Origin: Planosporangium flavigriseum | Lineage (GTDB): Bacteria; Actinomycetota; Actinomycetes; Mycobacteriales; Micromonosporaceae | NCBI RefSeq assembly: GCF_011947225.1 | Contig: NZ_JAATVW010000023.1 | Location: 1-64,000 of the forward strand | Length of the DNA: 64,000 nt | Reading direction: 5' to 3' | Shown here: positions 1 to 64,000 of the stretch, in pieces | How positions within the stretch are numbered: the stretch's first letter is position 1 | Layout: each line of letters opens with the position of its first letter | The notes under the pieces: generated by a model | Told to the model about the DNA's origin: nothing | Databases searched by the model: none | The model's input: only the letters and a program-made list of their open reading frames with translations | Program-made: the position numbers and the translations under genes

Positions 1-1242
1 TGCGCCACCGGCGCAGGTGGGCAGCGACGCCGAGGTCTCCACGTAGGCGTGCGAGACGTAGTTGCCGCTGACCAGCCGGTCCCACTGGCTGGTGGAGCGC
101 ACCGCGCCGTTGATGTACGTGCCGCTGACGGCGCAGGTGAGGGTGAGCGCGCCGCCGTTGGCGACCTGGCCGGCGACGCTGGCGCTGGCCGAAGGGGCGC
201 TGCGGATGTTGAGCGGGCCGCCCTCGGTCTTCGCGGTGGCGTCGTAGGTGGCCGGCTGCGTCGGCGCGGGCGTCGGCGCCGGGGTCACGACCGGGGTCGG
301 CGTCGGAGTCGGGGTCGGGCTGGTGACCGGAGCCGGGGCGGCCGGCGCGTCCAGTGCCTCGCACGCCGGAAGCGTCAGGCTGGTCTGCACGTAGGCGTGG
401 GAGACGTAGCCGCCGCCGGCGAGCCGGTCCCACTGGGCGGTGGAGCGGACGGTGCCGCGGACGGTTTCGCCGTTGACGTAGCAGGTGACGTTGACGCCCG
501 CGCCGTTGGGGATCGTCGTGGCCGGATCACCCTGGGAGCTGGGCTGGCTGCGGACGTTGAGCGGGCCGCCGTCGGTGCGGACGCTGGCGCCCGCCGGGTT
601 GGCCGGGGCCGGGGCCGGAGCGGCCGGCGCGTCCAGTGCCTCGCATGAGGGCAGCGCCAGGCCGGTCTGCACGTAGCCGTGGGAGACGTAGCCGCCGCCG
701 GCGAGCCGGTCCCACTGGGCGGTGGAGCGGACGGCGCCGCGGACGGTTTCGCCGTTGACGTAGCAGGTGACGTTGACGGCGGCCCCGTTGGGGATCGTCG
801 AGGTCAGCGCGGCCCGGGAGGTGGGCTGGCTGCGCACGTTGAGCGGCCCGCTTTCGGTGCGGACGCTGGCGCCCGACGGGCTGGCCGGAGCGTCCAGCGC
901 GGCGCACGAGGGCAGGTACGCATTGGTCTGCATGTACGCGTGCGCGACCCAGCGGCCGTCGGTCAGCCGGTCCCACTGGGAACTGGCGCGGACGGCGCCC
1001 CGGACGTACTGACCGGAGGTCTGGCAAACGAGGGAGAGCACCGCGCCGCTGGGGACCTGGCCCACGGCCGCGGTCTGCGTAGAGGGACCGCTGCGGACGT
1101 TGAGCGGACCGCTGGTGGTTCGGACAGGCGCGTTCACTGTGGATGCGGCTGAAGCGGCTTCTACGCCGACGCCGAGGACGGTGCCTGTGGTGGTGGTCGC
1201 GAGGAGCGCGCCCACGAGCAGCCGTCGGATGTTCGGATTCAT
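1..1242 (-). CDS. Secreted protein with four SH3b repeats (5' part; 3' end outside window)
   Basis: Reading the minus strand from an ATG at 1242 gives 414 codons with no stop before the window edge, so the C-terminus is missing. Residues 1-33 form a signal peptide: NIRR, a hydrophobic stretch, then an AASA-type cleavage region. Four bacterial SH3-like units follow (about 44-106, 130-193, 225-288, 341-403). Each begins with a GPLNVRS- or GPLNIRS-like motif and ends with W-D-R-L and YV-H-YVQ motifs. Each unit has a Cys pair that could form a disulfide. A Pro/Thr-rich linker (about 301-330) separates units 3 and 4. A GAAAGGG ribosome site lies about 9 bases upstream of the ATG. SH3b domains usually bind cell-wall peptides; with no catalytic domain visible, wall binding is an inference. 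Confidence 0.85.
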   Translation of the reverse strand, partial: MNPNIRRLLVGALLATTTTGTVLGVGVEAASAASTVNAPVRTTSGPLNVRSGPSTQTAAVGQVPSGAVLSLVCQTSGQYVRGAVRASSQWDRLTDGRWVAHAYMQTNAYLPSCAALDAPASPSGASVRTESGPLNVRSQPTSRAALTSTIPNGAAVNVTCYVNGETVRGAVRSTAQWDRLAGGGYVSHGYVQTGLALPSCEALDAPAAPAPAPANPAGASVRTDGGPLNVRSQPSSQGDPATTIPNGAGVNVTCYVNGETVRGTVRSTAQWDRLAGGGYVSHAYVQTSLTLPACEALDAPAAPAPVTSPTPTPTPTPVVTPAPTPAPTQPATYDATAKTEGGPLNIRSAPSASASVAGQVANGGALTLTCAVSGTYINGAVRSTSQWDRLVSGNYVSHAYVETSASLPTCAGGA

Positions 1243-2139
1243 GTGAAGCAGCCCTTTCGTGCCGGTTTCAACGTCGACGGTCCATGTCGCGGGTTGCTGA
1301 CCGGGTTTGAGAAAGGGTGCGGAAAGGTTACATGTATAAATGACTTAATTGTGTATTAGAAGTATGGTTTGCCCCTAGCGCGCCTTCGGCGCCTGATCAC
1401 AAGAACGGCGCGCCGGGGGGAGCGGCGTGCTGCTCAGGGCACGACCCGCGACCAGCGCCGGTTGATGGCGGGTCTGTCGCCCATCAGGTAGCGGGAGTCA
1501 CCTGGGCGATCGGCGCTTGTGCTGTCAATCCTCTTAACGCGTGGAGGGTGGCTCCGGGCGGCCACCACCTCACTCGTACCGATGAGTGGTATGTGGTCGA
1601 GGGTGTCGCGCTGTCGTATGACCCTGTGGAAGTAGTCGTCTCGGATGGCTATTTTCAGCCTGTACACAGCGCGGATACGCCAAGTGGCGCCGGCGGAGGT
1701 TGGTCGAGCTGAGCGGTGGAGTCAAACGTCTTGGCTGTCTGGTGTCGGTGACCCGGTCCGAAGTCGATGGACGGTCTGCGTTCGGTCTGCGCGCGCCGTG
1801 CCGCCTCGCCCCGCCAGTCCGTGCGTGTCCACTTGGGCCGGACCGTGCGGGTGTCGCCCCGGCCGTCGCGCCAGCTGTGCCCCGCGCGGCAACTGCCGAT
1901 CGAAACGCGGCTGCGACTGACCGCTGACCCCGGCGTTCGCGCTCACGGAGAACTTTCGTGTGAACGCGGAGAGTGGATCTTTTGAACCATTGACGCCGTG
2001 AAACAGCAGCGACTAGCCTGCTCTCTGCGACATATGCGCAAGCACTGCACGTTATGCATAGCAGCTTGGAGACGGGAATGCAGAGTCGGTTCCGCTCGGC
2101 GGGCAGCCACCACCGTTCTCCCCTGATGGGGGAGGCGCT
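1243..2139. other. Gene-poor spacer with an AT-rich promoter-like stretch
   Basis: No reading frame here resembles a known protein; the open frames on both strands are short and compositionally random. Bases 1320-1375 are markedly AT-rich and lie upstream of the SH3b gene on the minus strand, so they probably hold its promoter. Bases 1400-2000 show no recognisable structure and could be remnant coding DNA. The end nearest etfB carries the inverted repeat listed separately at 2025-2041. Confidence 0.5.
2025..2041. promoter_or_regulatory. Operator-like inverted repeat upstream of etfB (site A)
   Basis: The 17-base sequence CTGCGACATATGCGCAA has arms of the form CTGCG/CGCAA around seven bases. 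Its reverse strand, TTGCGCATATGTCGCAG, matches site D at 19870-19886 (CTGCGTATGTCGCGCAG) in arm sequence and spacing. It lies about 100 bases before etfB. The binding protein is not known; the IclR protein at 20919-21665 is one candidate. Confidence 0.4.
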
Positions 2140-2904
2140 GTGAAGATCGTGGTGTGTGTCAAGCAGGTGGTGGAGGTCCCGAGTTACGTCGAGTTCGGTG
2201 CCGGTGGCGCGGATGTGGATCCCGCGTTCACCTCGCGCGAGCTGAACGACGCTGACACCTACGCGGTCGAGGAGGCCCTCCGCATCCGCGACGAGGTAGG
2301 CGGCGAGGTCGTGGTCGTGACCGCGGGCGACGAGGGGGCCGTCGAGGCGCTGCGCCGATGCGTGGCGATGGGTGCCGACCGGGCGGTCCGGGTGTGGTCG
2401 GACGGTCTTTCGGTGCATGACCCGATCGCGGTGGCACGGTCGCTGGCGGCGGCGATCCGTGACGAGGCGGCCGACCTGGTCTTCTGCGGCGTGCAGTCCA
2501 GCGACGCGGCGCAGCAGTCGACCGGACCGGCGCTCGCGTCGGCGCTGGGTGTGCCGTCTGTTTCGGTGGCCACCAAGGTCGACGTCGTGTCCGGCGGGAG
2601 CGGGTTGACCGTCCGGCGTGAGTTCGAGGGTGGACTCGCCGAGGTCGTCGAGCTCGACGGGCCCGCGGTGATCACTGTGCAGACCGGGCTGAACACCCCG
2701 CGGTACGGGTCGTTCAAGGAAATGATGAAGGCCAAGAAGGCGCAGATCCCGGTCGTGGACCCGGGTGACGCCGGTGCGTCCCGGGTGAAGGTGCGGCGGA
2801 TGTTCGTGCCGGCCTCCAGCGGCGGTCGGGATATCGAAATGATCGACGGTGGCCCGGCGCAGATCGCTGCCCGCATCGTCCAGCTTGTGCGTGAGGTGGG
2901 TTGA
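2140..2904 (+). CDS. etfB: Electron transfer flavoprotein, beta subunit
   Basis: A 254-residue protein of usual EtfB length. The N-terminus MKIVVCVKQV is typical, and the AMP-binding signature D-A-A-Q-Q (residues 122-126, then TGPALAS) is intact. With EtfA it forms a soluble FAD carrier that takes electrons from flavin dehydrogenases and passes them to a membrane quinone oxidoreductase. The start is GTG at 2140, with GGGGGAGG about six bases upstream. Its stop overlaps the etfA start (TGATG). Its position directly upstream of a GMC dehydrogenase, not an acyl-CoA dehydrogenase, suggests a dedicated role in sugar oxidation; that is inference. Confidence 0.93.
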   Translation: MKIVVCVKQVVEVPSYVEFGAGGADVDPAFTSRELNDADTYAVEEALRIRDEVGGEVVVVTAGDEGAVEALRRCVAMGADRAVRVWSDGLSVHDPIAVARSLAAAIRDEAADLVFCGVQSSDAAQQSTGPALASALGVPSVSVATKVDVVSGGSGLTVRREFEGGLAEVVELDGPAVITVQTGLNTPRYGSFKEMMKAKKAQIPVVDPGDAGASRVKVRRMFVPASSGGRDIEMIDGGPAQIAARIVQLVREVG

Positions 2905-3848
2905 TGAGCGGCGTGCTGGTGGTGACCGAGGTTGTGGACGGTCGCCTGGACGAGTCGGTGCGGGAACTGGTCACCGCGGCGGTCGCCGTCGGCGGGCCGG
3001 TGACGCTGGGCGTCGCCGCGGCCGATGTGGACGCGGTGTTGGCGGACACGGCGATTGCCGGCGTGGACGAGGTCGTCACGGTCCGGCTCGCTGCCGGCGG
3101 TTTCGACCACGAACTGCAGCGGCACGCGGTCCGGGCGATGATCGAGCAGGTCACGCCGGACGTGGTGGTGCTGGGCTACACGATCCGGGCCGCGGCGTAC
3201 GCGGCCGCGCTGGCCGAGGAGCTCGGTCTGGGCTTCGCGTCGGACGTGGTCGGGCTGAGCCGGGACGCCGGCGAGCTGGTGGCGATCAAGCCGGTGTACG
3301 GCGGCAAGGTCTACGCCGAGCTCGGCTTCGCCTCGGACGCCGCGGTGCTGGTGACCCTGCGTCCGGGCGTCTGGGAGCAGGCTGAGGTCGCCGGCGCCCC
3401 GGCGGCGGTACGCGAGGTCGCGCTGGGCGGGTCGGCGGTGTCGCGGGTGCGTCACGTGGAGTACCTCGCGCCGGCCGGCGGCGTCGACCTGAAGCGGGCG
3501 GACGTCATCTTCTCGGTCGGCCGCGGGGTCGGCGCGAAGGAGAACATCGAGAAGTTCGCCGAGATCGCCAACAAGCTGGGCGCCGGCCTGGGTGCGTCGC
3601 GGCCGCTGGTCGACTCCGGCTGGCTGCCGGCCGCGCACCAGGTGGGCCAGACCGGCGTCTCTGTGAAGCCGAAGCTGTACGTGGCGTTCGGGATCTCCGG
3701 TGCGTTGCAGCACCTGGCCGGGATGAGCGGCAGTAAGAAGATCATCGCGATCAACACCGACAAGGATGCCCCGATCTTCAACGTGGCGGACGTCGGAGCC
3801 GTCGCCGACATCCTCGAAGTCGCCGACGAACTCAAGGCGCTCATCTAG
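2904..3848 (+). CDS. etfA: Electron transfer flavoprotein, alpha subunit
   Basis: A 314-residue EtfA. The C-terminal FAD domain (about 198-310) is complete: SRPLVDSGW at 232-240, QVGQTG at 246-251, YVAFGISGALQH at 259-270 and INTDKDAPIF at 283-292. An ATG overlapping the etfB stop is used, which implies translational coupling; a TTG three bases earlier is less likely. Motifs match the ordinary, non-bifurcating ETF type. The next gene, a GMC dehydrogenase, starts 78 bases downstream and is probably in the same operon. Confidence 0.93.
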   Translation: MSGVLVVTEVVDGRLDESVRELVTAAVAVGGPVTLGVAAADVDAVLADTAIAGVDEVVTVRLAAGGFDHELQRHAVRAMIEQVTPDVVVLGYTIRAAAYAAALAEELGLGFASDVVGLSRDAGELVAIKPVYGGKVYAELGFASDAAVLVTLRPGVWEQAEVAGAPAAVREVALGGSAVSRVRHVEYLAPAGGVDLKRADVIFSVGRGVGAKENIEKFAEIANKLGAGLGASRPLVDSGWLPAAHQVGQTGVSVKPKLYVAFGISGALQHLAGMSGSKKIIAINTDKDAPIFNVADVGAVADILEVADELKALI

Positions 3849-3926
3849 CCGTCGCCGCTCCGCTCGGCGTCGTCGCGTGCGGTCGTACCGGACGACGCCG
3901 AGTGCGGAATCATTCGGAGGTACCCA

Positions 3927-5555
3927 TTGAAGACCAACAATGACGTTGCCGATGTCCTGATCATCGGCGCCGGGGCGTCTGGCGGTGTGGCCGCGAAGCA
4001 CCTAGCCGAAGAGGGTTTCAAGGTCGTCGTGCTCGAGCAGGGCGACTGGATCAACCAGAGTGACCTGCCCGGCCTGCGCCCCGAGTACGAGCTGCTCGGT
4101 TCGAAGGCGTGGCACCCGAACCCCAACATCCGCGGCAACGACACCGACTACCCGATCGACCTCAGCGAGTCCGTCGCGCAGGTCGGCATGTTCAACGGTG
4201 TCGGCGGCTCGACGATTCTCTACGCGAGCTGCTGGTGCCGGGCCAAGCCGTCCGACTTCCGGGTCCGCACGCTGGACGGTGTCGCGGACGACTGGCCGAT
4301 CAGCTACGAGGAGCTGGTCCCGTACTACGAGGCGGTGGAGCGCGACCTCGGCGTCTCCGGCGCGGCGGGCAACCCGGCCTACCCGGCCGGCTACAACCCG
4401 CCGCTGCCCGCGCACCCCATCAACGGCGTCGGCCGCAAGATGGCCGAGGGCCTCAACAAGCTGGGCTGGCACTGGTGGCCGGGCTACAACTCCATTCCGT
4501 CGCAGGCCCACCGCCGGCAGAAGCAGTGCGACCGCCTCGGCATCTGCATGTACGGCTGCCCGCACGGCATCAAGTCCTCGGCCGACGTGGCGCTCTTCCC
4601 GGACGCTCTCGCCCACGGCGCCAAGCTCATCACCCGCGCCCGGGTCGCCGAGATCACCCTGAACGAGAAGGGCCTCGCCAACGGCGCGGTCTACATCCAG
4701 GAGGGCCAGCAGTACTTCCAGCCGGCGAAGGTCGTCATCGTCGGGGCCAACGGGATCGGTACGCCGCGCCTGCTGCTGATGTCGAAGTCGAACCGATTCC
4801 CGGACGGACTGGCGAACTCGTCCGGCCTGGTCGGCAAGCGCTTCATGACGCACCCGTTCGGTACGTCGGTCGGGCTCTACGAGGACGACCTCGGCGACTT
4901 CCTCGGCCCGGCCGGTGAGGCGATCGAGTCCATGCAGTTCTACGAGACGGACGCCTCGCGCGGGTTCGTGCGCGGCAGCAAGTGGCACATCATCCCGGCC
5001 GCGGCCCGTCCGCTCGGGATGATCAACCGCTGGACCAAGGGCGAGGGGACCGCGGACGAGGAGTTCTGGGGTGAGCAGTTCACCTCGCGCATGAAGGACT
5101 CGATCGGCCACATGATCGAGTGGATGGTCATGCCGGACGACCTGCCGGAGGAGACCAACTACGTCACCCTCGACCCCGTGCTGACCGACTCCGACGGGCT
5201 GCCGGCGGCGAAGGTCCGCTACGTGACCGGGGAGAACACCCGCCGCCTGGTCGACTTCAACCTTGAGCGGAGCCTGGAGGCCCACGCGGCCGCCGGTGCG
5301 ACGAAGGCCTGGGTCACCAGCCGGAACAATCCCTCCTGGCACAACATGGGCACCTGCAAGATGGGTGACGACCCGGCGACGTCGGTGGTCAACGGTTACG
5401 GCCAGGCGCACGACGTGCCGAACCTGTACGTCATCGACGGCAGCCTCTTCGTGACGGCGACCGGTGTCAACCCGACCGCCACGATCTGCGCGCTGGCCAA
5501 GCGGACGGCGACGTACATCGCGAAGAACGCTCGTAATCAGGAGGTGGGGGCATGA
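3927..5555 (+). CDS. GMC-family FAD dehydrogenase, large subunit 1 (putative [3Fe-4S] sugar dehydrogenase)
   Basis: A 542-residue GMC oxidoreductase. The dinucleotide-binding motif IIGAGASG is at 12-19, the GGSTI flavin motif at 93-97, and the catalytic His/Asn pair is H472 (HNMGTCKMG) and N515 (NPTATICA). C201, C207 and C211 (CDRLGICMYGC) have the C-x5-C-x3-C spacing of the [3Fe-4S] ligands known in bacterial FAD-glucose dehydrogenase. No signal peptide is present, so the enzyme should be cytoplasmic. The start is TTG at 3927 with CGGAGG six bases upstream; its stop overlaps the small-subunit ATG. Relatives oxidise sugars or glycosides at C1, C2 or C3. The substrate cannot be read from sequence. 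Upstream etfBA suggests ETF as electron acceptor. Confidence 0.85.
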   Translation: MKTNNDVADVLIIGAGASGGVAAKHLAEEGFKVVVLEQGDWINQSDLPGLRPEYELLGSKAWHPNPNIRGNDTDYPIDLSESVAQVGMFNGVGGSTILYASCWCRAKPSDFRVRTLDGVADDWPISYEELVPYYEAVERDLGVSGAAGNPAYPAGYNPPLPAHPINGVGRKMAEGLNKLGWHWWPGYNSIPSQAHRRQKQCDRLGICMYGCPHGIKSSADVALFPDALAHGAKLITRARVAEITLNEKGLANGAVYIQEGQQYFQPAKVVIVGANGIGTPRLLLMSKSNRFPDGLANSSGLVGKRFMTHPFGTSVGLYEDDLGDFLGPAGEAIESMQFYETDASRGFVRGSKWHIIPAAARPLGMINRWTKGEGTADEEFWGEQFTSRMKDSIGHMIEWMVMPDDLPEETNYVTLDPVLTDSDGLPAAKVRYVTGENTRRLVDFNLERSLEAHAAAGATKAWVTSRNNPSWHNMGTCKMGDDPATSVVNGYGQAHDVPNLYVIDGSLFVTATGVNPTATICALAKRTATYIAKNARNQEVGA

Positions 5556-6001
5556 GCACGCCCTTGCAGCTGGAGTTTCGGCTGAGCCAGGCGCAGCGGG
5601 ATCGGTTGGCGGTGTTCGCGGATTTGTTGATTTCGGGTGGTGCCGGGTTGCCGGCGGCTACCGAGGTTGACGTTGCGGGGGCGTGGATCGATCGGGCGTT
5701 GGGGGCGCGGCCTGATCTGGTGGAGACGGTGGTCGGGGTGCTGGCCGAGGAGGGTGAGCCGGCTGAGGTGCTGGCCCGGTTGCGGGCGCAGGAGCCGGAG
5801 CGGTTCGATGCGTTCGCGTTCATTGTGGCGGGGGCGTACCTGATTCATCCGCGGGTGCGGAAGTTGCTGGGTTATCCGGGTGGTGCGCCGGAGCCGAGTC
5901 CGGCGTTCCCGGACGAGGCCGATGCCTACCTCGAAGACGGCATCCTCGACGTGGTCATCGAGCGCGGCCCCACCTACCGGCCCACCCCGCAGACCGCCTG
6001 A
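5552..6001 (+). CDS. Small subunit 1 of GMC dehydrogenase (gluconate 2-dehydrogenase subunit 3-like)
   Basis: A 149-residue mainly helical protein starting at an ATG that overlaps the stop of the large subunit. Its layout (LSQAQRDRLAVFADLLI near the N-terminus, a W-I-D-R-A-L helix, then PRVRKLLGYPG and ERGPTYRPT near the C-terminus) fits the gluconate 2-dehydrogenase subunit 3 family, whose members accompany GMC sugar dehydrogenases. The usual Tat leader is absent, which agrees with a cytoplasmic complex. The gene is almost identical at DNA level to 8489-8941, although the large subunits have clearly diverged. Its codon choice is also looser (many GTT, TTG, GAT) than its neighbours. Family assignment rests on length, layout and context. 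Confidence 0.7.
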   Translation: MSTPLQLEFRLSQAQRDRLAVFADLLISGGAGLPAATEVDVAGAWIDRALGARPDLVETVVGVLAEEGEPAEVLARLRAQEPERFDAFAFIVAGAYLIHPRVRKLLGYPGGAPEPSPAFPDEADAYLEDGILDVVIERGPTYRPTPQTA

Positions 6002-6013
6002 ATTCCTACTCCC

Positions 6014-6052
6014 GGGGCCAGTCCGGAACGGCCCAGGTTCCGGACTGGCCCC
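6014..6052 (+). terminator. Strong hairpin with T-rich tail after small subunit 1
   Basis: A 16-base perfect stem (6014-6029 with 6037-6052) has a seven-base loop and is followed by GATCTTTTCG. It ends the etfB-etfA-GMC1-small subunit unit, or attenuates reading into the GlcG-like gene 37 bases further on. Confidence 0.8.
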
Positions 6053-6088
6053 GATCTTTTCGTCGCAACTCGCCAGAGGGGAAGCACT

Positions 6089-6520
6089 GTGGACGCATTT
6101 CAGAAGCTCAAGAAATTCGCTGACGTGTGCGAGGAGGTCGCGGCGGCCCGCGGCATCCCGATCTGCGTCACCGTGCTCGACGCGCACAACAATCCCGTGC
6201 TGCTGCACCGCATGCCGGGCTCCGGGATCATCACCTTGGAGATGGCGGAGCGGAAGGCGTACACCTCGGTGGCGCTGGGTTGTGAGACCTACGCGTTGAA
6301 AGCCGGGATCCAGCCGGGGCAGCCGCTGTACTCGCTGACGACCTCGTCCAGCCGGCTCATCGCCTTCGGTGGTGGGACGTGTGTGCGGTTCGGTTCGGAG
6401 GTGTTCGGGATCGGAATCTCCGGTGGGCCGACCGAGGTGGAGGACATGGAGATCCTGCGGGACGCCCGGATCAAGTTCGGCGACGGCGAGTGGGCGCCCG
6501 ACTCGATGGGGACCGACTGA
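6089..6520 (+). CDS. GlcG/HbpS family protein
   Basis: A 143-residue protein of the GlcG/HbpS fold (heme-degrading/heme-binding-like family). Typical features are an N-terminal helix, ICVTVLDAHNNPVLLHRMPG near 30-50, the K-A-Y-T-S helix near 63, and FGGGTCVRFGSEVFGIGISG in the last third. The start is GTG at 6089 after AGAGGGGAAG. Members often sit beside oxidoreductase operons, and their biochemical role is usually undefined. It is separated from the upstream operon by a strong hairpin, so its expression may be lower or independent. There is no signal peptide, unlike secreted HbpS. Confidence 0.75.
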   Translation: MDAFQKLKKFADVCEEVAAARGIPICVTVLDAHNNPVLLHRMPGSGIITLEMAERKAYTSVALGCETYALKAGIQPGQPLYSLTTSSSRLIAFGGGTCVRFGSEVFGIGISGGPTEVEDMEILRDARIKFGDGEWAPDSMGTD

Positions 6521-6542
6521 GAGTCCGGATCGAGAAGCGTTG

Positions 6543-6574
6543 GGGCGGGGCGCGGCGATTGGCGCGCCCCGCCC
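6543..6574 (+). terminator. Hairpin after the GlcG-like gene
   Basis: An 11-base GC-only stem (6543-6553 with 6564-6574) follows the stop codon by about 22 bases. No U-tract is seen, which is common for actinomycete terminators. Confidence 0.65.
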
Positions 6575-6866
6575 GCGTGCCGTGGCCTGGGTGGGGTTTC
6601 CCGCTGGTACGCGGCACTCCGCGCGGCGCTCGTCCACTGTGATCAGGAGGTCGGCCGTTCGATGCTTGGGTCCTGACATTTGTGGATAACTCGGCGGGCT
6701 GAAGGCGTTGACGCGGGGCTGCGCACAGGTTGTAATGAAGTGCAACATACGCGCTGGTCATGCATATATTGCACAAGCGTGTTGCACTGGATGGGTGGAG
6801 CCGTCGTCGACGGCTCGGGACCGCTACATCGTCTGATTGGCGTTCCGACGGCAGTAAGGAAAAAGC
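6575..6866 (+). promoter_or_regulatory. Promoter region of the second GMC operon with operator-like sequence (site B)
   Basis: No gene is visible. The stretch 6730-6790 is AT-richer and carries several TGCA/TTGCAC elements. The reverse strand of 6758-6777 reads CTTGTGCAATATATGCATGA, closely resembling site C at 11334-11353 (CTTGTGCGTATTTTGCATTA). Both contain TGC-N7-GCA. A shared regulator for the GMC2 operon and the first ABC importer is therefore plausible. An AAGGAAAAAGC ribosome site lies just before the ATG at 6867. Confidence 0.45.
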
Positions 6867-8492
6867 ATGGGAACCACGAACGACGTCGCCGATGTGCTGA
6901 TCATCGGTGCTGGAGCGTCGGGGTCTGTCGCTGCCAAGCACCTTGCCGAGCAGGGATTCAACGTCGTGATTCTCGAGCAGGGTAACTGGATCAACTCCAG
7001 CGAGCTGCCCGGAAACAAGCCGGAGTACGAACTCCTGGGGTCGGGGAAGTGGAACCCGGACCCGAACGTGCGGGCTTGGGACGCGGACTACCCCGTCAAC
7101 GTGGAGAACTCCGAGCAGCCGGTGTTCATGTACAACGCCGTCGGCGGCAGTACCGTCTTCTTCGCCGGCGTCTGGAGTCGGTTCCTACCCTCCGACTTCC
7201 GGGTCCGCACTCTTGACGGCATCGCGGATGACTGGCCGATCAGCTACGAGGACCTGGCCCCGTTCTACGAGGCGGTCGAGCGCGACATGGGCGTCTCCGG
7301 CATGGGAGGCAACCCCGCGTACCCGCCGGGCTACAACCCGCCGCTGCCGGCGCACCCGATCCACGCGACCGGTCGCAAGATGGCCGAGGGGCTCAACAAG
7401 CTCGGCTGGCACTGGTGGACCGGGTACTCCGCCATCCCGTCGCAGAAGTACCGCAACCAGAAGCAGTGCGCGCGGCTGGGAATCTGCCGCCTGGGCTGCG
7501 TCGAGGGGGCCAAGGGCTCCGCGGACGTCGCGCTGCTGCCGGACGCCCTCAAGCACGGCGCCAAGCTGATCACCGGCGCCCGCGTCTCGCAGGTCACGGT
7601 CAACGAGAAGGGCCTTGCCAACGGCGCCACGTACTTCCGCGAGGGCAAGGAGTACCACCAGGCGGCGAAGGTCGTCATCGTCGGGGCCAACGGGATCGGT
7701 ACGCCGCGCCTGCTGCTGATGTCGATGTCGGGCCGGTTCCCCAACGGGCTGGCCAACTCGTCCGGCCTGGTCGGCAAGCGCCTCATGCTGCACCCGTTCG
7801 GATCGGTCATCGGCCTGTACGACGACGACCTCGACGACTGGTACGGCCCGGCCGGCACCCAGATCGAGTCCATGCAGTTCTACGAGACCGACCTCTCCCG
7901 CGGTTTCGTGCGCGGCAGCAAGTGGCACGTGATGGGCACCGGCGGACCGGTCGAGATGCTGACCCGGTGGAACATCGGTGAGGGCGCCCGTGACGAGGAG
8001 TTCTGGGGCGACCAGTTCGCCGTCAAGATGAAGCAGGCCGTCAACCACTCGATCGACTGGATCATCCACGCCGAGGACCTGCCCGAGGAGACCAACTACG
8101 TCTCCCTCGACCACGGCCTGACCGACTCCGACGGGCTGCCGGCGCCGAAGGTGCACTACGCCACCGCGGAGAACACCCACAAGATCCTCGACTTCGCGCT
8201 CAACCGCGCGCTGGAGTCGCACGCGGCCGCGGGGGCCACGAAGGCGTGGATCACGCACCGGAACTTCTCGTCCGGACACAACATGGGTACGGCCAAGATG
8301 GGTGACGACCCGGCGACGTCGGTGGTCAACGGTTACGGCCAGGCGCACGACGTGCCGAACCTGTACGTCATCGACGGCAGTGTGTTCCCGACCTCCTCGT
8401 CCACGAACCCCACCGCCACAATCTGCGCGTTCGCCAAGCGCGCGGCGACGTACATCGCGAAGAACGCTCGTAATCAGGAGGTGGGGGCATGA
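6867..8492 (+). CDS. GMC-family FAD dehydrogenase, large subunit 2 (putative [3Fe-4S] sugar dehydrogenase)
   Basis: A 541-residue paralogue of the protein at 3927-5555, colinear along its full length. It has IIGAGASG at 12-19, the cysteine motif C201/C207/C211 (CARLGICRLGC), H471 in HNMGTAKMG and N514 in NPTATICA. The cysteine spacing is kept although the surrounding residues differ, which argues for a functional cluster. Differences near the active site (WSRF for CWCR near 103; SSTNP for TGVNP near 512) suggest a different substrate or stereochemistry. There is no export signal. It heads an operon with small subunit 2, an Ldh2-family oxidoreductase and an enolase-superfamily enzyme. The last part of the gene shares long identical DNA blocks with copy 1. 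Confidence 0.85.
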   Translation: MGTTNDVADVLIIGAGASGSVAAKHLAEQGFNVVILEQGNWINSSELPGNKPEYELLGSGKWNPDPNVRAWDADYPVNVENSEQPVFMYNAVGGSTVFFAGVWSRFLPSDFRVRTLDGIADDWPISYEDLAPFYEAVERDMGVSGMGGNPAYPPGYNPPLPAHPIHATGRKMAEGLNKLGWHWWTGYSAIPSQKYRNQKQCARLGICRLGCVEGAKGSADVALLPDALKHGAKLITGARVSQVTVNEKGLANGATYFREGKEYHQAAKVVIVGANGIGTPRLLLMSMSGRFPNGLANSSGLVGKRLMLHPFGSVIGLYDDDLDDWYGPAGTQIESMQFYETDLSRGFVRGSKWHVMGTGGPVEMLTRWNIGEGARDEEFWGDQFAVKMKQAVNHSIDWIIHAEDLPEETNYVSLDHGLTDSDGLPAPKVHYATAENTHKILDFALNRALESHAAAGATKAWITHRNFSSGHNMGTAKMGDDPATSVVNGYGQAHDVPNLYVIDGSVFPTSSSTNPTATICAFAKRAATYIAKNARNQEVGA

Positions 8493-8941
8493 GCACGCCC
8501 TTGCAGCTGGAGTTTCGGCTGAGCCAGGCGCAGCGGGATCGGTTGGCCGTGTTCGCGGATTTGTTGATTTCGGGTGGTGCCGGGTTGCCGGCGGCTACCG
8601 AGGTTGACGTTGCGGGGGCGTGGATCGATCGGGCGTTGGGGGCGCGGCCTGATCTGGTGGAGACGGTGGTCGGGGTGCTGGCCGAGGAGGGTGAGCCGGC
8701 TGAGGTGCTGGCCCGGTTGCGGGCGCAGGAGCCGGAGCGGTTCGATGCGTTCGCGTTCGTTGTGGCGGGGGCGTACCTGATTCATCCGCGGGTGCGGAAG
8801 TTGCTGGGTTATCCGGGTGGTGCGCCGGAGCCGAGTCCGGCGTTCCCGGACGAGGCCGATGCCTATCTCGAAGACGGCATCCTCGACGTGGTCATCGAGC
8901 GCGGCCCCAGCTACCGGCCCACGCCCGAGGCTCGCGGATGA
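8489..8941 (+). CDS. Small subunit 2 of GMC dehydrogenase (gluconate 2-dehydrogenase subunit 3-like)
   Basis: A 150-residue protein differing from small subunit 1 by one internal residue (Val for Ile near 90) and the C-terminal tail (SYRPTPEARG for TYRPTPQTA). The DNA shows only a handful of mismatches over about 450 bases, so the copies were duplicated or homogenised recently. The ATG overlaps the GMC2 stop, and its own stop overlaps the next ATG. Having the same partner for two diverged large subunits suggests a common assembly or electron-transfer role. Confidence 0.7.
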   Translation: MSTPLQLEFRLSQAQRDRLAVFADLLISGGAGLPAATEVDVAGAWIDRALGARPDLVETVVGVLAEEGEPAEVLARLRAQEPERFDAFAFVVAGAYLIHPRVRKLLGYPGGAPEPSPAFPDEADAYLEDGILDVVIERGPSYRPTPEARG

Positions 8942-9996
8942 GCGTCGTACCCCTCGACGTCATGCGGGACTGGACGATCCAGGTCCTGATCAGGGTCGGA
9001 CTGACGGAATCCGATGCGGAGGCGGTCGCCGCGAGTCTCGCGTTCGCCGAGGCCCGGGGCGTGGGTACGCACGGGCTGATCCGGCTGTCGACGTACGTCG
9101 AACGAATCCGCGCGGGCGGCATCAACAAGGCGGCACGCATCCGTACCGAGGCCGATCTGGGTGCGCTGGTCATCGTCGACGCCGACGACGCACCCGGCGC
9201 GAGTTCCGGGGTCTACGGCGCGGACCTGGCCATCGAGCGTGCGCGGGAGTACGGCATCGGATGCGTCATCGCGCGCAACGGCAACCACTTCGGCGCCTCA
9301 GCCTTCTTCACGAACCGGATCGCCGACGCCGGGCTGCTCGGTCTGGTCGCGTGCAACACCGAGTCGGTGATGTGCGCGCCGTTCGGCGGCCGCCCCGTTC
9401 TCGGCACGAACCCGTTCGCTGTCGCGGTGCCGCTCCCGTACGAGCAGCGACCCCAGGTGGACATGGCCACCACGACCGTTCCTCAGGGCAAGTTGCTGGT
9501 CGCGGCGCAGAACGGCGAGGACATCCCGCTCGGCTGGGCGGTGGACACGCAGGGCCGACCGACGACCTCGCCGGCGGAGGGCCTCAAGGGTGCGCTGACA
9601 CCCGCCGGCGGCCCCAAGGGCTTCGGGCTGGCGTTCGCCGTCGACGCGCTCGTCGCGCTGGCCGGTGCGAACGTCAGTCCGGCGGTGACCGCCCTCAACG
9701 GGGACCCGTCACTGTCGCAACGGCAGGGCCATCTCTTCCTGGCCATCCGCGCCGACGCCACCGGCTCGCTGAGCGAGTACCACGAGCGCATCGGGCAACT
9801 CGTCAACGCCATCCACCACAGTGGAGTCGACGGGGAGGGGGTGCCGCCGCTCGCCCCCGGCGAACCGGAGCTGATCCACGAACGCAAGGTGGACGGGTGC
9901 GTGGCGCTCACCGATGGCCTGCTCGATCAGTTGCGTGCGTTGGCTGCCGACACCGAAGTGCCCCTTCCCGGGCCGCTCGAGGCGGTCGCGAACTGA
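8938..9996 (+). CDS. Malate/L-lactate dehydrogenase family (Ldh2) NAD(P)-dependent oxidoreductase
   Basis: A 352-residue member of the Ldh2 family, which reduces or oxidises 2-keto/2-hydroxy acids (malate, ureidoglycolate, 2,3-diketogulonate and similar) with NAD(P)H. Family features are R-GVGTHG-IRL near 40-50 with H45, GNHFGA near 115-120 with H117, FGG-PVLGTNPFAVAVP near 150, and the GPKGFGLAF cofactor loop near 223. The ATG overlaps the stop of small subunit 2 (ATGA), so it is translated in the same operon as GMC2. It may act on a keto sugar acid made by the pathway; the exact substrate is not predictable. Confidence 0.85.
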   Translation: MSVVPLDVMRDWTIQVLIRVGLTESDAEAVAASLAFAEARGVGTHGLIRLSTYVERIRAGGINKAARIRTEADLGALVIVDADDAPGASSGVYGADLAIERAREYGIGCVIARNGNHFGASAFFTNRIADAGLLGLVACNTESVMCAPFGGRPVLGTNPFAVAVPLPYEQRPQVDMATTTVPQGKLLVAAQNGEDIPLGWAVDTQGRPTTSPAEGLKGALTPAGGPKGFGLAFAVDALVALAGANVSPAVTALNGDPSLSQRQGHLFLAIRADATGSLSEYHERIGQLVNAIHHSGVDGEGVPPLAPGEPELIHERKVDGCVALTDGLLDQLRALAADTEVPLPGPLEAVAN

Positions 9997-10053
9997 AGCC
10001 CGTCCGCTCGTCCGTGTCCCGGCCCGGCCGTACTAATAATGAGGAAAGCGCGA

Positions 10054-11142
10054 ATGGCTAAGATCGAATCAGTCCGCTCGGACTTCTACCAGCTGCCCCT
10101 CGACGTCGAGTTGAGCGACAGCACGCACGGGGCGATTCCACACTTCGAGTTCGTCACCGTACGCATCAAGGACTCGGACGGCGGCGAGGGCTCCGGCTAC
10201 ACGTACGCCGTCAACTCCGGCGCCGCGGCGTTCCACGCGCTGATCGAGGGGTACCTGGCGCCGATGCTCATCGGACGTGACGCCGACGAGATCGAGAAGC
10301 TGTGGCAGGACATGTGGTGGAAGGTCCACTACTCCGGCCGCGGTGGCCACGCGACCTCTGCGATCTCTGCCGTCGACATCGCGCTGTGGGACCTCAAGGC
10401 GCGCCGGGCCGGCGCGCCGCTCTGGCGGCTGCTCGGCGGCTACGACCCCAAGGTGCCGGTGTACGCGGGCGGCATCGACCTGGACTTCACGATCGACGCG
10501 CTGCTCGCCCAGGCCGACGGTTTCCTGGCCCACGGTCACCGCGCCATCAAGATGAAGGCCGGCCGGCCGCACCTTCGCGAGGACATCGAGCGCGTCCGCC
10601 GGATGCGTGAGCACCTCGGTGACGACTTCCCGCTGATGGTCGACGCGAACATGCGGTGGAGCGTGGACCAGGCGATCCGGGCCGCCCGCGAGCTGGCGGA
10701 GTTCAACCTGGTCTGGCTCGAGGAGCCGACCATCCCCGACGACATCCCGGGCCATGTCCGGGTCGTACGCGAGGGGCGCACCCCGGTGGCGACGGGGGAG
10801 AACATGCACACCCTGTACGAGTTCCAGGCCATGATCAGTGCCGGTGGGGTGACGTATCCGGAGCCGGACGTCACCAACTGCGGTGGCGTCACCGTCTTCC
10901 GGAAGATCGCGGCCGTGGCGGAGGCGCACAACCTGCCCGTCACGTCGCACGGCGCGCACGACATCACGCTCCACCTGCTGGCCGCCGCCCCCAACCGCAC
11001 CTACATGGAGGTGCACGGGTTCTCCCTCGACCGGTTCGTCGCCGAACCGATGGTCTTCGAGGAGGGCTTCACGGTCGCGCCGGAGCGGCCCGGCCACGGC
11101 ATCGAGCTGGACTGGTCGCAGCTGGAGCAGTACCGGAGGTAG
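10054..11142 (+). CDS. Enolase-superfamily (mandelate racemase/muconate lactonizing) enzyme, likely sugar-acid dehydratase
   Basis: A 362-residue enolase-superfamily protein. Metal ligands are D197 (VDAN), E223 (EEP) and E249 (TGEN). The base pair typical of the mandelate racemase subgroup is present: K166-x-K168 (IKMKAG) and H299 (SHGAHD). This subgroup is rich in acid-sugar dehydratases that make 2-keto-3-deoxy acids. That fits the KDG-type kinase and KDPG-type aldolase further on. The ATG at 10054 is preferred over one 15 bases upstream because GAGGAAAG lies six bases before it. It ends the GMC2 operon, followed by a very strong hairpin. The specific sugar acid is unknown. Confidence 0.85.
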   Translation: MAKIESVRSDFYQLPLDVELSDSTHGAIPHFEFVTVRIKDSDGGEGSGYTYAVNSGAAAFHALIEGYLAPMLIGRDADEIEKLWQDMWWKVHYSGRGGHATSAISAVDIALWDLKARRAGAPLWRLLGGYDPKVPVYAGGIDLDFTIDALLAQADGFLAHGHRAIKMKAGRPHLREDIERVRRMREHLGDDFPLMVDANMRWSVDQAIRAARELAEFNLVWLEEPTIPDDIPGHVRVVREGRTPVATGENMHTLYEFQAMISAGGVTYPEPDVTNCGGVTVFRKIAAVAEAHNLPVTSHGAHDITLHLLAAAPNRTYMEVHGFSLDRFVAEPMVFEEGFTVAPERPGHGIELDWSQLEQYRR

Positions 11143-11147
11143 TGCCG

Positions 11148-11195
11148 TAAGACAGCGAGGGGCGGACGCTACGGTGTCCGCCCCTCGCTGTCTTA
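11148..11195 (+). terminator. 20-base perfect hairpin after the dehydratase gene
   Basis: Arms 11148-11167 and 11176-11195 pair perfectly around an eight-base loop. The outer arms end in TAAGA/TCTTA, so the structure could work in both directions. Confidence 0.8.
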
Positions 11196-11441
11196 TGTGG
11201 GCGGTCGACCGGGGTCGGTATCACCGGCTGACCGTCCGATGAGGCGCGGATCCAGATGAGAGCCGCGGTCCGCGATCGGGTGATTGACGTGTTGCCATGA
11301 TCACAGTAGCCTTTGCCTGCGGATAGCGCAGATCTTGTGCGTATTTTGCATTAAACAAGGTAGAGCCTCTTCTATAACGACTCATCTGGCCGAATTGGCC
11401 GCACGAGAGTCGCCGTGGGCAGCGGCCAGAAAGGCGAGGGG
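11196..11441 (+). promoter_or_regulatory. Promoter region of the first sugar ABC operon (site C)
   Basis: No gene is visible. Bases 11334-11353 read CTTGTGCGTATTTTGCATTA, matching the reverse strand of site B upstream of GMC2 at most positions, including TGC-N7-GCA. The region is AT-richer than its surroundings, and the site lies about 90 bases before the ATPase start. Confidence 0.45.
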
Positions 11442-13049
11442 ATGACCGATCTACCTCCGGCACCGCCCGACGGCAGAGCGCCCTCCGGCGTGTTGTATCC
11501 CGGTGGTCCGGAAGGGCACCAACCCTCCAGTGTGCTGATTGACCAGACGGCCCCGCTGATCACGCTGCGGGACGTTCGAATGCAGTTCCCTGGTGTCCTT
11601 GCGTTGGCCGGTGTCAGCCTCGACGTCGCACGGGGTGAGGTGCTGGCGCTGGTGGGGGAGAACGGCGCTGGCAAGTCGACCTTGGTGTCGATCCTCGCCG
11701 GACTGGTGAGCGGCTACGACGGCGAAGTCTTGCTCGACGGCTCCCCGATCACGGCCGGCTCGGCGAAGGAGAGCATCGCCCTCGTTCAACAAGAGCTGAG
11801 CCTGGTACCGGAGTTTTCGGTCGCCGAGAACATCATGCTCGGTCAGTTGCCACACGGTCGGCTGCCTGGGCTGTACGACCGGCGGAAAATGGACGCCGAG
11901 GCGCAGCGCGTACTCGACATCCTCGGCGTAGATCTACCGCTACGGCGCCCGGTTCGTCGCCTCAGCCCCGCTCAGTCGCAGATCGTCGAGATCGCGAAGG
12001 GCCTTGCGCGCCAGCCCCGCCTGCTCATCCTGGACGAGCCGACCTCTTCACTGACCACAGTGGAGGCGGAAAAGCTGTTCTCGGCGATTAGCGCGCTGCG
12101 CGAATGCGGCGTGGCGGTTCTGTACATCTCGCACAAGCTGGATGAGGTTCTTGCCATCGCTGACCGGGTGGCCGTCCTGCGCGACGGACGCAAGGTCACC
12201 GAAGGCCCGAGTGTGGAATGGACCGAGGAGCGTCTGATCCGCGCCATGGTCGGGCGCGATCTCAGTCAGTTCTACCGGCGCACCCCCCACACGCCCGGCA
12301 ACGTGGTCCTGGAAGTGAAGGCTCTTAGGGCACCGGGCCGGTTCGAGGACGTCAGCTTCGTTCTCCGCGAAGGTGAGGTCGTCGGCATGGCCGGCCTCGT
12401 CGGTGCGGGGCGGACCGAGGTGGCCGAGGCCATCTTCGGGCTGTCCCCAGCACGTGACGGTGAGATTCTGCTCAACGGCGCGCCTGTCCGGGTGAAGTCT
12501 CCCAGGACGGCGATCGCACACGGGATGGCACTCGTCACCGAGGACCGTCGGCAAAGCGGCATCGTCGGCTCCATGGCCACCTCGCGTAACGTGTCACTGG
12601 CGTCGCTGGTGGCCTTCAGTCGGGGCCAGTTGCTCAGGCGGTCCGTGGAATCCGCCGAGATCTCCCGCGTGGCCTCCCGGGTCAATCTGGCCCGACACAC
12701 GCTCGACCGTGCGATCGGCACGCTCAGCGGCGGCAATCAGCAGAAGGCGGTCATCGCCAAATGGCTCATGCGGACGCCGAAGGTGCTGATCCTTGACGAA
12801 CCGACACGAGGGATCGACGTCGGTGCGAAGTCGGAAATCTACCGCCTTGTCGACGAGCTGACCGCGGCCGGCATGGCCGTGCTGCTCATCAGCTCCGAGA
12901 TGCCGGAGATCCTCGGAATGAGTGACCGGGTGCTCGTCATGCGCAAGGGACGGTTGGTCGCCGAGTTCAGCAGGGAGGACGCAACCGAGGAGTCCCTCAT
13001 GGCTGCGGCCAGCGACGCCAGTACGAGGAATGGGGAGCGCTCATGGTGA
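11442..13049 (+). CDS. Sugar ABC importer 1, double ATPase subunit (RbsA/MglA type)
   Basis: A 535-residue ATPase with two nucleotide-binding halves, as in ribose/galactose importers. The N-terminal half has Walker A GENGAGKS at 72-79, a LSPAQSQIVEIAKG signature-like region and Walker B LLILDEPTSSL. The C-terminal half has the degenerate Walker A GLVGAGRTE usual for this subfamily, then LSGGNQQKAVIAKWL and VLILDEPTRGIDVG. The start is placed at the ATG at 11442, after AAAGGCGAGGGG; a GTG 27 bases upstream is possible. Its stop overlaps the permease ATG. It would power uptake of a monosaccharide or derivative, probably the substrate of this locus. Confidence 0.9.
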   Translation: MTDLPPAPPDGRAPSGVLYPGGPEGHQPSSVLIDQTAPLITLRDVRMQFPGVLALAGVSLDVARGEVLALVGENGAGKSTLVSILAGLVSGYDGEVLLDGSPITAGSAKESIALVQQELSLVPEFSVAENIMLGQLPHGRLPGLYDRRKMDAEAQRVLDILGVDLPLRRPVRRLSPAQSQIVEIAKGLARQPRLLILDEPTSSLTTVEAEKLFSAISALRECGVAVLYISHKLDEVLAIADRVAVLRDGRKVTEGPSVEWTEERLIRAMVGRDLSQFYRRTPHTPGNVVLEVKALRAPGRFEDVSFVLREGEVVGMAGLVGAGRTEVAEAIFGLSPARDGEILLNGAPVRVKSPRTAIAHGMALVTEDRRQSGIVGSMATSRNVSLASLVAFSRGQLLRRSVESAEISRVASRVNLARHTLDRAIGTLSGGNQQKAVIAKWLMRTPKVLILDEPTRGIDVGAKSEIYRLVDELTAAGMAVLLISSEMPEILGMSDRVLVMRKGRLVAEFSREDATEESLMAAASDASTRNGERSW

Positions 13050-14059
13050 CGACTGAAGAAGAGGCGGTCCGAGCGGTGCCTGAGGCTGACGTCACGCCTC
13101 GTGGCCGCCAGCTTCGTACCGCCACGACCATCGCCCGTGACTACGGGATGCACCTCGCGCTGGTGGCGTTGATCGTCATCTTCGCGATCGCGTCGCCCGA
13201 CTTTCGCACGGTGGAGAACCTGCTCAACATTTTGAACCAGGTCGCGGTCGTGGGCATCGTGTCGGTCGGCATGACGTTCGTGATCCTGACCGCGGGCATC
13301 GACCTCTCCGTCGGCTCACTGTTGGCGCTGACCAGTCTGTCGTCCGGAGTGTTCGCTGCGACGCAGACATCCACCACCGGCACGGTCCTCCTGGCCCTGG
13401 CGGTCCCGCTCATCGTGGGACTGGTGGGCGGCATGATAAACGGCGCGATCGTGGCTTCGAGGCTGGCGACGCCGCTGATCGTCACGCTGGGGACGTTGAC
13501 GGCCTTCCGGGGAATGGCTGTCCAGTACCGGGTGAACCCCATCCACAACCTGCAGGACTGGTACCGAGAGATCGGATCGGGCCGTACCGCGGGGATCCCG
13601 AACGGCATCTACATCTTCATCGCAATCATCCTCGTCGCCTCGTTGGTGCTCAATCGCACCCGGTTCGGCCGGGAGGTCTACGCGGTCGGTGGGAACGAAC
13701 AGGCCAGCCGAGCGGCGGGCATCAACGTCGCGAGGGTGAAGTTCGCGGTCTACGCCATCAGCGGCCTCTGCGTCGCGGTGGCCGCCATCATCAACACGTC
13801 GCGCATCGGCGCGGCGCAGGCGATAGCCGGGCAGGGCCTCGAACTCCAGGCGATCGCCGCCGTGGTCATCGGTGGGGCCAGCCTTTTCGGCGGTCGCGGC
13901 AAAATCAGCAACACCGTCATCGGCACGTTGATTCTGGGCGTCCTCTTCAACGGCCTCGTCCTGCTGAACGTGTCGTCACCCATCCAGAACATCATCATCG
14001 GTGCGCTCGTGGTCGCCGCCGTCAGCCTGGACGGTTTCTTTCGCCGCCGGTCCGCCTGA
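13043..14059 (+). CDS. Sugar ABC importer 1, permease (RbsC/AraH type)
   Basis: A 338-residue integral membrane protein with about eight to ten hydrophobic segments. It has the subfamily motifs TFVILTAGIDLSVGS near 90 and NEQASRAAGINV near 220. It overlaps the ATPase gene by seven bases. One gene of this kind normally forms a homodimeric channel with the double ATPase. The binding-protein gene follows after 48 bases. Confidence 0.9.
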   Translation: MVTTEEEAVRAVPEADVTPRGRQLRTATTIARDYGMHLALVALIVIFAIASPDFRTVENLLNILNQVAVVGIVSVGMTFVILTAGIDLSVGSLLALTSLSSGVFAATQTSTTGTVLLALAVPLIVGLVGGMINGAIVASRLATPLIVTLGTLTAFRGMAVQYRVNPIHNLQDWYREIGSGRTAGIPNGIYIFIAIILVASLVLNRTRFGREVYAVGGNEQASRAAGINVARVKFAVYAISGLCVAVAAIINTSRIGAAQAIAGQGLELQAIAAVVIGGASLFGGRGKISNTVIGTLILGVLFNGLVLLNVSSPIQNIIIGALVVAAVSLDGFFRRRSA

Positions 14060-14107
14060 GCTCAACGTAAGTCGTTCACGCACAAGTCCCGTAAGGAAGG
14101 CGTTTGT

Positions 14108-15112
14108 ATGCGCAGTAACCGGTTGCGCGCCGCGGCGAAGTCCGTCGGCGTCATGAGCCTTGCGGTCGCGTTGGCGGCCTGTGGAAGCTCCTCGGGAGGC
14201 ACGGCTGCCGGCGGTGGAAAGCGGGTGAAGCTCGCCGTGGAGTACGGCGCGCTGAGCTTTCCGTACCACTCGGCTCTGAAGCTGCTCGTGCACGCGAAAG
14301 CCAAGGAGCTCGGCGGCGTCAGCATCATCGAGGGCGACTCGAACAACGACACCGGCACCGAGCTGGCGAACGTGCAGAACCTCCTGTCCCAGAATCCAGA
14401 CTGCATGCTTCTCATCCCCGTCGGGAACGCGTCCTCGGCACCCGCTGAGGCCGCCCAGGGCGCGAACGTGCCGGTCGTTTCCTTCGACCAGAAAGCGGCG
14501 GGGCCGGCCAAGGCATTCGTCGGTTACAACCAGTTGCAGTCCGGCGACCTGCTGGGGCAGTTCATCGTCGACCAGTACAAGGCGCTCAACAAGCCGAAGA
14601 TCAAGGTCATCTACATCCGAGGAATCATCGGGCACGTTGCAGACACCGCCCGCAACCAGGGGCTCAAGGCGACCCTGCAGAAGGCCGGGCTCGACAAGGA
14701 CAAGGTCGGCATCATCGAGCAGTCCGCCGACTTCGACCGCGCCAAAGCGGAGTCGATCACCAACAACCTGATGCGCCAGCACCCGGACACGGACATCATC
14801 GTGGCCAACAACGACGACATGCTTCTGGGGGCGTACTCGGCGACGCAGACGCTGAAGCTGCCGACCGGCCCCGGTACGCCGTTGCACCTGGCCGGCGTGG
14901 ACGGCGTTCCCGAGGCGCTGAAGCTCATCGGGGAGGGCAAGATCGACGCCACCATGTTCCAGGACCCGGTCGCCGAAGCCAACACCGCGGTCACGACCTG
15001 CGTCGCCGCGGCGAAGGGCGAGGCCGTGTCGGACACCGTGCTGTCGTTCCGTCAGGTGACCAAGGCCGACGCGGCGGCGGCGCTCGATTCGGTGAAGTCC
15101 CTGTACAAGTAG
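14108..15112 (+). CDS. Sugar ABC importer 1, substrate-binding lipoprotein (RbsB type)
   Basis: A 334-residue periplasmic-binding-protein-like lipoprotein. The signal peptide ends in the lipobox LAAC with C25 as lipid anchor, followed by a Ser/Gly linker. The body has the type I binding fold: DSNNDTGTELANVQNLL, then IIVANNDDMLLGA, then HLAGVDGVPEALKLI. AAGGAAGG lies upstream of the ATG. It should sit on the outer face of the membrane and deliver a sugar-like ligand to the permease. The ligand is not predictable from these motifs. Confidence 0.9.
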   Translation: MRSNRLRAAAKSVGVMSLAVALAACGSSSGGTAAGGGKRVKLAVEYGALSFPYHSALKLLVHAKAKELGGVSIIEGDSNNDTGTELANVQNLLSQNPDCMLLIPVGNASSAPAEAAQGANVPVVSFDQKAAGPAKAFVGYNQLQSGDLLGQFIVDQYKALNKPKIKVIYIRGIIGHVADTARNQGLKATLQKAGLDKDKVGIIEQSADFDRAKAESITNNLMRQHPDTDIIVANNDDMLLGAYSATQTLKLPTGPGTPLHLAGVDGVPEALKLIGEGKIDATMFQDPVAEANTAVTTCVAAAKGEAVSDTVLSFRQVTKADAAAALDSVKSLYK

Positions 15113-15137
15113 GTCCGGCTGCGAGTAGCGGCCCGGT

Positions 15138-15196
15138 CGTCGCGAGGGTGGGATGGAGCGCACGAAACACCGACGCTCCATCCCACCCTCGCGACG
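15138..15196. terminator. 23-base perfect hairpin between convergent units
   Basis: Arms 15138-15160 and 15174-15196 pair without mismatch around a 13-base loop. It separates the plus-strand importer operon from the minus-strand cyclase-family gene and can serve both. Confidence 0.85.
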
Positions 15197-15248
15197 CTCT
15201 GTCTCGCCCCGACGTCGCAACCCGCGTCGACGCCCCGAGCGACCCGAG

Positions 15249-16193
15249 TCAGAAGATGGCGATCGGGTTGAGCGGTGAGCCGGTGCCGCCCGGTACGCGC
15301 AGCGGCGCGAGGACGCAGAGGAACTCCCACCGGTTGAGCTCGGCGCAGGTCGCCGCGAGCGGTTCGAGGTTGACGTTGTCGACCAGGTGCAGGCCCATCG
15401 CGGTGAGCGCGAGCGCGTGGATGGGTGAGGTGACGCCGTCGACCGGGCTCGGGCGCGCGTCGCTGTCGGCGTCTCCACCGAGGACGGCGATCTCGTGCTG
15501 GTGCAGCCAGCGCATGACGGTGGGGAACAGGCCCGCGCTGAAGTTGCTCGGATCCCACGGCCCGAGTGCCGCACGGCGTCGCCGCGCGCCGGTCCGGACC
15601 AGCACGATGTCGCCCTGGCTCAGCTGGACGCCTTCTTCAGCGGCCACCCGTTGCAGCTCCTCGGGGTGCACCGCGGTGCCCGGATCGAGCCACTCCACGC
15701 CGCGGCTGCGCGGGACGTCGAGCAGCACGCCGCGGCCGATGATCCCGGACGACGCGCTCATGACCGACCCGAAGGCACTGCCCCCACTGGTCACCGCCTC
15801 GGCCGAGCTGACGCCGTTGAAGAGCTTGCCCTGGTAGTTGCAGTGGCACAGGGCGTCGAGGTGCGTGATGGACTTGCCGTGGAAATCCATGCCGAGGAAG
15901 TCCATGTTGACGCGCGGCTCGATGTCGTCGATGTCGCTGCACTGGGACATGTAGTGCAGGGCCGGCTTGTGGTTGTCGGGGCCGGCGACCGTGTCGAGGT
16001 CGTGCGCCAGGCTGACCGTTCGGCCCTCCCGGACTCCGGCCGCGGCCGCGGCGACCCGCGCGGGTGTCAGGTGGTTGAGAGCGCCCCGCGCGTCCTCGGA
16101 CCCCCACCGCCCCCAGTTCTTGACCTCCTCGAACAGCCGGTCGAACTCGCGGCGGTCGAAGGACTCAGATGTCTCTGCTGACAATGTGCTCAT
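15249..16193 (-). CDS. Cyclase/kynurenine formamidase-like metal hydrolase
   Basis: A 314-residue member of the cyclase family (PF04199 type). The metal-binding motif H-x5-H-x-D-x3-H is present as H105, H111, D113 and H117 (FHGKSITHLDALCH). Members hydrolyse amide, ester or lactone bonds, e.g. N-formylkynurenine and isatin. The start ATG at 16193 follows GAAGAGCGGG; an upstream in-frame start would add only 11 atypical residues. It is the last gene of a minus-strand set running from the NIPSNAP gene, though a hairpin separates it from the MaoC gene. A sugar-lactone or aryl-ester hydrolysis role would fit the locus, but this is inference. Confidence 0.8.
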   Translation of the reverse strand: MSTLSAETSESFDRREFDRLFEEVKNWGRWGSEDARGALNHLTPARVAAAAAGVREGRTVSLAHDLDTVAGPDNHKPALHYMSQCSDIDDIEPRVNMDFLGMDFHGKSITHLDALCHCNYQGKLFNGVSSAEAVTSGGSAFGSVMSASSGIIGRGVLLDVPRSRGVEWLDPGTAVHPEELQRVAAEEGVQLSQGDIVLVRTGARRRRAALGPWDPSNFSAGLFPTVMRWLHQHEIAVLGGDADSDARPSPVDGVTSPIHALALTAMGLHLVDNVNLEPLAATCAELNRWEFLCVLAPLRVPGGTGSPLNPIAIF

Positions 16194-16225
16194 CCCGCTC
16201 TTCGTGAGGTGCCTTCCACCGACCA

Positions 16226-16275
16226 CGACGGCGGGCCGGGGCGCGGGGTCCGCAAGCCGCCCCGGCCCGCCGTCG
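16226..16275 (-). terminator. 18-base perfect hairpin between MaoC and cyclase genes
   Basis: Arms at about 16226-16243 and 16258-16275 pair perfectly around a 14-base loop. On the minus strand it follows the MaoC stop codon and would end or weaken transcription before the cyclase gene. Confidence 0.7.
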
Positions 16276-16285
16276 TCGGGTACGT

Positions 16286-16717
16286 CTAGACCGCCGGGTT
16301 CTCGACCCGGAAGATGAACAGCTCCGCCTCGCCTTCGATGGCGAGGACGCCGTCGCCCCGGCTGACGGTCGTCCGCACGAAGACCCGCCGCTTCTCCTCG
16401 TCTTTCGCGGTCACCTCGGTCTCGACGAGGACGTTGTCACCGATCCGGACCGGAGCGGTGAACCGGAGGTTCTGCGCGACGTACGCGCTGCCGGTGCCGA
16501 GGAGCTGGGCGAGGGTGGCACCGATGTAGCCGGCGTTGAGCATCCCGTACGTGAGGCGGGCGCCGAACCGCGTCTTCGAGGCGAACTCGTCGTCCAGGTG
16601 CAGGGGGCCCCGGTCGCCGATGAGCCCCGCGTAGATCACGACATCGGATTCAGTGACCGTCCGGGTCCAGACCGAGCGGTCGCCGACCTTGATCTCCTCG
16701 AAGGTCTTGTAAATCAT
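16286..16717 (-). CDS. MaoC-like hotdog-fold hydratase/dehydratase
   Basis: A 143-residue single hotdog domain. The MaoC/(R)-hydratase catalytic pattern is seen as D34 and H39 in GDRGPLHLDDEFA, followed by ARLTYGMLNAGYIG. Such proteins hydrate enoyl-CoA or act on related thioesters. GAGAGAGG lies upstream of the ATG, and the acyl-CoA ligase gene ends 34 bases before it. Being co-transcribed with an acyl-CoA ligase supports a CoA-thioester substrate. It could be a non-hydratase hotdog protein; the acyl chain is unknown. Confidence 0.8.
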   Translation of the reverse strand: MIYKTFEEIKVGDRSVWTRTVTESDVVIYAGLIGDRGPLHLDDEFASKTRFGARLTYGMLNAGYIGATLAQLLGTGSAYVAQNLRFTAPVRIGDNVLVETEVTAKDEEKRRVFVRTTVSRGDGVLAIEGEAELFIFRVENPAV

Positions 16718-16751
16718 GAACGAGCTGCCTCTCTCTGGCTGTGCTTGATAA

Positions 16752-18365
16752 CTAACCGACCAGCTCACGCAGGGACACGCCCGTGGCCTTGCGGTCCCAG
16801 GTCGCCTCGGTGACGCCGGCCTTCTTGATCAGGGCCTTCTGCGGCTTGCCGAGGGGAGTGCGGGGCAGCTCGTCGACGAACGTGATGTAGCGCGGGACCA
16901 TGAAGTGCGGCAGGCGCTGGGCGAGGTAGGCGACGAGCTCCTCGGGCGCCGTGTCGGAACCCGCGGCCCGGATGACCACGATCATGACGTCGTCGTCGCC
17001 CTCGAACTCTGACGGCACCCCGACCGCCACGCACTCGGTGACGCCCGGGTGGGTGACGGCGGCGGCCTCGATCTCGTACGACGAGATGTTCTCGGCGCGG
17101 CGCCGGATCCGCTCCTTCGCCCGGTCCACGAAGTAGAGGTAGCCGTCGGCGTCCAGGTAGCCGAGGTCACCGCTGTGGAACCAGAGGTTGCGCCAGGCGT
17201 TCAGCGTGGCCTCGGGGTTGTGGAGGTATCCCTGCATGATCGTCCAGGGCCGGCGCGGGCGGATGACGATCTCGCCGGTCTGCCCGGTCGGCATCTCCTC
17301 GTCGGTGTCCGGGTCGACGATGCGCAGTTCGAAGTGCTCGTCGCGTAGGCGGCCACAGCAGCCGACCCGCAGCGGCTCGGAGTACGGCTGCCACACGGGC
17401 ACCGTCACCTCGGTCATGCCCCAGGTCTCCATGCCCCGCAGCGCGAACCGGCGCTCGAAGTCCTCGGCGATCTTGGCGGGGAACGGGGAGGCGATGATCC
17501 GGGTGCACGGGTTGTCCGCGTCGTCCGGCAGCTCCGGCTTGCTGTAGATCATCTCGACCAGCGGACCGTGCACGTGGGACAGGGTCGCGCCGTACTCCCG
17601 TACGCGGGGGAGCCAGTGCTCGGCTGAGAACTGGGTGTCGATGATGACTTTGCCGCCGGTCATCATCGAGCCGTAGATGGCCATGTACTTGCCGGCGACG
17701 TGGAACAGCGGGATGAAGCAGTAGTGCGCGTCGTCCTCGGTCATCTGCGCGCCCTCGACCCCGAGCCGGGCGAAGAGCGTGATCTGCCCGTGCGGCATCA
17801 TGACGCCCTTGGCCGGGCCCGTCGTCCCCGACGTGTAGACCACCGACGCCAGGTCGTGCGGGCCGACCGTGCGGTCCGGCGCGGTGTCGGTCGAGCCCAG
17901 CAGGTCGGAGTACGCGAGCAGTCGGATGCCGGGCAGTTCCGGCCGGTCCGCGGCGGAGCCGTACACCACGAGCGTCTGCAGGTAGGTCAGGGATTCCCTG
18001 ATCTCGGCGATCCGCGGGAGGAACTTCTCGTCGACGAACATCGTCCGCGCCCGGGAGTTCTGCAGGGCGTGCTCGAGCGAGTGCCCCCGGTACGCGGTGT
18101 TGATGGCGACGTCGACGGCCCCGGCCAGCAGGATCCCCAGCCAGGTGTACAGCGGGTCCGCCGCGTTGTCCGCCATGATGACCACGCACTCGCCCTTGTC
18201 GACCCCGAGCGTGACCAGCCCGTTGCCGACCGAGCAGGCGCGCTCGTACGTCTCGCGGTAGGTGACAGGCGATCCCCCGACCGTCTGGAAGAACGTGCTG
18301 TCGGGCGACTCCGCGACCCGCGCGCGCAGCACGTCTGGAAGCACCCCGTCGGCCAGTAATGACAC
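16752..18365 (-). CDS. AMP-forming acyl-CoA synthetase (ANL superfamily)
   Basis: A 537-residue adenylate-forming ligase. The phosphate loop YTSGTTGPAKG is near residue 173, the aromatic/GMTE motif ETWGMTEV near 310, the hinge-region GDLGYLDADGYLYFVDR near 398, and the C-terminal lysine region TPLGKPQKALIKK near 510. It activates a carboxylic acid with ATP and joins it to CoA. The GTG start at 18365 is preceded by CGGAG. It resembles crotonobetaine/carnitine-CoA-ligase-like enzymes (CaiC type) in length and motifs. It sits between aldo-keto reductase and MaoC genes. The acid substrate is not predictable. Confidence 0.85.
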   Translation of the reverse strand: MSLLADGVLPDVLRARVAESPDSTFFQTVGGSPVTYRETYERACSVGNGLVTLGVDKGECVVIMADNAADPLYTWLGILLAGAVDVAINTAYRGHSLEHALQNSRARTMFVDEKFLPRIAEIRESLTYLQTLVVYGSAADRPELPGIRLLAYSDLLGSTDTAPDRTVGPHDLASVVYTSGTTGPAKGVMMPHGQITLFARLGVEGAQMTEDDAHYCFIPLFHVAGKYMAIYGSMMTGGKVIIDTQFSAEHWLPRVREYGATLSHVHGPLVEMIYSKPELPDDADNPCTRIIASPFPAKIAEDFERRFALRGMETWGMTEVTVPVWQPYSEPLRVGCCGRLRDEHFELRIVDPDTDEEMPTGQTGEIVIRPRRPWTIMQGYLHNPEATLNAWRNLWFHSGDLGYLDADGYLYFVDRAKERIRRRAENISSYEIEAAAVTHPGVTECVAVGVPSEFEGDDDVMIVVIRAAGSDTAPEELVAYLAQRLPHFMVPRYITFVDELPRTPLGKPQKALIKKAGVTEATWDRKATGVSLRELVG

Positions 18366-18406
18366 TTGTCTTTCTCCGATCCTGCGAAGGGTACGGTGCG
18401 GGATGG

Positions 18407-19384
<978 letters not shown>

Positions 19385-19482
19385 CATCTCTCCGTTCGGG
19401 CGGGCGCCCACTGAAGGTTCCGTCACCACCATGTCGACAACAGTCACGGCGGCGGCTGCCACCGTCGCCGCGAAGCGCCGTA

Positions 19483-19833
19483 TCACCCGATTGGGTAGAC
19501 CTGTTCCAGGTCCCGGACCTGCATCCGCTCGATGAAGCGCTTCGGCTCGTCGCCGATAACGCGCGCGCGCTCCTCGGAGTTGCGGTACCGCGTCTCCTGC
19601 TCCTCGATGGTGCCGTCCCCGGCGAAGCCGCGGACCCACACGAACTGTGAGGTCTCGGTGTCCACCCAGGCGGCCAGGACCGGGAGGTCGAACTTGGCGT
19701 GCATCGGGACGACCTTGTCACGGAACAGCGTCAGCCACTGCTCCATGAGGTCGGGCTTGATGTCGTAGATCCGAAGCTGAGCAAGCAACTGGAGTCCATT
19801 TCCGCCACGGAACCGTGGCTGGAGTCGAAGCAA
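19483..19833 (-). CDS. NIPSNAP-family protein
   Basis: A protein of up to 116 residues with the NIPSNAP pattern: [19 protein letters not shown], then [18 protein letters not shown] and FVWVRGFAG, a dimeric ferredoxin-like fold. The true start is uncertain. The TTG at 19833 gives the longest form, but homology-like sequence begins only at QLRIYDIK, and a TTG near 19800 would give a more usual length. It is the first gene of the minus-strand set. Bacterial members are common in degradation operons without a fixed function. Confidence 0.7.
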
Positions 19834-19869
19834 ACCTGACTCTTGTCTTCTTCAAAATGTGCATCTACT

Positions 19870-19886
19870 CTGCGTATGTCGCGCAG
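19870..19886. promoter_or_regulatory. Operator-like inverted repeat in the divergent promoter region (site D)
   Basis: CTGCGTATGTCGCGCAG has perfect CTGCG/CGCAG arms seven bases apart. It matches site A upstream of etfB in arms, spacing and the TATGTCG core. It lies between the divergent NIPSNAP and kinase-IclR-aldolase units, where the IclR product could control both directions. Confidence 0.5.
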
Positions 19887-19944
19887 CCAACATAATCTTC
19901 AACCTGACACTCGGTCAAGAAGTCGAACCTGGCAGGAGGTGAGC

Positions 19945-20922
19945 GTGGAACACGCCGGCGGCTCAGACTCGCGGGATGTCTTCGACGTGGTCGCGATCGG
20001 AGAGACGATGGCGGCCTTCGTCCAGGATGGAGCCGCCGCCGACCGCTACCGGGTCACCGCGATCGGCGCCGAGTCGAACGTCGCGGTCGGGGTGGCTCAG
20101 CTGGGTTGCCGCGCGCGCTGGGTGTCCCGCCTCGGCGAGGACGAGCTCGGCCGGTACGTCCACGACTCCATCGCCAGTCACGGCGTCGACGTCCGGGTCG
20201 AATGGGATTCCAGTCGCCCGACCGGAGTCAGCGTCAAGGAGGTGCGCCCCGGCCGGACGCGCGTGCGCTACTACCGCAGCCAGAGCGCCGCCCGACAGCT
20301 CAATCGGGCGCAGGTGGCCAGCTTCGGAACCGCGCGATGGCTGCATGTCACCGGCATCACGCCGGCTCTGTCGTCCGAGGCGGCCGACGTCATCACGATG
20401 CTCGTGGAGCGCCGTGCCGGTCACACCGGCAAGGTGAGCTTCGACGTCAACTACCGGCCGGTCCTGTGGCCGGACGTCGCCACGGCGTCACGGGTGCTCA
20501 TCCCGCTCGCCCGGCAGGCGGACGTCGTCTTCATCGGCTACGACGAGGCCGAGAGCCTGCTCGGCAGCTGCGACGAGGCGGAGATCGCCCGCCACCTGCT
20601 GACCCGGGACGACCAGGAGCTCGTCATCAAGCGCGGTGAGGGCGCAGCCAGCGTGGTGACCACCGCGGGCAGCGTGTCCGAGCCCGCCATTCCGACCACG
20701 ATCGTGGATCTGACGGGAGCCGGCGACGCCTTCGCGGCCGGCTACCTGACCGGCGCCTGCTGGGGCTGGGACGCCAGTCAGCGCCTTCGTCTTGGGCACT
20801 TCCTCGCATCCCGCGTCGTCGGCGTGCCGCGCGATCTGGGGCCTGCTGTGGATAAAGCGGAGCTCGCCCGCATATCCTCGGCTATTGCCGCCCCTTCCCA
20901 GCTTAGGAATGATGCGTTATGA
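19945..20922 (+). CDS. PfkB-family sugar kinase, likely 2-keto-3-deoxygluconate-type kinase
   Basis: A 325-residue ribokinase-fold enzyme. The substrate GG-like region is near ESNVAVGVAQLG (41-52), and the ATP/anion-hole motif DLTGAGDAFAAGY contains GAGD at 258-261 with catalytic D261. The GTG start at 19945 follows CAGGAGG. Operon partners are an IclR regulator and a KDPG-type aldolase, the usual neighbours of KDG kinase (KdgK). It would phosphorylate a 2-keto-3-deoxy sugar acid made by the dehydratase at 10054-11142. Another ketose kinase role is possible. Its stop overlaps the regulator ATG. Confidence 0.85.
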   Translation: MEHAGGSDSRDVFDVVAIGETMAAFVQDGAAADRYRVTAIGAESNVAVGVAQLGCRARWVSRLGEDELGRYVHDSIASHGVDVRVEWDSSRPTGVSVKEVRPGRTRVRYYRSQSAARQLNRAQVASFGTARWLHVTGITPALSSEAADVITMLVERRAGHTGKVSFDVNYRPVLWPDVATASRVLIPLARQADVVFIGYDEAESLLGSCDEAEIARHLLTRDDQELVIKRGEGAASVVTTAGSVSEPAIPTTIVDLTGAGDAFAAGYLTGACWGWDASQRLRLGHFLASRVVGVPRDLGPAVDKAELARISSAIAAPSQLRNDAL

Positions 20923-21665
20923 GCCAGACCCTTGACCGCGCGCTCAAGATTTTGGATTACGTCGGAGAAAAGCCGCGACGCATCGGTGAGATCGCCACGT
21001 TTTTGGACGTTCACCACTCCACCGCACTTCGACTTCTCCACACGCTGCGTAATCACGGATTCGTTCACGAGATGCCGGACCATCGGTACCGGCTCGGTGC
21101 CGCGACTTTCCGGCTGGGCTTCCAAGCCCTCGACGCCATCGACATCCGGTCGGTCGCCAGGCCGTTCATGGAGAAACTCCACGAGCAGACGGGCGAGACC
21201 GTTCACCTCGGAACGCTCGAAGACAATGAGGTGGTCTACGTCGAGAAGGTGGAGGCGACCCGCCCGTTGCGTCTGCACTCGCGGATCGGCGCTATCGCGA
21301 CCGTGCACTGCACCGGCGTTTCCAAAGCGATTCTCGCGTTCCTTCCCGAAGCCAAGCGCGGCACCATTCTCGACGGGCGTGACCTGGCCCGGTTCACCGA
21401 CAACACGCACACCACCATCGCGGCGCTGGAGAGTGATCTGGCCGAGTGCCGGGAGCGCGGGTTCGCACTGGACGCCGAGGAGCACGAGCCCGGCATCCAC
21501 TGCGTCGGGGCGCCCATCCTTTCCGGCTCCGGGGACGTGGCCGGTGCGATCAGCGTCACCGCGCCCCTCAGTCGGGTCGACCGCGGCGCGCTCCTCGAAT
21601 TCGTACCGGCCCTCCTGGCCGCGACGCAAGAGACCTCTAAACAGTTGGGCTGGAGGGCGCAATGA
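20919..21665 (+). CDS. IclR-family transcriptional regulator
   Basis: A 248-residue IclR protein. A winged helix-turn-helix occupies about residues 1-65 (LDVHHSTALRLLHTLRNHGFV contains the recognition helix). The effector domain follows, with ETVHLGTLEDNEVVYVEKV and the conserved HCTGVSKAILAFL, then GAPI near 193. It overlaps both neighbours by four bases, so it is co-translated with the kinase and aldolase. IclR/KdgR-type regulators often sense 2-keto-3-deoxy sugar acids. It is the only regulator inside the catabolic locus and the best candidate for binding the repeats at 2025, 19870 and 22424. Confidence 0.9.
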   Translation: MSQTLDRALKILDYVGEKPRRIGEIATFLDVHHSTALRLLHTLRNHGFVHEMPDHRYRLGAATFRLGFQALDAIDIRSVARPFMEKLHEQTGETVHLGTLEDNEVVYVEKVEATRPLRLHSRIGAIATVHCTGVSKAILAFLPEAKRGTILDGRDLARFTDNTHTTIAALESDLAECRERGFALDAEEHEPGIHCVGAPILSGSGDVAGAISVTAPLSRVDRGALLEFVPALLAATQETSKQLGWRAQ

Positions 21666-22246
21666 GATTTCGAACCATCGCCATTCTCCGTGCTTATGAG
21701 CCACAGCGGGCCGCCGATCTGGCCGACCAGTGCTGGGCGATAGGCATGGATCTGGTGGAGGTTCCCGTTCAGGGGAGCCCGGGCTGGGCGGCCCTGGAGG
21801 CTGTCGCCGAACGCGCGCAAGGTCGTGCGTTCGGCGCCGGCACGGTCCTCTCGGCGGACGACGCACGTCGCGCCGCCGGGATGGGTGCCTCGGTGATCAT
21901 CAGTCCGGACATCGACGCGGACGTCGTCGAGGCCGCGCTGAACGTGAATGCCGTACCACTTCCGGGGGTCATGACCCCCACCGACGTCGGACAGGCTGCC
22001 CGGCTCGGGTTGGACACCTGCAAGTTGTTCCCGGCTTCGGTGGTCGGACCGGCCTGGCTGGGAGCTATCAAAGGGCCGTTCCCGGCCATGAATTTCATTG
22101 CTGTCGGCGGCGTCGATCTGGGCAACGCCGCAGGTTTCATCAAATCAGGGGCCACCGGTGTGGCATTGGGAAGCAGTATCGAGACGTTACTGTCACTCGA
22201 TGACCCGGCCGCTTTCATAGCAGAACTCCACGACCTCGTGGAATAG
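21662..22246 (+). CDS. KDPG/KDPGal-type aldolase
   Basis: A 194-residue class I aldolase, slightly shorter than the usual 205-215. R10 in AILRAYE, E33 in LVEVPVQ and the Schiff-base K121 in DTCKLFPA are all present. The phosphate-binding GGVDLGNAAGFIKSGATGVALGSS-like region spans about 151-175. It cleaves 2-keto-3-deoxy-6-phospho sugar acids to pyruvate and a triose phosphate, the step after the kinase. VEVPVQ replaces the more common E-T-L-R-T, as in 6-phospho-galactonate-type members. That suggests a stereochemistry other than gluconate, but this is tentative. Confidence 0.88.
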   Translation: MRFRTIAILRAYEPQRAADLADQCWAIGMDLVEVPVQGSPGWAALEAVAERAQGRAFGAGTVLSADDARRAAGMGASVIISPDIDADVVEAALNVNAVPLPGVMTPTDVGQAARLGLDTCKLFPASVVGPAWLGAIKGPFPAMNFIAVGGVDLGNAAGFIKSGATGVALGSSIETLLSLDDPAAFIAELHDLVE

Positions 22247-22423
22247 CCCTGCTGGCGATTGTCAGCGGCTTCTCTTCCAAGTATTTCCTCTTGGCTCACG
22301 GCTGGCTGTTATCCCGCCTCCGATAGCGGTTTAACTTCGGTTCCCGCCGGCGTAAAGGAAATCCGTGCGAAGGATTGCCAGGACACAGTCCATGTCCTAA
22401 CGTCCTCACGTCATTACAACCTG

Positions 22424-22434
22424 GCGATATGTCG
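22424..22434 (+). promoter_or_regulatory. Partial operator-like sequence upstream of the second ABC operon (site E)
   Basis: GCGATATGTCG shares the ATATGTCG core with site A and TATGTCG with site D. The full inverted repeat is not kept. It lies 68 bases before the ATPase start, in a 255-base spacer (22247-22501) with no visible gene. Confidence 0.3.
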
Positions 22435-22501
22435 GGACCGTTACGCGCACGTCAATTTTCGCAAAAACAAGCAGTCGTATGACGAACCGTAGGGAGGCGG
22501 A

Positions 22502-24103
22502 GTGCCGACGATCGAGACCAGTTCCACGAGCGTCCCCCTCCAGAGCCGAGTGCCGCTGGTGCGGCTCGAGGGCATCACCAAGAGCTTCGGTGGGGTCCAG
22601 GCCCTGCGGGGTGTGAGTTTCGACCTGTTGCCCGGCGAGGTGCACGCGCTTCTGGGCGAGAACGGCGCGGGGAAGTCGACTCTGATCAAGATCCTTTCCG
22701 GCGTCAACACCCGCGACGGCGGCGTGCTCGAGGTCGCGGGGGAGGAGACCACGTTCCGGTCGCCGGCGGAGTCGCGCAATGCCGGCCTAGCGGTCGTCTA
22801 CCAGGAGCTGAGCCTGGTGCCGTCCATGTCGGTAGCGGCGAACCTCCTGCTCGGCCGGGAGCCGCAGAACCGGCTCGGGCTCGTCAAGCGACGCCAGTTG
22901 ATGCGTGAGGTCGAGGCGTTCCTCGAGACGTACAACATGCCGCTGAACCCGAAAGCGATCGTCGGTGACCTGCCGTTCGCGTACCGGCAGATGACCGAGA
23001 TCTGCAAGGCGCTGATGGGCAACGTGCGCATCCTCGTACTGGACGAGCCCACGTCGGCGCTCACCGGGGGCGAGGAGGAGGTGCTGTTCGACGCCGTCAA
23101 GCGGGTGACCGAACGCGGCGTGGGCGTCATCTACGTCACGCACCGCCTGAGCGAGGTGTTCCGCCTGTCCCAGCGGGTGACGGTGCTTCGGGACGGCTCG
23201 AATGTCGCCACCTTCGCCACCAGCGAGACCACGATGAAGTCGCTTGTCGCGGCGATCGTCGGACCCGGACACGAAGGGTTGCGCAGCGCGACCGAAGCGG
23301 TCGCCTCCGACGCCGTTGCGGCGGACGCCGCCGCCACGGCCGCACCGCAGGTCGAGCCGTTCCTGAAGATGTCCAATGTAGTCAATGACCGATTGCGCGG
23401 TGTCGACCTGGCGGTGCGGCCGCGCGAGATCCACGGCCTCGCCGGGGTGGTGGGCAGCGGGCGGACGGAGATCCTGCAGACGGTCTTCGGGCTGCGCAAG
23501 GTCGCCAGCGGCGAGCTCCAGATCGACGGCCAGGCGCGGAAGGTCCGCAACCCGATCGACGCGATCCGGCTCGGTGTCGCACTGGCGCCCGAGGACCGCC
23601 ACGAACAGGGGCTCGTGCTGTCGCACACCATCGAGCGGAACATGGCCCTGCCGCGGATCGGTCAGCTGTCCCGGTTCGGCTGGTTCCGCCGGGGCGCGTC
23701 GGTCCAACGGTCGCACGAGGCCATCAAGGAGCTCGCGGTCAAGGCGCCGGGGCCGTCCACGGTCGTCGGCAACCTGTCCGGCGGAAACCAGCAGAAGGTC
23801 GTGTTCGGCAAGTGGCGTGACCCCACGCCCAAGCTCCTCCTCCTCGACGAGCCGACCGTCGGCGTCGACGTCGGCGCCCGCGAGGAGATCTACGGCGTCA
23901 TACGTAGGGCGGCGCAGGGCAGCACCGCCGTGCTGGTGGCCTCATCCGACCTCGTCGAGCTGCTCCTGCTCTGCCACCGCATCTCGATCGTCGTCGACGG
24001 CCGGATCGTGAAGACGGTCAGTCGGGCCGAACTCGGTAACGAGGAAGACCTGCACCACTTGATCCAGGAGTCCCAGTCTCTCGCACAGGAGTCGCAGTCA
24101 TGA
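22502..24103 (+). CDS. Sugar ABC importer 2, double ATPase subunit (RbsA/MglA type)
   Basis: A 533-residue double ATPase like that at 11442-13049 but clearly diverged. The N-terminal half has Walker A GENGAGKS near 58-65, Walker B ILVLDEPTSAL and VIYVTHRLSEVF. The C-terminal half has the degenerate GVVGSGRTE, then LSGGNQQKVVFGKW and LLLLDEPTVGVDVG. An Ala/Asp-rich linker of about 20 residues between halves is unusual. The GTG start follows AGGGAGGCGGA. Its stop overlaps the permease start. A second full importer suggests the locus takes up two related substrates or a substrate and its oxidised form. Confidence 0.9.
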   Translation: MPTIETSSTSVPLQSRVPLVRLEGITKSFGGVQALRGVSFDLLPGEVHALLGENGAGKSTLIKILSGVNTRDGGVLEVAGEETTFRSPAESRNAGLAVVYQELSLVPSMSVAANLLLGREPQNRLGLVKRRQLMREVEAFLETYNMPLNPKAIVGDLPFAYRQMTEICKALMGNVRILVLDEPTSALTGGEEEVLFDAVKRVTERGVGVIYVTHRLSEVFRLSQRVTVLRDGSNVATFATSETTMKSLVAAIVGPGHEGLRSATEAVASDAVAADAAATAAPQVEPFLKMSNVVNDRLRGVDLAVRPREIHGLAGVVGSGRTEILQTVFGLRKVASGELQIDGQARKVRNPIDAIRLGVALAPEDRHEQGLVLSHTIERNMALPRIGQLSRFGWFRRGASVQRSHEAIKELAVKAPGPSTVVGNLSGGNQQKVVFGKWRDPTPKLLLLDEPTVGVDVGAREEIYGVIRRAAQGSTAVLVASSDLVELLLLCHRISIVVDGRIVKTVSRAELGNEEDLHHLIQESQSLAQESQS

Positions 24104-25089
24104 GCCAGACCGTCACGGCCCCCGCGGTGAAGGAGTCGCCGTCCTCTCCAGGTCCCAAGCTCGCGAAAGCACTGCTGGCCGGCGATAGGCCGTACATGCT
24201 GTACTTCGCTTTCGCCGTGCTGGTCGTGGCGTTCAGCGTCATGTCCCCGGTGTTCTTCTCCACGGCGAACTTCCTGAACATCGGCCGTCAGACGGCGCTT
24301 GTGTCGATCATCGCCGTCGGCGCGACGTTCGTCATCATCTCCGGCGAGATCGACCTCTCGGTCGCGTCGACCCTCGCCGTGTCCGGCATGTCAGCGGCGC
24401 TGGCGATGCAGCACCTCCAGAACAGCTGGTACGTCGGCCTCCTCGCGGCGCTCGCCACGGGAGCCGTGGTCGGCCTCATCAACGGCGTGCTGACCGCCCG
24501 CCTGGCGATCCCGTCCTTCCTGGTCACCCTCGGCACCCTGGGTATGGCCCGCGGGGTGGCGCTCCTGGTGACCGACACCAAACCGGTCATCATCAACAAC
24601 GACACCTACTTCGCCATCTTCGGTGAGGGCCTGATCGCCGGGATCCCCGTGCCGATCGTGTGGACCGTCCTGGTGATGATCCTCGGTGCGCTGCTGCTGC
24701 ACTTCAGCGGCTTCGGCCGGCGCATCTACGCCACCGGCGGCAACGCGACCGCGGCCCGCTACTCCGGCATCAACACCAAGCGCGTCAAGACGACGGCGCT
24801 CGTCCTCACGGGCACCCTCGCCGGTCTCGCCGCTGTCATCTTCACCGCGCGGGCACACGCGGCGCGCCCCGACGTCGTCGCGGGCATGGAGCTCGACGTC
24901 ATCGCCGCGGTCATTCTCGGTGGCACGAGCCTGTTCGGCGGCCGAGGCGCCATCGTCGGCACCCTGCTGGGCAGCCTCATCATCGGCGTACTCAACAACG
25001 GCCTGGTCCTGCTCGGGGTCAGCTCGTCGCTTCAGCTGGTGATCAAGGGCGCCATCATCATCGCCGCGGTCGCCTTCAGTAAGAAGTAA
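24100..25089 (+). CDS. Sugar ABC importer 2, permease (RbsC/AraH type)
   Basis: A 329-residue polytopic membrane protein with the family motifs ATFVIISGEIDLSVAS near 80 and GNATAARYSGINTKRVK near 212. The last part, VILGGTSLFGGRGAIVGTLL, is typical. ATG overlaps the ATPase stop (ATGA). The following 175 bases to the binding-protein gene hold no obvious gene. Confidence 0.9.
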   Translation: MSQTVTAPAVKESPSSPGPKLAKALLAGDRPYMLYFAFAVLVVAFSVMSPVFFSTANFLNIGRQTALVSIIAVGATFVIISGEIDLSVASTLAVSGMSAALAMQHLQNSWYVGLLAALATGAVVGLINGVLTARLAIPSFLVTLGTLGMARGVALLVTDTKPVIINNDTYFAIFGEGLIAGIPVPIVWTVLVMILGALLLHFSGFGRRIYATGGNATAARYSGINTKRVKTTALVLTGTLAGLAAVIFTARAHAARPDVVAGMELDVIAAVILGGTSLFGGRGAIVGTLLGSLIIGVLNNGLVLLGVSSSLQLVIKGAIIIAAVAFSKK

Positions 25090-25264
25090 CAGCGGCATCC
25101 GCCGGTAACCAGTTCCCCGGCCGCCATCATGCGGCCCATCACCTCGCGCCCGCCGCCTACGAGGCGGCCGAGCCGAGACGCTGCACAACCCGCAACGGGC
25201 CAACGAGCCCATGGGAATGGTCAATCAGATCGGTCAGCTCATACGTAAAAGCTCGGAGTGTCCT

Positions 25265-26431
25265 ATGAGGTCAACCAGAAAGTCCCGGGGGCTGTTATTG
25301 GCGGCCACCGCCCTGTGCCTGGCGGCTACGGCCGCCTGCTCGGCGGGCACCAGCAGCGGAAGCGGCGGTGACTCCGCATCGGCGGTCAAGCTCGACCCGG
25401 CCAAGGTCGGGCCCACGTCGGTCATCGGCCAGGGCCCGAACGGCGAGCCGGCCGCGTCGCCGGACCAGCTAAAGATCAGTGACGAGGACGCGGCGAAGCT
25501 CAAGGCGGGCAAGTACAAGGTCGGCCTGGTGATGCACACCCTCAACCTGGACTTCTCGAAGCTGCAGATCCAGGGCATGAAGGACACCTTCGACAAGTAC
25601 GGCGTGGAGATCATCGGTACCACCGACGCGTCGTACAAGGTGGACCAGCAGACGGCCGACCTGGAGAACATGATCCAGCGCAAGCCGAACGGCATCATCA
25701 GCCTGCCGGTCGACAACACGGCGATGGCGCCCGCGTTCAAGAAGGTTTCCCAGGCCGGCATCAAGCTGGTACTGATCGACAACCTCCCCACGGGCTTCAA
25801 GCACCCCGCCGACTACTCCGCCGTGGTCTCCGCTGACAGCCAGGGCAACGGCCAGATCGCGGCCGAGGTGCTCGCGGCGCGGATCCCCAAGGACGGCACC
25901 ATCGGCATCGTCGGTTTCGGTATCGACTTCTTCGTCACCAACGAGCGCGTCAAGGGCGTCAAGGACTGGCTGGCGAAGAACCGCTCGGACATCAAGATCA
26001 AGCAGGCGAACTTCACCGACCAGTCCAAGGTCAGCCAGACCGCCGGTGACTTCCTGACGGCCAACCCCGACGTCAAGGGCGTGTTCGTGGTCTGGGACGC
26101 CCCGGCGATGGACACCCTGTCGGCGATGCGCGCGCAGGGCATCACCGTCCCGGTCACCACGATCGACCTCGGCCTGCAGGCCGCGCTCGAGATCGCCAAG
26201 GGCGGCCCGCTCAAGGGCCTGGGCGCCCAGCGCCCGTACGACCAGGGTGTCGCCGAGGCGATGGCGCTGCTGAACGCGTTCCTCGGCAAGGAGCCACCGG
26301 CGTGGGTCGGCGTCCAGTCGCTGCCCGTCATCCAGTCGAACGTCCTCGAGTCGTACAAGACCGTGTTCCACGCAGACCCGCCGGCTGACCTCGTCGCGGC
26401 GTGCAAGTCCGCCGGCTCCGCCTGCGGCTGA
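25265..26431 (+). CDS. Sugar ABC importer 2, substrate-binding lipoprotein
   Basis: A 388-residue binding protein, longer than the importer 1 partner. The signal peptide ends in ATAAC with the lipidated Cys near residue 26, followed by a Ser/Gly spacer. The type I binding fold is seen in YKVGLVMHTLNLDFSKLQ, QKPNGIISLPVDNTA-like sequence and GVFVVWDAPAMDTLSAM. An upstream in-frame ATG (25211) would precede the natural signal peptide and is rejected; CGGAG lies before 25265. The long mature N-terminal segment (about 60 residues before the fold) is not explained. Confidence 0.88.
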   Translation: MRSTRKSRGLLLAATALCLAATAACSAGTSSGSGGDSASAVKLDPAKVGPTSVIGQGPNGEPAASPDQLKISDEDAAKLKAGKYKVGLVMHTLNLDFSKLQIQGMKDTFDKYGVEIIGTTDASYKVDQQTADLENMIQRKPNGIISLPVDNTAMAPAFKKVSQAGIKLVLIDNLPTGFKHPADYSAVVSADSQGNGQIAAEVLAARIPKDGTIGIVGFGIDFFVTNERVKGVKDWLAKNRSDIKIKQANFTDQSKVSQTAGDFLTANPDVKGVFVVWDAPAMDTLSAMRAQGITVPVTTIDLGLQAALEIAKGGPLKGLGAQRPYDQGVAEAMALLNAFLGKEPPAWVGVQSLPVIQSNVLESYKTVFHADPPADLVAACKSAGSACG

Positions 26432-26439
26432 TGCGGTAA

Positions 26440-26492
26440 CCCGGTCCGGGTGCGAATCGCGCTGTCGCCAGGCGATTCGCACCCGGACCGGG
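26440..26492 (+). terminator. 21-base perfect hairpin after importer 2
   Basis: Arms 26440-26460 and 26472-26492 pair perfectly with an 11-base loop, nine bases after the stop of the binding-protein gene. Confidence 0.85.
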
Positions 26493-26529
26493 ACAATCGC
26501 CCACCTGAAGAAACTGGAAGGACCACTGA

Positions 26530-26931
26530 ATGAGTGACGAACTGCGCCCCGGCGTGTCGGCCACGATCGAGCGCGTCGTGGACGAGAGCCTGTGCACCAC
26601 GCGGGGCGAGTACGACATCTTCTCCACCCCGAACCTCGTGCTGTTGCTCGAGGCGGCCGCCATCGCCGCCATCGCGCCGCACCTGGGCGAGGGCCAGGCG
26701 TGCGTCGGCAGCCAGGTGAACATCGCGCACTCGGCGCCCACCCTTCGTGGTCAGACGGTGTGGGCGACGGCCACGGTGACCGAGGTGGACCGCCGCCGGG
26801 TCGAATTCGACATCGAGGTCCGCGACGAGGTGGACACCATCGCCACCGGTACCCACCAGCGCTTCATCATCAACCTGGACAAGTTCGCGGCGAACCTCGC
26901 GGCAAAGGCCGAGAAGGTCGAGAACGCCTAG
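26530..26931 (+). CDS. FlK-like hotdog thioesterase
   Basis: A 133-residue hotdog protein. Residues matching the catalytic Thr, Glu and His of fluoroacetyl-CoA thioesterase FlK are present in order: T33 (FSTPNLV), E41 (LLLEAAA) and H67 (NIAHSAPT). It would hydrolyse a short acyl-CoA. The relation to true fluoroacetate resistance is unlikely; housekeeping members are widespread. In this locus it may recover CoA from the ligase/MaoC branch. GAAGGACC lies upstream of the ATG. It stands alone between hairpins, so it may have its own promoter. Confidence 0.75.
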   Translation: MSDELRPGVSATIERVVDESLCTTRGEYDIFSTPNLVLLLEAAAIAAIAPHLGEGQACVGSQVNIAHSAPTLRGQTVWATATVTEVDRRRVEFDIEVRDEVDTIATGTHQRFIINLDKFAANLAAKAEKVENA

Positions 26932-26934
26932 TTC

Positions 26935-26957
26935 CCGGGCCGCGCTTCGCGGCCCGG
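26935..26957 (+). terminator. Short GC hairpin after the thioesterase
   Basis: Nine to ten base pairs (26935-26943 with 26949-26957, five-base loop) immediately follow the stop codon. Confidence 0.6.
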
Positions 26958-27091
26958 ACAACCATTGCCCGTGGTGATGGCGGGCGCGGCGGTGCCGCGT
27001 CCGCTCTCGCGGCATTCACACGCACGACCGCCCGATCCGGACGGCCCGAAGGGCCGGCGACAGGTGCGGCGGGTGCTAAGGGGGAGCGACA

Positions 27092-29338
27092 TTGTCCGTG
27101 GTACAGATCGGCGCGGTCGTCATTTGCCTTGCTGTCACGGCGGTTGCGGTGGCGCTGTTCGGCAAGGTCGTCACGTACTTCGTCAGCGTCTTCAAGCTGG
27201 GGCAGCCCGACCGCGCCCGGACCGACCGGCCCGCCGCGCGCGCCGCGACGCTCGTACGCGAATTCCTCGGGCACACCCGGATGTCGCGGCTGCCGGTGGT
27301 GGCCGCGGCGCACTGGTTTGTGATGGTGTCCTTCGGGCTGCTGTTCTTCACTCTGCTCACGGCGTACGGGCAGCTGTTCGATCCGTCCTTCGCGCTGCCG
27401 CTCATCGGCCACTTCGTGCTGTACGAGTGGCTGGCCGAGCTCATCTCGTGGGCGTCCTTCGTCGGCATCCTCGCGCTGATCGCGATCCGGCAGCGCAACC
27501 ACCCGCGCGGCCTGCGGCGCAAGAGCCGCTTCTTCGGCTCGACGTTCTGGCAGGCCTACTACGTCGAGGCGACGATCCTCGGCGTCGTGGTCTGCGTCCT
27601 GACGCTGCGCGGACTGGAGTACGCGCTCGGCCGGGCGCACGGCGAGGAGTCCGCGTCGGCGCTGCACTTCCCGCTCACGGCGTTCATCGGCAAGGCCTTC
27701 TCCGGAGTGGCGGCCGGTAGCCTGGAGACCGCGATCGTCGTCGTCGCCGCGATCAAGATTCTCATCTCGATGGCCTGGATGATCACGATCTCGCTCCAGC
27801 CGACGATGGGCGTGGCCTGGCACCGGTTCCTGGCGTTCTTCAACATCTTCTTCAAGCGCCACGCCAACGGTCGCACCTCGCTCGGCGCGCTCCAGCCGAT
27901 CCAGGTCGGTGGCAAGCCCGTCGACTTCGAGAACATCGAGGAGCTCGACGAGGACGCCGCCCTGGGCGTCGGCAAGGTCGAGGACTTCACGTGGAAGGGC
28001 CTGCTCGACTTCACCACCTGTACCGAGTGCGGTCGCTGCCAGAGCCAGTGCCCGGCGTGGAACACCGAGAAGCCGCTCTCGCCCAAGATGCTCGTCAAGA
28101 CGTTGCGCGACCACGCACACGCCAAGGCGCCGTACCTGCTCACGCCGGACGCCGAGCGCAAGAACCTACCCGAGACGACGACGGCGCTGGCCGAGGTCGT
28201 GCTCATCGGCAACACCAGCTACGACATCAACAACCCGCTGTCGGCGTACAACCCGCACGGCCCCGACGCCGTGATCGACCAGGACGTGCTCTGGTCCTGC
28301 ACCACCTGTGGCGCCTGCGTGGAGCAGTGCCCGGTCGACATCGAGCACGTCGACACCATTGTGGACATGCGCCGGTACCAGGTGCTCATCGAGTCGTCGT
28401 TCCCCGCCGGGCTCGGCGTGCTGTTCAAGAACCTGGAGAACAAGCAGAACCCGTGGGGGATGCCCGCGCAGTCGCGTCTGGACTGGGCCAAGGACCTGCC
28501 GTTCGAGGTGAAGGTCGCGGGCCGCGACATCGAGGACCTCGCGGGCGTCGACTACCTGTTCTGGGTCGGCTGCGCCGGCGCCTACGAGGACCGGGCGAAG
28601 AAGACCACCCAGGCGGTGGCCGAACTTCTGCACACCGCGGGCGTTTCCTTCGCGGTACTGGGCGAGGGGGAGACCTGCACCGGTGACCCGGCCCGCCGCG
28701 CCGGTAACGAGTTCCTGTTCCAGATGCTGGCTCAGGCCAACGTCGAGGTGCTCAACGAGGCCGGCGCGAAGAAGATCGTGGTCACCTGCGCGCACTGCTT
28801 CAACACCATCAAGAACGAGTACCCGCAGCTCGGCGGCTCCTACGAGGTCGTACACCACACCGAACTGCTCAACCAGCTGGTACGGGACAAGAGGTTGGTC
28901 CCGGTTTCCCGTCCGGAGGACGGCGTGCTGGCCGGGTCGGTGACATACCACGACCCGTGCTACCTCGGCCGGCACAACGGCGTCTACTCGCCGCCGCGTG
29001 AGCTCATCGGTGCGCTGCCCGGTGTCCAACTGCGCGAGATGCCTCGCAACCAGGAGAAGTCGTTCTGCTGCGGCGCCGGCGGGGCTCGCATGTGGATGGA
29101 GGAGAAGCTCGGTACCCGGATCAACGCCAACCGTACCGAGGAGGCGGTCGCGACCGGCGCCGATCGGATCGCGGTGGGCTGCCCGTTCTGCCGCGTCATG
29201 ATCTCTGATGGGCTCGCCGGCAAGCAGGCCGACGGCACCGCGCCCAAGGAGATCGAGGTCGTCGACGTGGCCCAGGTGCTGCTCGCGTCCGTCCGTAGCG
29301 GCGGCGAGGCCGGCGCGGCGGCTCCCGGCTCGCCCTGA
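27092..29338 (+). CDS. etfD: EtfD-like membrane Fe-S oxidoreductase (ETF:menaquinone oxidoreductase candidate)
   Basis: A 748-residue protein. About five membrane segments lie in residues 5-250, with histidines (H74, H107, H243) that could bind heme. Then come two [4Fe-4S] motifs (C310/313/316/320 and C403/406/409/413) and two CCG domains (VGCAG near 525; DPCYLGRHNG near 630; CCGAGG near 665). This is the layout of mycobacterial EtfD, which passes ETF electrons to menaquinone. The TTG start follows GGGGGAG. Its presence in the same locus as etfBA and three flavin dehydrogenases gives a complete route from dehydrogenase to quinone. It lacks features of classical ETF-QO. Heterodisulfide-reductase-like or glycolate oxidase Fe-S roles are alternatives. 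Confidence 0.82.
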   Translation: MSVVQIGAVVICLAVTAVAVALFGKVVTYFVSVFKLGQPDRARTDRPAARAATLVREFLGHTRMSRLPVVAAAHWFVMVSFGLLFFTLLTAYGQLFDPSFALPLIGHFVLYEWLAELISWASFVGILALIAIRQRNHPRGLRRKSRFFGSTFWQAYYVEATILGVVVCVLTLRGLEYALGRAHGEESASALHFPLTAFIGKAFSGVAAGSLETAIVVVAAIKILISMAWMITISLQPTMGVAWHRFLAFFNIFFKRHANGRTSLGALQPIQVGGKPVDFENIEELDEDAALGVGKVEDFTWKGLLDFTTCTECGRCQSQCPAWNTEKPLSPKMLVKTLRDHAHAKAPYLLTPDAERKNLPETTTALAEVVLIGNTSYDINNPLSAYNPHGPDAVIDQDVLWSCTTCGACVEQCPVDIEHVDTIVDMRRYQVLIESSFPAGLGVLFKNLENKQNPWGMPAQSRLDWAKDLPFEVKVAGRDIEDLAGVDYLFWVGCAGAYEDRAKKTTQAVAELLHTAGVSFAVLGEGETCTGDPARRAGNEFLFQMLAQANVEVLNEAGAKKIVVTCAHCFNTIKNEYPQLGGSYEVVHHTELLNQLVRDKRLVPVSRPEDGVLAGSVTYHDPCYLGRHNGVYSPPRELIGALPGVQLREMPRNQEKSFCCGAGGARMWMEEKLGTRINANRTEEAVATGADRIAVGCPFCRVMISDGLAGKQADGTAPKEIEVVDVAQVLLASVRSGGEAGAAAPGSP

Positions 29339-29358
29339 GCCGGACGGTTTTGCCGGAG

Positions 29359-29385
29359 CCTCGTCCGCTCAGCGCGCGGACGGGG
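29359..29385. terminator. Imperfect hairpin between convergent genes
   Basis: A ten-pair stem with one G-T pair lies between the EtfD stop and the response-regulator stop, overlapping the latter. Weak evidence. Confidence 0.4.
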
Positions 29386-29848
29386 CCCCGGCCAGCAGCG
29401 TGCGGATCCGGTCCACGAGGTCGTCGCGGAGGTACGGCTTGAGGAGGTAGCCGTCGGCGCCCACCGTGTGCCCCAGCACCTTGAGGTCGGCGGCTGTCGC
29501 GTACGCGCTGAGAATCAGTACCGGCACGTCGGCCGTCGATCGGTCTTGACGAAGGCGTACACAGACGTCGAAACCGGTCATTTTCGGCATGCGTACGTCG
29601 AGGACGATGACATCGGGGCGTGCCGCTTGCGCGGCTTTCAGGCCGGACGGGCCGTCGTCGGCGGTGAGAACGGTGTACCCCTCGGCGGAGAGCTGCGCCG
29701 TGACGAGTTCACGGACGTCCGGGTCGTCGTCGATGATGAGGACGGTGGGCGCGGCGGATCGCCCGGGATGCCGCTGCCGGGTACCGGCGGGCAGGGGTGG
29801 CAGGCCGCGAAAGTGCTCGCGGTAGTGCTCAAGGAGCGAAACCGGCAT
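29369..29848 (-). CDS. CheY-like response regulator, single receiver domain
   Basis: A 159-residue protein: about 33 linker residues and one receiver domain. The acidic pair D40/D41 (plus D42), phospho-acceptor D84 in VLDVRMPKMTG, S114 in the Thr/Ser position and K137 in LLKPY are intact. There is no output domain, so it acts through protein contacts or as a phospho-relay. The ATG at 29848 has GGAGG eight bases upstream. No histidine kinase lies nearby, so its partner is encoded elsewhere. Confidence 0.88.
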   Translation of the reverse strand: MPVSLLEHYREHFRGLPPLPAGTRQRHPGRSAAPTVLIIDDDPDVRELVTAQLSAEGYTVLTADDGPSGLKAAQAARPDVIVLDVRMPKMTGFDVCVRLRQDRSTADVPVLILSAYATAADLKVLGHTVGADGYLLKPYLRDDLVDRIRTLLAGAPSAR

Positions 29849-29997
29849 AGTGGACCTCCGGCGTGCGGGTCGGTGCAGGGTGCACCGATTGCAGATCCTT
29901 GACGCCGGGGGTGGTGGCTCCGGTCCCAGTGTGGTGCAGGACGGGAGCACACTCCTCGGTACGACCCGCGCCGAGGGCGGAAGCTAGAGTCGGTGCG

Positions 29998-30603
29998 ATG
30001 GACGCCGCCGCGTGGGACCAGCGCTACGCCGCCAGTGACCTGGTGTGGAGCGCCGAGCCGAACCGGTTCGTCGCCGCCGAGCTTGCCGACCTGCCGCCGG
30101 GGCGGGCTCTCGACCTGGGCGCCGGGGAGGGCCGCAACGCGATCTGGCTGGCCACCAGCGGCTGGCGGGTCACCGCCGTCGACTTCTCTGCCGTCGCGAT
30201 CGACAAGGGCCGCCGGCTCGCCGAGGCCCGGGAAGTCGAGGTGGAGTGGGTCGTCGCTGACGTGACCGAGTACCGACCGCCGGCGGGCGGGTTCGACCTG
30301 GTGCTCATTGCGTACCTGCACCTGGCGCCCGCCGACCTGGCCACGGTGCTGCGCCGGGCGGCAGACGCGCTCGCGCCGGCCGGTACCTTGCTGGTCGTCG
30401 GGCACGACGTCACGAACATCGCCGACGGCGTCGGCGGTCCGCAGGACCCCGAGTTGCTGTACACACCGCAGGGCATCACCGAGTGCCTCGACGGGCTGCG
30501 CCTTGCCCACGCGGACCGCGTTCGCCGTCCGGTCGCCGGTCAGGCCGACGGGCGCGCGGCGATCGACACCGTCGTGCGGGCGCAGCGGCCGAGCCGCGGT
30601 TAG
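29998..30603 (+). CDS. Class I SAM-dependent methyltransferase
   Basis: A 201-residue methyltransferase of the TehB/thiopurine-like group. Motif I ALDLGAGEGRNAIWLA is near 37-52, then VTAVDFSAVAIDKG (motif II) and FDLVLIAYLHL. The methyl acceptor is not predictable. It converges with the L,D-transpeptidase gene, overlapping it by four bases at the 3' ends. Confidence 0.82.
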   Translation: MDAAAWDQRYAASDLVWSAEPNRFVAAELADLPPGRALDLGAGEGRNAIWLATSGWRVTAVDFSAVAIDKGRRLAEAREVEVEWVVADVTEYRPPAGGFDLVLIAYLHLAPADLATVLRRAADALAPAGTLLVVGHDVTNIADGVGGPQDPELLYTPQGITECLDGLRLAHADRVRRPVAGQADGRAAIDTVVRAQRPSRG

Positions 30604-31475
30604 CCGGCGGGGCCGTCGAGGACCACGACCGCGGTCCCCGGCACGAGTTCCTGCAGCAGCAACTGCTGGCCCGACTTCGTCAGGCGGATGCACCCGTCGC
30701 TGTCGTCCTTGCCGAGCGTCCGGTCGTTGTGCCAGGTGTGTATGCCGATATGGGCGCCGCGCAGGCCGGCCGGGACGGCATTCACGTCGTCCGGCACGGC
30801 GCCCAGGGCGAACACGTCGGTGTTGGCGTACACCGCCCCCGGCAGCGACGAGCGCCCGAGGATGAACGTCCGGCCGAGCGGGGTCGGCGTCTGCCGGACA
30901 CCAAGGGTCACCGGCCAGGACCGGAAGAGGGCGCCGTCGCGGAACCAGCGCATCTCGTGGGTGCTGCGGTAGACCACGAGCTGGTCGCGCAGCGGCACGG
31001 TCGTGAAGCCGTCGCCGGGCGGTAGCCACGCGATCGTCCGGTTCGCCGAGGGGAGCATTACGGCGGTCCAACCCGACTTGCGCGCCACCACGGGCATCGT
31101 CACCTCGACGCCGCTGATGGTCGGCGCGAGAAACGCGCGGGGCTGCCCGCCGGGCGCGTCGTACGCGGCGAGCTTACGGGTCGGATGCAGGCCTTCGGCG
31201 AGGTGGGCGGTCGACAGGGCGTCCGGATCCGACGGGAACCCGGCGGGCGCCGGACCGTAGGTGACGACGGGCAGGTCAGCGGGGGCCGCGGCAGCCGAGG
31301 GGATCACCTCGGCCGACGGCGCCGCGAGCGACGGCTGCGGAGCAGGGGGTTGCGCTGAAACCCACCGCGCCGGTCGGTGCGCGCACCCGGTGCTGGCGAT
31401 CAGCGCCACCACGGCCAGGCAGGTGGACCGTCGCAGTGACCCGGTGGAAGGACGTTGGTAGGAGAACCGCACCAC
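30600..31475 (-). CDS. L,D-transpeptidase (YkuD domain), exported
   Basis: A 291-residue exported protein. A signal peptide covers about residues 1-30, with a possible lipobox (STGC, C31; the -3 residue is atypical). An Ala/Pro-rich linker follows, then the YkuD domain from about 165. The catalytic motif is complete: H246 and S259-D-G-C262-I-R. It would form 3-3 peptidoglycan cross-links or anchor proteins to the wall. The GTG start is doubled (GTG GTG) and the ribosome site is weak. Confidence 0.88.
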   Translation of the reverse strand: MVRFSYQRPSTGSLRRSTCLAVVALIASTGCAHRPARWVSAQPPAPQPSLAAPSAEVIPSAAAAPADLPVVTYGPAPAGFPSDPDALSTAHLAEGLHPTRKLAAYDAPGGQPRAFLAPTISGVEVTMPVVARKSGWTAVMLPSANRTIAWLPPGDGFTTVPLRDQLVVYRSTHEMRWFRDGALFRSWPVTLGVRQTPTPLGRTFILGRSSLPGAVYANTDVFALGAVPDDVNAVPAGLRGAHIGIHTWHNDRTLGKDDSDGCIRLTKSGQQLLLQELVPGTAVVVLDGPAG

Positions 31476-31700
31476 GGAAGATTAACCGCCGTGAAGCGGC
31501 GATGCACAGGTGTGTATCGCTCGATGGCCGCTCGTCGGCGCCTGGAGCCCGGTCTCCACGGCTTCGCGGAGGTGCGATGACTCCGAGCCCTCGTACGAAC
31601 GCACAGAATCCCGGCGATCATCGTTGCTTTGGTCGCATTGAGATCGCAGTTGGTCCCGTAGAACCTCACGTAGACGAAGAGAATTCCCCAGGGAGTGTCG

Positions 31701-34154
31701 ATGGCGCGGGCTGAACTACCTTCACGTGCACAGGTGGTCATCGTTGGCGGCGGGGTGGTGGGCGCGAGCGTGGCCTACCACCTGACCAAGCGGGGATGGA
31801 CCGATGTCGTCCTGCTGGAACGCAACGTGCTGACGTCCGGGACGACCTGGCACGCGGCCGGGCTGGTGACGCAGGCCCGCGCGACCGACGGGACCCGGAA
31901 GATCGTTCAGCGCAGCCTCGAGGTGTTCCGGAACCTGGAGGCCGACACCGGTTTCTCCACGGGCTTCGTCCAGACCGGAACCCTGAACCTCGCGATGAGT
32001 CAGGACCGCTGGGACGAGCTCAGGCACCAGGCCACCTCGGTGCGGTCGAGCGGCGTGGAGGCCCACCTGCTGAACGTGGACCAGACGCTCGAGAAGTACC
32101 CGTTGCTGAATCCGGACGGCATCCTGGGCAGCCTCTACTTCCCGTACGACGGCCGGGGGAGCGCGACCGACACGACGACCTCGCTGGCCCGCGGCGCGGC
32201 GCAGCGCGGCGCGAAGATCTTCGAAAACGTCGTGGTCGAGGACGTGCTGACCCGGCAGGGACGGGTCGTCGGCGTGTCGACGTCGCTGGGCGACATCGAA
32301 GCCGAGTACGTCGTGAACGCCACCGGAATGTGGGGGCGCGAGTTCGGCGCCAGGGCCGGGGTCGACGTCCCCCTGCAGGCGCTCGCGCACTACTACATCG
32401 TCACCGAGGCGATCCCCGGCCTCACCCGCAACCTGCCCACCGTCAAGAGCGGCGACGACTACGCGTACGTCAAGGACGAAGCGGGCGCCATCATGGTGGG
32501 CTTCTTCGAACCGGGCAGCTACGCCTGGTCGTCCCGCGGAATTCCGGAGAACTCGGGCTTCACCCAGCTACCGGAGGACTGGGACCACCTCTGGCCGTTC
32601 TACGAGAAGATGACCTCGCGTATCCCGATCCTGGCCGACGCCGGTATCAAGCTGCACTTCTGCGGCCCCGAGAGCTTCACCCCGGACGGTCTCTACCACC
32701 TCGGCGAGGCGCCCTACCTGCGCAACTACTTCGTGGCGGCGGGTTTCAACTCGGTCGGCTTCCTGTCCGGCCCCGGCGCCGGATCAGTGCTCGCTGACAT
32801 GATCGTCGACGGCCGGTCCCCGATCGACCTCCCGGAACTCGACCCCGCCCGCGTGCAGGATCACGAGACGAACCGGCGCTTCCTCGAGCAGCGCGTCGTC
32901 GAGACCCTCGATGTCTCGTACGAGGTCCACTGGCCGTTCCAGCAGCGGACGTCAGCGCGCCCGCTGCGCAGAAGCCCCCTGTACGACCGGACGGCCGCGG
33001 CCGGCGCCGTCTTCGGCGAGCTTCTCGGCTGGGAACGCGCCAACTGGTACGCCCCGGAAGGCGTCGACAAGGAGTACCGGTACTCGTTCGGCCGCCAGAA
33101 CTGGTTCGAGCACTCGGCGGCCGAGCACCGGGCCGTCCGGGAGGAAGTCGGCCTGTTCGACACCTCGTCGTTCGGGAAGCTGCTGGTCCAGGGGCGGGAT
33201 GCGGTCACGGTCCTGCAGCGGCTGAGCGCCAACGACGTCGACGTCGAACCCGGCCGGATCGTCTACACCCAGTGGCTCAACGAGCACGGCGGCATCGAGG
33301 CCGACGTGACGATCACCCGGTGGGACGAGACCCGCTTCCTCGTGCTGTCCGGCCCGGCGACCGTCAACCGTGACCTGGCGTGGATCCACCGTCACATCGG
33401 CCCCGATGACTTCGCCACCGTCACGGACATCACCGGCTCGCTGGCGATGCTCTCCGTGATGGGCCCCGACTCGCGGCGGCTCCTCCAGCCGCTGACCGAC
33501 GCGGACCTGTCCAACGAGGCGTTCCCGTTCGGGCGCTCGAAGCGGATCGACCTCGGCCTCGGGTACGCGCGGGCGACCCGCATCACGTACGTGGGGGAGC
33601 TGGGCTGGGAACTGCTGATCCCGATCGACATCGCCGTGCACGTCTACGACACGATCGTCGAGGCCGGCGCGGCAGTGAACCTTCGGCACGCCGGCTACCA
33701 CGCCCTCAACTCGCTCCGCCTGGAGAAGGCCTACCGCAGCTGGGGGCATGACATCTCGGCGGGGGACACCCCGCTGGAGGCGGGGCTCGGATTCGCCGTC
33801 AAGTGGGACAAGCCGGGCGGCTTCATCGGCAGGGAGGCGCTGCAGCGGCAACGGGAGGCCGGCGTCAAGCGGCGGCTCGTCCAGTTCCTCCTTGGCGACC
33901 CCGACGCGATACTGTTCCACGACGAGCCGATCTCCAAAGCGGGGGTGCAGGTCGGGCGGGTCGTCTCCGCTCAGTACGGTCACACCCTGGGTGGATCCGT
34001 CGCCCTCGGGTGGATCGAGGCGCCGTCGCGCGATCACGAGAGCGGTTGGTACGAGGCCGGCGACTTCGAGATCGAGGTGGCCGACGAGCGTATCCCCGCG
34101 AAGGCGTCGCTCCGCCCGCTGTACGACCCCAAGTCCGAAAGGCCCAGAAGTTGA
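31701..34154 (+). CDS. Dimethylglycine/sarcosine dehydrogenase-type FAD and GcvT fusion
   Basis: An 817-residue protein of usual length for the family. The N-terminal DAO domain has IVGGGVVGAS near 14-23 and the covalent FAD motif SGTTWHAAGL with H51. The C-terminal half is a GcvT-like aminomethyltransferase domain that binds tetrahydrofolate. It removes an N-methyl group oxidatively, giving 5,10-methylene-THF, and passes electrons to ETF. The ATG at 31701 follows AGGGAG. The next gene, purU, overlaps its stop. The etfBA and etfD genes in this window could serve it. The choice between dimethylglycine, sarcosine and another N-methyl substrate is open. Confidence 0.85.
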   Translation: MARAELPSRAQVVIVGGGVVGASVAYHLTKRGWTDVVLLERNVLTSGTTWHAAGLVTQARATDGTRKIVQRSLEVFRNLEADTGFSTGFVQTGTLNLAMSQDRWDELRHQATSVRSSGVEAHLLNVDQTLEKYPLLNPDGILGSLYFPYDGRGSATDTTTSLARGAAQRGAKIFENVVVEDVLTRQGRVVGVSTSLGDIEAEYVVNATGMWGREFGARAGVDVPLQALAHYYIVTEAIPGLTRNLPTVKSGDDYAYVKDEAGAIMVGFFEPGSYAWSSRGIPENSGFTQLPEDWDHLWPFYEKMTSRIPILADAGIKLHFCGPESFTPDGLYHLGEAPYLRNYFVAAGFNSVGFLSGPGAGSVLADMIVDGRSPIDLPELDPARVQDHETNRRFLEQRVVETLDVSYEVHWPFQQRTSARPLRRSPLYDRTAAAGAVFGELLGWERANWYAPEGVDKEYRYSFGRQNWFEHSAAEHRAVREEVGLFDTSSFGKLLVQGRDAVTVLQRLSANDVDVEPGRIVYTQWLNEHGGIEADVTITRWDETRFLVLSGPATVNRDLAWIHRHIGPDDFATVTDITGSLAMLSVMGPDSRRLLQPLTDADLSNEAFPFGRSKRIDLGLGYARATRITYVGELGWELLIPIDIAVHVYDTIVEAGAAVNLRHAGYHALNSLRLEKAYRSWGHDISAGDTPLEAGLGFAVKWDKPGGFIGREALQRQREAGVKRRLVQFLLGDPDAILFHDEPISKAGVQVGRVVSAQYGHTLGGSVALGWIEAPSRDHESGWYEAGDFEIEVADERIPAKASLRPLYDPKSERPRS

Positions 34155-35017
34155 TCCCCGCGCCCAACACCGAGTTCGTCCTCACCCTGTCCTGCGCCGA
34201 CCGGCGCGGCATCGTGGCGGCCGTGGCCGCGTTCCTGTCCGATCAGGGCTGCACGATCCGCGACAGCCAGCAGTTCGGGGACGAAGACACCGGACGGTTC
34301 TTCCTGCGGGTCCACTTCATAAGCGAGGTCGGGCCGATCGACGTGGAACGCATCCGGAAGCTGTTCGAAGCCACGAGCGACGAGTTCGCCATGAACTGGG
34401 CGATCAACGACGTCTCAGTCCGTAACCGGCTGCTCGTGATGGTCTCCAAGCAGGGTCACTGCCTCAACGACTTGCTGTACCGCGTTCGTACCGGCGCGCT
34501 CGCAGCGGAGATCCCGGTCGTCGTCTCCAACCACGAGGACCTCCGGTCCCTCGTCGAGTGGCACGGCATCCCGTTCCACCACGTGCCGGTCACGGCCGAG
34601 ACGAAGCCGGCGGCGGAGGACAGGCTGCGGGCGCTCATCGAGGAGTACTCGATCGACACGGTGGTGCTCGCCCGGTACATGCAGATCCTGTCCGACTCCC
34701 TTTGCCGGGACCTGGCGGGCAAGGCGATCAACATCCACCACAGCCTGCTGCCGAGCTTCAAGGGTGCGCGCCCGTACTTCCAGGCGCACACCCGGGGCGT
34801 CAAGGTGGTGGGGGCGACCGCGCACTACGTGACCGCCGACCTCGACGAGGGGCCGATCATCGAGCAGGACTTCACGAGGGTGTCGCACAAGCACAGCGCG
34901 CAGAACCTGACCGCGCTGGGGCGCGACCTCGAAGCGGTCGCCCTGGCGCGGGCGGTGACCGCCCACGTGGAGCACCGGGTGCTGCTGAACGGGACGAAGA
35001 CGGTCGTCTTCGACTGA
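34151..35017 (+). CDS. purU: Formyltetrahydrofolate deformylase
   Basis: A 288-residue PurU, close to E. coli length (280). An ACT-like domain (about 8-85) starts LTLSCADRRGIVAAVAAFL. The hydrolase domain has the formyltransferase-type catalytic residues in NIHHSLLPSFKG and ATAHYVTADLDEGPI. It releases formate from 10-formyl-THF. The start is TTG at 34151, overlapping the dehydrogenase stop by four bases (TTGA), which implies coupled translation. The formate made is the substrate of the next gene. Confidence 0.92.
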   Translation: MIPAPNTEFVLTLSCADRRGIVAAVAAFLSDQGCTIRDSQQFGDEDTGRFFLRVHFISEVGPIDVERIRKLFEATSDEFAMNWAINDVSVRNRLLVMVSKQGHCLNDLLYRVRTGALAAEIPVVVSNHEDLRSLVEWHGIPFHHVPVTAETKPAAEDRLRALIEEYSIDTVVLARYMQILSDSLCRDLAGKAINIHHSLLPSFKGARPYFQAHTRGVKVVGATAHYVTADLDEGPIIEQDFTRVSHKHSAQNLTALGRDLEAVALARAVTAHVEHRVLLNGTKTVVFD

Positions 35018-35062
35018 ATCAATAGTGTTTGGAATCGTCCCGTACGTGGTAACGCATGATCC

Positions 35063-38000
35063 ATGGGTGTGCGTACCTGGATCGAGGGCTGGCCGGTCTA
35101 CCGGCAGCTGACCGGCACCGACCCGCTCGGCCGTGGGGCGGCCGCCCAGTCGCCCCGCTCCAAGGGGCTCACCGCGCGGACCGAGACGGCCGACTCGATG
35201 GCCAGGTCGGTCTGCCCGTACTGTGCGGTCGGCTGCGGCCAGCGGGTCTACGTCTCCGATGGCCAGGTCACCCAGATCGAGGGCGACCCGGACTCGCCGA
35301 TCTCGCGCGGCCGGCTGTGCCCCAAGGGCTCGGCGAGCAAGAGCCTGGTGACCAGCCCGCTGCGGCAGACGAAGGTGCGGTACCGCCGTCCTTACTCGAC
35401 CGAGTGGGAGGATCTCGACCTCGACACGGCGATGGACATGATCGCCGACCGGGTCATCGCGGCCCGGGCGGCGTCGTGGGAGGACGCCGACGACGAGGGC
35501 CGGCCGCTCAACCGCACGCTGGGGATCTCCAGCCTGGGTGGCGCCACGCTGGACAACGAGGAGAACTACCTCATCAAGAAGTTGTTCACGGCGATGGGGG
35601 CTATCCAGATCGAGAATCAGGCCCGTATTTGACACTCGTCCACCGTCCCCGGTCTGGGGACCAGCTTCGGTCGCGGTGGCGCCACCAACTTCCTGCAGGA
35701 CCTCGCCAACGCTGACTGCATCATCATCCAGGGCTCCAACATGGCCGAGGCCCACCCGGTCGGATTCCAGTGGGTCATGGAGGCCAAGCGGCGCGGCGCC
35801 CGGGTGATCCACGTCGACCCGCGCTTCACGCGTACCAGCGCCGTCGCGGACACGTACGTGCCTATCCGCGCGGGCTCGGACATCGCGTTCCTCGGCGGGG
35901 TGATCAACTACATCCTGAGCAACGACCTCGACTTCCGCGAGTACGTGCTGGCGTACACGAACGCGTCGACGATCGTCAGCGAGGACTTCCGCGACACCGA
36001 GGACCTCGACGGCCTGTTCTCCGGCTTCGATCCGGAGAAGCGCACCTACGACCCGTCGAGCTGGCACTACGACGGGCACGAGGGCGAGGGCGACCGGCAG
36101 GACACGCACATGCAGCGGGAGACGGCCAGCGCGTTGCAGCACGAGTCGCACGGGCCGGGGGTGCCCAGCGACCCCGACCGCGACGAGACGTTGCAGCACC
36201 CGCGCTGCGTGTACCAGATCCTCAAGCGGCACTACGCGCGCTACACGCCCGAGGTGGTCGAGCGGATCTGCGGCGTGCCGCGGGAGAAGTTCGCCGACGT
36301 CGCCCGGGCCTGGGCGGAGAACTCCGGGCGCGAGCGTACGACGTCGCTGGTGTACTCGGTCGGCTGGACGCAGCACAGCGTCGGGGTGCAGTACATCCGG
36401 GCCGGCGCGATCATCCAGTTGCTGTTGGGCAACGCGGGACGGCCGGGTGGCGGCGTCATGGCGCTGCGCGGGCACGCCAGCATCCAGGGCTCGACCGACA
36501 TCCCGACGCTGTTCAACCTGCTGCCGGGGTATCTGCCGATGCCGCACCACGAGCAGCACGCCACGTACGCCGACTGGGTGGACAGCATCAGCCACCCCGA
36601 GCAGAAGGGGTTCTGGCACGACGCGGGGGCGTTCTGCGCGAGCCTGCTCAAGGCGTACTGGGGGGAGGCGGCCACGCCGGACAACGACTTCTGCTACGGG
36701 TACCTGCCGCGGCTGACCGGCGACCACGGCACGTACCAGCAGGTCTTCAACATGATCGACGGCAAGATCAAGGGGTACTTCCTGCTCGGGCAGAACCCCG
36801 CGGTCGGCTCCGCCCACGGCAAGGCGCAGCGGCTCGGCATGGCCAACCTGGACTGGCTGGTCGTCCGCGACCTGTTCATGATCGAGAGCGCCACGTTCTG
36901 GAAGAACAGCCCAGAGGTCGAGACCGGCGAGATCGTGCCCGAGGAGTGCCGCACCGAGGTGTTCTTCCTGCCGGCAGCGTCCCATGTGGAGAAGGAGGGC
37001 ACCTTCACCCAGACCCAGCGGCTGTTGCAGTGGCGGGAAAAGGCGCTCGACCCGCCGGGCGACGCCCGCTCGGAGCTGTGGTTCTTCTACCACCTGGGCC
37101 GCATCATCCGCGAGAAGCTCGCCGGCTCCACCCTGCGCCGGGACCGTCCGATCCTCGACCTGGCGTGGGACTATCCGACGCACGGCGAGCACGCCGAGCC
37201 GAGCGCGGAGACGGTGCTCAAGGAGATCAACGGGTACGAGGTCGGCTCCGGCAGTCCACTGTCGACGTTCGGGGAGTTGAAGGACGACGGCTCCACCGTC
37301 GGCGGCTGCTGGATCTACACCGGTGTCTACGCCGACGGCGTCAACCAGGCCGCCCGCCGGGCGCCGCGCGAGGAGCAGGACGTGGCCGCCCACCAATGGG
37401 GCTGGGCCTGGCCGGCCGACCGGCGCATCCTGTACAACCGGGCCTCCGCCGACCCGCAAGGTAGGCCGTGGAGCGAGCGCAAGAAGTACGTCTGGTGGGA
37501 CGCGGACTCCGGTGAGTGGGTCGGCCACGACGTGCCCGACTTCGAGAAGACGAAGCCGCCGTCCTACCGGCCGGAGCCGGGCACCCCCGGCGTCGAGGGC
37601 ATCGCCGGCGACGACGCGTTCATCATGCAGGGTGACGGGAAGGGCTGGCTGTTCGTGCCGGCCGGGCTGATCGACGGGCCACTGCCGACGCACTACGAGC
37701 CGGTCGAATCGCCCGTGACCAACCCGCTGTACAAGCAGCAGGCCAACCCGACCCGCAAGGTGTACGAGCGGCCGGACAACCCGCTCAACCCGAGCGCGCC
37801 CGACCCGCACGCCGAGGTGTTCCCGTACGTGTTCGCGGTCAGCCGGCTCACCGAGCACCACACCGCCGGCGGCATGAGCCGTACCCTGGGACACCTGGCC
37901 GAACTGCAGCCGGCGATGTTCGTCGAGGTGTCGCCGGACCTGGCCGCCGAGCGAGGCCTGACCCACCTCGGCTGGGCGCACGTCGTCACCGCGCGGGCGG

Positions 38001-38314
38001 CCATCGAGGCGCGGGTCCTCGTCACCGACCGCCTCACGCCGCTGCGGATCGACGGCCGGGTGCTCCACCAGATCTGGCTGCCGTACCACTGGGGCAGCGA
38101 GGGGCTGACCACCGGCGACTCCGCCAACGACCTGTTCGGCATCACCCTCGACCCGAACGTGCTGATCCAGGAGAGCAAGGTCGGCACCTGCGACATCCGG
38201 CCCGGGCGGCGACCCACCGGCAAGGCGCTGCTGGAGTACGTGGAGGGCTACCGGCGACGCGCCGGCATCACCGAGGAGCGGCGGGCGCCGATCGTGACGA
38301 CCGACGAGGGATAG
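35063..38314 (+). CDS. fdhA: Selenocysteine formate dehydrogenase, catalytic subunit (in-frame TGA at 35630-35632)
   Basis: The frame runs for 1083 residues if the in-frame TGA at codon 190 is read as selenocysteine. The context NQARI-U-HSSTVPGL matches NQARV-U-HGPTV of E. coli FdnG, where the same codon is Sec. The N-terminal [4Fe-4S] motif is CPYCAVGC...LCPKG (residues about 51-92). Then come the molybdopterin domains with AEAHPVGFQW, DPRFTRT and GWTQHSVG. It oxidises formate to CO2. The Tat leader of FdnG is absent, so it should be cytoplasmic. No beta or gamma subunit gene follows. The start is ATG at 35063, 45 bases after purU; the purU-fdhA order supports formate removal. Confidence 0.9.
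35630..35661 (+). promoter_or_regulatory. Selenocysteine insertion element (SECIS) after TGA codon
   Basis: After the TGA, 18 bases precede an apical GGTCT loop (35651-35655), closed by the six-pair stem GTCCCC/GGGGAC. E. coli fdhF has the same distance and the same GGUCU loop. This makes Sec insertion by SelB the likely reading of the TGA. Confidence 0.85.
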
Positions 38315-38602
38315 CCAGGTCTGTACCGCCCTGAGCAGCGTCAGCCACGAGCGGCGCCTGACCCGGAGGATGATGGCGGCAGCACCGCAAACGGACGCCC
38401 CGGGCCCAGCACCACGCCACCGCGGCCGGCACCGCCAGGAGGCATTCCTCATGTCCCCGCAGGTGGTCGTAGCGGAGATTGTCAGCGACGCCGGCCAGAT
38501 TCATTCGGCCGTGGAAGGGCGCGCTGGCGCTCGCCGCTGCTGCGACCTTACTCGCCGCCTGTGGCGAAAATCGAGACTTCCGGCTCTGGCTCTGGCGGCA
38601 GG
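38315..38602. other. Spacer between fdhA and the next gene
   Basis: No fdhB-like gene is present. The only noteworthy content is a lipoprotein-leader-like remnant, listed next. Confidence 0.6.
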
Positions 38603-38631
38603 TTAGCGAGGAGCAGTTCCTTTCGCGGTAG
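38479..38631 (+). pseudogene. Possible truncated lipoprotein leader
   Basis: A 50-codon frame from TTG contains FIRPWKGALALAAAATLLAAC, a good lipoprotein signal with a LLAAC box. It stops soon after and overlaps the 3' end of the opposite gene. It looks like the 5' remnant of a binding-protein-type lipoprotein gene. No ribosome site is evident. Confidence 0.25.
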
Positions 38632-39346
38632 CCGTCAGGTTCGCACGGCCGGCCTGGGCGATGGAGGCCAGGAGGAACCCGCTGTTTATCGCGGTGAAGA
38701 GCACCATGACCCAGATCATCCAGGCGGGACGAACCGCGATCACTGCCGCGATGAGGGTAATCATGAAGCTGTAGTCGCGGACGAGCTTGACGAGTCGGAC
38801 AGCGACTACTTCTGACGCCACGAGGCTGACGTTCGTGCCTTCCTTGCTCATCACGGATGTGACTAGGTTGACCATCCAGGAGCCGGAGAACACCGCCACC
38901 AGCCAAGCCGGCGTGCCTGGTCTTGCGGCGGTGGTGACCGCGGCGATGGCGGCGACAAGTGCGATCTGGACGGCGATGTCGCAGAGAATGTCAAGTCGGC
39001 CTCCTGCGGGGCTGGCCGTCGAGGTGACGCGGGCGAGTTGGCCGTCGGCGCAGTCGGCGATGTAGGCCAACTGCCACAGCGTCCACGCGGTCAGGCCGAC
39101 AAGCCATGCCGATACGTCGCCCACAGCCATCGGGCCGGCGAGCAGGAGAACACCGACTGATGTCGCAACACCCAAAACCAGGTTGCAGGCGGTCAGCGTC
39201 GTCGGTGTCCAGCGCAGGCGGTGCGCCGACAGGGACAGCCAAGCCGCCACGCGATGGTTGAACTGTTCAGTGAGCAGACCAGAAGGCCGACTGTTGCGGT
39301 AGAACTGCGCGGCGGTCGGCTGCCCGGCGTGAACGTCAACAGGCAT
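38603..39346 (-). CDS. CDP-alcohol phosphotransferase family membrane protein
   Basis: A 247-residue membrane protein. The family signature D-G-x2-A-R-x8-G-x3-D-x3-D is complete (D101, G102, A105, R106, G115, D119, D123; DGQLARVTSTASPAG then GRLDILCD). Several hydrophobic segments follow. It transfers a phospho-alcohol from a CDP-alcohol, as in phospholipid or phosphoglycolipid synthesis. The ATG at 39346, after AGAAGGG, is preferred. A longer form from an ATG at 39553 overlaps the upstream glycosyltransferase stop but adds 69 residues of low-complexity sequence with poorer codon bias. Its GC content is lower than that of the catabolic locus. Confidence 0.82.
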   Translation of the reverse strand: MPVDVHAGQPTAAQFYRNSRPSGLLTEQFNHRVAAWLSLSAHRLRWTPTTLTACNLVLGVATSVGVLLLAGPMAVGDVSAWLVGLTAWTLWQLAYIADCADGQLARVTSTASPAGGRLDILCDIAVQIALVAAIAAVTTAARPGTPAWLVAVFSGSWMVNLVTSVMSKEGTNVSLVASEVVAVRLVKLVRDYSFMITLIAAVIAVRPAWMIWVMVLFTAINSGFLLASIAQAGRANLTATAKGTAPR

Positions 39347-39545
39347 TGTGGATTTGCCCTTCTGTGGCAAGCTCCGTGGGCTTGGGCCGAGAGGTGCGGG
39401 GACCCGAACGGAAGCCGGCGCAGGTTTCCCGGTCATTGGAACGTCCCACGATGTCCGGTTTCTGAACAGCGGTACTACGCGTCTACTACCCGCCTCCGGG
39501 CTGCCCGGTGCAGACACGAATGTCACCCTAGTGGCGGTGTTGTCG

Positions 39546-40697
39546 TCAAGCATCTTTGTCGATCCGGGGATCGTTCACGCCTGAAACCCGGGCATATCCG
39601 CGCACGCGCGAGGAGATATGCGCCAGCCCTCGTGCGGTGTGGTGGATGTCGAAGCGGTGCGCGTTGGCGATCCCCTGGGTGCTCAGCGAATGCCGAAGGC
39701 CGGGATCGTCGGCCAGCAGGTCGATGGCCTGGCTGAGTTGCCGGGCGTCGCCCGGCCGGTAGGGCAGGCCGGAATCGCCGATGCTGTCGGCGAGCCCGGC
39801 CACTGCCGAGTACATCACCGGCAGACCGTGCGCCTGGGCCTCAATGCCGACCAGGCCGAATGCTTCCAGGCCGACCGTGGTGAACAGGAACGCGTCATGG
39901 TCGGCGAAGGTGGCCCACAACTGATGGCGCTGCACGAAAGGGCTAAAGCTGACCTGGTCAGATACTCCGAGTTCGATGGCCCGCCGTCGCAGACTCTCGC
40001 GCTGATCGCCGTCTCCGATGATGCGCAGGTGGTGGCGCCGCTTGGTCAAGGCCATGGCTTCGACTGCGGTGACCGAACTCTTGTTCTGGTCGAGGCGGCC
40101 GGCGTGCAGAAGGCGCAGCGCTCGGGCGGTGCTCGGACGGTGCATGCTCGCCACCCTGTCCAGCGGAATGCCCCATCCGACGACCGACAACTTCGCAGTC
40201 CATTGGCCGGCGGTCAACTCGTCGACTTGCCGGCGCAGCGCCTCGGTGGGCAGCACCACCTCGGCGCTGCGCTCCACCACCTCGGTGAGCGCGGCAAGGG
40301 CTTGTGTCGAGGCGGCCGCGGCGATGACATCGGTGCCGTGGGCGACGGCGACGATCGGGATATTGCCAGCGACCCGGCAGAACGCGAGGCTAAGGCCGAA
40401 GCCGAGATGTTGGGCGTGAATGACGTCCGGCTGGAGGATTTCCAAGTGCCTAGCCACGATACGGGTGAGCTGAGTGACGTAGGCGTCGAAATCCGGCCCG
40501 TACGGCGCTTTGTGCGCCTGGCAGTGCACGACGGATTCGAAGCCATGGTCCCAGCCCGGCGAGGATTCGGGAAGGCAAAAGAACGTGGTGGACAGCTCGC
40601 CGCGAAGTACGCGATAGGTGTCACTGCATAAGATCGTGCTACCGCATGACGGCGCGAGGGGCAGGTCGATTCCGGTGGCGACCGTGGTTGGGCTCAT
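39546..40697 (-). CDS. GT4-type glycosyltransferase
   Basis: A 383-residue GT-B fold enzyme. The donor-binding half carries LLHAGRLDQNKSSVTAVEAM, then GDGDQRESLRRR and the E-x7-E-like region LEAFGLVGIEAQAHGLPV. The N-terminal acceptor half contains DVIHAQHLGFG and VAVAHGTDVI. It transfers a sugar from a nucleotide sugar to an unknown acceptor. It is followed by the CDP-alcohol phosphotransferase and preceded by two dCTP-deaminase-like genes on the same strand. No membrane segment is seen. Confidence 0.85.
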   Translation of the reverse strand: MSPTTVATGIDLPLAPSCGSTILCSDTYRVLRGELSTTFFCLPESSPGWDHGFESVVHCQAHKAPYGPDFDAYVTQLTRIVARHLEILQPDVIHAQHLGFGLSLAFCRVAGNIPIVAVAHGTDVIAAAASTQALAALTEVVERSAEVVLPTEALRRQVDELTAGQWTAKLSVVGWGIPLDRVASMHRPSTARALRLLHAGRLDQNKSSVTAVEAMALTKRRHHLRIIGDGDQRESLRRRAIELGVSDQVSFSPFVQRHQLWATFADHDAFLFTTVGLEAFGLVGIEAQAHGLPVMYSAVAGLADSIGDSGLPYRPGDARQLSQAIDLLADDPGLRHSLSTQGIANAHRFDIHHTARGLAHISSRVRGYARVSGVNDPRIDKDA

Positions 40698-40731
40698 CTC
40701 GAACTCTCCAAGTCTTCCCGTTGCCGGCCTG

Positions 40732-41283
40732 TCACTGCTGCGACGCCGACTCCTGCCTGTTCTGCGCTTCGAAATCGCGGTGGATAAGCGACGGCCGCGG
40801 TCCTGTCGCGTGCTGGTACTTGCCGTCGTACAGCACGATCCGTCCCTCGGGTTTCCAGAAGGTCACCTGGCCGATACGCATGCCGGGATACACGCGTACT
40901 GGTTGAACCGCGTGTAACTGCAATGTCCAGGCATTGAAGGAGCCGATGTCGATCAGATCGGCCGTGACGTGTACGAACAAGCCGAGGCGGGCGACGGAGG
41001 ACCGTGCCCGGATGATCGGCACGTAGTGGTCGCTGCCCATGTGCTCCGCAGTGCCGGCAAGGTAGATCCGGTTCGGATAAAGGACGGTGCCATCCGGGGA
41101 CAGCTTCCCGTAGACGGCCTTGTTCTCCTTGCGGCAGTCGAGCGTCACGGATTCGTACCAGCAGAACTCCTCGCCGAGTAGGAAGTCGTAGCTGTTGGGG
41201 CTGATCCGCTCTCGGTCGAAGGGTTCGATCCGGATCCGTCCCAGGCGCACCTGGTGTTCAATCTCTGGTCCGGTGAGGATCAT
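40732..41283 (-). CDS. dCTP deaminase-like protein 2, catalytic Glu replaced by Gln
   Basis: A 183-residue protein of the dCTP deaminase/dUTPase fold. It begins MILTGPEIEHQVRLGRI and keeps RARSSVARLGL (residues 92-102, with the Ser and Arg of the active site) and PGMRIGQVTF. At the position of the catalytic Glu (E138 in E. coli Dcd) it has Q122 (WTLQLHA), where the neighbouring paralogue has E122. It may therefore be inactive alone, regulatory, or half of a mixed oligomer. The ATG overlaps the stop of paralogue 1 (ATGA), so the two are made together. The C-terminal tail is rich in Gln and Ser. Confidence 0.8.
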   Translation of the reverse strand: MILTGPEIEHQVRLGRIRIEPFDRERISPNSYDFLLGEEFCWYESVTLDCRKENKAVYGKLSPDGTVLYPNRIYLAGTAEHMGSDHYVPIIRARSSVARLGLFVHVTADLIDIGSFNAWTLQLHAVQPVRVYPGMRIGQVTFWKPEGRIVLYDGKYQHATGPRPSLIHRDFEAQNRQESASQQ

Positions 41284-41828
41284 CGGACTTCGCCTCCTTG
41301 GGCTGTCAGTGATGCCGTCATCGCGGCCGGGTTGCACGGGGCCGCATCCGAGCGATGGCCGTAGTAGCCGCGATAGGGCGTCGTGTCGCCATACGGTTTC
41401 CAGAAACTGACCTGACCGACGACCATTCCGGGATAGACCCGGATGGGCTGAGTGGCCACGATTTCGAGCGTCCACCGGTGTACTGCGCCGAGTTGACCCA
41501 GGTCGGCCGACACCTGCAAGAACAGGCCCACCCTGCCGAGCGACGAGCGCCCGATGAGACTCGTTACGTACACGGAGCTGCCGATTTTCTCCACCGTCGT
41601 CCCGAGATAGACGCGACCGGGCACAAGAATGCAGCCGCTTTCCGGGATTTCGAATTCGGTAAAAGAAGCTGCGCTGAACGGGTCCGCCACGTCATCGGTC
41701 GTCACGCGCAAGGTAGGGCCGAGTCGGTAGTTGTAACTGTTGGGGTTGGTCAGAGATGCATCGAACGGGTCGATGTGTATCTCGCTTTTCGTGACTGCGT
41801 CTTCAATCGCACTACCGGTGAGAATCAC
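41280..41828 (-). CDS. dCTP deaminase-like protein 1
   Basis: A 182-residue dCTP deaminase-family protein. IGRSSLGRVGL (92-102) and E122 in WTLEIVATQP supply the Ser, Arg and Glu of the Dcd active site. SYNYRLGPTL and PGMVVGQVSFW complete the fold. It would deaminate dCTP to dUTP, or act on a related nucleotide. The GTG start follows GGGAGGCG. Forming a coupled pair with a Gln-substituted paralogue is unusual. Such enzymes occur in housekeeping, phage-defence and nucleoside-metabolite contexts, and none can be chosen here. Confidence 0.82.
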   Translation of the reverse strand: MILTGSAIEDAVTKSEIHIDPFDASLTNPNSYNYRLGPTLRVTTDDVADPFSAASFTEFEIPESGCILVPGRVYLGTTVEKIGSSVYVTSLIGRSSLGRVGLFLQVSADLGQLGAVHRWTLEIVATQPIRVYPGMVVGQVSFWKPYGDTTPYRGYYGHRSDAAPCNPAAMTASLTAQGGEVR

Positions 41829-41998
41829 GTCGCCTCCCTACTCCAGTCCGGTAATAAATGGCGTCGGTACGTGCTGGTGCGCCCGGTGCGGCGCGGCCCG
41901 GCGCACCGCGTGCCCGTCCGGATCGCGATGCTGCCTCGCTCATCACGGCGTCGCCGGTGGCTCCGCAGTCATTCCATCCAGCCCACCCGCCGGCGACG

Positions 41999-42247
41999 TC
42001 AATTCGTCCGCTCGAACCAGCTCAGCTCACCCGACCGGCGAGCTCCGATCAGGTGCGGTTGCGTCACGCCAGGCACCCGCCGAGGCAGCCGAAGCGCCAG
42101 CGCGAACGCCTTCGCCGCCCGCTCGTACGCAGCGCACGGCCCCGGCACGCCGCACGTACGGCACAGCCCGTTTGCGCTGGACACCGCGTGTTGCTCCAAA
42201 GTGGCCTGTGCGTCGTCGATCTGTTGGCCACCGTGGTATGTCGTCAT
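41999..42247 (-). CDS. Small protein with CxxC...C zinc-knuckle-like motif
   Basis: An 82-residue protein, divergent from the XRE regulator. LCRTCGVPGPC near 28-38 provides three cysteines of a likely metal site, followed by a basic helix. I do not recognise a functional family. Its position near an XRE/TPR regulator is a pattern I associate with actinomycete regulatory loci. Its ATG overlaps the stop of the small frame upstream. Confidence 0.6.
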   Translation of the reverse strand: MTTYHGGQQIDDAQATLEQHAVSSANGLCRTCGVPGPCAAYERAAKAFALALRLPRRVPGVTQPHLIGARRSGELSWFERTN

Positions 42248-42399
42248 ACCGCCCCCAAAACCTTGAGGTAGGTGGGCGCACCGTCAGTCGGCACTAAGCG
42301 GAAGTAGCACGATTCGACCGGTGGTGCGCCCAACCTGTCGCCGGTCGCCACGGAGATCGCATCGCGTAGCGATCGGGAGCCATGAACTCCTGGGTACAC
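42244..42399 (-). CDS. Hypothetical 51-residue protein
   Basis: A GTG-initiated frame with the sequence end ESCYFRLVPTDGAPTYLKVLGAV. It overlaps the next ATG by four bases (ATGA), the signature of coupled genes. No clear ribosome site is seen before the GTG, and the frame stays open only about 12 codons further upstream. It is supported only by the coupling and the non-random C-terminus. Confidence 0.35.
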   Translation of the reverse strand: MYPGVHGSRSLRDAISVATGDRLGAPPVESCYFRLVPTDGAPTYLKVLGAV

Positions 42400-42469
42400 A
42401 CGGACGGTAGGGAACAGGACACATTGGAGCTACTACAGCGGTAGCAGTCTGGGCGCTATCGTTGCCGGC

Positions 42470-43699
42470 ATGGATGGACGTGAGCCCACCTTGCTGCGTG
42501 GCATCGGCGCCAACATCGCCGCCCATCGACGCGCAGCGGGCGTTACCCAGTCCGATCTCGCTGCGCGTATTGGCAAGTCGGTGCAATGGGTCTCCGCCGT
42601 TGAGCAGGGACGTCGGCACGCCGACCGCCTCAGCGATCTACTCCGAATTGCGGTGGTCGTCGGCTGCACCGTTGAGGATCTGATCGGGCGCCCGGTCGAC
42701 ACGCTCGCGCCCGGCGGGCGCCCGCGAGGCGAGGCGGTCGCCGCCGTGCGCGAGGTGATCATGCGGGCGGCAGGGCCAGCGCCGTTGCCCGATCCGGCAC
42801 CGGATCTCGATGAGGTCAGCACGCGAGTGGCCGAGGCGTGGACGATCTGGCACGGCTCGCCAACGGCGCACGCCATCCTCGGCGGCGTCCTTCCCGGGCT
42901 TCTCCAGGACGCCAACGCCGCGTACCTAGCCACTTCCGAGCGCAAGCTGGCCGCACGCAACCTCGCCGGGGCGTACCAGGTCACCCGCCAATGGCTGCAC
43001 CACATTCCGGACGGCGAGTTGGCATGGGTAGCCGCTGAGCGCGCGATGAACGCCGCCCGCGAGGCCGACGACCCGCACCTCATCGCGCTCGGCGCGTGGG
43101 CACTGTCCGCGTCGTACCGACGAGCCGGCCAGCAGGAGGAGGCCACCCGGCTGTGCCTGGCCGCCGCTGACGAGCTGAAGGCACGCATCGACCCCGACAA
43201 CCCGCAAAAGGATCTCCTCGCCGACTACGGGATGTTGCACCTGGCAGCCGCCGTCAGTGCAGCACAGTCCGACGAGGACGGCCGGGCGTGGGCCCTGCAC
43301 CGGGTCGCCGGCGACGCCGCGCGGGCGCTCGGCGCGCACTACGACCCGTGGACCGCGTTCGGCCGAGGCAACGTCGACATCCACGGGCTGGCCATCAGTG
43401 CCGAACTCGGGCATGCGGACGCCGTGGTGGAATACGCGGCCCGGCTAGAGATCGACAGCGTCCCCAGTGTCGAACGCCGCGCGGCGGCACTCATCAATAC
43501 CGCTCGCGGCTTCGTCCGGCGCGGGGAGGACGAGGCCGCCGCCCTCGTACTCCTTGACGCGGAGCAGATCTCCGAAGACGAGGTACACGACTCCACCCTG
43601 GTGCGCGAGTTGCTGCGTGAACTTCTCCACCGCGACCGCGCCCGTGCCCGGTCCCATGTTCGTGGCCTCGCCCAGCGGTCCGGGCTCATCGCGGCGTAG
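42470..43699 (+). CDS. XRE-family regulator with TPR-like C-terminal region
   Basis: A 409-residue protein. A helix-turn-helix of the XRE type covers about residues 10-62 (AAHRRAAGVTQSDLAARIG, then SVQWVSAVEQG). The rest is helical and TPR-like, common in actinomycete regulators of this length. It probably controls the divergent small genes and the dCTP-deaminase unit, or responds to a peptide or metabolite; both are inference. The ATG at 42470 is about 70 bases from the opposing GTG. Confidence 0.82.
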   Translation: MDGREPTLLRGIGANIAAHRRAAGVTQSDLAARIGKSVQWVSAVEQGRRHADRLSDLLRIAVVVGCTVEDLIGRPVDTLAPGGRPRGEAVAAVREVIMRAAGPAPLPDPAPDLDEVSTRVAEAWTIWHGSPTAHAILGGVLPGLLQDANAAYLATSERKLAARNLAGAYQVTRQWLHHIPDGELAWVAAERAMNAAREADDPHLIALGAWALSASYRRAGQQEEATRLCLAAADELKARIDPDNPQKDLLADYGMLHLAAAVSAAQSDEDGRAWALHRVAGDAARALGAHYDPWTAFGRGNVDIHGLAISAELGHADAVVEYAARLEIDSVPSVERRAAALINTARGFVRRGEDEAAALVLLDAEQISEDEVHDSTLVRELLRELLHRDRARARSHVRGLAQRSGLIAA

Positions 43700-43761
43700 T
43701 ACCCGCCGAACCCGAAGCCGGGCGCCAGACCTTGCTCCCCAGCGCCCGGCTTCGGGACGAG

Positions 43762-45399
43762 TCAACGGCCGTTGGCGGACAACCGCCGACGCGGCCGGTC
43801 GCCGCTTGGCGGTTCGCTGACCAGGCGCAACAGGTCCGCGACCGTGGCAGGCGTCGCCTCCGCAATCTGACCCGCGCTGATCGGGCCGCCACCGGAGGCA
43901 CGGGCGCCAGCCAGGCCGTGAACCAGAGCGGACATCGCGCCCGCGTCCATCGCCCCCACACCCGATGCCATGAGCGCACCCGCGATACCCGCGAGGACAT
44001 CACCTGATCCTGCGGTCGCCAGCCAGGGCGGGCCGTCGTTCTGGCTGAACAGCCATCCAGACGGGTTGGCGATCAGCGTGGTCGGCCCCTTCAGCAGCAC
44101 CGTGGCCTCCACCTCCCGGGCGAGCCAGAGCGCGTGGAACATCGGCCGGGTCTCGACATCGCCGCGTGTCACCTCGTGGCCCAGCATGTCCAGCATCCTG
44201 GCCAGCTCCCCGGCATGGGGAGTCATCAGCACGCCGTCGGCGCCGACCGACCGGGCGCCCGCCGCGCGGCGCTTGACGCACTCCTCCAACGCCCCCGCGT
44301 CGACCACGCAAGGCAGGCCCGAATCGAGCGCCTGTCCGATGGCCTCGTCCTGGTCCGGGTCAGCCTCGACCCCGGAGCCGAGCAGCCATGCCTGGACCCT
44401 GCCGAAGCCCGGGACGGCTTCCGGCGCCGCCATCAGCACGTGGTCGGTGACGCGCGGCGGCCCGATGTACCGAACGATGCCCACACCCGCCCGCACCGCG
44501 CCCAGAGCTGCGAGCACGGCCGCGCCGGGATAGGTGTCCGAGCCGGCGATCACCCCGAGCACCCCTCGGGTGTACTTGTGATCGGTCCGCGCCGGCACCG
44601 GCCAGCGAGCCGCCACGCCGACCCTCGTCAAGCGCCGAACGAGTGGCTGGGCAGGTAACTCGTCCGTCAAGCCAACGTCAACGAACTCCAGCCGACCGGC
44701 CGCGTGGGATGCGGGCGGAAGGAACAGGCACGGCTTGAACGAGCCGAAGGTGACCGTCACGTCGGCATGAACGTGCGGGCCGGAGCTCTCTCCGGTGTCG
44801 GGATCAACACCACTCGGCAGGTCAACCGCGACAACCGGAACCCCCGCCGGAATGGCCGCCACCAGCTCATCAGCCGGGCTCCGCAACCCGCCCGATCCTC
44901 GATCGCCGACGATGCCGTCCACCACCAGCTCGGCCGCAGCGAGCGCCGAGAGCGCTGCCGTCCGCCCCTCATCGGAACGGGCATCAACCGTGATGCCGTG
45001 GACCGCGCCCAGTGTGGACAGGCCCTGGGGATAAGCCTCCCCGCCCACGAGCAGGGCCTCAACCGCCGCTCCCCGCGAGCGCAGGTGAACCCCGGCTAGC
45101 AGCGCGTCCGCCCCGTTATTGCCGGTGCCAACCAGCAGCACGACGCGGCGACCGTTGACGCCTCCGCGCCGCTCGCGCAGCACATCTGTGCATACGGCCG
45201 CTAGACCGGCTGCCGCTCTCCGGATCAACGTGTCATCCGAGCGAGAACGCGCGAGCACCCGAGCCACCGCGCCTTGTACATCCTCACTTCGATGTGCTGA
45301 CAGAACCTCCGCTGAATCCACCCGCACAGGCTTCCATATCTCCACCGGCGTGTCCCACCCGTCGAGCTGCGCACGCTCTGACGCCTTACGCTGCTTCAT
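43762..45399 (-). CDS. nnr: Bifunctional NAD(P)H-hydrate epimerase/dehydratase
   Basis: A 545-residue fusion, the usual bacterial NAD(P)HX repair enzyme. The N-terminal YjeF epimerase domain has GTGNNGADALLAGVHL (91-106) and VDLPSGVDPDTG near 194. The C-terminal ribokinase-like dehydratase domain has VIAGSDTYPGAAVLA near 286, LTPHAGELARML-like sequence (MTPHAGELARM) near 395 and the GSGD motif at 464-467. It restores hydrated NADH and NADPH. A second, unrelated copy may exist elsewhere in the genome. The ATG lies within the 3' end of a small upstream frame. Confidence 0.9.
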   Translation of the reverse strand: MKQRKASERAQLDGWDTPVEIWKPVRVDSAEVLSAHRSEDVQGAVARVLARSRSDDTLIRRAAAGLAAVCTDVLRERRGGVNGRRVVLLVGTGNNGADALLAGVHLRSRGAAVEALLVGGEAYPQGLSTLGAVHGITVDARSDEGRTAALSALAAAELVVDGIVGDRGSGGLRSPADELVAAIPAGVPVVAVDLPSGVDPDTGESSGPHVHADVTVTFGSFKPCLFLPPASHAAGRLEFVDVGLTDELPAQPLVRRLTRVGVAARWPVPARTDHKYTRGVLGVIAGSDTYPGAAVLAALGAVRAGVGIVRYIGPPRVTDHVLMAAPEAVPGFGRVQAWLLGSGVEADPDQDEAIGQALDSGLPCVVDAGALEECVKRRAAGARSVGADGVLMTPHAGELARMLDMLGHEVTRGDVETRPMFHALWLAREVEATVLLKGPTTLIANPSGWLFSQNDGPPWLATAGSGDVLAGIAGALMASGVGAMDAGAMSALVHGLAGARASGGGPISAGQIAEATPATVADLLRLVSEPPSGDRPRRRLSANGR

Positions 45400-45598
45400 C
45401 GCCCGCCAGGAACGGCTCAGCGGCCAGCGCCTTCAGACGTTTCCCGTGCGCGCTCATCATGGCCGTGAGTTCGGCGGCGGTGGGTGGGACGACTGCGCGC
45501 CCGGCGCTCCCGCGCCTCTTGTACCGCCGTGACGAGCGCGGCGCTGTCGGAATCGCAGAGCGCGTCCTTGGCCCCCGGGGCGAGTCTTCACAAACCAA
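45386..45598 (-). CDS. Possible small or truncated gene overlapping nnr
   Basis: A 70-codon frame whose last 30 residues (PTAAELTAMMSAHGKRLKALA and following) look like a real amphipathic helix, and whose stop lies inside the nnr start. The first half is low-complexity Arg/Pro-rich. It may be a short gene or the 3' remnant of a longer one. I cannot assign a function. Confidence 0.3.
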   Translation of the reverse strand: MVCEDSPRGPRTRSAIPTAPRSSRRYKRRGSAGRAVVPPTAAELTAMMSAHGKRLKALAAEPFLAGDEAA

Positions 45599-45658
45599 CC
45601 ATCGATACCGTTCTTCTACGTGTGATCAAGCCGCCTCGCCGCACAGGCCGGCGAAGGA

Positions 45659-46090
45659 TCATTGGTCTTCTGCTGCCAGGCTCACCAGGCGGAAGTGCTG
45701 GGTCAGCACCAGGGTGTCGTCGTTGACGGTGAAATCGGGATCCCCCAGTTCGGCACGCACCTGCGCGCTGTGCCAGAACTCTTCGTGGCCGGCCCGCCAC
45801 TGCGCCACCGATTCGTCGCCCTCGCCCTCGTCGAGGGCGTGCTGCAGGTCCACGTCGGCGAGCCGGACCACCCGCACCTCGGTCAACTCGATCACCGCGA
45901 CTGGCCGGTCGGCGGAGTCCACGACCGCAAACTGCTGACCGGCCCTGGGCAGCGGCTCGTTCTCGCGCTCGTATCCGACCACCAGGCCCGAGGTCGAGGT
46001 CTTCACGCCAGACAGGATTGCGGCCACTAACCGATCTCGCAGCGGCCCAGGAAACGCGAACTCCTTCCGCGGAAGATCACCGGCAATCAT
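45659..46090 (-). CDS. ASCH-domain protein
   Basis: A 143-residue ASCH-fold protein. The pattern FPGPLRDRLVAAILSGVKTSTSG-like start, then GQQFAVVDSADRPVAVIELTEV and the C-terminal acidic WRAGHEEFW helix match the family. ASCH domains resemble PUA folds and may bind RNA or act as nucleases or amidohydrolases. The ATG at 46090 gives a natural N-terminus; a longer upstream extension is not protein-like. Confidence 0.8.
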   Translation of the reverse strand: MIAGDLPRKEFAFPGPLRDRLVAAILSGVKTSTSGLVVGYERENEPLPRAGQQFAVVDSADRPVAVIELTEVRVVRLADVDLQHALDEGEGDESVAQWRAGHEEFWHSAQVRAELGDPDFTVNDDTLVLTQHFRLVSLAAEDQ

Positions 46091-46185
46091 GCCGTAGACA
46101 GTACGAGCCCTGTGCCAGGCACCTCGCCATATCGGCCCGCACCCGCGCGCCGTGCCGATAACCAGCACACATAGGAATCGTTCAG

Positions 46186-47205
46186 CTAGCTGGCCCGGGC
46201 CGACACGCCTGCCAGGCTCCGGGCCTCGTCGAAGATCCGTTCAACGTTCGGGATCACCGCCTGCTCCAGCGGTTCGGAGTACGGGATCGGCACGTCGGGT
46301 ACGGCGACGCGCCGGACCGGAGCGGTGAGCCGGTCGAACGCGCCGGCCTGGATCCGGAAGGTGAGCTCGCCGGTCGTGCCGAAGCTCTGGTAGTCCTCGT
46401 CTACCACCAGGACGCGGCCGGTCTTGCGGGCCGAGGCGACGATCGTGTCGGTGTCGAGGGGCACCAGGGTGCGGACGTCGACGACCTCGGCCGAGATGTC
46501 GTACTCGGCCAGGTGCGCGGCCGCGCGGACGCTACGTCGGACCGTCGCCGCCGTGGCGACGATGGTGACGTCGCTGCCTTCGCGGCGCACTGCGGCCAGG
46601 CCGAACGGGATGGAGTACGGGTCTTCCGGTACGTCTTCGTCTTCGCCCTCGAACGGGACGCCGGGCTGGCCGGTCAGCAGCCGGTGACCGAAGATGATGA
46701 CCGGGTTGGGGTCGGCCAGCGCCGTCGTGGTGAGCCCCTTGGCGTCGTACGCGGTCGACGGCACGACCACCTTGACGCCGGGGGCGTGTGCGAAGAGCCC
46801 GTAGCGCATCTGCGAGAGTTGGGCACCGCCGCCGTAGCCGCCGCCGACGGCGACCACAATGGTCACCGGCATCCGGACCTGGCCGCCGGACAGGTAGTTG
46901 ACGGTGGCTATGTGGTCGTAGATCTGGTCGAAGCCGGTGCCGAGGAAGTCACCGGAGATCAGCGCGACCACCGGGCGCAGGCCGGTTGTTGCCGCACCGG
47001 CTGCGAGACCGAGGACGTTCTGCCCGCCGGCCGGGGCGTCGATCACCCGGCCCCGGCCGTACTTCTCCTGCAGCCCGCCGGTGAAGCCGAAGCGCGCGCC
47101 CCAGTGGCTGACGTCGTCGCCCAGGACGAACACCTCCGGGTTGTTGGCCATCTCCTGGTCGAGGGCTTCGGAGACGGCGGGCGCGATCCCCCTCAGCGTT
47201 CTCAC
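46186..47205 (-). CDS. 2-oxoacid dehydrogenase E1 beta subunit (pyruvate/acetoin type)
   Basis: A 339-residue transketolase-like beta subunit. It has GDDVSHWGARFGFTGGL near 27-43, ERVIDAP-like RVIDAPAGGQNVLGLAAG, and the C-terminal domain with VVDVRTLVPLDTDTI. With E1 alpha it decarboxylates a 2-oxo acid or acetoin using thiamine diphosphate. GTG at 47205 overlaps the alpha stop by four bases. No E2 or E3 gene follows, so partners are encoded elsewhere. Confidence 0.85.
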   Translation of the reverse strand: MRTLRGIAPAVSEALDQEMANNPEVFVLGDDVSHWGARFGFTGGLQEKYGRGRVIDAPAGGQNVLGLAAGAATTGLRPVVALISGDFLGTGFDQIYDHIATVNYLSGGQVRMPVTIVVAVGGGYGGGAQLSQMRYGLFAHAPGVKVVVPSTAYDAKGLTTTALADPNPVIIFGHRLLTGQPGVPFEGEDEDVPEDPYSIPFGLAAVRREGSDVTIVATAATVRRSVRAAAHLAEYDISAEVVDVRTLVPLDTDTIVASARKTGRVLVVDEDYQSFGTTGELTFRIQAGAFDRLTAPVRRVAVPDVPIPYSEPLEQAVIPNVERIFDEARSLAGVSARAS

Positions 47206-48242
47206 GCGAACACCCCCTGGAGCGCCTCGGCCGGATTGGGCAGGGGACTCTTCTCGGCGACTTTGACCGCTTGGATGGCCTCCTCGGCGGCCATCCGGCG
47301 TACCGCCGTCCGGGTCTCGTCGCCGGCCCAGCCGAGCTGCTCCAGCCGGCGGCCGAGGCGGGGGATCGGATCGAGCCGCTCCCAGGTCTCCTCCTCCTGG
47401 CGGCTGCGGTAGCCACCGGGGTCGCCCTCGAAGTGCCCCCGGTAGCGGTAGCAGACCGCCTCGACCACGGTGGGGCCGTACCCGTCGCGGGCGCGGCCGA
47501 TGGCGCTCTCGGTCGCCTCGTACACGTCGATGACGTCCATGCCGTCGACCAGGTACGCCGGGATGTTGTGGCTCTGGGCGCGCTGGTAGTGCTGGTTCAC
47601 CGCCTGCGTGCCCCACTTCGGCACCGAACCGGCGTACAGGTTGTCCTCGATCACGACGACGAGTGGCAGTTGCCAGAGGGACGCCGTGTTGAGGGCCTCG
47701 GCGAACGCGCCGTGGTTGGCGGCGCCCTCGCCGGTGAACATGACCACCACGTTCCGCTCACCCCGGTACTGGAAGCCGAACGCGGCCCCGGTCGCCTGTG
47801 CGAAGGAGGTGCCGACGACCCCGCTGGTGAGGAAGCGCCGGTTCCGGTCGAACAGGTGCAGTTCACCGCCCTTGCCCCGGGACAGCCCGGTGACCTTGCC
47901 GAAGATCTCGGCGGCCAGGCGCGTGGGGTCGACGCCCTTGGCGAGCGCGTGGTGATGCGCGCGGTGCGTGCTGACCACCACGTCGGCTTCGCGGAGCGGT
48001 GTGCACGCCCCGACGGCGACCGCCTCCTGGCCGACCGCGAGGTGGATCAGCCCGCGGATCGGCCCGGCAGCGATGTTGAAGTCGGGCGTCTTGCCGGCCC
48101 AGTACCGGTCGCGGATCGCCTCCTCGAACACCCGGATCAGGCACATCGTCCGGTACATCTCCAGCAGCGAGCCCTGCTCGAGTCCGGCCTCCGCGATACG
48201 GACCGCCAGGTCCTCGGCGCTCGGCTCCGGTCGCCACACCAT
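47202..48242 (-). CDS. 2-oxoacid dehydrogenase E1 alpha subunit (pyruvate/acetoin type)
   Basis: A 346-residue thiamine-diphosphate E1 alpha. The cofactor motif is GEGAANHGAFAEALN near 168-182, with Glu in place of the more usual Asp of GDG. THRAHHHALAKG and CYRYRGHFEGDPGGYR are typical of AcoA/PdhA-like proteins. It forms an alpha2beta2 enzyme with the next gene. A specific substrate (pyruvate, acetoin, branched-chain oxo acid) cannot be fixed. The ATG at 48242 follows a weak GCGGGG. Confidence 0.85.
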   Translation of the reverse strand: MVWRPEPSAEDLAVRIAEAGLEQGSLLEMYRTMCLIRVFEEAIRDRYWAGKTPDFNIAAGPIRGLIHLAVGQEAVAVGACTPLREADVVVSTHRAHHHALAKGVDPTRLAAEIFGKVTGLSRGKGGELHLFDRNRRFLTSGVVGTSFAQATGAAFGFQYRGERNVVVMFTGEGAANHGAFAEALNTASLWQLPLVVVIEDNLYAGSVPKWGTQAVNQHYQRAQSHNIPAYLVDGMDVIDVYEATESAIGRARDGYGPTVVEAVCYRYRGHFEGDPGGYRSRQEEETWERLDPIPRLGRRLEQLGWAGDETRTAVRRMAAEEAIQAVKVAEKSPLPNPAEALQGVFA

Positions 48243-48293
48243 CCCCCGCGGCTACCCGGCGCACCGACCCCGAAACAAGATCCCGCTGTCGGT

Positions 48294-48325
48294 GGAGCGG
48301 GGCCTGTTCGCGCAGGCCCCGCTCC
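48294..48325 (-). terminator. 13-base perfect hairpin after the metalloprotease gene
   Basis: Arms 48294-48306 and 48313-48325, six-base loop, lying just 3' of the M36 gene on the minus strand and upstream of the E1 alpha start. Confidence 0.8.
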
Positions 48326-48337
48326 AGTGTTGACGGT

Positions 48338-51274
48338 TCAGTGCGTGAACGCCTGGAACTCCGCGATCCGTACCTGCTGCGCGAACTGGCTGCCGGTCGT
48401 GCAGTCGGTGGTGGTCGCCGGGTCGGCGTCCTGCTCACCGGCGTAGTCCGGCCCGCCGGTGCACTGGCTGGCCAGCATCTGGATGCGCAGGTGGGTGGCC
48501 CGGACCGGCTTGAACTCGAACGTCCGCAGGTTGAGCTGCGGCGCGGTCGGGCGGAACTTGCCACCGGGGAACGCGTCCGGCCGGCTGACGTACACCTGCT
48601 TGTACGCGGCGTCCTGGGCGCAGTCGGCGTGGGTCGCGTCGCAGGCGAGCACCGCGAACGACCGCAGCGCGCTGAACCGGTTCTGCGGACCGGCGTCGGC
48701 GTCGCCGGTGATCGCCGGCCGGAGCAGGGCGCTCACGTTCACCTGGCTCACCACCTCGGGCTTGTCCCCGGCGAGGTCGACCGTGACCCGCTTGCCGGCG
48801 ACACCGTCCAGCGAGGCCCAGTTGGTGCCCTCGGTGTCGTCGGCGATCTTGTCGAGGTTGATCCCGTCGCCGGTGACCGTCGCGCCGGACGCGGTCGACG
48901 CGAGGTTGCGCCGCAGATGCGGACGCAGGGCCTTGGCCTTGCCGGCCTGGAACTCGTCGCTGAACCTGGTGCTGCCGAATCCCGCGCCGGTCACGGTGAA
49001 GGTGAACGGCGTACCCGGCACGATCTGGAAGGTGTCCGGGAGCGGCGTGGCGGGGTCGGTGTCGGCGACCGGTACGGCCCGGGCCTCGTAGTCGCCGACG
49101 TACAGCCGGACCGCGGCGTCCTTCCCGTCACCGGCCGGCCGCAGCGTCACGGTCGCGTTGTCGGCGTACGGGGAGGCGAAGCTCGGCGTCGGGTCGGTGT
49201 CGTTCGGGCCGGCGGCGGCGTCCCGGCCCAGCCCGGCGACGGCGAACGCGTTCCAGATCAGGTCCTGGTTCGCGCCACCGAAGCGTGCGACGTCGGCGGC
49301 GAGCATGTTGTCGCGCATGTCGACCATGCTCACCTGGCTGCTGGCCTGCAGCAGGAACGAGTCGAACATGAGCTGGATCCAGCGCCGGTTGCCCGGGCAC
49401 GCCTCGACCGGCGTCTTGCCCGCCGCGCAGCTCTGCTGGACCTTCGGGTCGCCGGCGCCGTACCGCTTCACGAACGCCCCGCGGACCAGCAGGTTCGCCT
49501 TGACCCAGATCTCGCCGTCCGCGTGCACCTGCGGACCGACCAGGTCGTACCCCACGTCGGAGAAGTTCAGCGCGCTCCTGCTGCCGTCGTAGTTGCGGAT
49601 CCCGGTCGCGTTGTTGCCGGTGACGTAGGCGCCGGTGACGAACGGCGAGTTCCCCGGGGCGCGCAGGTTGTTCTCGAACAGTTGCTCGGCGGCGACCAGG
49701 TCGCTCCAGGCCTCACCCATCGCTCCACCCTGGAAGGAGCCGATGCCGCTGTCCGGGCCGGCGATCATCCGGTTGGTGATCGCGTGGGTGTACTCGTGCC
49801 CGATCACGGTCATGTCGTAGTCGCCGTCGACGCACGGTGGGTACGCCCCGCCGGCCTGCGGCTGCCACAGGTACATGTTGGTGGTCGGCGGCTGGCCGTC
49901 CCGCGGGGTGCCCTGGTTGGCGTTGTTGCGGGCACCGGTCAGCGCACCGGACTGCGCCCGGCCCTGCTCGGCGTCGCCGCCCTTGCCGTACGGCGAGAGG
50001 TTGACCGCCTGCAGGTTCCAGGCTTCCTCGGTGAAGCCCAGGTGGTACGCGAAGTCGTGCATCTGGTTGTGCATCGCGAACAGGTTGCTCACGGCGGCGT
50101 CGGCGTCGTTGCGCTGGGCGGAGGTGAAGACGGCCGGGTCGCACTTGGCCTGGTGCCACTGGTCGGTGAACGGGTAGGTGTAGTTGCGGTCCGGGCTGGG
50201 GGTCGCAGGGAACTCCGCAGCGGCGGTGGTCCAGCGCACGTTGTTGTTCGCGGCGTTGCCCAGCGAGGTGAACGTCGGCTGGCCGGTGGCGAGGTCGACG
50301 TCCCAGGCCTGGCCGCTCACCGGGTCGTGGACCGTACGCACGCAGCCCGGCTGCGGGTTGAGGCACCAGTGGACCCGGGGGTCGGTGCCCGGTGCGATGC
50401 TGCTCGGCGGGGTGGCCGGGAACACCGCCCACTCCGGGTTGTCCGAGTCGTGGTCCACCAGATCGTCGCGTACCAGGATCTCCCCGGTACGCGCGTCCAC
50501 ATAGGTCGTGTACGCGGTCGGTTCGTCGGTCTCCTTCGAGATCAAGGTGACCGAGTACGCGGCCCGCGGGCCGTCCGTCGGGGTGGGCACCGCGACCTCG
50601 TAGATGTCGGACGTGCTGACCTGGCTCGCCGTCAACCCGGCGTCGCGCAGCGCCGCGTCGGTGGCCTGCGCGGGCGTTAGGGTGGCGGGCTGGGGTGCGC
50701 CGGTGTCCCGCGACAGCGACGAGCTGACCCGGATCACCGTGCCGTCCTTGACGAGCACGCTGACGAGGCCGTCGTGGCCGGCCGGCAGGTCGCCGAAGCG
50801 CTGGCGCAGCGTCACCACCGAGGCGGCGCCGATCGGGCGTACGAGGAGGGTCTGCATCCGGGCAACCGACGCCTGGTCGACGCCGAACAGTTCCTGGTTT
50901 GTGGTGAGGTACTGCCGGGCGGCGGCTTCCGGGTCGGCGGGCAGGCCGGTCGCCAGGGCCTTGGCGGCTGCCGGGGTGTTGGCCGGGCCGAGCGCCTCGG
51001 GGGTGCCCAGCACGTTCCAGCGCACCGTGCCAAGCTGGTCGGCCAGCGCGCGCTGCCGCGCGCTCGGCGCCGCGGCGCCCTTCCGGTTGTCCTTGTTGCG
51101 TGGGCCGTGGCCCTCGCCCAGCAGGTCGGACATGTGCTCGTGGGCCGGAGCGCGGGCGGGGTCGGCGTGGGCGGGGGTGACGGCGGCCAGACTGCCGGCC
51201 ACCGTGACGGCGGCCAGCAGGTACGCCGGCCGCCACCTCCGATTGGCTCTCGTGGTCCATTCAGGTCTGCGCAC
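48338..51274 (-). CDS. Secreted M36 (fungalysin-type) zinc metalloprotease
   Basis: A 978-residue secreted pre-pro-protease. A signal peptide (about 1-37, ending AHA) is followed by an FTP-like/pro region. The catalytic domain has HEYTH at 493-497 and E521 in GEAWSD as third zinc ligand. The last 200 residues form a beta-rich, probably substrate-binding region. The family is unusual in bacteria but frequent in actinomycetes. It likely degrades extracellular protein. It is a single-gene unit with its own terminator. Confidence 0.9.
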   Translation of the reverse strand: MRRPEWTTRANRRWRPAYLLAAVTVAGSLAAVTPAHADPARAPAHEHMSDLLGEGHGPRNKDNRKGAAAPSARQRALADQLGTVRWNVLGTPEALGPANTPAAAKALATGLPADPEAAARQYLTTNQELFGVDQASVARMQTLLVRPIGAASVVTLRQRFGDLPAGHDGLVSVLVKDGTVIRVSSSLSRDTGAPQPATLTPAQATDAALRDAGLTASQVSTSDIYEVAVPTPTDGPRAAYSVTLISKETDEPTAYTTYVDARTGEILVRDDLVDHDSDNPEWAVFPATPPSSIAPGTDPRVHWCLNPQPGCVRTVHDPVSGQAWDVDLATGQPTFTSLGNAANNNVRWTTAAAEFPATPSPDRNYTYPFTDQWHQAKCDPAVFTSAQRNDADAAVSNLFAMHNQMHDFAYHLGFTEEAWNLQAVNLSPYGKGGDAEQGRAQSGALTGARNNANQGTPRDGQPPTTNMYLWQPQAGGAYPPCVDGDYDMTVIGHEYTHAITNRMIAGPDSGIGSFQGGAMGEAWSDLVAAEQLFENNLRAPGNSPFVTGAYVTGNNATGIRNYDGSRSALNFSDVGYDLVGPQVHADGEIWVKANLLVRGAFVKRYGAGDPKVQQSCAAGKTPVEACPGNRRWIQLMFDSFLLQASSQVSMVDMRDNMLAADVARFGGANQDLIWNAFAVAGLGRDAAAGPNDTDPTPSFASPYADNATVTLRPAGDGKDAAVRLYVGDYEARAVPVADTDPATPLPDTFQIVPGTPFTFTVTGAGFGSTRFSDEFQAGKAKALRPHLRRNLASTASGATVTGDGINLDKIADDTEGTNWASLDGVAGKRVTVDLAGDKPEVVSQVNVSALLRPAITGDADAGPQNRFSALRSFAVLACDATHADCAQDAAYKQVYVSRPDAFPGGKFRPTAPQLNLRTFEFKPVRATHLRIQMLASQCTGGPDYAGEQDADPATTTDCTTGSQFAQQVRIAEFQAFTH

Positions 51275-51507
51275 GGGTTACCTCTTCGGTCCGGGGTCGT
51301 GAAGGGGGTTGAACCATTGAGGTAAACCCGCATGGCCTATTCCGGTCATTACGGCGACGAGAACCAGGGGTATCGACGAGGGTGAGCACCGGCGCGGGGA
51401 GGGGTTGTTGTGGCGGCGCTGATGCGCTAGTGGCCCGTTTTGATCAACTAGCTGTACGTTCACCGGAACGTCGTCGCCGCGTACGGCCGGGGGAGAGAGG
51501 ACTGCCG

Positions 51508-51966
51508 GTGAGCGACCTGGACCGCAACAAGGACGTGCTTCGCCGCTTCTACGAGGAGTTCTGGACAAAGGGCAACGTGGACGTCATCGACGAGCTGATC
51601 GCCGATGACTACGTGGACCACCAGCCCCTCCCGGACCTCCCGGCGGGCAAGGCGGGCTTCGCCGAGCTGATCCGGGTGTGGAAGACGGGCTTCCCGGACG
51701 GCGGCGAGACCTGCGACGACCTGATCGCCGAGGGCGACAAGGTGGTCGGCCTGTTCACCTTCCGTGGCACCCACACCGGGGAGTTCATGGGCATCGCCCC
51801 GACCGGCCGCACGGTCACGATGACCGGCATCGACGTGGTGCGCATCCGCGACGGCAAGATCGTCGAGTTCTGGTACGCCGAGCAGCTGCACGACCTGCTG
51901 CGCCAGTTGGACGCGCTGCCCGAATCCGTCGCGGCGTCGGCTGCGCGGGGGGAGCAGAGCGCCTGA
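51508..51966 (+). CDS. SnoaL-like ester cyclase-family protein
   Basis: A 152-residue SnoaL/NTF2-fold protein: VLRRFYEEFWTKGNVDVIDELI, DDYVDHQP, FRGTHTGEFMGIAPTGR and GIDVVRIRDGKIVEFWYAE are characteristic. The family includes polyketide cyclases but mostly proteins without known function. The GTG start follows GGGAGAGAGG. An upstream in-frame ATG (51382) is rejected because the extra 42 residues are not protein-like. Confidence 0.8.
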   Translation: MSDLDRNKDVLRRFYEEFWTKGNVDVIDELIADDYVDHQPLPDLPAGKAGFAELIRVWKTGFPDGGETCDDLIAEGDKVVGLFTFRGTHTGEFMGIAPTGRTVTMTGIDVVRIRDGKIVEFWYAEQLHDLLRQLDALPESVAASAARGEQSA

Positions 51967-51982
51967 CGAACCGTCAGGCGCT
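51958..51982. terminator. Bidirectional hairpin shared by convergent SnoaL-like and PAP2 genes
   Basis: An 11-base perfect stem (51958-51968 with 51972-51982) with a three-base loop contains both stop codons. Confidence 0.75.
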
Positions 51983-52858
51983 GCGCTGTGCGACGACGCG
52001 ATGCGCGGTGACCAGCATGAGGGCTATCACCAGGCCAGCCGTGCCCGCGACGCCGGCCGCGCTCGTTGCGTACGCGGCGAACAACCGGCGCGTGCTGAGC
52101 TGCTCCGGCGGAATCATCACCACCTGATCGGTCAGCTTGAGGCCGACCGCGGCCACCGCCAGCAGTGCGACCCCGACGACCATCAACGTGGACACCGCGA
52201 CCAGGTGCGCATCCCGGGTCTGCACGAGGGAGTCCGGCGCGGCTGTCAGCACCAGCAGGATGCCTGCGAACGCCGCCCACCCCCCGACGACCAGCAGCGC
52301 CGCCACAGCGTCGCTTGCGCGGTGCCACCCCGCGGACAGGGTGGCGACCGCGGTGAGCGCGGCATAGCCGGCTCCGAGCAGGCCGCCCAGTCCCCGCAGC
52401 CGTGGTGGGAGCACCAGGATGAGGCCGGCGGCGACGGACGCGGCGACCGTGGCGTGCCCGCTCGGCAGGGTGTTGCCGTACCCGGCGAGTGCCCCGTCCG
52501 CGCCGAAGTCGGGTCGGCCGGTGCCGTACTTGAACAGCTGTGTGGTGATGTTGGCTCCGGCGATGAGCAGGACCGCGACCAGCGCCAACGTGACCCGGCG
52601 ACGGATCAGGGCGATGAAGCCGATGACGCCGGTGGCAGCCGCCAGGGACAGCACCGAGATCACATTGAGCACCGTGTCGACCAGCTTGCTGATATGGCGG
52701 CGGCCGATGACGTCGCCGGTCAGCGCGATCGTGTCGAGGAGCTGACCGTGCTGGGTATGGACGAAGAATCGCCAGACCGCGCCGAACGCCGCGATCTGGC
52801 CGACCAGCAGCAGACCGAGCCACAACGCCAGGTACGCGTTCCTGCGATTCATTGACAA
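51974..52858 (-). CDS. PAP2-family membrane phosphatase
   Basis: A 294-residue membrane protein with about seven to eight hydrophobic segments. The three PAP2 phosphatase motifs are present: KYGTGRP near 109, LPSGHAT near 131 and SAGWHRASD near 175. It would dephosphorylate a lipid phosphate such as undecaprenyl diphosphate or phosphatidate. The tail includes two extra hydrophobic segments not required for the domain. It is a single-gene unit. Confidence 0.87.
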   Translation of the reverse strand: MSMNRRNAYLALWLGLLLVGQIAAFGAVWRFFVHTQHGQLLDTIALTGDVIGRRHISKLVDTVLNVISVLSLAAATGVIGFIALIRRRVTLALVAVLLIAGANITTQLFKYGTGRPDFGADGALAGYGNTLPSGHATVAASVAAGLILVLPPRLRGLGGLLGAGYAALTAVATLSAGWHRASDAVAALLVVGGWAAFAGILLVLTAAPDSLVQTRDAHLVAVSTLMVVGVALLAVAAVGLKLTDQVVMIPPEQLSTRRLFAAYATSAAGVAGTAGLVIALMLVTAHRVVAQRSA

Positions 52859-53128
52859 ACCGTATCCGGCGAGGCGGTGGCCAAGTTCGATGACGCGACG
52901 ACCAACCAGCTATTTCGGCCGGCAGGGGTACGGGCGGCGCGAACCGATCATCCGCAACGAGCGCGAGTACCTCGTTCAGTGGTGTTTACGAGTCATCCGA
53001 GGCTGAGCGGCAGACGCTAGGTCGCGGAGGTCGTCGACTCGGCCAATAAAAAGAGCCAGTCGTATGTATACCAATTTGGCGAACTCATCGTTATCTCCCC
53101 TGCTAAGCCAATGTAGTCAGGGAGAACG

Positions 53129-54397
53129 ATGGACACGGATAGTCAGAAGGTGGTCCTGGTCGGCCAGGGTTACGTCGGCCTGCCGCTCGCGATGGCCGCC
53201 GTCGAAGCCGGGTACGACGTGGTCGGGATCGACCTGGACGCCACCCGCGTGAAGAAGCTGAACGCGGGTGACTCGTTCGTGGAGGACATCTCGAGCGAGC
53301 GTCTCGCCGCGGCGCTCGAGACCGGGCGTTACCGCGCCAGCTGGGACTACGCCGCCGCCGCGGGCTTCGACGTATGCGTGATCACCGTGCCGACGCCGCT
53401 GCGCGAGGGCATTCCGGACCTGAGCTTCATCGAGGAATCCGGCCGGGCCATCGCCGAGCACGTGCGCGCCGGCTGCACGGTGATCCTGGAATCCACCACC
53501 TACCCTGGCACGACCGACGAACTGCTGCGGCCGATCATCGAAGAGCGCACCGGCCTGCGGGCTCCCGAGGACTTCTACCTCGGGTACTCGCCGGAGCGTA
53601 TCGACCCTGGTAACCCGACCTGGCGGCTGGAGAACACCCCCAAGGTCGTGTCCGGCCTGGACAAGGCCTCGCTGGAGCGCGTTCAGGCCTTCTACGGCAG
53701 GCTGGTTGAACGGACCGTGCCGGTGGCGAACACGCGTACCGCGGAATTGACCAAGCTGTTGGAGAACACGTTCCGGCACGTCAACATCGCCCTGGTCAAC
53801 GAGTTGGCGATCTTCGCGGGTCAGTTGGGCGTGGACGTGTGGGAGGCGATCGACGCCGCCGCATCCAAGCCGTTCGGATTCATGCCGTTCCGGCCGGGCC
53901 CGGGCGTGGGCGGACACTGCCTGCCGATCGACCCGTCGTACCTGTCATGGCAGGTCAAGCGCACTCTCGGGCACAACTTCCGGTTCATCGAGCTGGCCAA
54001 CGACGTCAACGACCGGATGCCCGAGCACGTCGTGCAGCGCCTGATCGCCGGCCTCAACACCCGGCGCAAGCCGGTCAACGGCAGCCGGATGCTGCTGCTC
54101 GGCCTGGCGTACAAGAAGAACGTCGGTGACTGCCGCGAGTCGCCGGCCATCCATGTGGCCGAGGCGCTGCGCAAGCTCGGCGCGGACGTGCGCGCCGTCG
54201 AGCCCTACGCCGAGGCCACGCACCTGCCGGCGGGCGTGACGGTGGTCGACCTGACCGCCGAGGAGGTGGCCGCGGCGGACGCCGTGATGGTCCTCACCGA
54301 CCACGACGTCTTCGACTTCGAGATGGTCGGGGCGTCCGGCACGTACGTGTTCGACGCGCGTAACCGGTGCAGCGGAGCCAACGTCGAGCGGCTCTGA
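53129..54397 (+). CDS. UDP-sugar 6-dehydrogenase (UDP-GlcNAc/ManNAc or UDP-glucose type)
   Basis: A 422-residue nucleotide-sugar dehydrogenase. NAD-binding GQGYVG at 12-17 and catalytic C264 in GVGGHCLPIDPSYL are present, with YKKNVGDCRESPA near 330. It oxidises the C6 hydroxyl of a UDP-sugar to a uronic acid. The GGHCIPVDP-like motif and length place it nearer WecC/WbpA than UDP-glucose dehydrogenase. GGGAG lies before the ATG. With the downstream AsnB-like gene it may supply an amidated uronic acid to a surface glycan. Confidence 0.87.
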   Translation: MDTDSQKVVLVGQGYVGLPLAMAAVEAGYDVVGIDLDATRVKKLNAGDSFVEDISSERLAAALETGRYRASWDYAAAAGFDVCVITVPTPLREGIPDLSFIEESGRAIAEHVRAGCTVILESTTYPGTTDELLRPIIEERTGLRAPEDFYLGYSPERIDPGNPTWRLENTPKVVSGLDKASLERVQAFYGRLVERTVPVANTRTAELTKLLENTFRHVNIALVNELAIFAGQLGVDVWEAIDAAASKPFGFMPFRPGPGVGGHCLPIDPSYLSWQVKRTLGHNFRFIELANDVNDRMPEHVVQRLIAGLNTRRKPVNGSRMLLLGLAYKKNVGDCRESPAIHVAEALRKLGADVRAVEPYAEATHLPAGVTVVDLTAEEVAAADAVMVLTDHDVFDFEMVGASGTYVFDARNRCSGANVERL

Positions 54398-54410
54398 ACC
54401 GTCGGGGTGA

Positions 54411-54443
54411 GGTCGGCTGGATACGCGATGTATCCAGCCGACC
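54411..54443. terminator. Hairpin 1 after the UDP-sugar dehydrogenase
   Basis: A 13-base perfect stem (54411-54423 with 54431-54443). The sequence 54409-54433 recurs with three changes at 55351-55375. Confidence 0.7.
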
Positions 54444-54475
54444 CCGTCGGTGGGTCTCCCACCAGAGAAACAGGA

Positions 54476-54513
54476 GAAACGCTCGTTACCGACGGTTCGG
54501 CAACGAGCGTTTC
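54476..54513 (+). terminator. Hairpin 2 with T-rich tail
   Basis: A 12-base stem (54476-54487 with 54502-54513) followed by CCATTTT, the best rho-independent terminator in this spacer. Confidence 0.75.
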
Positions 54514-54539
54514 CCATTTTGGTGCGTGGCACCGAGCAT

Positions 54540-54573
54540 GCCGTGGCCCTGGCAGAGACGACAAGGCCACGGC
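54540..54573. repeat. Hairpin 3, inverted repeat
   Basis: GCCGTGGCC (54540-54548) and GGCCACGGC (54565-54573) form a nine-base stem. Confidence 0.55.
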
Positions 54574-54599
54574 GACCGGCTGTGCTGCCATTGATCAGC

Positions 54600-54630
54600 G
54601 TAAGAGCTGTCCCTGGGGGTCAGCTCTTAC
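54600..54630 (-). terminator. Hairpin 4 overlapping the methyltransferase stop
   Basis: A ten-base stem (54600-54609 with 54621-54630) spans the stop codon of the minus-strand methyltransferase gene. Confidence 0.65.
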
Positions 54631-55288
54631 CGAACAGGCAGATGCTCATGCCGTAGGTCAGTTCCCGCTGCAAAGTCTTGTATACGGCGAGGGGCAGTGC
54701 CAGACGGGCGACGCGTGCGATTTTCGTCGGAGGCTCGGCGAAGACCAGCGACTCATCGATGGTGAGGCCGGCGTCGCGGAAGATCGAGCGCCAGCCGTGA
54801 ATCGAGTAGATCCGTTCGTCCGTGATGCCGACGTAGCGGGTGTATCGCGACGGCACAACGACCATCACGTTTCGGGACACCCGCGCCTGTTCGCGCAGGA
54901 GCTGTACGGTGACGTCCCGGTCGAAGTGCTCCATCAGACCGAGGCTGAACACGAGGTCGAACTTTCCGGTCCATTCCTCGGGAAGTTGGGTGGCGTCGGC
55001 GAGCGTGGCCTCGAACCCGCTGCCGAGTGCTTGCGCCGTCTCGGCGGCGAGGTCGACGATTCTCTGGTCGTTGTCGACGGCCGTTACCTCGTACCCCCAA
55101 GCGCTCAGTACGGCCGCGTGCAGGCCCGCTCCGCAGCCGAGTTCGAGGATCCGCGCACCCGGCTGGTAGCGGGCGTGGATGCGGTCGAGGACGGGGCCGA
55201 GGTACTGCCAGGCGTCGTAGGCGGCGGCGATCCGTTCATTCGCCGCCTCAAGATTGTTAACAATGTACGAATGCCACCGGTCAGTCAT
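54620..55288 (-). CDS. Class I SAM-dependent methyltransferase in polysaccharide region
   Basis: A 222-residue methyltransferase. Motif I ILELGCGAGLHAAVLSAWG is near 47-65, then VTAVDNDQRIVDLA and FDLVFSLGLMEHFD. It probably methylates a sugar or a lipid-linked glycan, judged only by its position. A clear ribosome site is absent, but the ATG is the first in frame and gives a normal N-terminus. The gene is flanked by the two copies of a 25-base repeat. Confidence 0.82.
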   Translation of the reverse strand: MTDRWHSYIVNNLEAANERIAAAYDAWQYLGPVLDRIHARYQPGARILELGCGAGLHAAVLSAWGYEVTAVDNDQRIVDLAAETAQALGSGFEATLADATQLPEEWTGKFDLVFSLGLMEHFDRDVTVQLLREQARVSRNVMVVVPSRYTRYVGITDERIYSIHGWRSIFRDAGLTIDESLVFAEPPTKIARVARLALPLAVYKTLQRELTYGMSICLFGKS

Positions 55289-55343
55289 ATCGGAACAATA
55301 CCTCTAAATCTAGCTAAGAACGTTGATTGGCAAGCGATGACAT

Positions 55344-55392
55344 GCGGGGCGAGGCCGGCTGGATATGGGATGTATTGCTAGCCTCGCCCCGC
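55344..55392 (-). repeat. Inverted repeat containing second copy of the 25-base element
   Basis: GCGGGGCGAGGC (55344-55355) pairs with 55381-55392. The loop and left arm contain 55351-55375, which matches 54409-54433 at 22 of 25 bases. No gene lies in 55289-55505. Confidence 0.6.
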
Positions 55393-55505
55393 CCCTACCT
55401 TTTTGCCGGATCAGCTACTTCGGATGCCGTTGACAATGGTGGCCGAGGCTACCGTGATCGCGCGGCGTCGGCGTTGGGCAGCAGTGGCGCCGTCTTGTTG
55501 ACGAA

Positions 55506-57407
55506 TCACCGTGCGCCCTGCGGAGTGAAGTGGACGCCGTCGTAGCGCAGCACAAGCCCGTCGACGACCATGGGACAGGTGCCGTTCGGGCAGATGTACT
55601 GCCGTGCGCCCAGCAGGTGCATGCCCCGAGTCTCGCCCGCGACCTGCTGGTAGATGGTGTTGGCGGCGTCGCCGGTCGGGGTGGATGCCGGGAGGGGCTT
55701 GCAGTTTTTCGTGGCCTTCTGGGTTTCCAGGCAGGCTTGGGCGCTGAGGGACACGGGCAGGACGCCGGGCGTCACCAGCGCAGCGCCCGAGGCGGTCACC
55801 TGCTCGGCGAAGTGGCGCAACGAGCCATGAACTCCAGCAGTCCACTCTGGGGTCAACGGCTCCACCAGCTTCGAGTCGGTCCCGGCATAGTGCAGGGTCT
55901 CGAAGTTGGACAAGGCGAACACCATCGTCGGGTGGTAGGTGTCCAGCAGGGTGCGTAGCCGCTCGTCGGCGGTCTTGGCGCACTCGACCTGGTAGGGCGC
56001 CGGTGGGTTGGGTGCCTTCAGCGTGTACGGCAGACCGCTGATGCCGCAGCCCTGTTTCGCGGCGAGCACGTAGCCCCAGCCACGTTGACGCGCCAGGTCG
56101 ACGAAGCCCGGATCGAGGGCCATAGCGGTGGAGTCACCGACGACGGTGATCACGGGTCGTCCCTGCGGCGCCGTCACCCGCCAACACATCAGCACGCCGT
56201 TGCCGCACGGCGCCCCGTTCATCGCGATCAGTTGCTGCTTCTGCAGACCGATAGCCCAGTTGGTGCTCACGACCACCGACGCGGCCACGCAGCCGAGGAC
56301 GACCGGCACGGTGACCGCGAGTCGCAACGGCGTACTGACCGCAAATCGTGGCCGTCCCTGCCGGACCGGCAGCTCGACCAGGTAGTACGACACGGTCGCC
56401 AGCGCCAGGATCAGAACCCCCGTTACCTTGGCGCCGAGGTTCGCGACCTCCGGCAGGAACATGATGACCGGCCAGTGCCACAGGTACAGCCCGTAGGAGA
56501 TCTTGCCGACCCAACGGGCCGGCGTGATCGACAGCAGGCGGGCCAGCGGCGACGCCGGTGCGAGTTCCACCGCCCCGATCAGGACCGCCATCACCACGGC
56601 GATGGTAGTCGCGCCGCCATGGTAGTAGAAACCGACGGTGTCGCTGGTGACGAAGAGCAGTACGGCCGTCGCCGCCGCGGCGAGCGGTCCGAGCACGTAC
56701 GCTGCGGCTGATCGACCCCCGCGTCTCGCCGCTGCCCGCACTGGCCGCTATCCGGCGTACCGCCAGCGCCATCAGTGCACCGATCAGGAGTTGCTGGGCG
56801 CGGGCATCAGTACCTGCGTACGCGCGGGTCGGGCTCGCCGCGAATAGAGCACGATCATGGTGATCGCTGACGCGGCTGCGCCGAGGGCGAACACCGCCGG
56901 CAGACACCTGCGACGCCAGCGCAGGAGCACCAGCACCAGCAGCGGCCACACGATGTAGAACTGCTCCTCGATCGCCAATGACCAGGCATGGCGCAGTGGG
57001 GACTGCGAGGCGAACTGGGCGAAGTACGACTGATCCGACGCGATCATGTGCCAGTTGGCGTAGTAGAAGATCGTGGCGAGTAGATCGCCACGGCGCTGCT
57101 GCCAGTCGCTCAATGGTGCCCAGACCCGCACGGCAATGGCCACCGCCACCATCAGCAGCAGCGCGGGCATGAGCCGCCGGACTCGGCGCGCCCAGAACGT
57201 TGCCAGGTTGATGTGTCCGGTTCGCGCGTGCTCGTCGAGCAGGAGGCCGGTGATCAGGTACCCCGACAGTACGAAGAACAGGTCGACGCCGAGGAAACCG
57301 CCCGGCAGCAGCCCGTCACGCAGGTGGTAGATGATGACGGCGCCGACGGCGACGGCACGTAGACCATCGAGAGCGGGCCGGTATCCGGAAAGCTTCGCGT
57401 GCTGCAC
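55506..57407 (-). pseudogene. OafA-type acyltransferase (AT3 + SGNH), interrupted by two compensating frameshifts
   Basis: The minus strand encodes an acyltransferase-3 domain (MQHAKLSGYRPALDGLRAVA start, SGYLITGLLLDE, SLAIEEQFYIVWP) and a C-terminal SGNH-like domain (VVGDSTAMALDPG near the middle of the second part). The first frame (57407 to about 56835) meets stops. The expected motif SPTRAYAGTDARAQQLLIGA is in another frame between about 56835 and 56750. The original frame then resumes to the stop at 55506. Two nearby indels in GC-rich DNA could be sequencing errors or true inactivation. If intact, it would O-acetylate a surface polysaccharide. Confidence 0.75.
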
Positions 57408-57530
57408 CGGGATACGTTAAATGTTCCTAATGTCCATATCGGCGCACCACGCGGTCGGCTACTCGACATGTTGTTGGTCGCCAACTCGGTGGCCTGGCCA
57501 TTGCGGTCATCTGCGCCAGCGACCGCTGAG

Positions 57531-57568
57531 CGTGCTGGCCGGCGCACGCTGCGGCGCTGGCCAGCACG
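57531..57568 (-). terminator. Hairpin after the epimerase gene
   Basis: A ten-base perfect stem (57531-57540 with 57559-57568) lies between the epimerase stop and the acyltransferase start on the minus strand. Confidence 0.65.
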
Positions 57569-57609
57569 CCGGGTGACGGCCGACCAATGGCCGCCGTCGC
57601 GTCGGGACG

Positions 57610-58575
57610 TCAGGCGCTGGTAGCCCGGGCGAGGTCGGACTCGTAACCCGGCAACCCGCGGAACCACTCGACCGTCCGCTCCAGCCCGTACTCCAGCGGC
57701 TCAGCCTTGATCTGTGGGAACAGGGTGCGCAGCCGCTCGTTGGCGGCCTGCGAATCGCGTACGTCGCCGGAGCGGGCCGCGACGTGCTCGACCTCCAGCG
57801 GCCTGCCCAGCAGGGCCGACAGCCGGTCGATCAGCTCCAGCAGCGACGTCCGGGTGCCGAACGCGAGGTTGACCGGGGCGTCCGAACGGACCCGGCCGAT
57901 CACCGCGTCGGCGAGTACCCGGGCCACCGTTCCGACGTAGGTGAAGTCCCGGGTCTGCCGGCCGTCGCCGTGTACCTGCAGCGGCTCGCCCCGCAGCGCC
58001 GCGTCGACGAACGCCGGGACGACCGCGGCGTACGCGTGCCCGGCGGCCTGCAACGGCCCGTAGACGTTGAAGAACCGCAGGGCCAGCGTCGGCAGCGAGA
58101 ACGCGGAGGCGTAGGCGAGCGCGTACCCCTCCGTGATGAGCTTGGTGGCCGCGTACGGGCTCAACGGCCGGGTGGCGAGGTCTTCGTGCTTAGGCAGCTC
58201 CGCGACCGACCCATACACCGACGAGGACGAGGCGACCACCGCGTAGGCACCCACCTGCCGGCAGGCCTCCAGTACGTACAGCGTCCCAGTCGCATTGGCC
58301 TCGTGGCTGGCTACCGGGTCGGCGATCGATCGGGGTACGGACGGGCGGGCGGCCAGATGGACGACCGCGTCGGCGCCGGCGACCACCTCACTCAGCAGTG
58401 GACGGTCCAGAATGCTGCCCTCGACCAGCTCGACCGGTACGCCGGCGAGATTGTCGGAGCTGCCGGTGCTCAGGTTGTCGAGCGCGACGACTCGGCTGAC
58501 CTCCGGTCGGGCGACCAGTTCGCGGCACAGGTTCGCGCCGATGAATCCGGCGCCACCGGTCACGACGACCTTCAT
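57610..58575 (-). CDS. NAD-dependent epimerase/dehydratase (extended SDR, GalE-like)
   Basis: A 321-residue extended SDR. NAD-binding GGAGFIG at 7-13, catalytic SSSSVYG near 116-122 and Y141-x3-K145 are present. It matches UDP-glucose/UDP-GlcNAc 4-epimerase-like enzymes of polysaccharide loci. The ATG at 58575 is used; the longer frame adds a non-protein-like leader. It is 17 bases downstream of the glycosyltransferase gene, so the two are co-transcribed. Confidence 0.87.
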   Translation of the reverse strand: MKVVVTGGAGFIGANLCRELVARPEVSRVVALDNLSTGSSDNLAGVPVELVEGSILDRPLLSEVVAGADAVVHLAARPSVPRSIADPVASHEANATGTLYVLEACRQVGAYAVVASSSSVYGSVAELPKHEDLATRPLSPYAATKLITEGYALAYASAFSLPTLALRFFNVYGPLQAAGHAYAAVVPAFVDAALRGEPLQVHGDGRQTRDFTYVGTVARVLADAVIGRVRSDAPVNLAFGTRTSLLELIDRLSALLGRPLEVEHVAARSGDVRDSQAANERLRTLFPQIKAEPLEYGLERTVEWFRGLPGYESDLARATSA

Positions 58576-58592
58576 GTATGCAGATCCTCTCA

Positions 58593-59747
58593 TTATCGGG
58601 TCGGGGCGGTCGGGGAGCTGTTCCACCAGCCCCGCTCGTGCGCGATCCCGGTGTACAACCTGTTGATGTCGGAGACCAGGCGTTGCGCGGCGAATCGGTC
58701 GGTCACCACGTCCCGTGCCTGCGCACCCATCGCCAGCCGCAGGTCGTCGTCGTTCAGCAGTCGAACCACGTGTGCGGCCAGTTCCCTCGCGTCACAGGCC
58801 GCGAGCAGGCCGGTCTCGCCGTCGACCACCACCTCGGCGACGCTGCCGACGTTGGTGGCGACGGCGGGTATTCCCGCCAGTCCTGACTCGATCAACGACA
58901 CCGGCATCCCCTCGTTGTCCGAGGTCAGGAGTGTAATGTCTGCCGCGGCGTACACCGTCTCCACATCGCCGCGCCAGCCGAGCACCCGGACGGCGCCGTC
59001 CAGGTCGGCGGTCGCCTCGACCAGGTCGTCGAGCAGGTCGCCGTTTCCGCAAACGACGAACGTGGCTTGCGGGATGCTGGCTCGCACCGCTCGTACGACC
59101 TCGACGAACCGATCGGGCCTTTTGATGCCGGTTATTCGGCCGACATAGGCGATCACCGGTCCGTGGTCGGGCAGGCCCAGCAGCGCGCGTGCCTCTTCGT
59201 TCGAGGGCGCGGGGGGCAGGACGGTGCCGGGCGGGACGACCTCGTACTGGTCGGCCCGGCCGATGCCGGCGGCGATCAGGTCGTCGCGCACCTGGGAGCC
59301 GACGGCGACGAGGCGGTCGGTCCGCCGGGCGAGGGTGCGCTCGGTACCGACGACGAGCCTGGTCACCGCGGGGGAGAAGTAGCCGTGCAACAGGTGTCCG
59401 TGGAAGGTGTGCACCCGGGCCGGGACCCGGGCCAGCGAGGCTGCGACCCGCCCGAGGGCCCCTGCCTTGGCGGTGTGGGTGTGCACGATGTGCGGCCGGA
59501 ACCGGCGCATCTCCGCGACGAGGTAGGCGAGTGCGCGGACGTCGTCGCCCGGACGGACCGACCTTCCCAGGCCGGGTACGCGGTGCACGGGCACGTCCGA
59601 GGCGCGCAGCCCCAGGTAGTCGGCCTCGCCAAGGCCGACCTCACCTGTGTACAGTCGCTGCTCGAACCGATCCGGATCAAGCCCACGCATGAGGGCGGTC
59701 ACCTGCAGTGCGGGGCCGCCGACGTTCATCCGTGCGATAACCCGCAT
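58593..59747 (-). CDS. GT4-family glycosyltransferase
   Basis: About 384 residues, GT-B fold. N-terminal MRVIARMNVGGPALQ is the usual acceptor-domain start, then IVHTHTAKAGALGR. The donor domain carries AYVGRITGIKRPDRFVEVV and the motif SDNEGMPVSLIESGLAGIP. It transfers a hexose or HexNAc to a lipid-linked intermediate. The start at 59747 is chosen because the preceding 150 codons of open frame do not look like protein. It is divergent from the next glycosyltransferase. Confidence 0.85.
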   Translation of the reverse strand: MRVIARMNVGGPALQVTALMRGLDPDRFEQRLYTGEVGLGEADYLGLRASDVPVHRVPGLGRSVRPGDDVRALAYLVAEMRRFRPHIVHTHTAKAGALGRVAASLARVPARVHTFHGHLLHGYFSPAVTRLVVGTERTLARRTDRLVAVGSQVRDDLIAAGIGRADQYEVVPPGTVLPPAPSNEEARALLGLPDHGPVIAYVGRITGIKRPDRFVEVVRAVRASIPQATFVVCGNGDLLDDLVEATADLDGAVRVLGWRGDVETVYAAADITLLTSDNEGMPVSLIESGLAGIPAVATNVGSVAEVVVDGETGLLAACDARELAAHVVRLLNDDDLRLAMGAQARDVVTDRFAAQRLVSDINRLYTGIAHERGWWNSSPTAPTR

Positions 59748-59849
59748 TACCCGAACGCGATGTCCTGCGTTGTGCCCCTCGGCGTCGTGGCTCCGCCACT
59801 CGTGCTGCATAACGCGAGACAATACAGCTTGAATAGGTACTATCCTCGC

Positions 59850-61022
59850 ATGTCGTCCATTTCGCCTGATTCGTCGGCGTCCCGTGGGTCCGCCGGGTCT
59901 ACCTCGCCCGCGGCGCCGATCTGCCTTCTCATCGGCCAACTCGGTCTGGGCGGCACCGAGCGGCAGGTGGTCCTGCTCGCGGACGGCCTGCGCCAGCGCG
60001 GTATCGATACGGAAGTGCTCGTCATGTTCGACGGCGGCGAGCGCGAAGCGGATCTCCGCGCCGCCGCCGTTCCCGTCGTCCACCTGGGATTCCGGCGTCG
60101 CCCGCTCACCCTCGGCATGCTGTGGGCCAACGTCCGCGGGTTCGGGCGGCTGGTGCGCCACCTGTGGCGGCGACGACCGGCAGTGCTGCACGCCTTCCTG
60201 TTCCACAGCTACATCATCGCCGCGCCGGCCGCGCGGCTGGCGCGGGTACCGGTCCTCGTCGCCGGCCGGCGCAGCCTCGGCGACTTCAAGGGGGGGCGTC
60301 GCTGGGTCCTGGCGCTCGAACGGGCCGCGACCTCGGTGACAGATCTGTTGATCGCGAACGCCGAGGCGGTGGCCGAGGATGCCCGCCGCGAGGAGGGCGT
60401 ACCCCCCGAGAAGGTCATGGTCATCTACAACGCGCTACCCGACGGCGCGTTCGAGATCGGCCCGCCGACGGGGGAGAAGAGCCCCTCGGTGGTGCTCTGT
60501 GTGGCCAACCTCAAGCACTACAAGGGACACCGCTTCCTCATCGAGGCGGCCGCCATGGTGCGCGAACGCGGCCACGAGGTCACCCTCGTACTCGTCGGGG
60601 ACGGTCCCGAACGCTCAGCGCTCCAGGCCCTGGCCGACGAGCGGGGGGTCGACGCCCGGTTGCTCGGCGCCCGGACCGATGTGGACCGCCTGCTGGCAGA
60701 GGCCGACCTCTTCGTCCTGCCGTCGCTGACCGAAGGACTGTCCAACGCCGTCATGGAGGCGATGGCGGCGGGACGCCCGGTCGTGGCCACCGATGTGGGC
60801 GGCACTGGTGAGCTGCTACGCGACCGGGGAATCCTGGTGCCGCCCGGCGACGCCGCCGCGCTCGCCGACGGACTGGAGCGGCTGCTGACCGACCCCGTGC
60901 ACGCCGCCCGGCTGGCCGCCGCCGCCCAGGACTGGATCCGGGAGAACGCGGCACTGAATACCATGATCGACCGGCATGTCGCCGTGTACGCCGAACTTTG
61001 GGAGCGCAAATGTGCGGCATAG
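59850..61022 (+). CDS. GT4-family glycosyltransferase
   Basis: A 390-residue GT-B enzyme. It has LLIGQLGLGGTERQVVLLAD near the N-terminus, VANLKHYKGHRFLIEAA in the donor domain and SLTEGLSNAVMEAMAAGRPV as the E-x7-E region. It resembles the partial glycosyltransferase at the window end. The ATG at 59850 follows an AT-rich promoter-like stretch. Its 3' end overlaps asnB by 13 bases, so the genes are coupled. Confidence 0.87.
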   Translation: MSSISPDSSASRGSAGSTSPAAPICLLIGQLGLGGTERQVVLLADGLRQRGIDTEVLVMFDGGEREADLRAAAVPVVHLGFRRRPLTLGMLWANVRGFGRLVRHLWRRRPAVLHAFLFHSYIIAAPAARLARVPVLVAGRRSLGDFKGGRRWVLALERAATSVTDLLIANAEAVAEDARREEGVPPEKVMVIYNALPDGAFEIGPPTGEKSPSVVLCVANLKHYKGHRFLIEAAAMVRERGHEVTLVLVGDGPERSALQALADERGVDARLLGARTDVDRLLAEADLFVLPSLTEGLSNAVMEAMAAGRPVVATDVGGTGELLRDRGILVPPGDAAALADGLERLLTDPVHAARLAAAAQDWIRENAALNTMIDRHVAVYAELWERKCAA

Positions 61023-62923
61023 CAGGGAGCGTCTCGACCGGATTCGTCGACTCGGAACTGGTCCGCCGGATGTGCGACACGATCGTGCACCGTGGGCCGG
61101 ACGGGGCCGGGTACCACGATGACGAGCACGCCGCGCTGGGCATGCGCCGGCTGGCGATCATCGACGTCGCCGGGGGCCAGCAGCCGGTGTACAACGAGGA
61201 CCGCACGGTCGCCGTGGTCTTCAACGGCGAGCTGTACAACTTCGGCGAGCTGCAGGCCCACCTGCGGGCGAGAGGCCACCACCTGGCCGGCACCGGTGAC
61301 AGCGAGTGCCTCGCCCACCTGTACGAGGAGTACGGCGATGAGCTCGTCCACCACCTGCGTGGCATGTTCGCCTTCGCGATCTGGGACCGCCCGCGCGGCC
61401 GGCTGCTGCTGGCCCGCGACCGGCTGGGCAAGAAGCCCCTGTACTGGCGCGCGGACGGCGGCTCGCTGTCGTTCGCCTCAGAGCTGAAGTCGCTCGTACA
61501 GGACCCGTCGATGTCGCGCGAGCTCGACCTGGTCGCGCTGCACCACTACCTGACCTACCAGTACGTGCCCGCACCGTGGTCCATCTACCAGGGCGTGCAG
61601 AAGCTCCCGCCGGGACACCTGCTGGTCTGGCAGAACGGGGTGGCCGACGTCCGGCCGTACTGGCGGGCCGACTTCACCCCGCGCGCTGTGGGCAGCGAGG
61701 AGGAGCTGGTCGAGGAGCTGCGTGCGCTGCTGCTCGACGCCACCAAGGTCCGGATGGTGAGCGAACGGCCCCTGGGCGCGTTCCTGTCCGGGGGCATCGA
61801 CTCCTCGGCGATCGTCGCGGCCATGGCTATGCAGAGCACCGAGCGGGTGAAGACGTTCAGCATCGGCTTCGAGGACAGCCGCTTCGACGAGCGCGAGTAC
61901 GCGCGGATGGTGGCCCGTCACTACAACACGGACCACCACGAGCTGGTGGTCACGCCGTCGGCCGCGGACCTGCTGCCGACGCTCGCCTGGCACTTCGACG
62001 AGCCGTTCGCCGACTCGTCGGCGATCCCCAGCTTCTACGTGGCGCAGATGAGCCGCGAGCACGTCACGGTGGTGCTCACCGGGGACGGCGGCGACGAGGG
62101 CTTCGGCGGGTACCGGCGGTACGCGTTCATGGCGACTGCTGGCCGGGTGCCCGTACCCGCGTTCGCCCGCCGGACGCTGGAGCGGCTGGGAGCCGGGCTG
62201 GCCGCCCGCAGTCGGGCGCGCTCCCCGCTGGAGCGCGTCGGCCGCGGCCTGAACCTGCTCGGCCAGCCGGCGCACCGCCGCTACGCACGGCTCATGTCGT
62301 ACTTCACGCCGGAGCAGAAGCACGCGCTCTACACCGACGCGCTGCGGTCGCAGCTCGCCGGTATCGACAGCTACCAACTTCTCGACGACGCGTTCGCCGC
62401 CTCGCACGCGGACTCGACCGTCGGCAGGGTCATCGACGTCGACGTCAACACGTACCTTCCGGGCGACCTGATGGTGAAGGCCGACATCAGCACGATGGCG
62501 AACTCGCTGGAGGCCCGCTCACCGCTGCTCGACCACAAGGTCATCGAGTGGGCGGCCGGGCTGCCGACCAACCTGAAGGTACGCGGCAGCGAGACGAAGT
62601 ACCTGCTCAAGCGGGCGGTGGCGGACTGGCTGCCGCCGGGTCTGCTCAACCGGCCGAAGATGGGCTTCGGGGTGCCGCTGGCCAGCTGGCTGCGGACCGA
62701 GCTGCGCGACCTGTCCCGGGACGTGCTCACGGACGCGACCGCCCGCGGCCGTGGCCTGTTCCGGCCCGAGTCGGTGGCCGCCCTGCTCGACCAGCACGAC
62801 GCCGGCATCGACCACTCCACCCGGATCTGGGCGCTGATGCAGTTCGAGCTGTGGCACCGGATGTACGTGGACGGAACGCCGCCGACTTCGCGGCCGACGG
62901 CCGTCCCGGTCACCACCGCGTGA
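61010..62923 (+). CDS. AsnB-like glutamine-dependent amidotransferase
   Basis: A 637-residue class II amidotransferase. The N-terminal Cys2 nucleophile (MCGIAG) begins the glutaminase domain, with RGPDG at 28-32 and FNGELYN at 71-77. The synthetase domain has the PP-loop SGGIDSS at 260-266. In polysaccharide loci such proteins (e.g. WbpS) convert a uronic acid to its amide. That fits the UDP-sugar dehydrogenase nearby, but ordinary asparagine synthesis is not excluded. ATG at 61010 overlaps the upstream glycosyltransferase, and the stop overlaps the next start. Confidence 0.87.
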   Translation: MCGIAGSVSTGFVDSELVRRMCDTIVHRGPDGAGYHDDEHAALGMRRLAIIDVAGGQQPVYNEDRTVAVVFNGELYNFGELQAHLRARGHHLAGTGDSECLAHLYEEYGDELVHHLRGMFAFAIWDRPRGRLLLARDRLGKKPLYWRADGGSLSFASELKSLVQDPSMSRELDLVALHHYLTYQYVPAPWSIYQGVQKLPPGHLLVWQNGVADVRPYWRADFTPRAVGSEEELVEELRALLLDATKVRMVSERPLGAFLSGGIDSSAIVAAMAMQSTERVKTFSIGFEDSRFDEREYARMVARHYNTDHHELVVTPSAADLLPTLAWHFDEPFADSSAIPSFYVAQMSREHVTVVLTGDGGDEGFGGYRRYAFMATAGRVPVPAFARRTLERLGAGLAARSRARSPLERVGRGLNLLGQPAHRRYARLMSYFTPEQKHALYTDALRSQLAGIDSYQLLDDAFAASHADSTVGRVIDVDVNTYLPGDLMVKADISTMANSLEARSPLLDHKVIEWAAGLPTNLKVRGSETKYLLKRAVADWLPPGLLNRPKMGFGVPLASWLRTELRDLSRDVLTDATARGRGLFRPESVAALLDQHDAGIDHSTRIWALMQFELWHRMYVDGTPPTSRPTAVPVTTA

Positions 62924-64000
62924 GCGCGGAATCCGGCGTGGCCGCGCCGGCGGGCCGCCCACTTCGAATCGTGCTCGCGGTCGGCACCCTGCACGTCGGG
63001 GGCACCGAGACCCAGCTGGTGAAGCTCGCGATCGGGCTGCGCGAGCGCGGCCATGACGTGCACGTGCTCGCGCTGTCGGACGGCGGCCCGCTCGAAGAGC
63101 CGCTGCGCGCCGCCGGCGTGCAGGTACGGGTGTTCGACTACGGCGGCCTGCCGCTGCGCGGCCGACCGGACCGGGCCCAGCTGCGGATGCTGGCCCGGGC
63201 GCTGCGCACGCTGCTCGCCGTCCGGCGTCACCTGCGGGCTCTGCGTCCTGACGTGTGTCACGCCTTCCTGTTCGGCTGCTACAGCCTCGTGTTGCCGCTG
63301 GCCTGGTCGGCGGGGGTGCCGGTACGCGTGAGCGGCCGCCGCGGCGAGACCCCGCCCGCCGCCGGGCTGCGGGACCGGCTGTTCCACGAGCTGGGGCGGC
63401 GGTCATCGGCGTTGATGCTCTGCAATTCGCGCGAGGGCGCGGACGAGGCGGTCCGGCGCGACGGGTACCGGCCCGAGCAGGTGCAGGTCATCCCCAACGG
63501 GGTCGACCTGCCCGACGAGCAGGCGGACGTGACGGCGCAGCCGGCTCGCGGTGTCATGGTCGCGAACCTGATCGCGTACAAGGGCCACGACGACCTGCTG
63601 GCCGCGCTGGCGATGTTGCCCACGCCACCACGGATCTGCCTGATCGGTGAGGGCCCCGAGCGGGCGCGCCTCACCGAGCTGATCCGCTCCCGTGGCCTCG
63701 ACGACGTCGTCGAGCTGGCCGGCGCGCGCGCCCGGGCGAGCCGGTTGCTGCCGCGGTACCAGTTCGCGGTGCTCGCCTCGCACTACGAGGGGCTGCCGAA
63801 CGCGGTCCTGGAGGCGATGGCGGCCGGCCTGCCGGTGGTCGCCACCGCCGTGGGCGGCGTACCGGAGCTGCTCACCGACGATGAGACCGGGCTGCTCGTC
63901 CCGCCTCACTCGCCGGCCGAGCTGGCCGCCGCGATCGCCCGGGTCGCCGGCGACCCGCAGTTGCGGGGGCGACTCGGGGCGGCCGCGCGCAAGGCCGCTG
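62920..64000 (+). CDS. GT4-family glycosyltransferase, 3' end outside window
   Basis: A GTG at 62920 overlaps the asnB stop (GTGA). The frame is open to the window edge, giving 360 residues. VGTLHVGGTETQLVKLA opens the acceptor domain; the donor domain has VANLIAYKGHDDLLAAL and YEGLPNAVLEAMAAGLP. It is a close relative of the enzyme at 59850-61022 and probably adds another sugar in the same repeat unit. Confidence 0.85.
   Translation, partial: MSAESGVAAPAGRPLRIVLAVGTLHVGGTETQLVKLAIGLRERGHDVHVLALSDGGPLEEPLRAAGVQVRVFDYGGLPLRGRPDRAQLRMLARALRTLLAVRRHLRALRPDVCHAFLFGCYSLVLPLAWSAGVPVRVSGRRGETPPAAGLRDRLFHELGRRSSALMLCNSREGADEAVRRDGYRPEQVQVIPNGVDLPDEQADVTAQPARGVMVANLIAYKGHDDLLAALAMLPTPPRICLIGEGPERARLTELIRSRGLDDVVELAGARARASRLLPRYQFAVLASHYEGLPNAVLEAMAAGLPVVATAVGGVPELLTDDETGLLVPPHSPAELAAAIARVAGDPQLRGRLGAAARKAA

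Follow-up and report, generated by a model that had tools for sequence, protein, structure and literature searches.

Which acceptor takes the electrons of the two GMC dehydrogenases encoded near the start of this contig of Planosporangium flavigriseum? The stretch analysed, hereafter the window, comprises 64,000 nucleotides (NZ_JAATVW010000023.1, positions 1 to 64,000), and within it the genes for an electron-transfer flavoprotein (ETF) lie just upstream of the first GMC gene. ETF is known for accepting electrons from dehydrogenases that act on acyl-CoA or N-methyl-amines and from some that act on hydroxy acids. We consider it likely that the GMC enzymes are cytoplasmic Fe-S sugar dehydrogenases that pass electrons through ETF and EtfD to quinone as a sugar-oxidation module. 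Among the results listed by text searches of the literature there was no published description of a GMC-ETF sugar route.

Gene content of the locus

The genes that bear on this question are the following:

2140–2904, + strand: etfB, ETF beta subunit (PF01012, 8e-45)
2901–3848, + strand: etfA, ETF alpha subunit with FAD domain (PF00766, 3e-34; PF01012, 8e-24)
3927–5555, + strand: GMC1, GMC dehydrogenase with C201/C207/C211 (both GMC domains match)
5552–6001, + strand: small subunit 1, putative divergent Gluconate_2-dh3 relative, no signal peptide visible
6089–6520, + strand: HbpS/GlcG-like protein (PF03928, 4e-24)
6867–8492, + strand: GMC2, GMC dehydrogenase with C201/C207/C211 (both GMC domains match)
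8489–8941, + strand: small subunit 2 (97% identity to small subunit 1)
8938–9996, + strand: Ldh_2-family hydroxy-acid dehydrogenase (PF02615, 6e-94)
10039–11142, + strand: enolase-superfamily sugar-acid dehydratase-like protein (MR_MLE domains)
11415–15112, + strand: ribose-type ABC sugar transporter, comprising ATPase, permease and binding protein (NCBIfam scores below equivalog cut-offs)
19843–22246, + strand: PfkB kinase (KDG-kinase-like), IclR regulator (BhcR/KdgR-like; 20919–21665) and KDPG-aldolase-like protein
27092–29338, + strand: EtfD, membrane Fe-S oxidoreductase (CCG and Fer4 domains; match to PDB 9ojn)

An earlier note had placed etfB and etfA directly before one GMC/small-subunit pair, with a second such pair following. 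The domain matches of etfB and etfA far exceed the cut-offs. Both pairs are present and etfBA do precede GMC1, with a gap of 78 bases after etfA, but the second pair is separated from the first by the HbpS/GlcG-like gene and a further 346 bases holding a separate regulatory site. GMC1 and GMC2 are 72% identical, and both small-subunit genes overlap the stop codon of their GMC gene. The best NCBIfam model for the dehydratase-like protein is talarate/galactarate dehydratase, at 285 bits and thus below the cut-off of 500. Near relatives of the Ldh_2-family enzyme are present in loci L024 and L029, and in L022 the same PfkB kinase, IclR regulator and KDPG-aldolase-like families as at 19843–22246 lie immediately upstream of etfB-etfA-GMC. 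A dimethylglycine/sarcosine-dehydrogenase-like protein (DAO, FAO_M and GCV_T domains) is encoded at 31695–34154, near the EtfD gene.

The identity of EtfD, proposed earlier from the letters alone, held up: the protein matches PDB 9ojn over its full length (E 3.6e-210), an entry that is mycobacterial EtfD according to the available part of PMC13083937. Its gene is 23 kb from etfBA and not adjacent to them; in proteobacteria, EtfD homologues are found immediately 3' of etfBA, beside GMC genes. In its EtfBA and EtfD the window resembles the mycobacterial beta-oxidation ETF-EtfD route (relatives FadF and DgcB, in the available part of PMC13083937), from which it differs in that the proposed client is a GMC dehydrogenase that carries an Fe-S motif and is encoded in a sugar cluster.

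The presence of a GMC enzyme and an ETF within one system also recalls the mycofactocin MftG system. That system combines the GMC dehydrogenase MftG with a mycofactocin-associated ETF. The window proteins, in contrast, score far under the cut-offs of TIGR03970, TIGR04503 and NF038209, and etfB falls below that of the mycofactocin model mft_etfB. A mycofactocin link was rejected on these low MftG and mft_etf scores and on the lack of any MftC match over cut-off in the window's genome, which is 99% complete.

Cysteine motif, fold and lack of visible export signals in the GMC enzymes

GMC1 and GMC2 both carry C201, C207 and C211 in the C-x5-C-x3-C arrangement that had been read from them before, with the [3Fe-4S] spacing of FAD-glucose dehydrogenase (Cys212, Cys218 and Cys222 in the available part of PMC6719666). 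The three cysteines are invariant across the five close GMC paralogs of the genome, three of which are encoded on contigs C78 and C33, and also across an alignment of 29 sequences, 4 of them from the window's own genome. The motif is kept in 89 of 90 related ORFs, counting the window and its own paralogs, and the sole ORF that lacks it is a partial one at a contig end. The cysteines of GMC1 and GMC2 would probably hold a [3Fe-4S] cluster.

A PDB sequence search returned fructose dehydrogenase and FAD-glucose dehydrogenase as the nearest solved relatives, and the predicted model of GMC1 is likewise closest to these two (TM 0.80–0.86). The nearest by both sequence and predicted fold is the fructose dehydrogenase of Gluconobacter japonicus (PDB 7w2j, 8jej, 9jqa), with which the GMC cysteines align in both fructose-enzyme alignments inspected. 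Identity in the fold alignments is 26–27%, and the Gluconobacter enzyme, unlike those of the window, is membrane-bound according to the PDB entry titles. It has a haem c subunit, as the title of 9jqa also states. Next in the structural ranking come sugar and C-glycoside oxidases, which would suit a reading of GMC1 and GMC2 as oxidases or as users of another acceptor (O2, quinone or a small protein), with ETF optional in some lineages. Arguing from FAD-glucose dehydrogenase as described in the available part of PMC6719666, however, an invariant Fe-S motif is unexpected for an oxidase.

The FAD-glucose dehydrogenase of Burkholderia cepacia (PDB 6a2u, 8grj) shares with the window a GMC catalytic subunit, the cysteine spacing and a small partner. 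That enzyme, according to the available part of PMC6719666, hands its electrons to a tri-haem cytochrome c subunit and has a Tat hitchhiker as gamma subunit, whereas in the window neither a Tat signal nor an adjoining cytochrome was found and ETF adjoins instead. The window's small subunits resemble the 'hitchhiker' subunit minus a visible Tat signal. Of 38 aligned small subunits, 12 have a hit to PF13618 (9.6e-7 at best), but for the copy in the window no family was hit; a PDB profile search gave no sequence match for the small subunit, and its predicted fold had no PDB match at E 0.001.

Export signals were judged by inspection and hydrophobicity, and, in agreement with the earlier note, neither a Tat nor a Sec signal was seen on the GMC proteins or the small subunits. 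In the 38 small subunits a tail of at most about 30 residues leads directly into the conserved domain, and the three Tat-like RR strings among them all fall within that domain; their top hydrophobicity (2.02) is below that of two lipoprotein controls (2.34 and 2.48), although by a small margin. GMC1 and GMC2 start 13 residues ahead of the FAD-binding glycine motif. In 88 GMC ORFs no in-frame hydrophobic 12-residue stretch (≥2.2) occurs within 60 residues upstream, and the RR strings found upstream in 12 of them come without one. The expectation that a cytochrome c subunit is missing was also borne out for the locus: CXXCH occurs in none of the 23 genes listed for the window, etfB through EtfD, and none of the five CXXCH genes among 1186 called in 82 related loci is a cytochrome adjoining GMC. 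Two of these five have a hydrophobic start; their distance to the GMC gene is about 4 kb in L098 and 9 kb in L073.

The fold and cysteines shared with FAD-glucose dehydrogenase, and the possible distant kinship of the small subunits to Gluconate_2-dh3, would fit a complex that is exported and works like that periplasmic enzyme with a cytochrome encoded elsewhere. Given the signals and neighbouring genes just described, and the ABC importer, kinase and aldolase genes within the cluster, we rejected this reading as highly improbable.

Linkage of GMC and ETF genes across genomes

The etfBA neighbourhood sought by the earlier note in related genomes is conserved: a complete ETF pair is present in 18 of 80 related GMC loci, where about 0.6 would be expected, and in 13 of the 80 it is joined by EtfD, which supports the proposal that ETF takes the place of the cytochrome. 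Other GMC genes lie near ETF in only 2 of 103 cases in 16 genomes. The linkage occurs in Actinomycetota and Pseudomonadota, and in several lineages etfBA-EtfD lie downstream of GMC or face it. L092 has GMC, small subunit, etfB, etfA and EtfD consecutively, and another genome has the same five-gene run twice, the copies (L146, L147) being some 23 kb from each other. The GMC1 subclade (window, L022, L023, L024) has ETF in the locus in all four cases, the L023 contig starting inside etfA. The count of 18 omits L023, where the end of etfA alone is seen, and L090, where etfB alone is seen at the end of the stretch.

The 18 loci are not of one kind, as three of the ETF pairs (L043, L064, L101) fall in the canonical actinobacterial ETF clade. 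Five of the non-canonical loci are close Mesorhizobium-type relatives; setting aside the canonical three and grouping these five, by eye, we count 11 separate lineages. The ETF tree sets 19 GMC-linked rows, counting that of the window, beside 17 others. Repeats of one ETF were omitted and duplicates thinned by choice (L118 kept; L117, L120, L121 and L122 left out), and L109 is without etfA. Searching 247 genomes of the Mesorhizobium family for EtfA gave four hits, all adjoining GMC, small subunit and EtfD, although one of these is the query itself and another comes from the L053 genome, which the locus count already includes. A search of 385 genomes from the class of G001 hit G001 alone, but the genomes listed were mostly small, which leaves this result with little weight.

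Among 396 genomes of the window's phylum, EtfA of the window's type was hit in two further cases, neither adjoining GMC: in L135 the neighbours are GcvT, an FMN-oxidoreductase and EtfD, and in L136, a 4.8-kb contig, an MttB-type gene. L137 likewise has an ETF of the window's clade beside GcvT and FMN-oxidoreductase genes and EtfD. By eye, the FMN-oxidoreductases of L135 and L137 are trimethylamine-dehydrogenase-like.

ETF might serve a different flavoprotein, for instance the dimethylglycine/sarcosine-dehydrogenase-like protein, and adjoin GMC1 by chance or through shared regulation only. The same-clade ETFs just described, and the position of that DAO/FAO_M/GCV_T protein near EtfD, speak for this. 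We regard it as unlikely, however, since etfA is 78 bases from GMC1 but 28 kb from the amine enzyme, the linkage recurs in the 18 loci across two phyla, and one putative operator is common to etfB, GMC2 and the sugar transporter (below).

In the other 62 of the 80 loci no complete ETF pair lies in the stretch examined, many stretches ending at contig ends. Similarly, no ETF was found on contigs C78 and C33 or in the stretches examined for the nearest GMC2 relatives (L025, L026, L028, L029, L030), of which L030 has EtfD, and of six remoter GMC relatives in the 16 genomes none lies near ETF. ETF may thus serve only part of the GMC family, and its wiring may not be general to it. These 62 loci, like the ranked oxidases, favour an oxidase or another acceptor, but against this stand the position of etfBA-EtfD after or facing GMC in several lineages and the presence of ETF somewhere in 15 of 16 genomes examined, and we consider this alternative quite improbable. 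The absence of ETF in G016 (L058) was set aside as counter-evidence because, of 61 genomes sampled from its genus, 60 carry ETF and G016 alone does not.

A putative operator and the proposed route

A recurring site, GCRTATNTYGCA, is a putative operator shared by etfB, GMC2 and the sugar transporter, and it thereby links etfB with the GMC and transporter genes in further support of the neighbourhood. The sites in the window are:

1990–2019, + strand: promoter-like TTGACG-TAGCCT upstream of etfB (pattern derived from the region itself)
2026–2037, − strand: GCRTATNTYGCA site upstream of etfB (used in writing the pattern)
6741–6773, no strand assigned: inverted pair of the GCRTATNTYGCA site upstream of GMC2 (used in writing the pattern)
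11284–11312, + strand: promoter-like TTGACG-TAGCCT upstream of the ABC transporter (pattern derived from the region itself)
11339–11350, + strand: GCRTATNTYGCA site upstream of the ABC transporter (used in writing the pattern)

The promoter-like pattern occurs twice in the window against 0.01 expected, having been written from the same regions. A scan for recurrent 14-mers was by itself no better than shuffles (maximum 3 versus 2–3), so the operator claim rests on genome-wide and cross-species counts. GCRTATNTYGCA has 8 copies in the 5.72-Mb genome, of which 7 fall within the GMC loci described here, although 5 of those 7 went into writing the pattern. In the loci of 80 relatives there are 10 sites against 1 in the control, and these lie ahead of etfB, of GMC, or of a gene for a binding protein or PfkB kinase.

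Under the route that we favour, the ribose-type ABC transporter would import a sugar or sugar derivative, which GMC1 and GMC2, each with its small subunit, would oxidise using FAD. The predicted [3Fe-4S] cluster would relay electrons to the co-encoded EtfBA, which would pass them to EtfD and thence to the quinone pool. Further processing of the oxidised sugar might fall to the Ldh_2-type dehydrogenase, the enolase-superfamily dehydratase, the KDG-type kinase and the KDPG-type aldolase.

The recurring GMC-ETF pairing and the shared DNA switch suggest an undescribed route by which sugar electrons enter respiration. We also lean, with somewhat less assurance than for the route itself, towards seeing Fe-S GMC enzymes that lack Tat signals and cytochromes as parts of a widespread modular cytoplasmic pathway, repeatedly gained and lost across Actinomycetota and Pseudomonadota, with the window's branch having a dedicated regulon with an inverted-repeat operator. 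The five-gene block and the operator render the GMC-ETF route directly testable. If it is correct, Fe-S GMC enzymes would be a new class of ETF clients and ETF a partner for enzymes of the glucose-biosensor kind, many loosely annotated GMC genes would acquire a testable acceptor, and there would be a defined route for the respiratory oxidation of sugars in the cytoplasm without NAD.

Gene cluster and iron-sulphur motif

An earlier note placed etfB and etfA directly before a GMC dehydrogenase gene with its small subunit, and a second such pair after these. The first arrangement is borne out, GMC1 beginning 78 bases past etfA; the second pair does follow (6867-8941), but an HbpS-like gene intervenes.

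Genes of the cluster and other features of the window
2140-2904, etfB, complete ETF subunit
2901-3848, etfA, complete ETF subunit
3927-5555, GMC1
5552-6001, small subunit 1, overlapping the GMC1 stop codon
6089-6520, HbpS-like gene, separating the two GMC units
6867-8492, GMC2, repeating the GMC1 and small-subunit arrangement
8489-8941, small subunit 2, overlapping the GMC2 stop codon
8938-9996, Ldh_2-type dehydrogenase
10039-11142, sugar-acid-dehydratase-like protein
11415-15112, ribose-type ABC transporter
31695-34154, dimethylglycine/sarcosine-dehydrogenase-like protein (DAO, FAO_M, GCV_T), downstream of EtfD

Farther along lie genes for a KDG-kinase-like PfkB protein, an IclR regulator, a KDPG-aldolase-like protein, a second transporter gene set and EtfD, the last unlinked to etfBA within the window. 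The identification of this protein as EtfD-like holds, since it matches the solved mycobacterial EtfD (PDB 9ojn) at E 3.6e-210. A fluoroacetyl-CoA-thioesterase-like protein (FlK, PF22636; 26530-26931) immediately precedes it, and a second, 59% identical EtfD is found on contig C34 of the same genome (149434-151626), the match being reported with one in-frame TAG. Small subunits 1 and 2 share 97% identity, and by eye the DNA of the GMC1 and GMC2 genes appears near-identical at the 3' ends, indicating recent duplication or gene conversion. On contig C78 (locus L017), as judged by eye, two further GMC/small-subunit units flank genes for a transporter of the sugar type and for an enoyl-CoA-hydratase-like protein.

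The C-x5-C-x3-C pattern noted in both dehydrogenases recurs in 89 of 90 GMC ORFs (own paralogs counted), the sole exception being a partial ORF. As proposed, its spacing is identical to that of the cluster ligands of FAD-GDH, given in PMC6719666 as Cys212, Cys218 and Cys222. Fructose and FAD-glucose dehydrogenases are the best solved relatives by sequence, at E about 1e-50, and the same entries were again the top matches (TM 0.80-0.86) of the predicted GMC model (pLDDT 83). The small subunit, distantly related to Gluconate_2-dh3 (12 of 38 members match), is present in 77 of the 80 relatives' loci; in L022, L025 and L030 the stretches stop shortly past GMC. Inspection and hydrophobicity, with provisional start codons for the relatives, revealed no export signal in 38 small subunits or upstream of 88 GMC ORFs, and no cytochrome c gene was found beside the GMC/small-subunit genes, both in agreement with the earlier note.

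Linkage of GMC and ETF genes

The proposed survey of GMC-etfBA co-occurrence was carried out on the loci of the best 80 of at least 499 confirmed GMC relatives, with genes named by clustering and inspection unless a domain match was made. A complete ETF pair occurs in 18 of these 80 loci, against about 0.6 expected by chance from the ETF density of 16 genomes; EtfD occurs in 14, and both together in 13. Fifteen ETF-linked loci from 11 lineages (our grouping) are left when three canonical-clade ETFs are set aside. Within the 16 genomes, close GMC1 relatives lie within 10 kb of ETF in 20 of 30 cases, a figure biased because 14 genomes were picked for linkage; the control, other GMC genes (2/103), is unaffected by this choice. 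Remoter relatives gave 0/6. Eight close relatives sit on a different contig from the one through which their genome entered the set; two of these eight lie within 12.5 kb of ETF, neither of them in G015 or G016, the only genomes not picked for linkage.

On the GMC tree (88 rows, L023 scored as ETF-less), the ETF label requires at least eight changes, so the link has been gained or lost repeatedly. GMC, small subunit, etfB, etfA and EtfD are consecutive in L092, and the same run, with domains checked, occurs in both blocks of one genome (L146 and L147). In Mesorhizobium-type loci, etfB-etfA-EtfD has as neighbours genes for a sugar transporter, GMC, the small subunit, an aldehyde dehydrogenase and a gluconolactonase-like SMP-30 protein. 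The reachable stretch lacks a complete ETF pair in 62 of the 80 relatives, which may use an unlinked ETF or another acceptor; ETF is found somewhere in 15 of the 16 genomes. The exception, G016 (Micromonospora sp. PLK6-60, L058), probably reflects an assembly gap; of 61 genomes sampled from its genus, 60 have ETF and G016 alone lacks it.

L023, on a contig filed under the gammaproteobacterium Panacagrimonas, matches the window in gene order, with one end of etfA followed by GMC1, its small subunit and GMC2, through either transfer or misbinning. Immediately before GMC, the GMC2-type loci L025, L026, L028, L029 and L030 have three genes in common, for an SDR or aldolase-like protein, a binding-protein-like product and an unnamed protein some 466 residues long.

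Searching in reverse with the EtfA of L044 gave four matches at 1e-50 in three of 247 Mesorhizobium-family genomes, each next to GMC, small-subunit and EtfD genes. Besides the query itself and a match in G1010, the L053 genome counted among the 80, there are two new matches, both in G1093. The window's EtfA gave three matches at 1e-55 in 396 genomes of the phylum, one being the window itself and the other two (L135 and L136) lacking an adjacent GMC. The L135 ETF has GcvT, an Oxidored_FMN protein and EtfD for neighbours, and so has that of L137 (Pseudogemmobacter); L136, a contig of 4.8 kb, carries an MttB-type gene. The window's kind of ETF is thus not exclusive to GMC, and looks to have been recruited from, or to be common to, N-methylamine pathways.

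A shared operator sequence

The sequence GCRTATNTYGCA occurs upstream of four genes or gene sets, namely etfB, GMC2, the first of the transporters and a GMC on C78, and forms an inverted pair at several places. The window has four matches (0.03 expected), all of which served to write the pattern, and the 5.72-Mb genome has eight, versus two for the pattern read backwards. Seven of the eight fall in these GMC loci, five of them used in writing the pattern; the two new ones, on C78, precede a GMC by about 450-490 bases and are closer to a divergent gene. Three sites stand upstream of the first GMC on C78, and the eighth genome match (C12) falls where a seemingly unrelated ORF, as judged by eye, begins.

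Among the relatives' loci (1.47 Mb), ten matches versus one for the control were found in 6 of the 80, none of them used for writing the pattern. In L022 they lie before etfB, in L024 between etfB and the gene of a periplasmic binding protein, and in L025, L026, L029 and L030 before GMC; in L029 a PfkB kinase gene is likewise preceded. All six come from the GMC1/GMC2 branch, so the operator evidence is confined to that branch and does not reach the Mesorhizobium-type loci. The neighbouring IclR protein is a candidate regulator.

Proposed route and substrates

Most likely, a sugar would be imported by the ABC transporter and oxidised by GMC, whose predicted [3Fe-4S] cluster would relay electrons singly to ETF, with EtfD passing them on to quinone, in an actinobacterium presumably menaquinone. 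Mycobacterial EtfD couples ETF to the respiratory chain, according to PMC13083937. The protein at 31695-34154 is a candidate further client of ETF.

The earlier note did not recognise a GMC-to-ETF route as described, and among the matches listed from open-licence PubMed Central papers, the mycofactocin MftG literature aside, there is likewise no description of a GMC dehydrogenase donating electrons to ETF. The one listed paper that combines the terms GMC, ETF and 3Fe-4S (PMC9045290) gives them as separate flavoproteins. We rate the enzyme parts as known and the proposed wiring as new.

Since the dehydratase, KDG-type kinase and KDPG-type aldolase genes fit a sugar-acid route, GMC probably yields a lactone or a keto-sugar. 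Transport genes elsewhere, namely a Peripla_BP_6 binding protein in L075 and, by eye, branched-chain-type transporter genes in L092, suggest that other members use other substrates.
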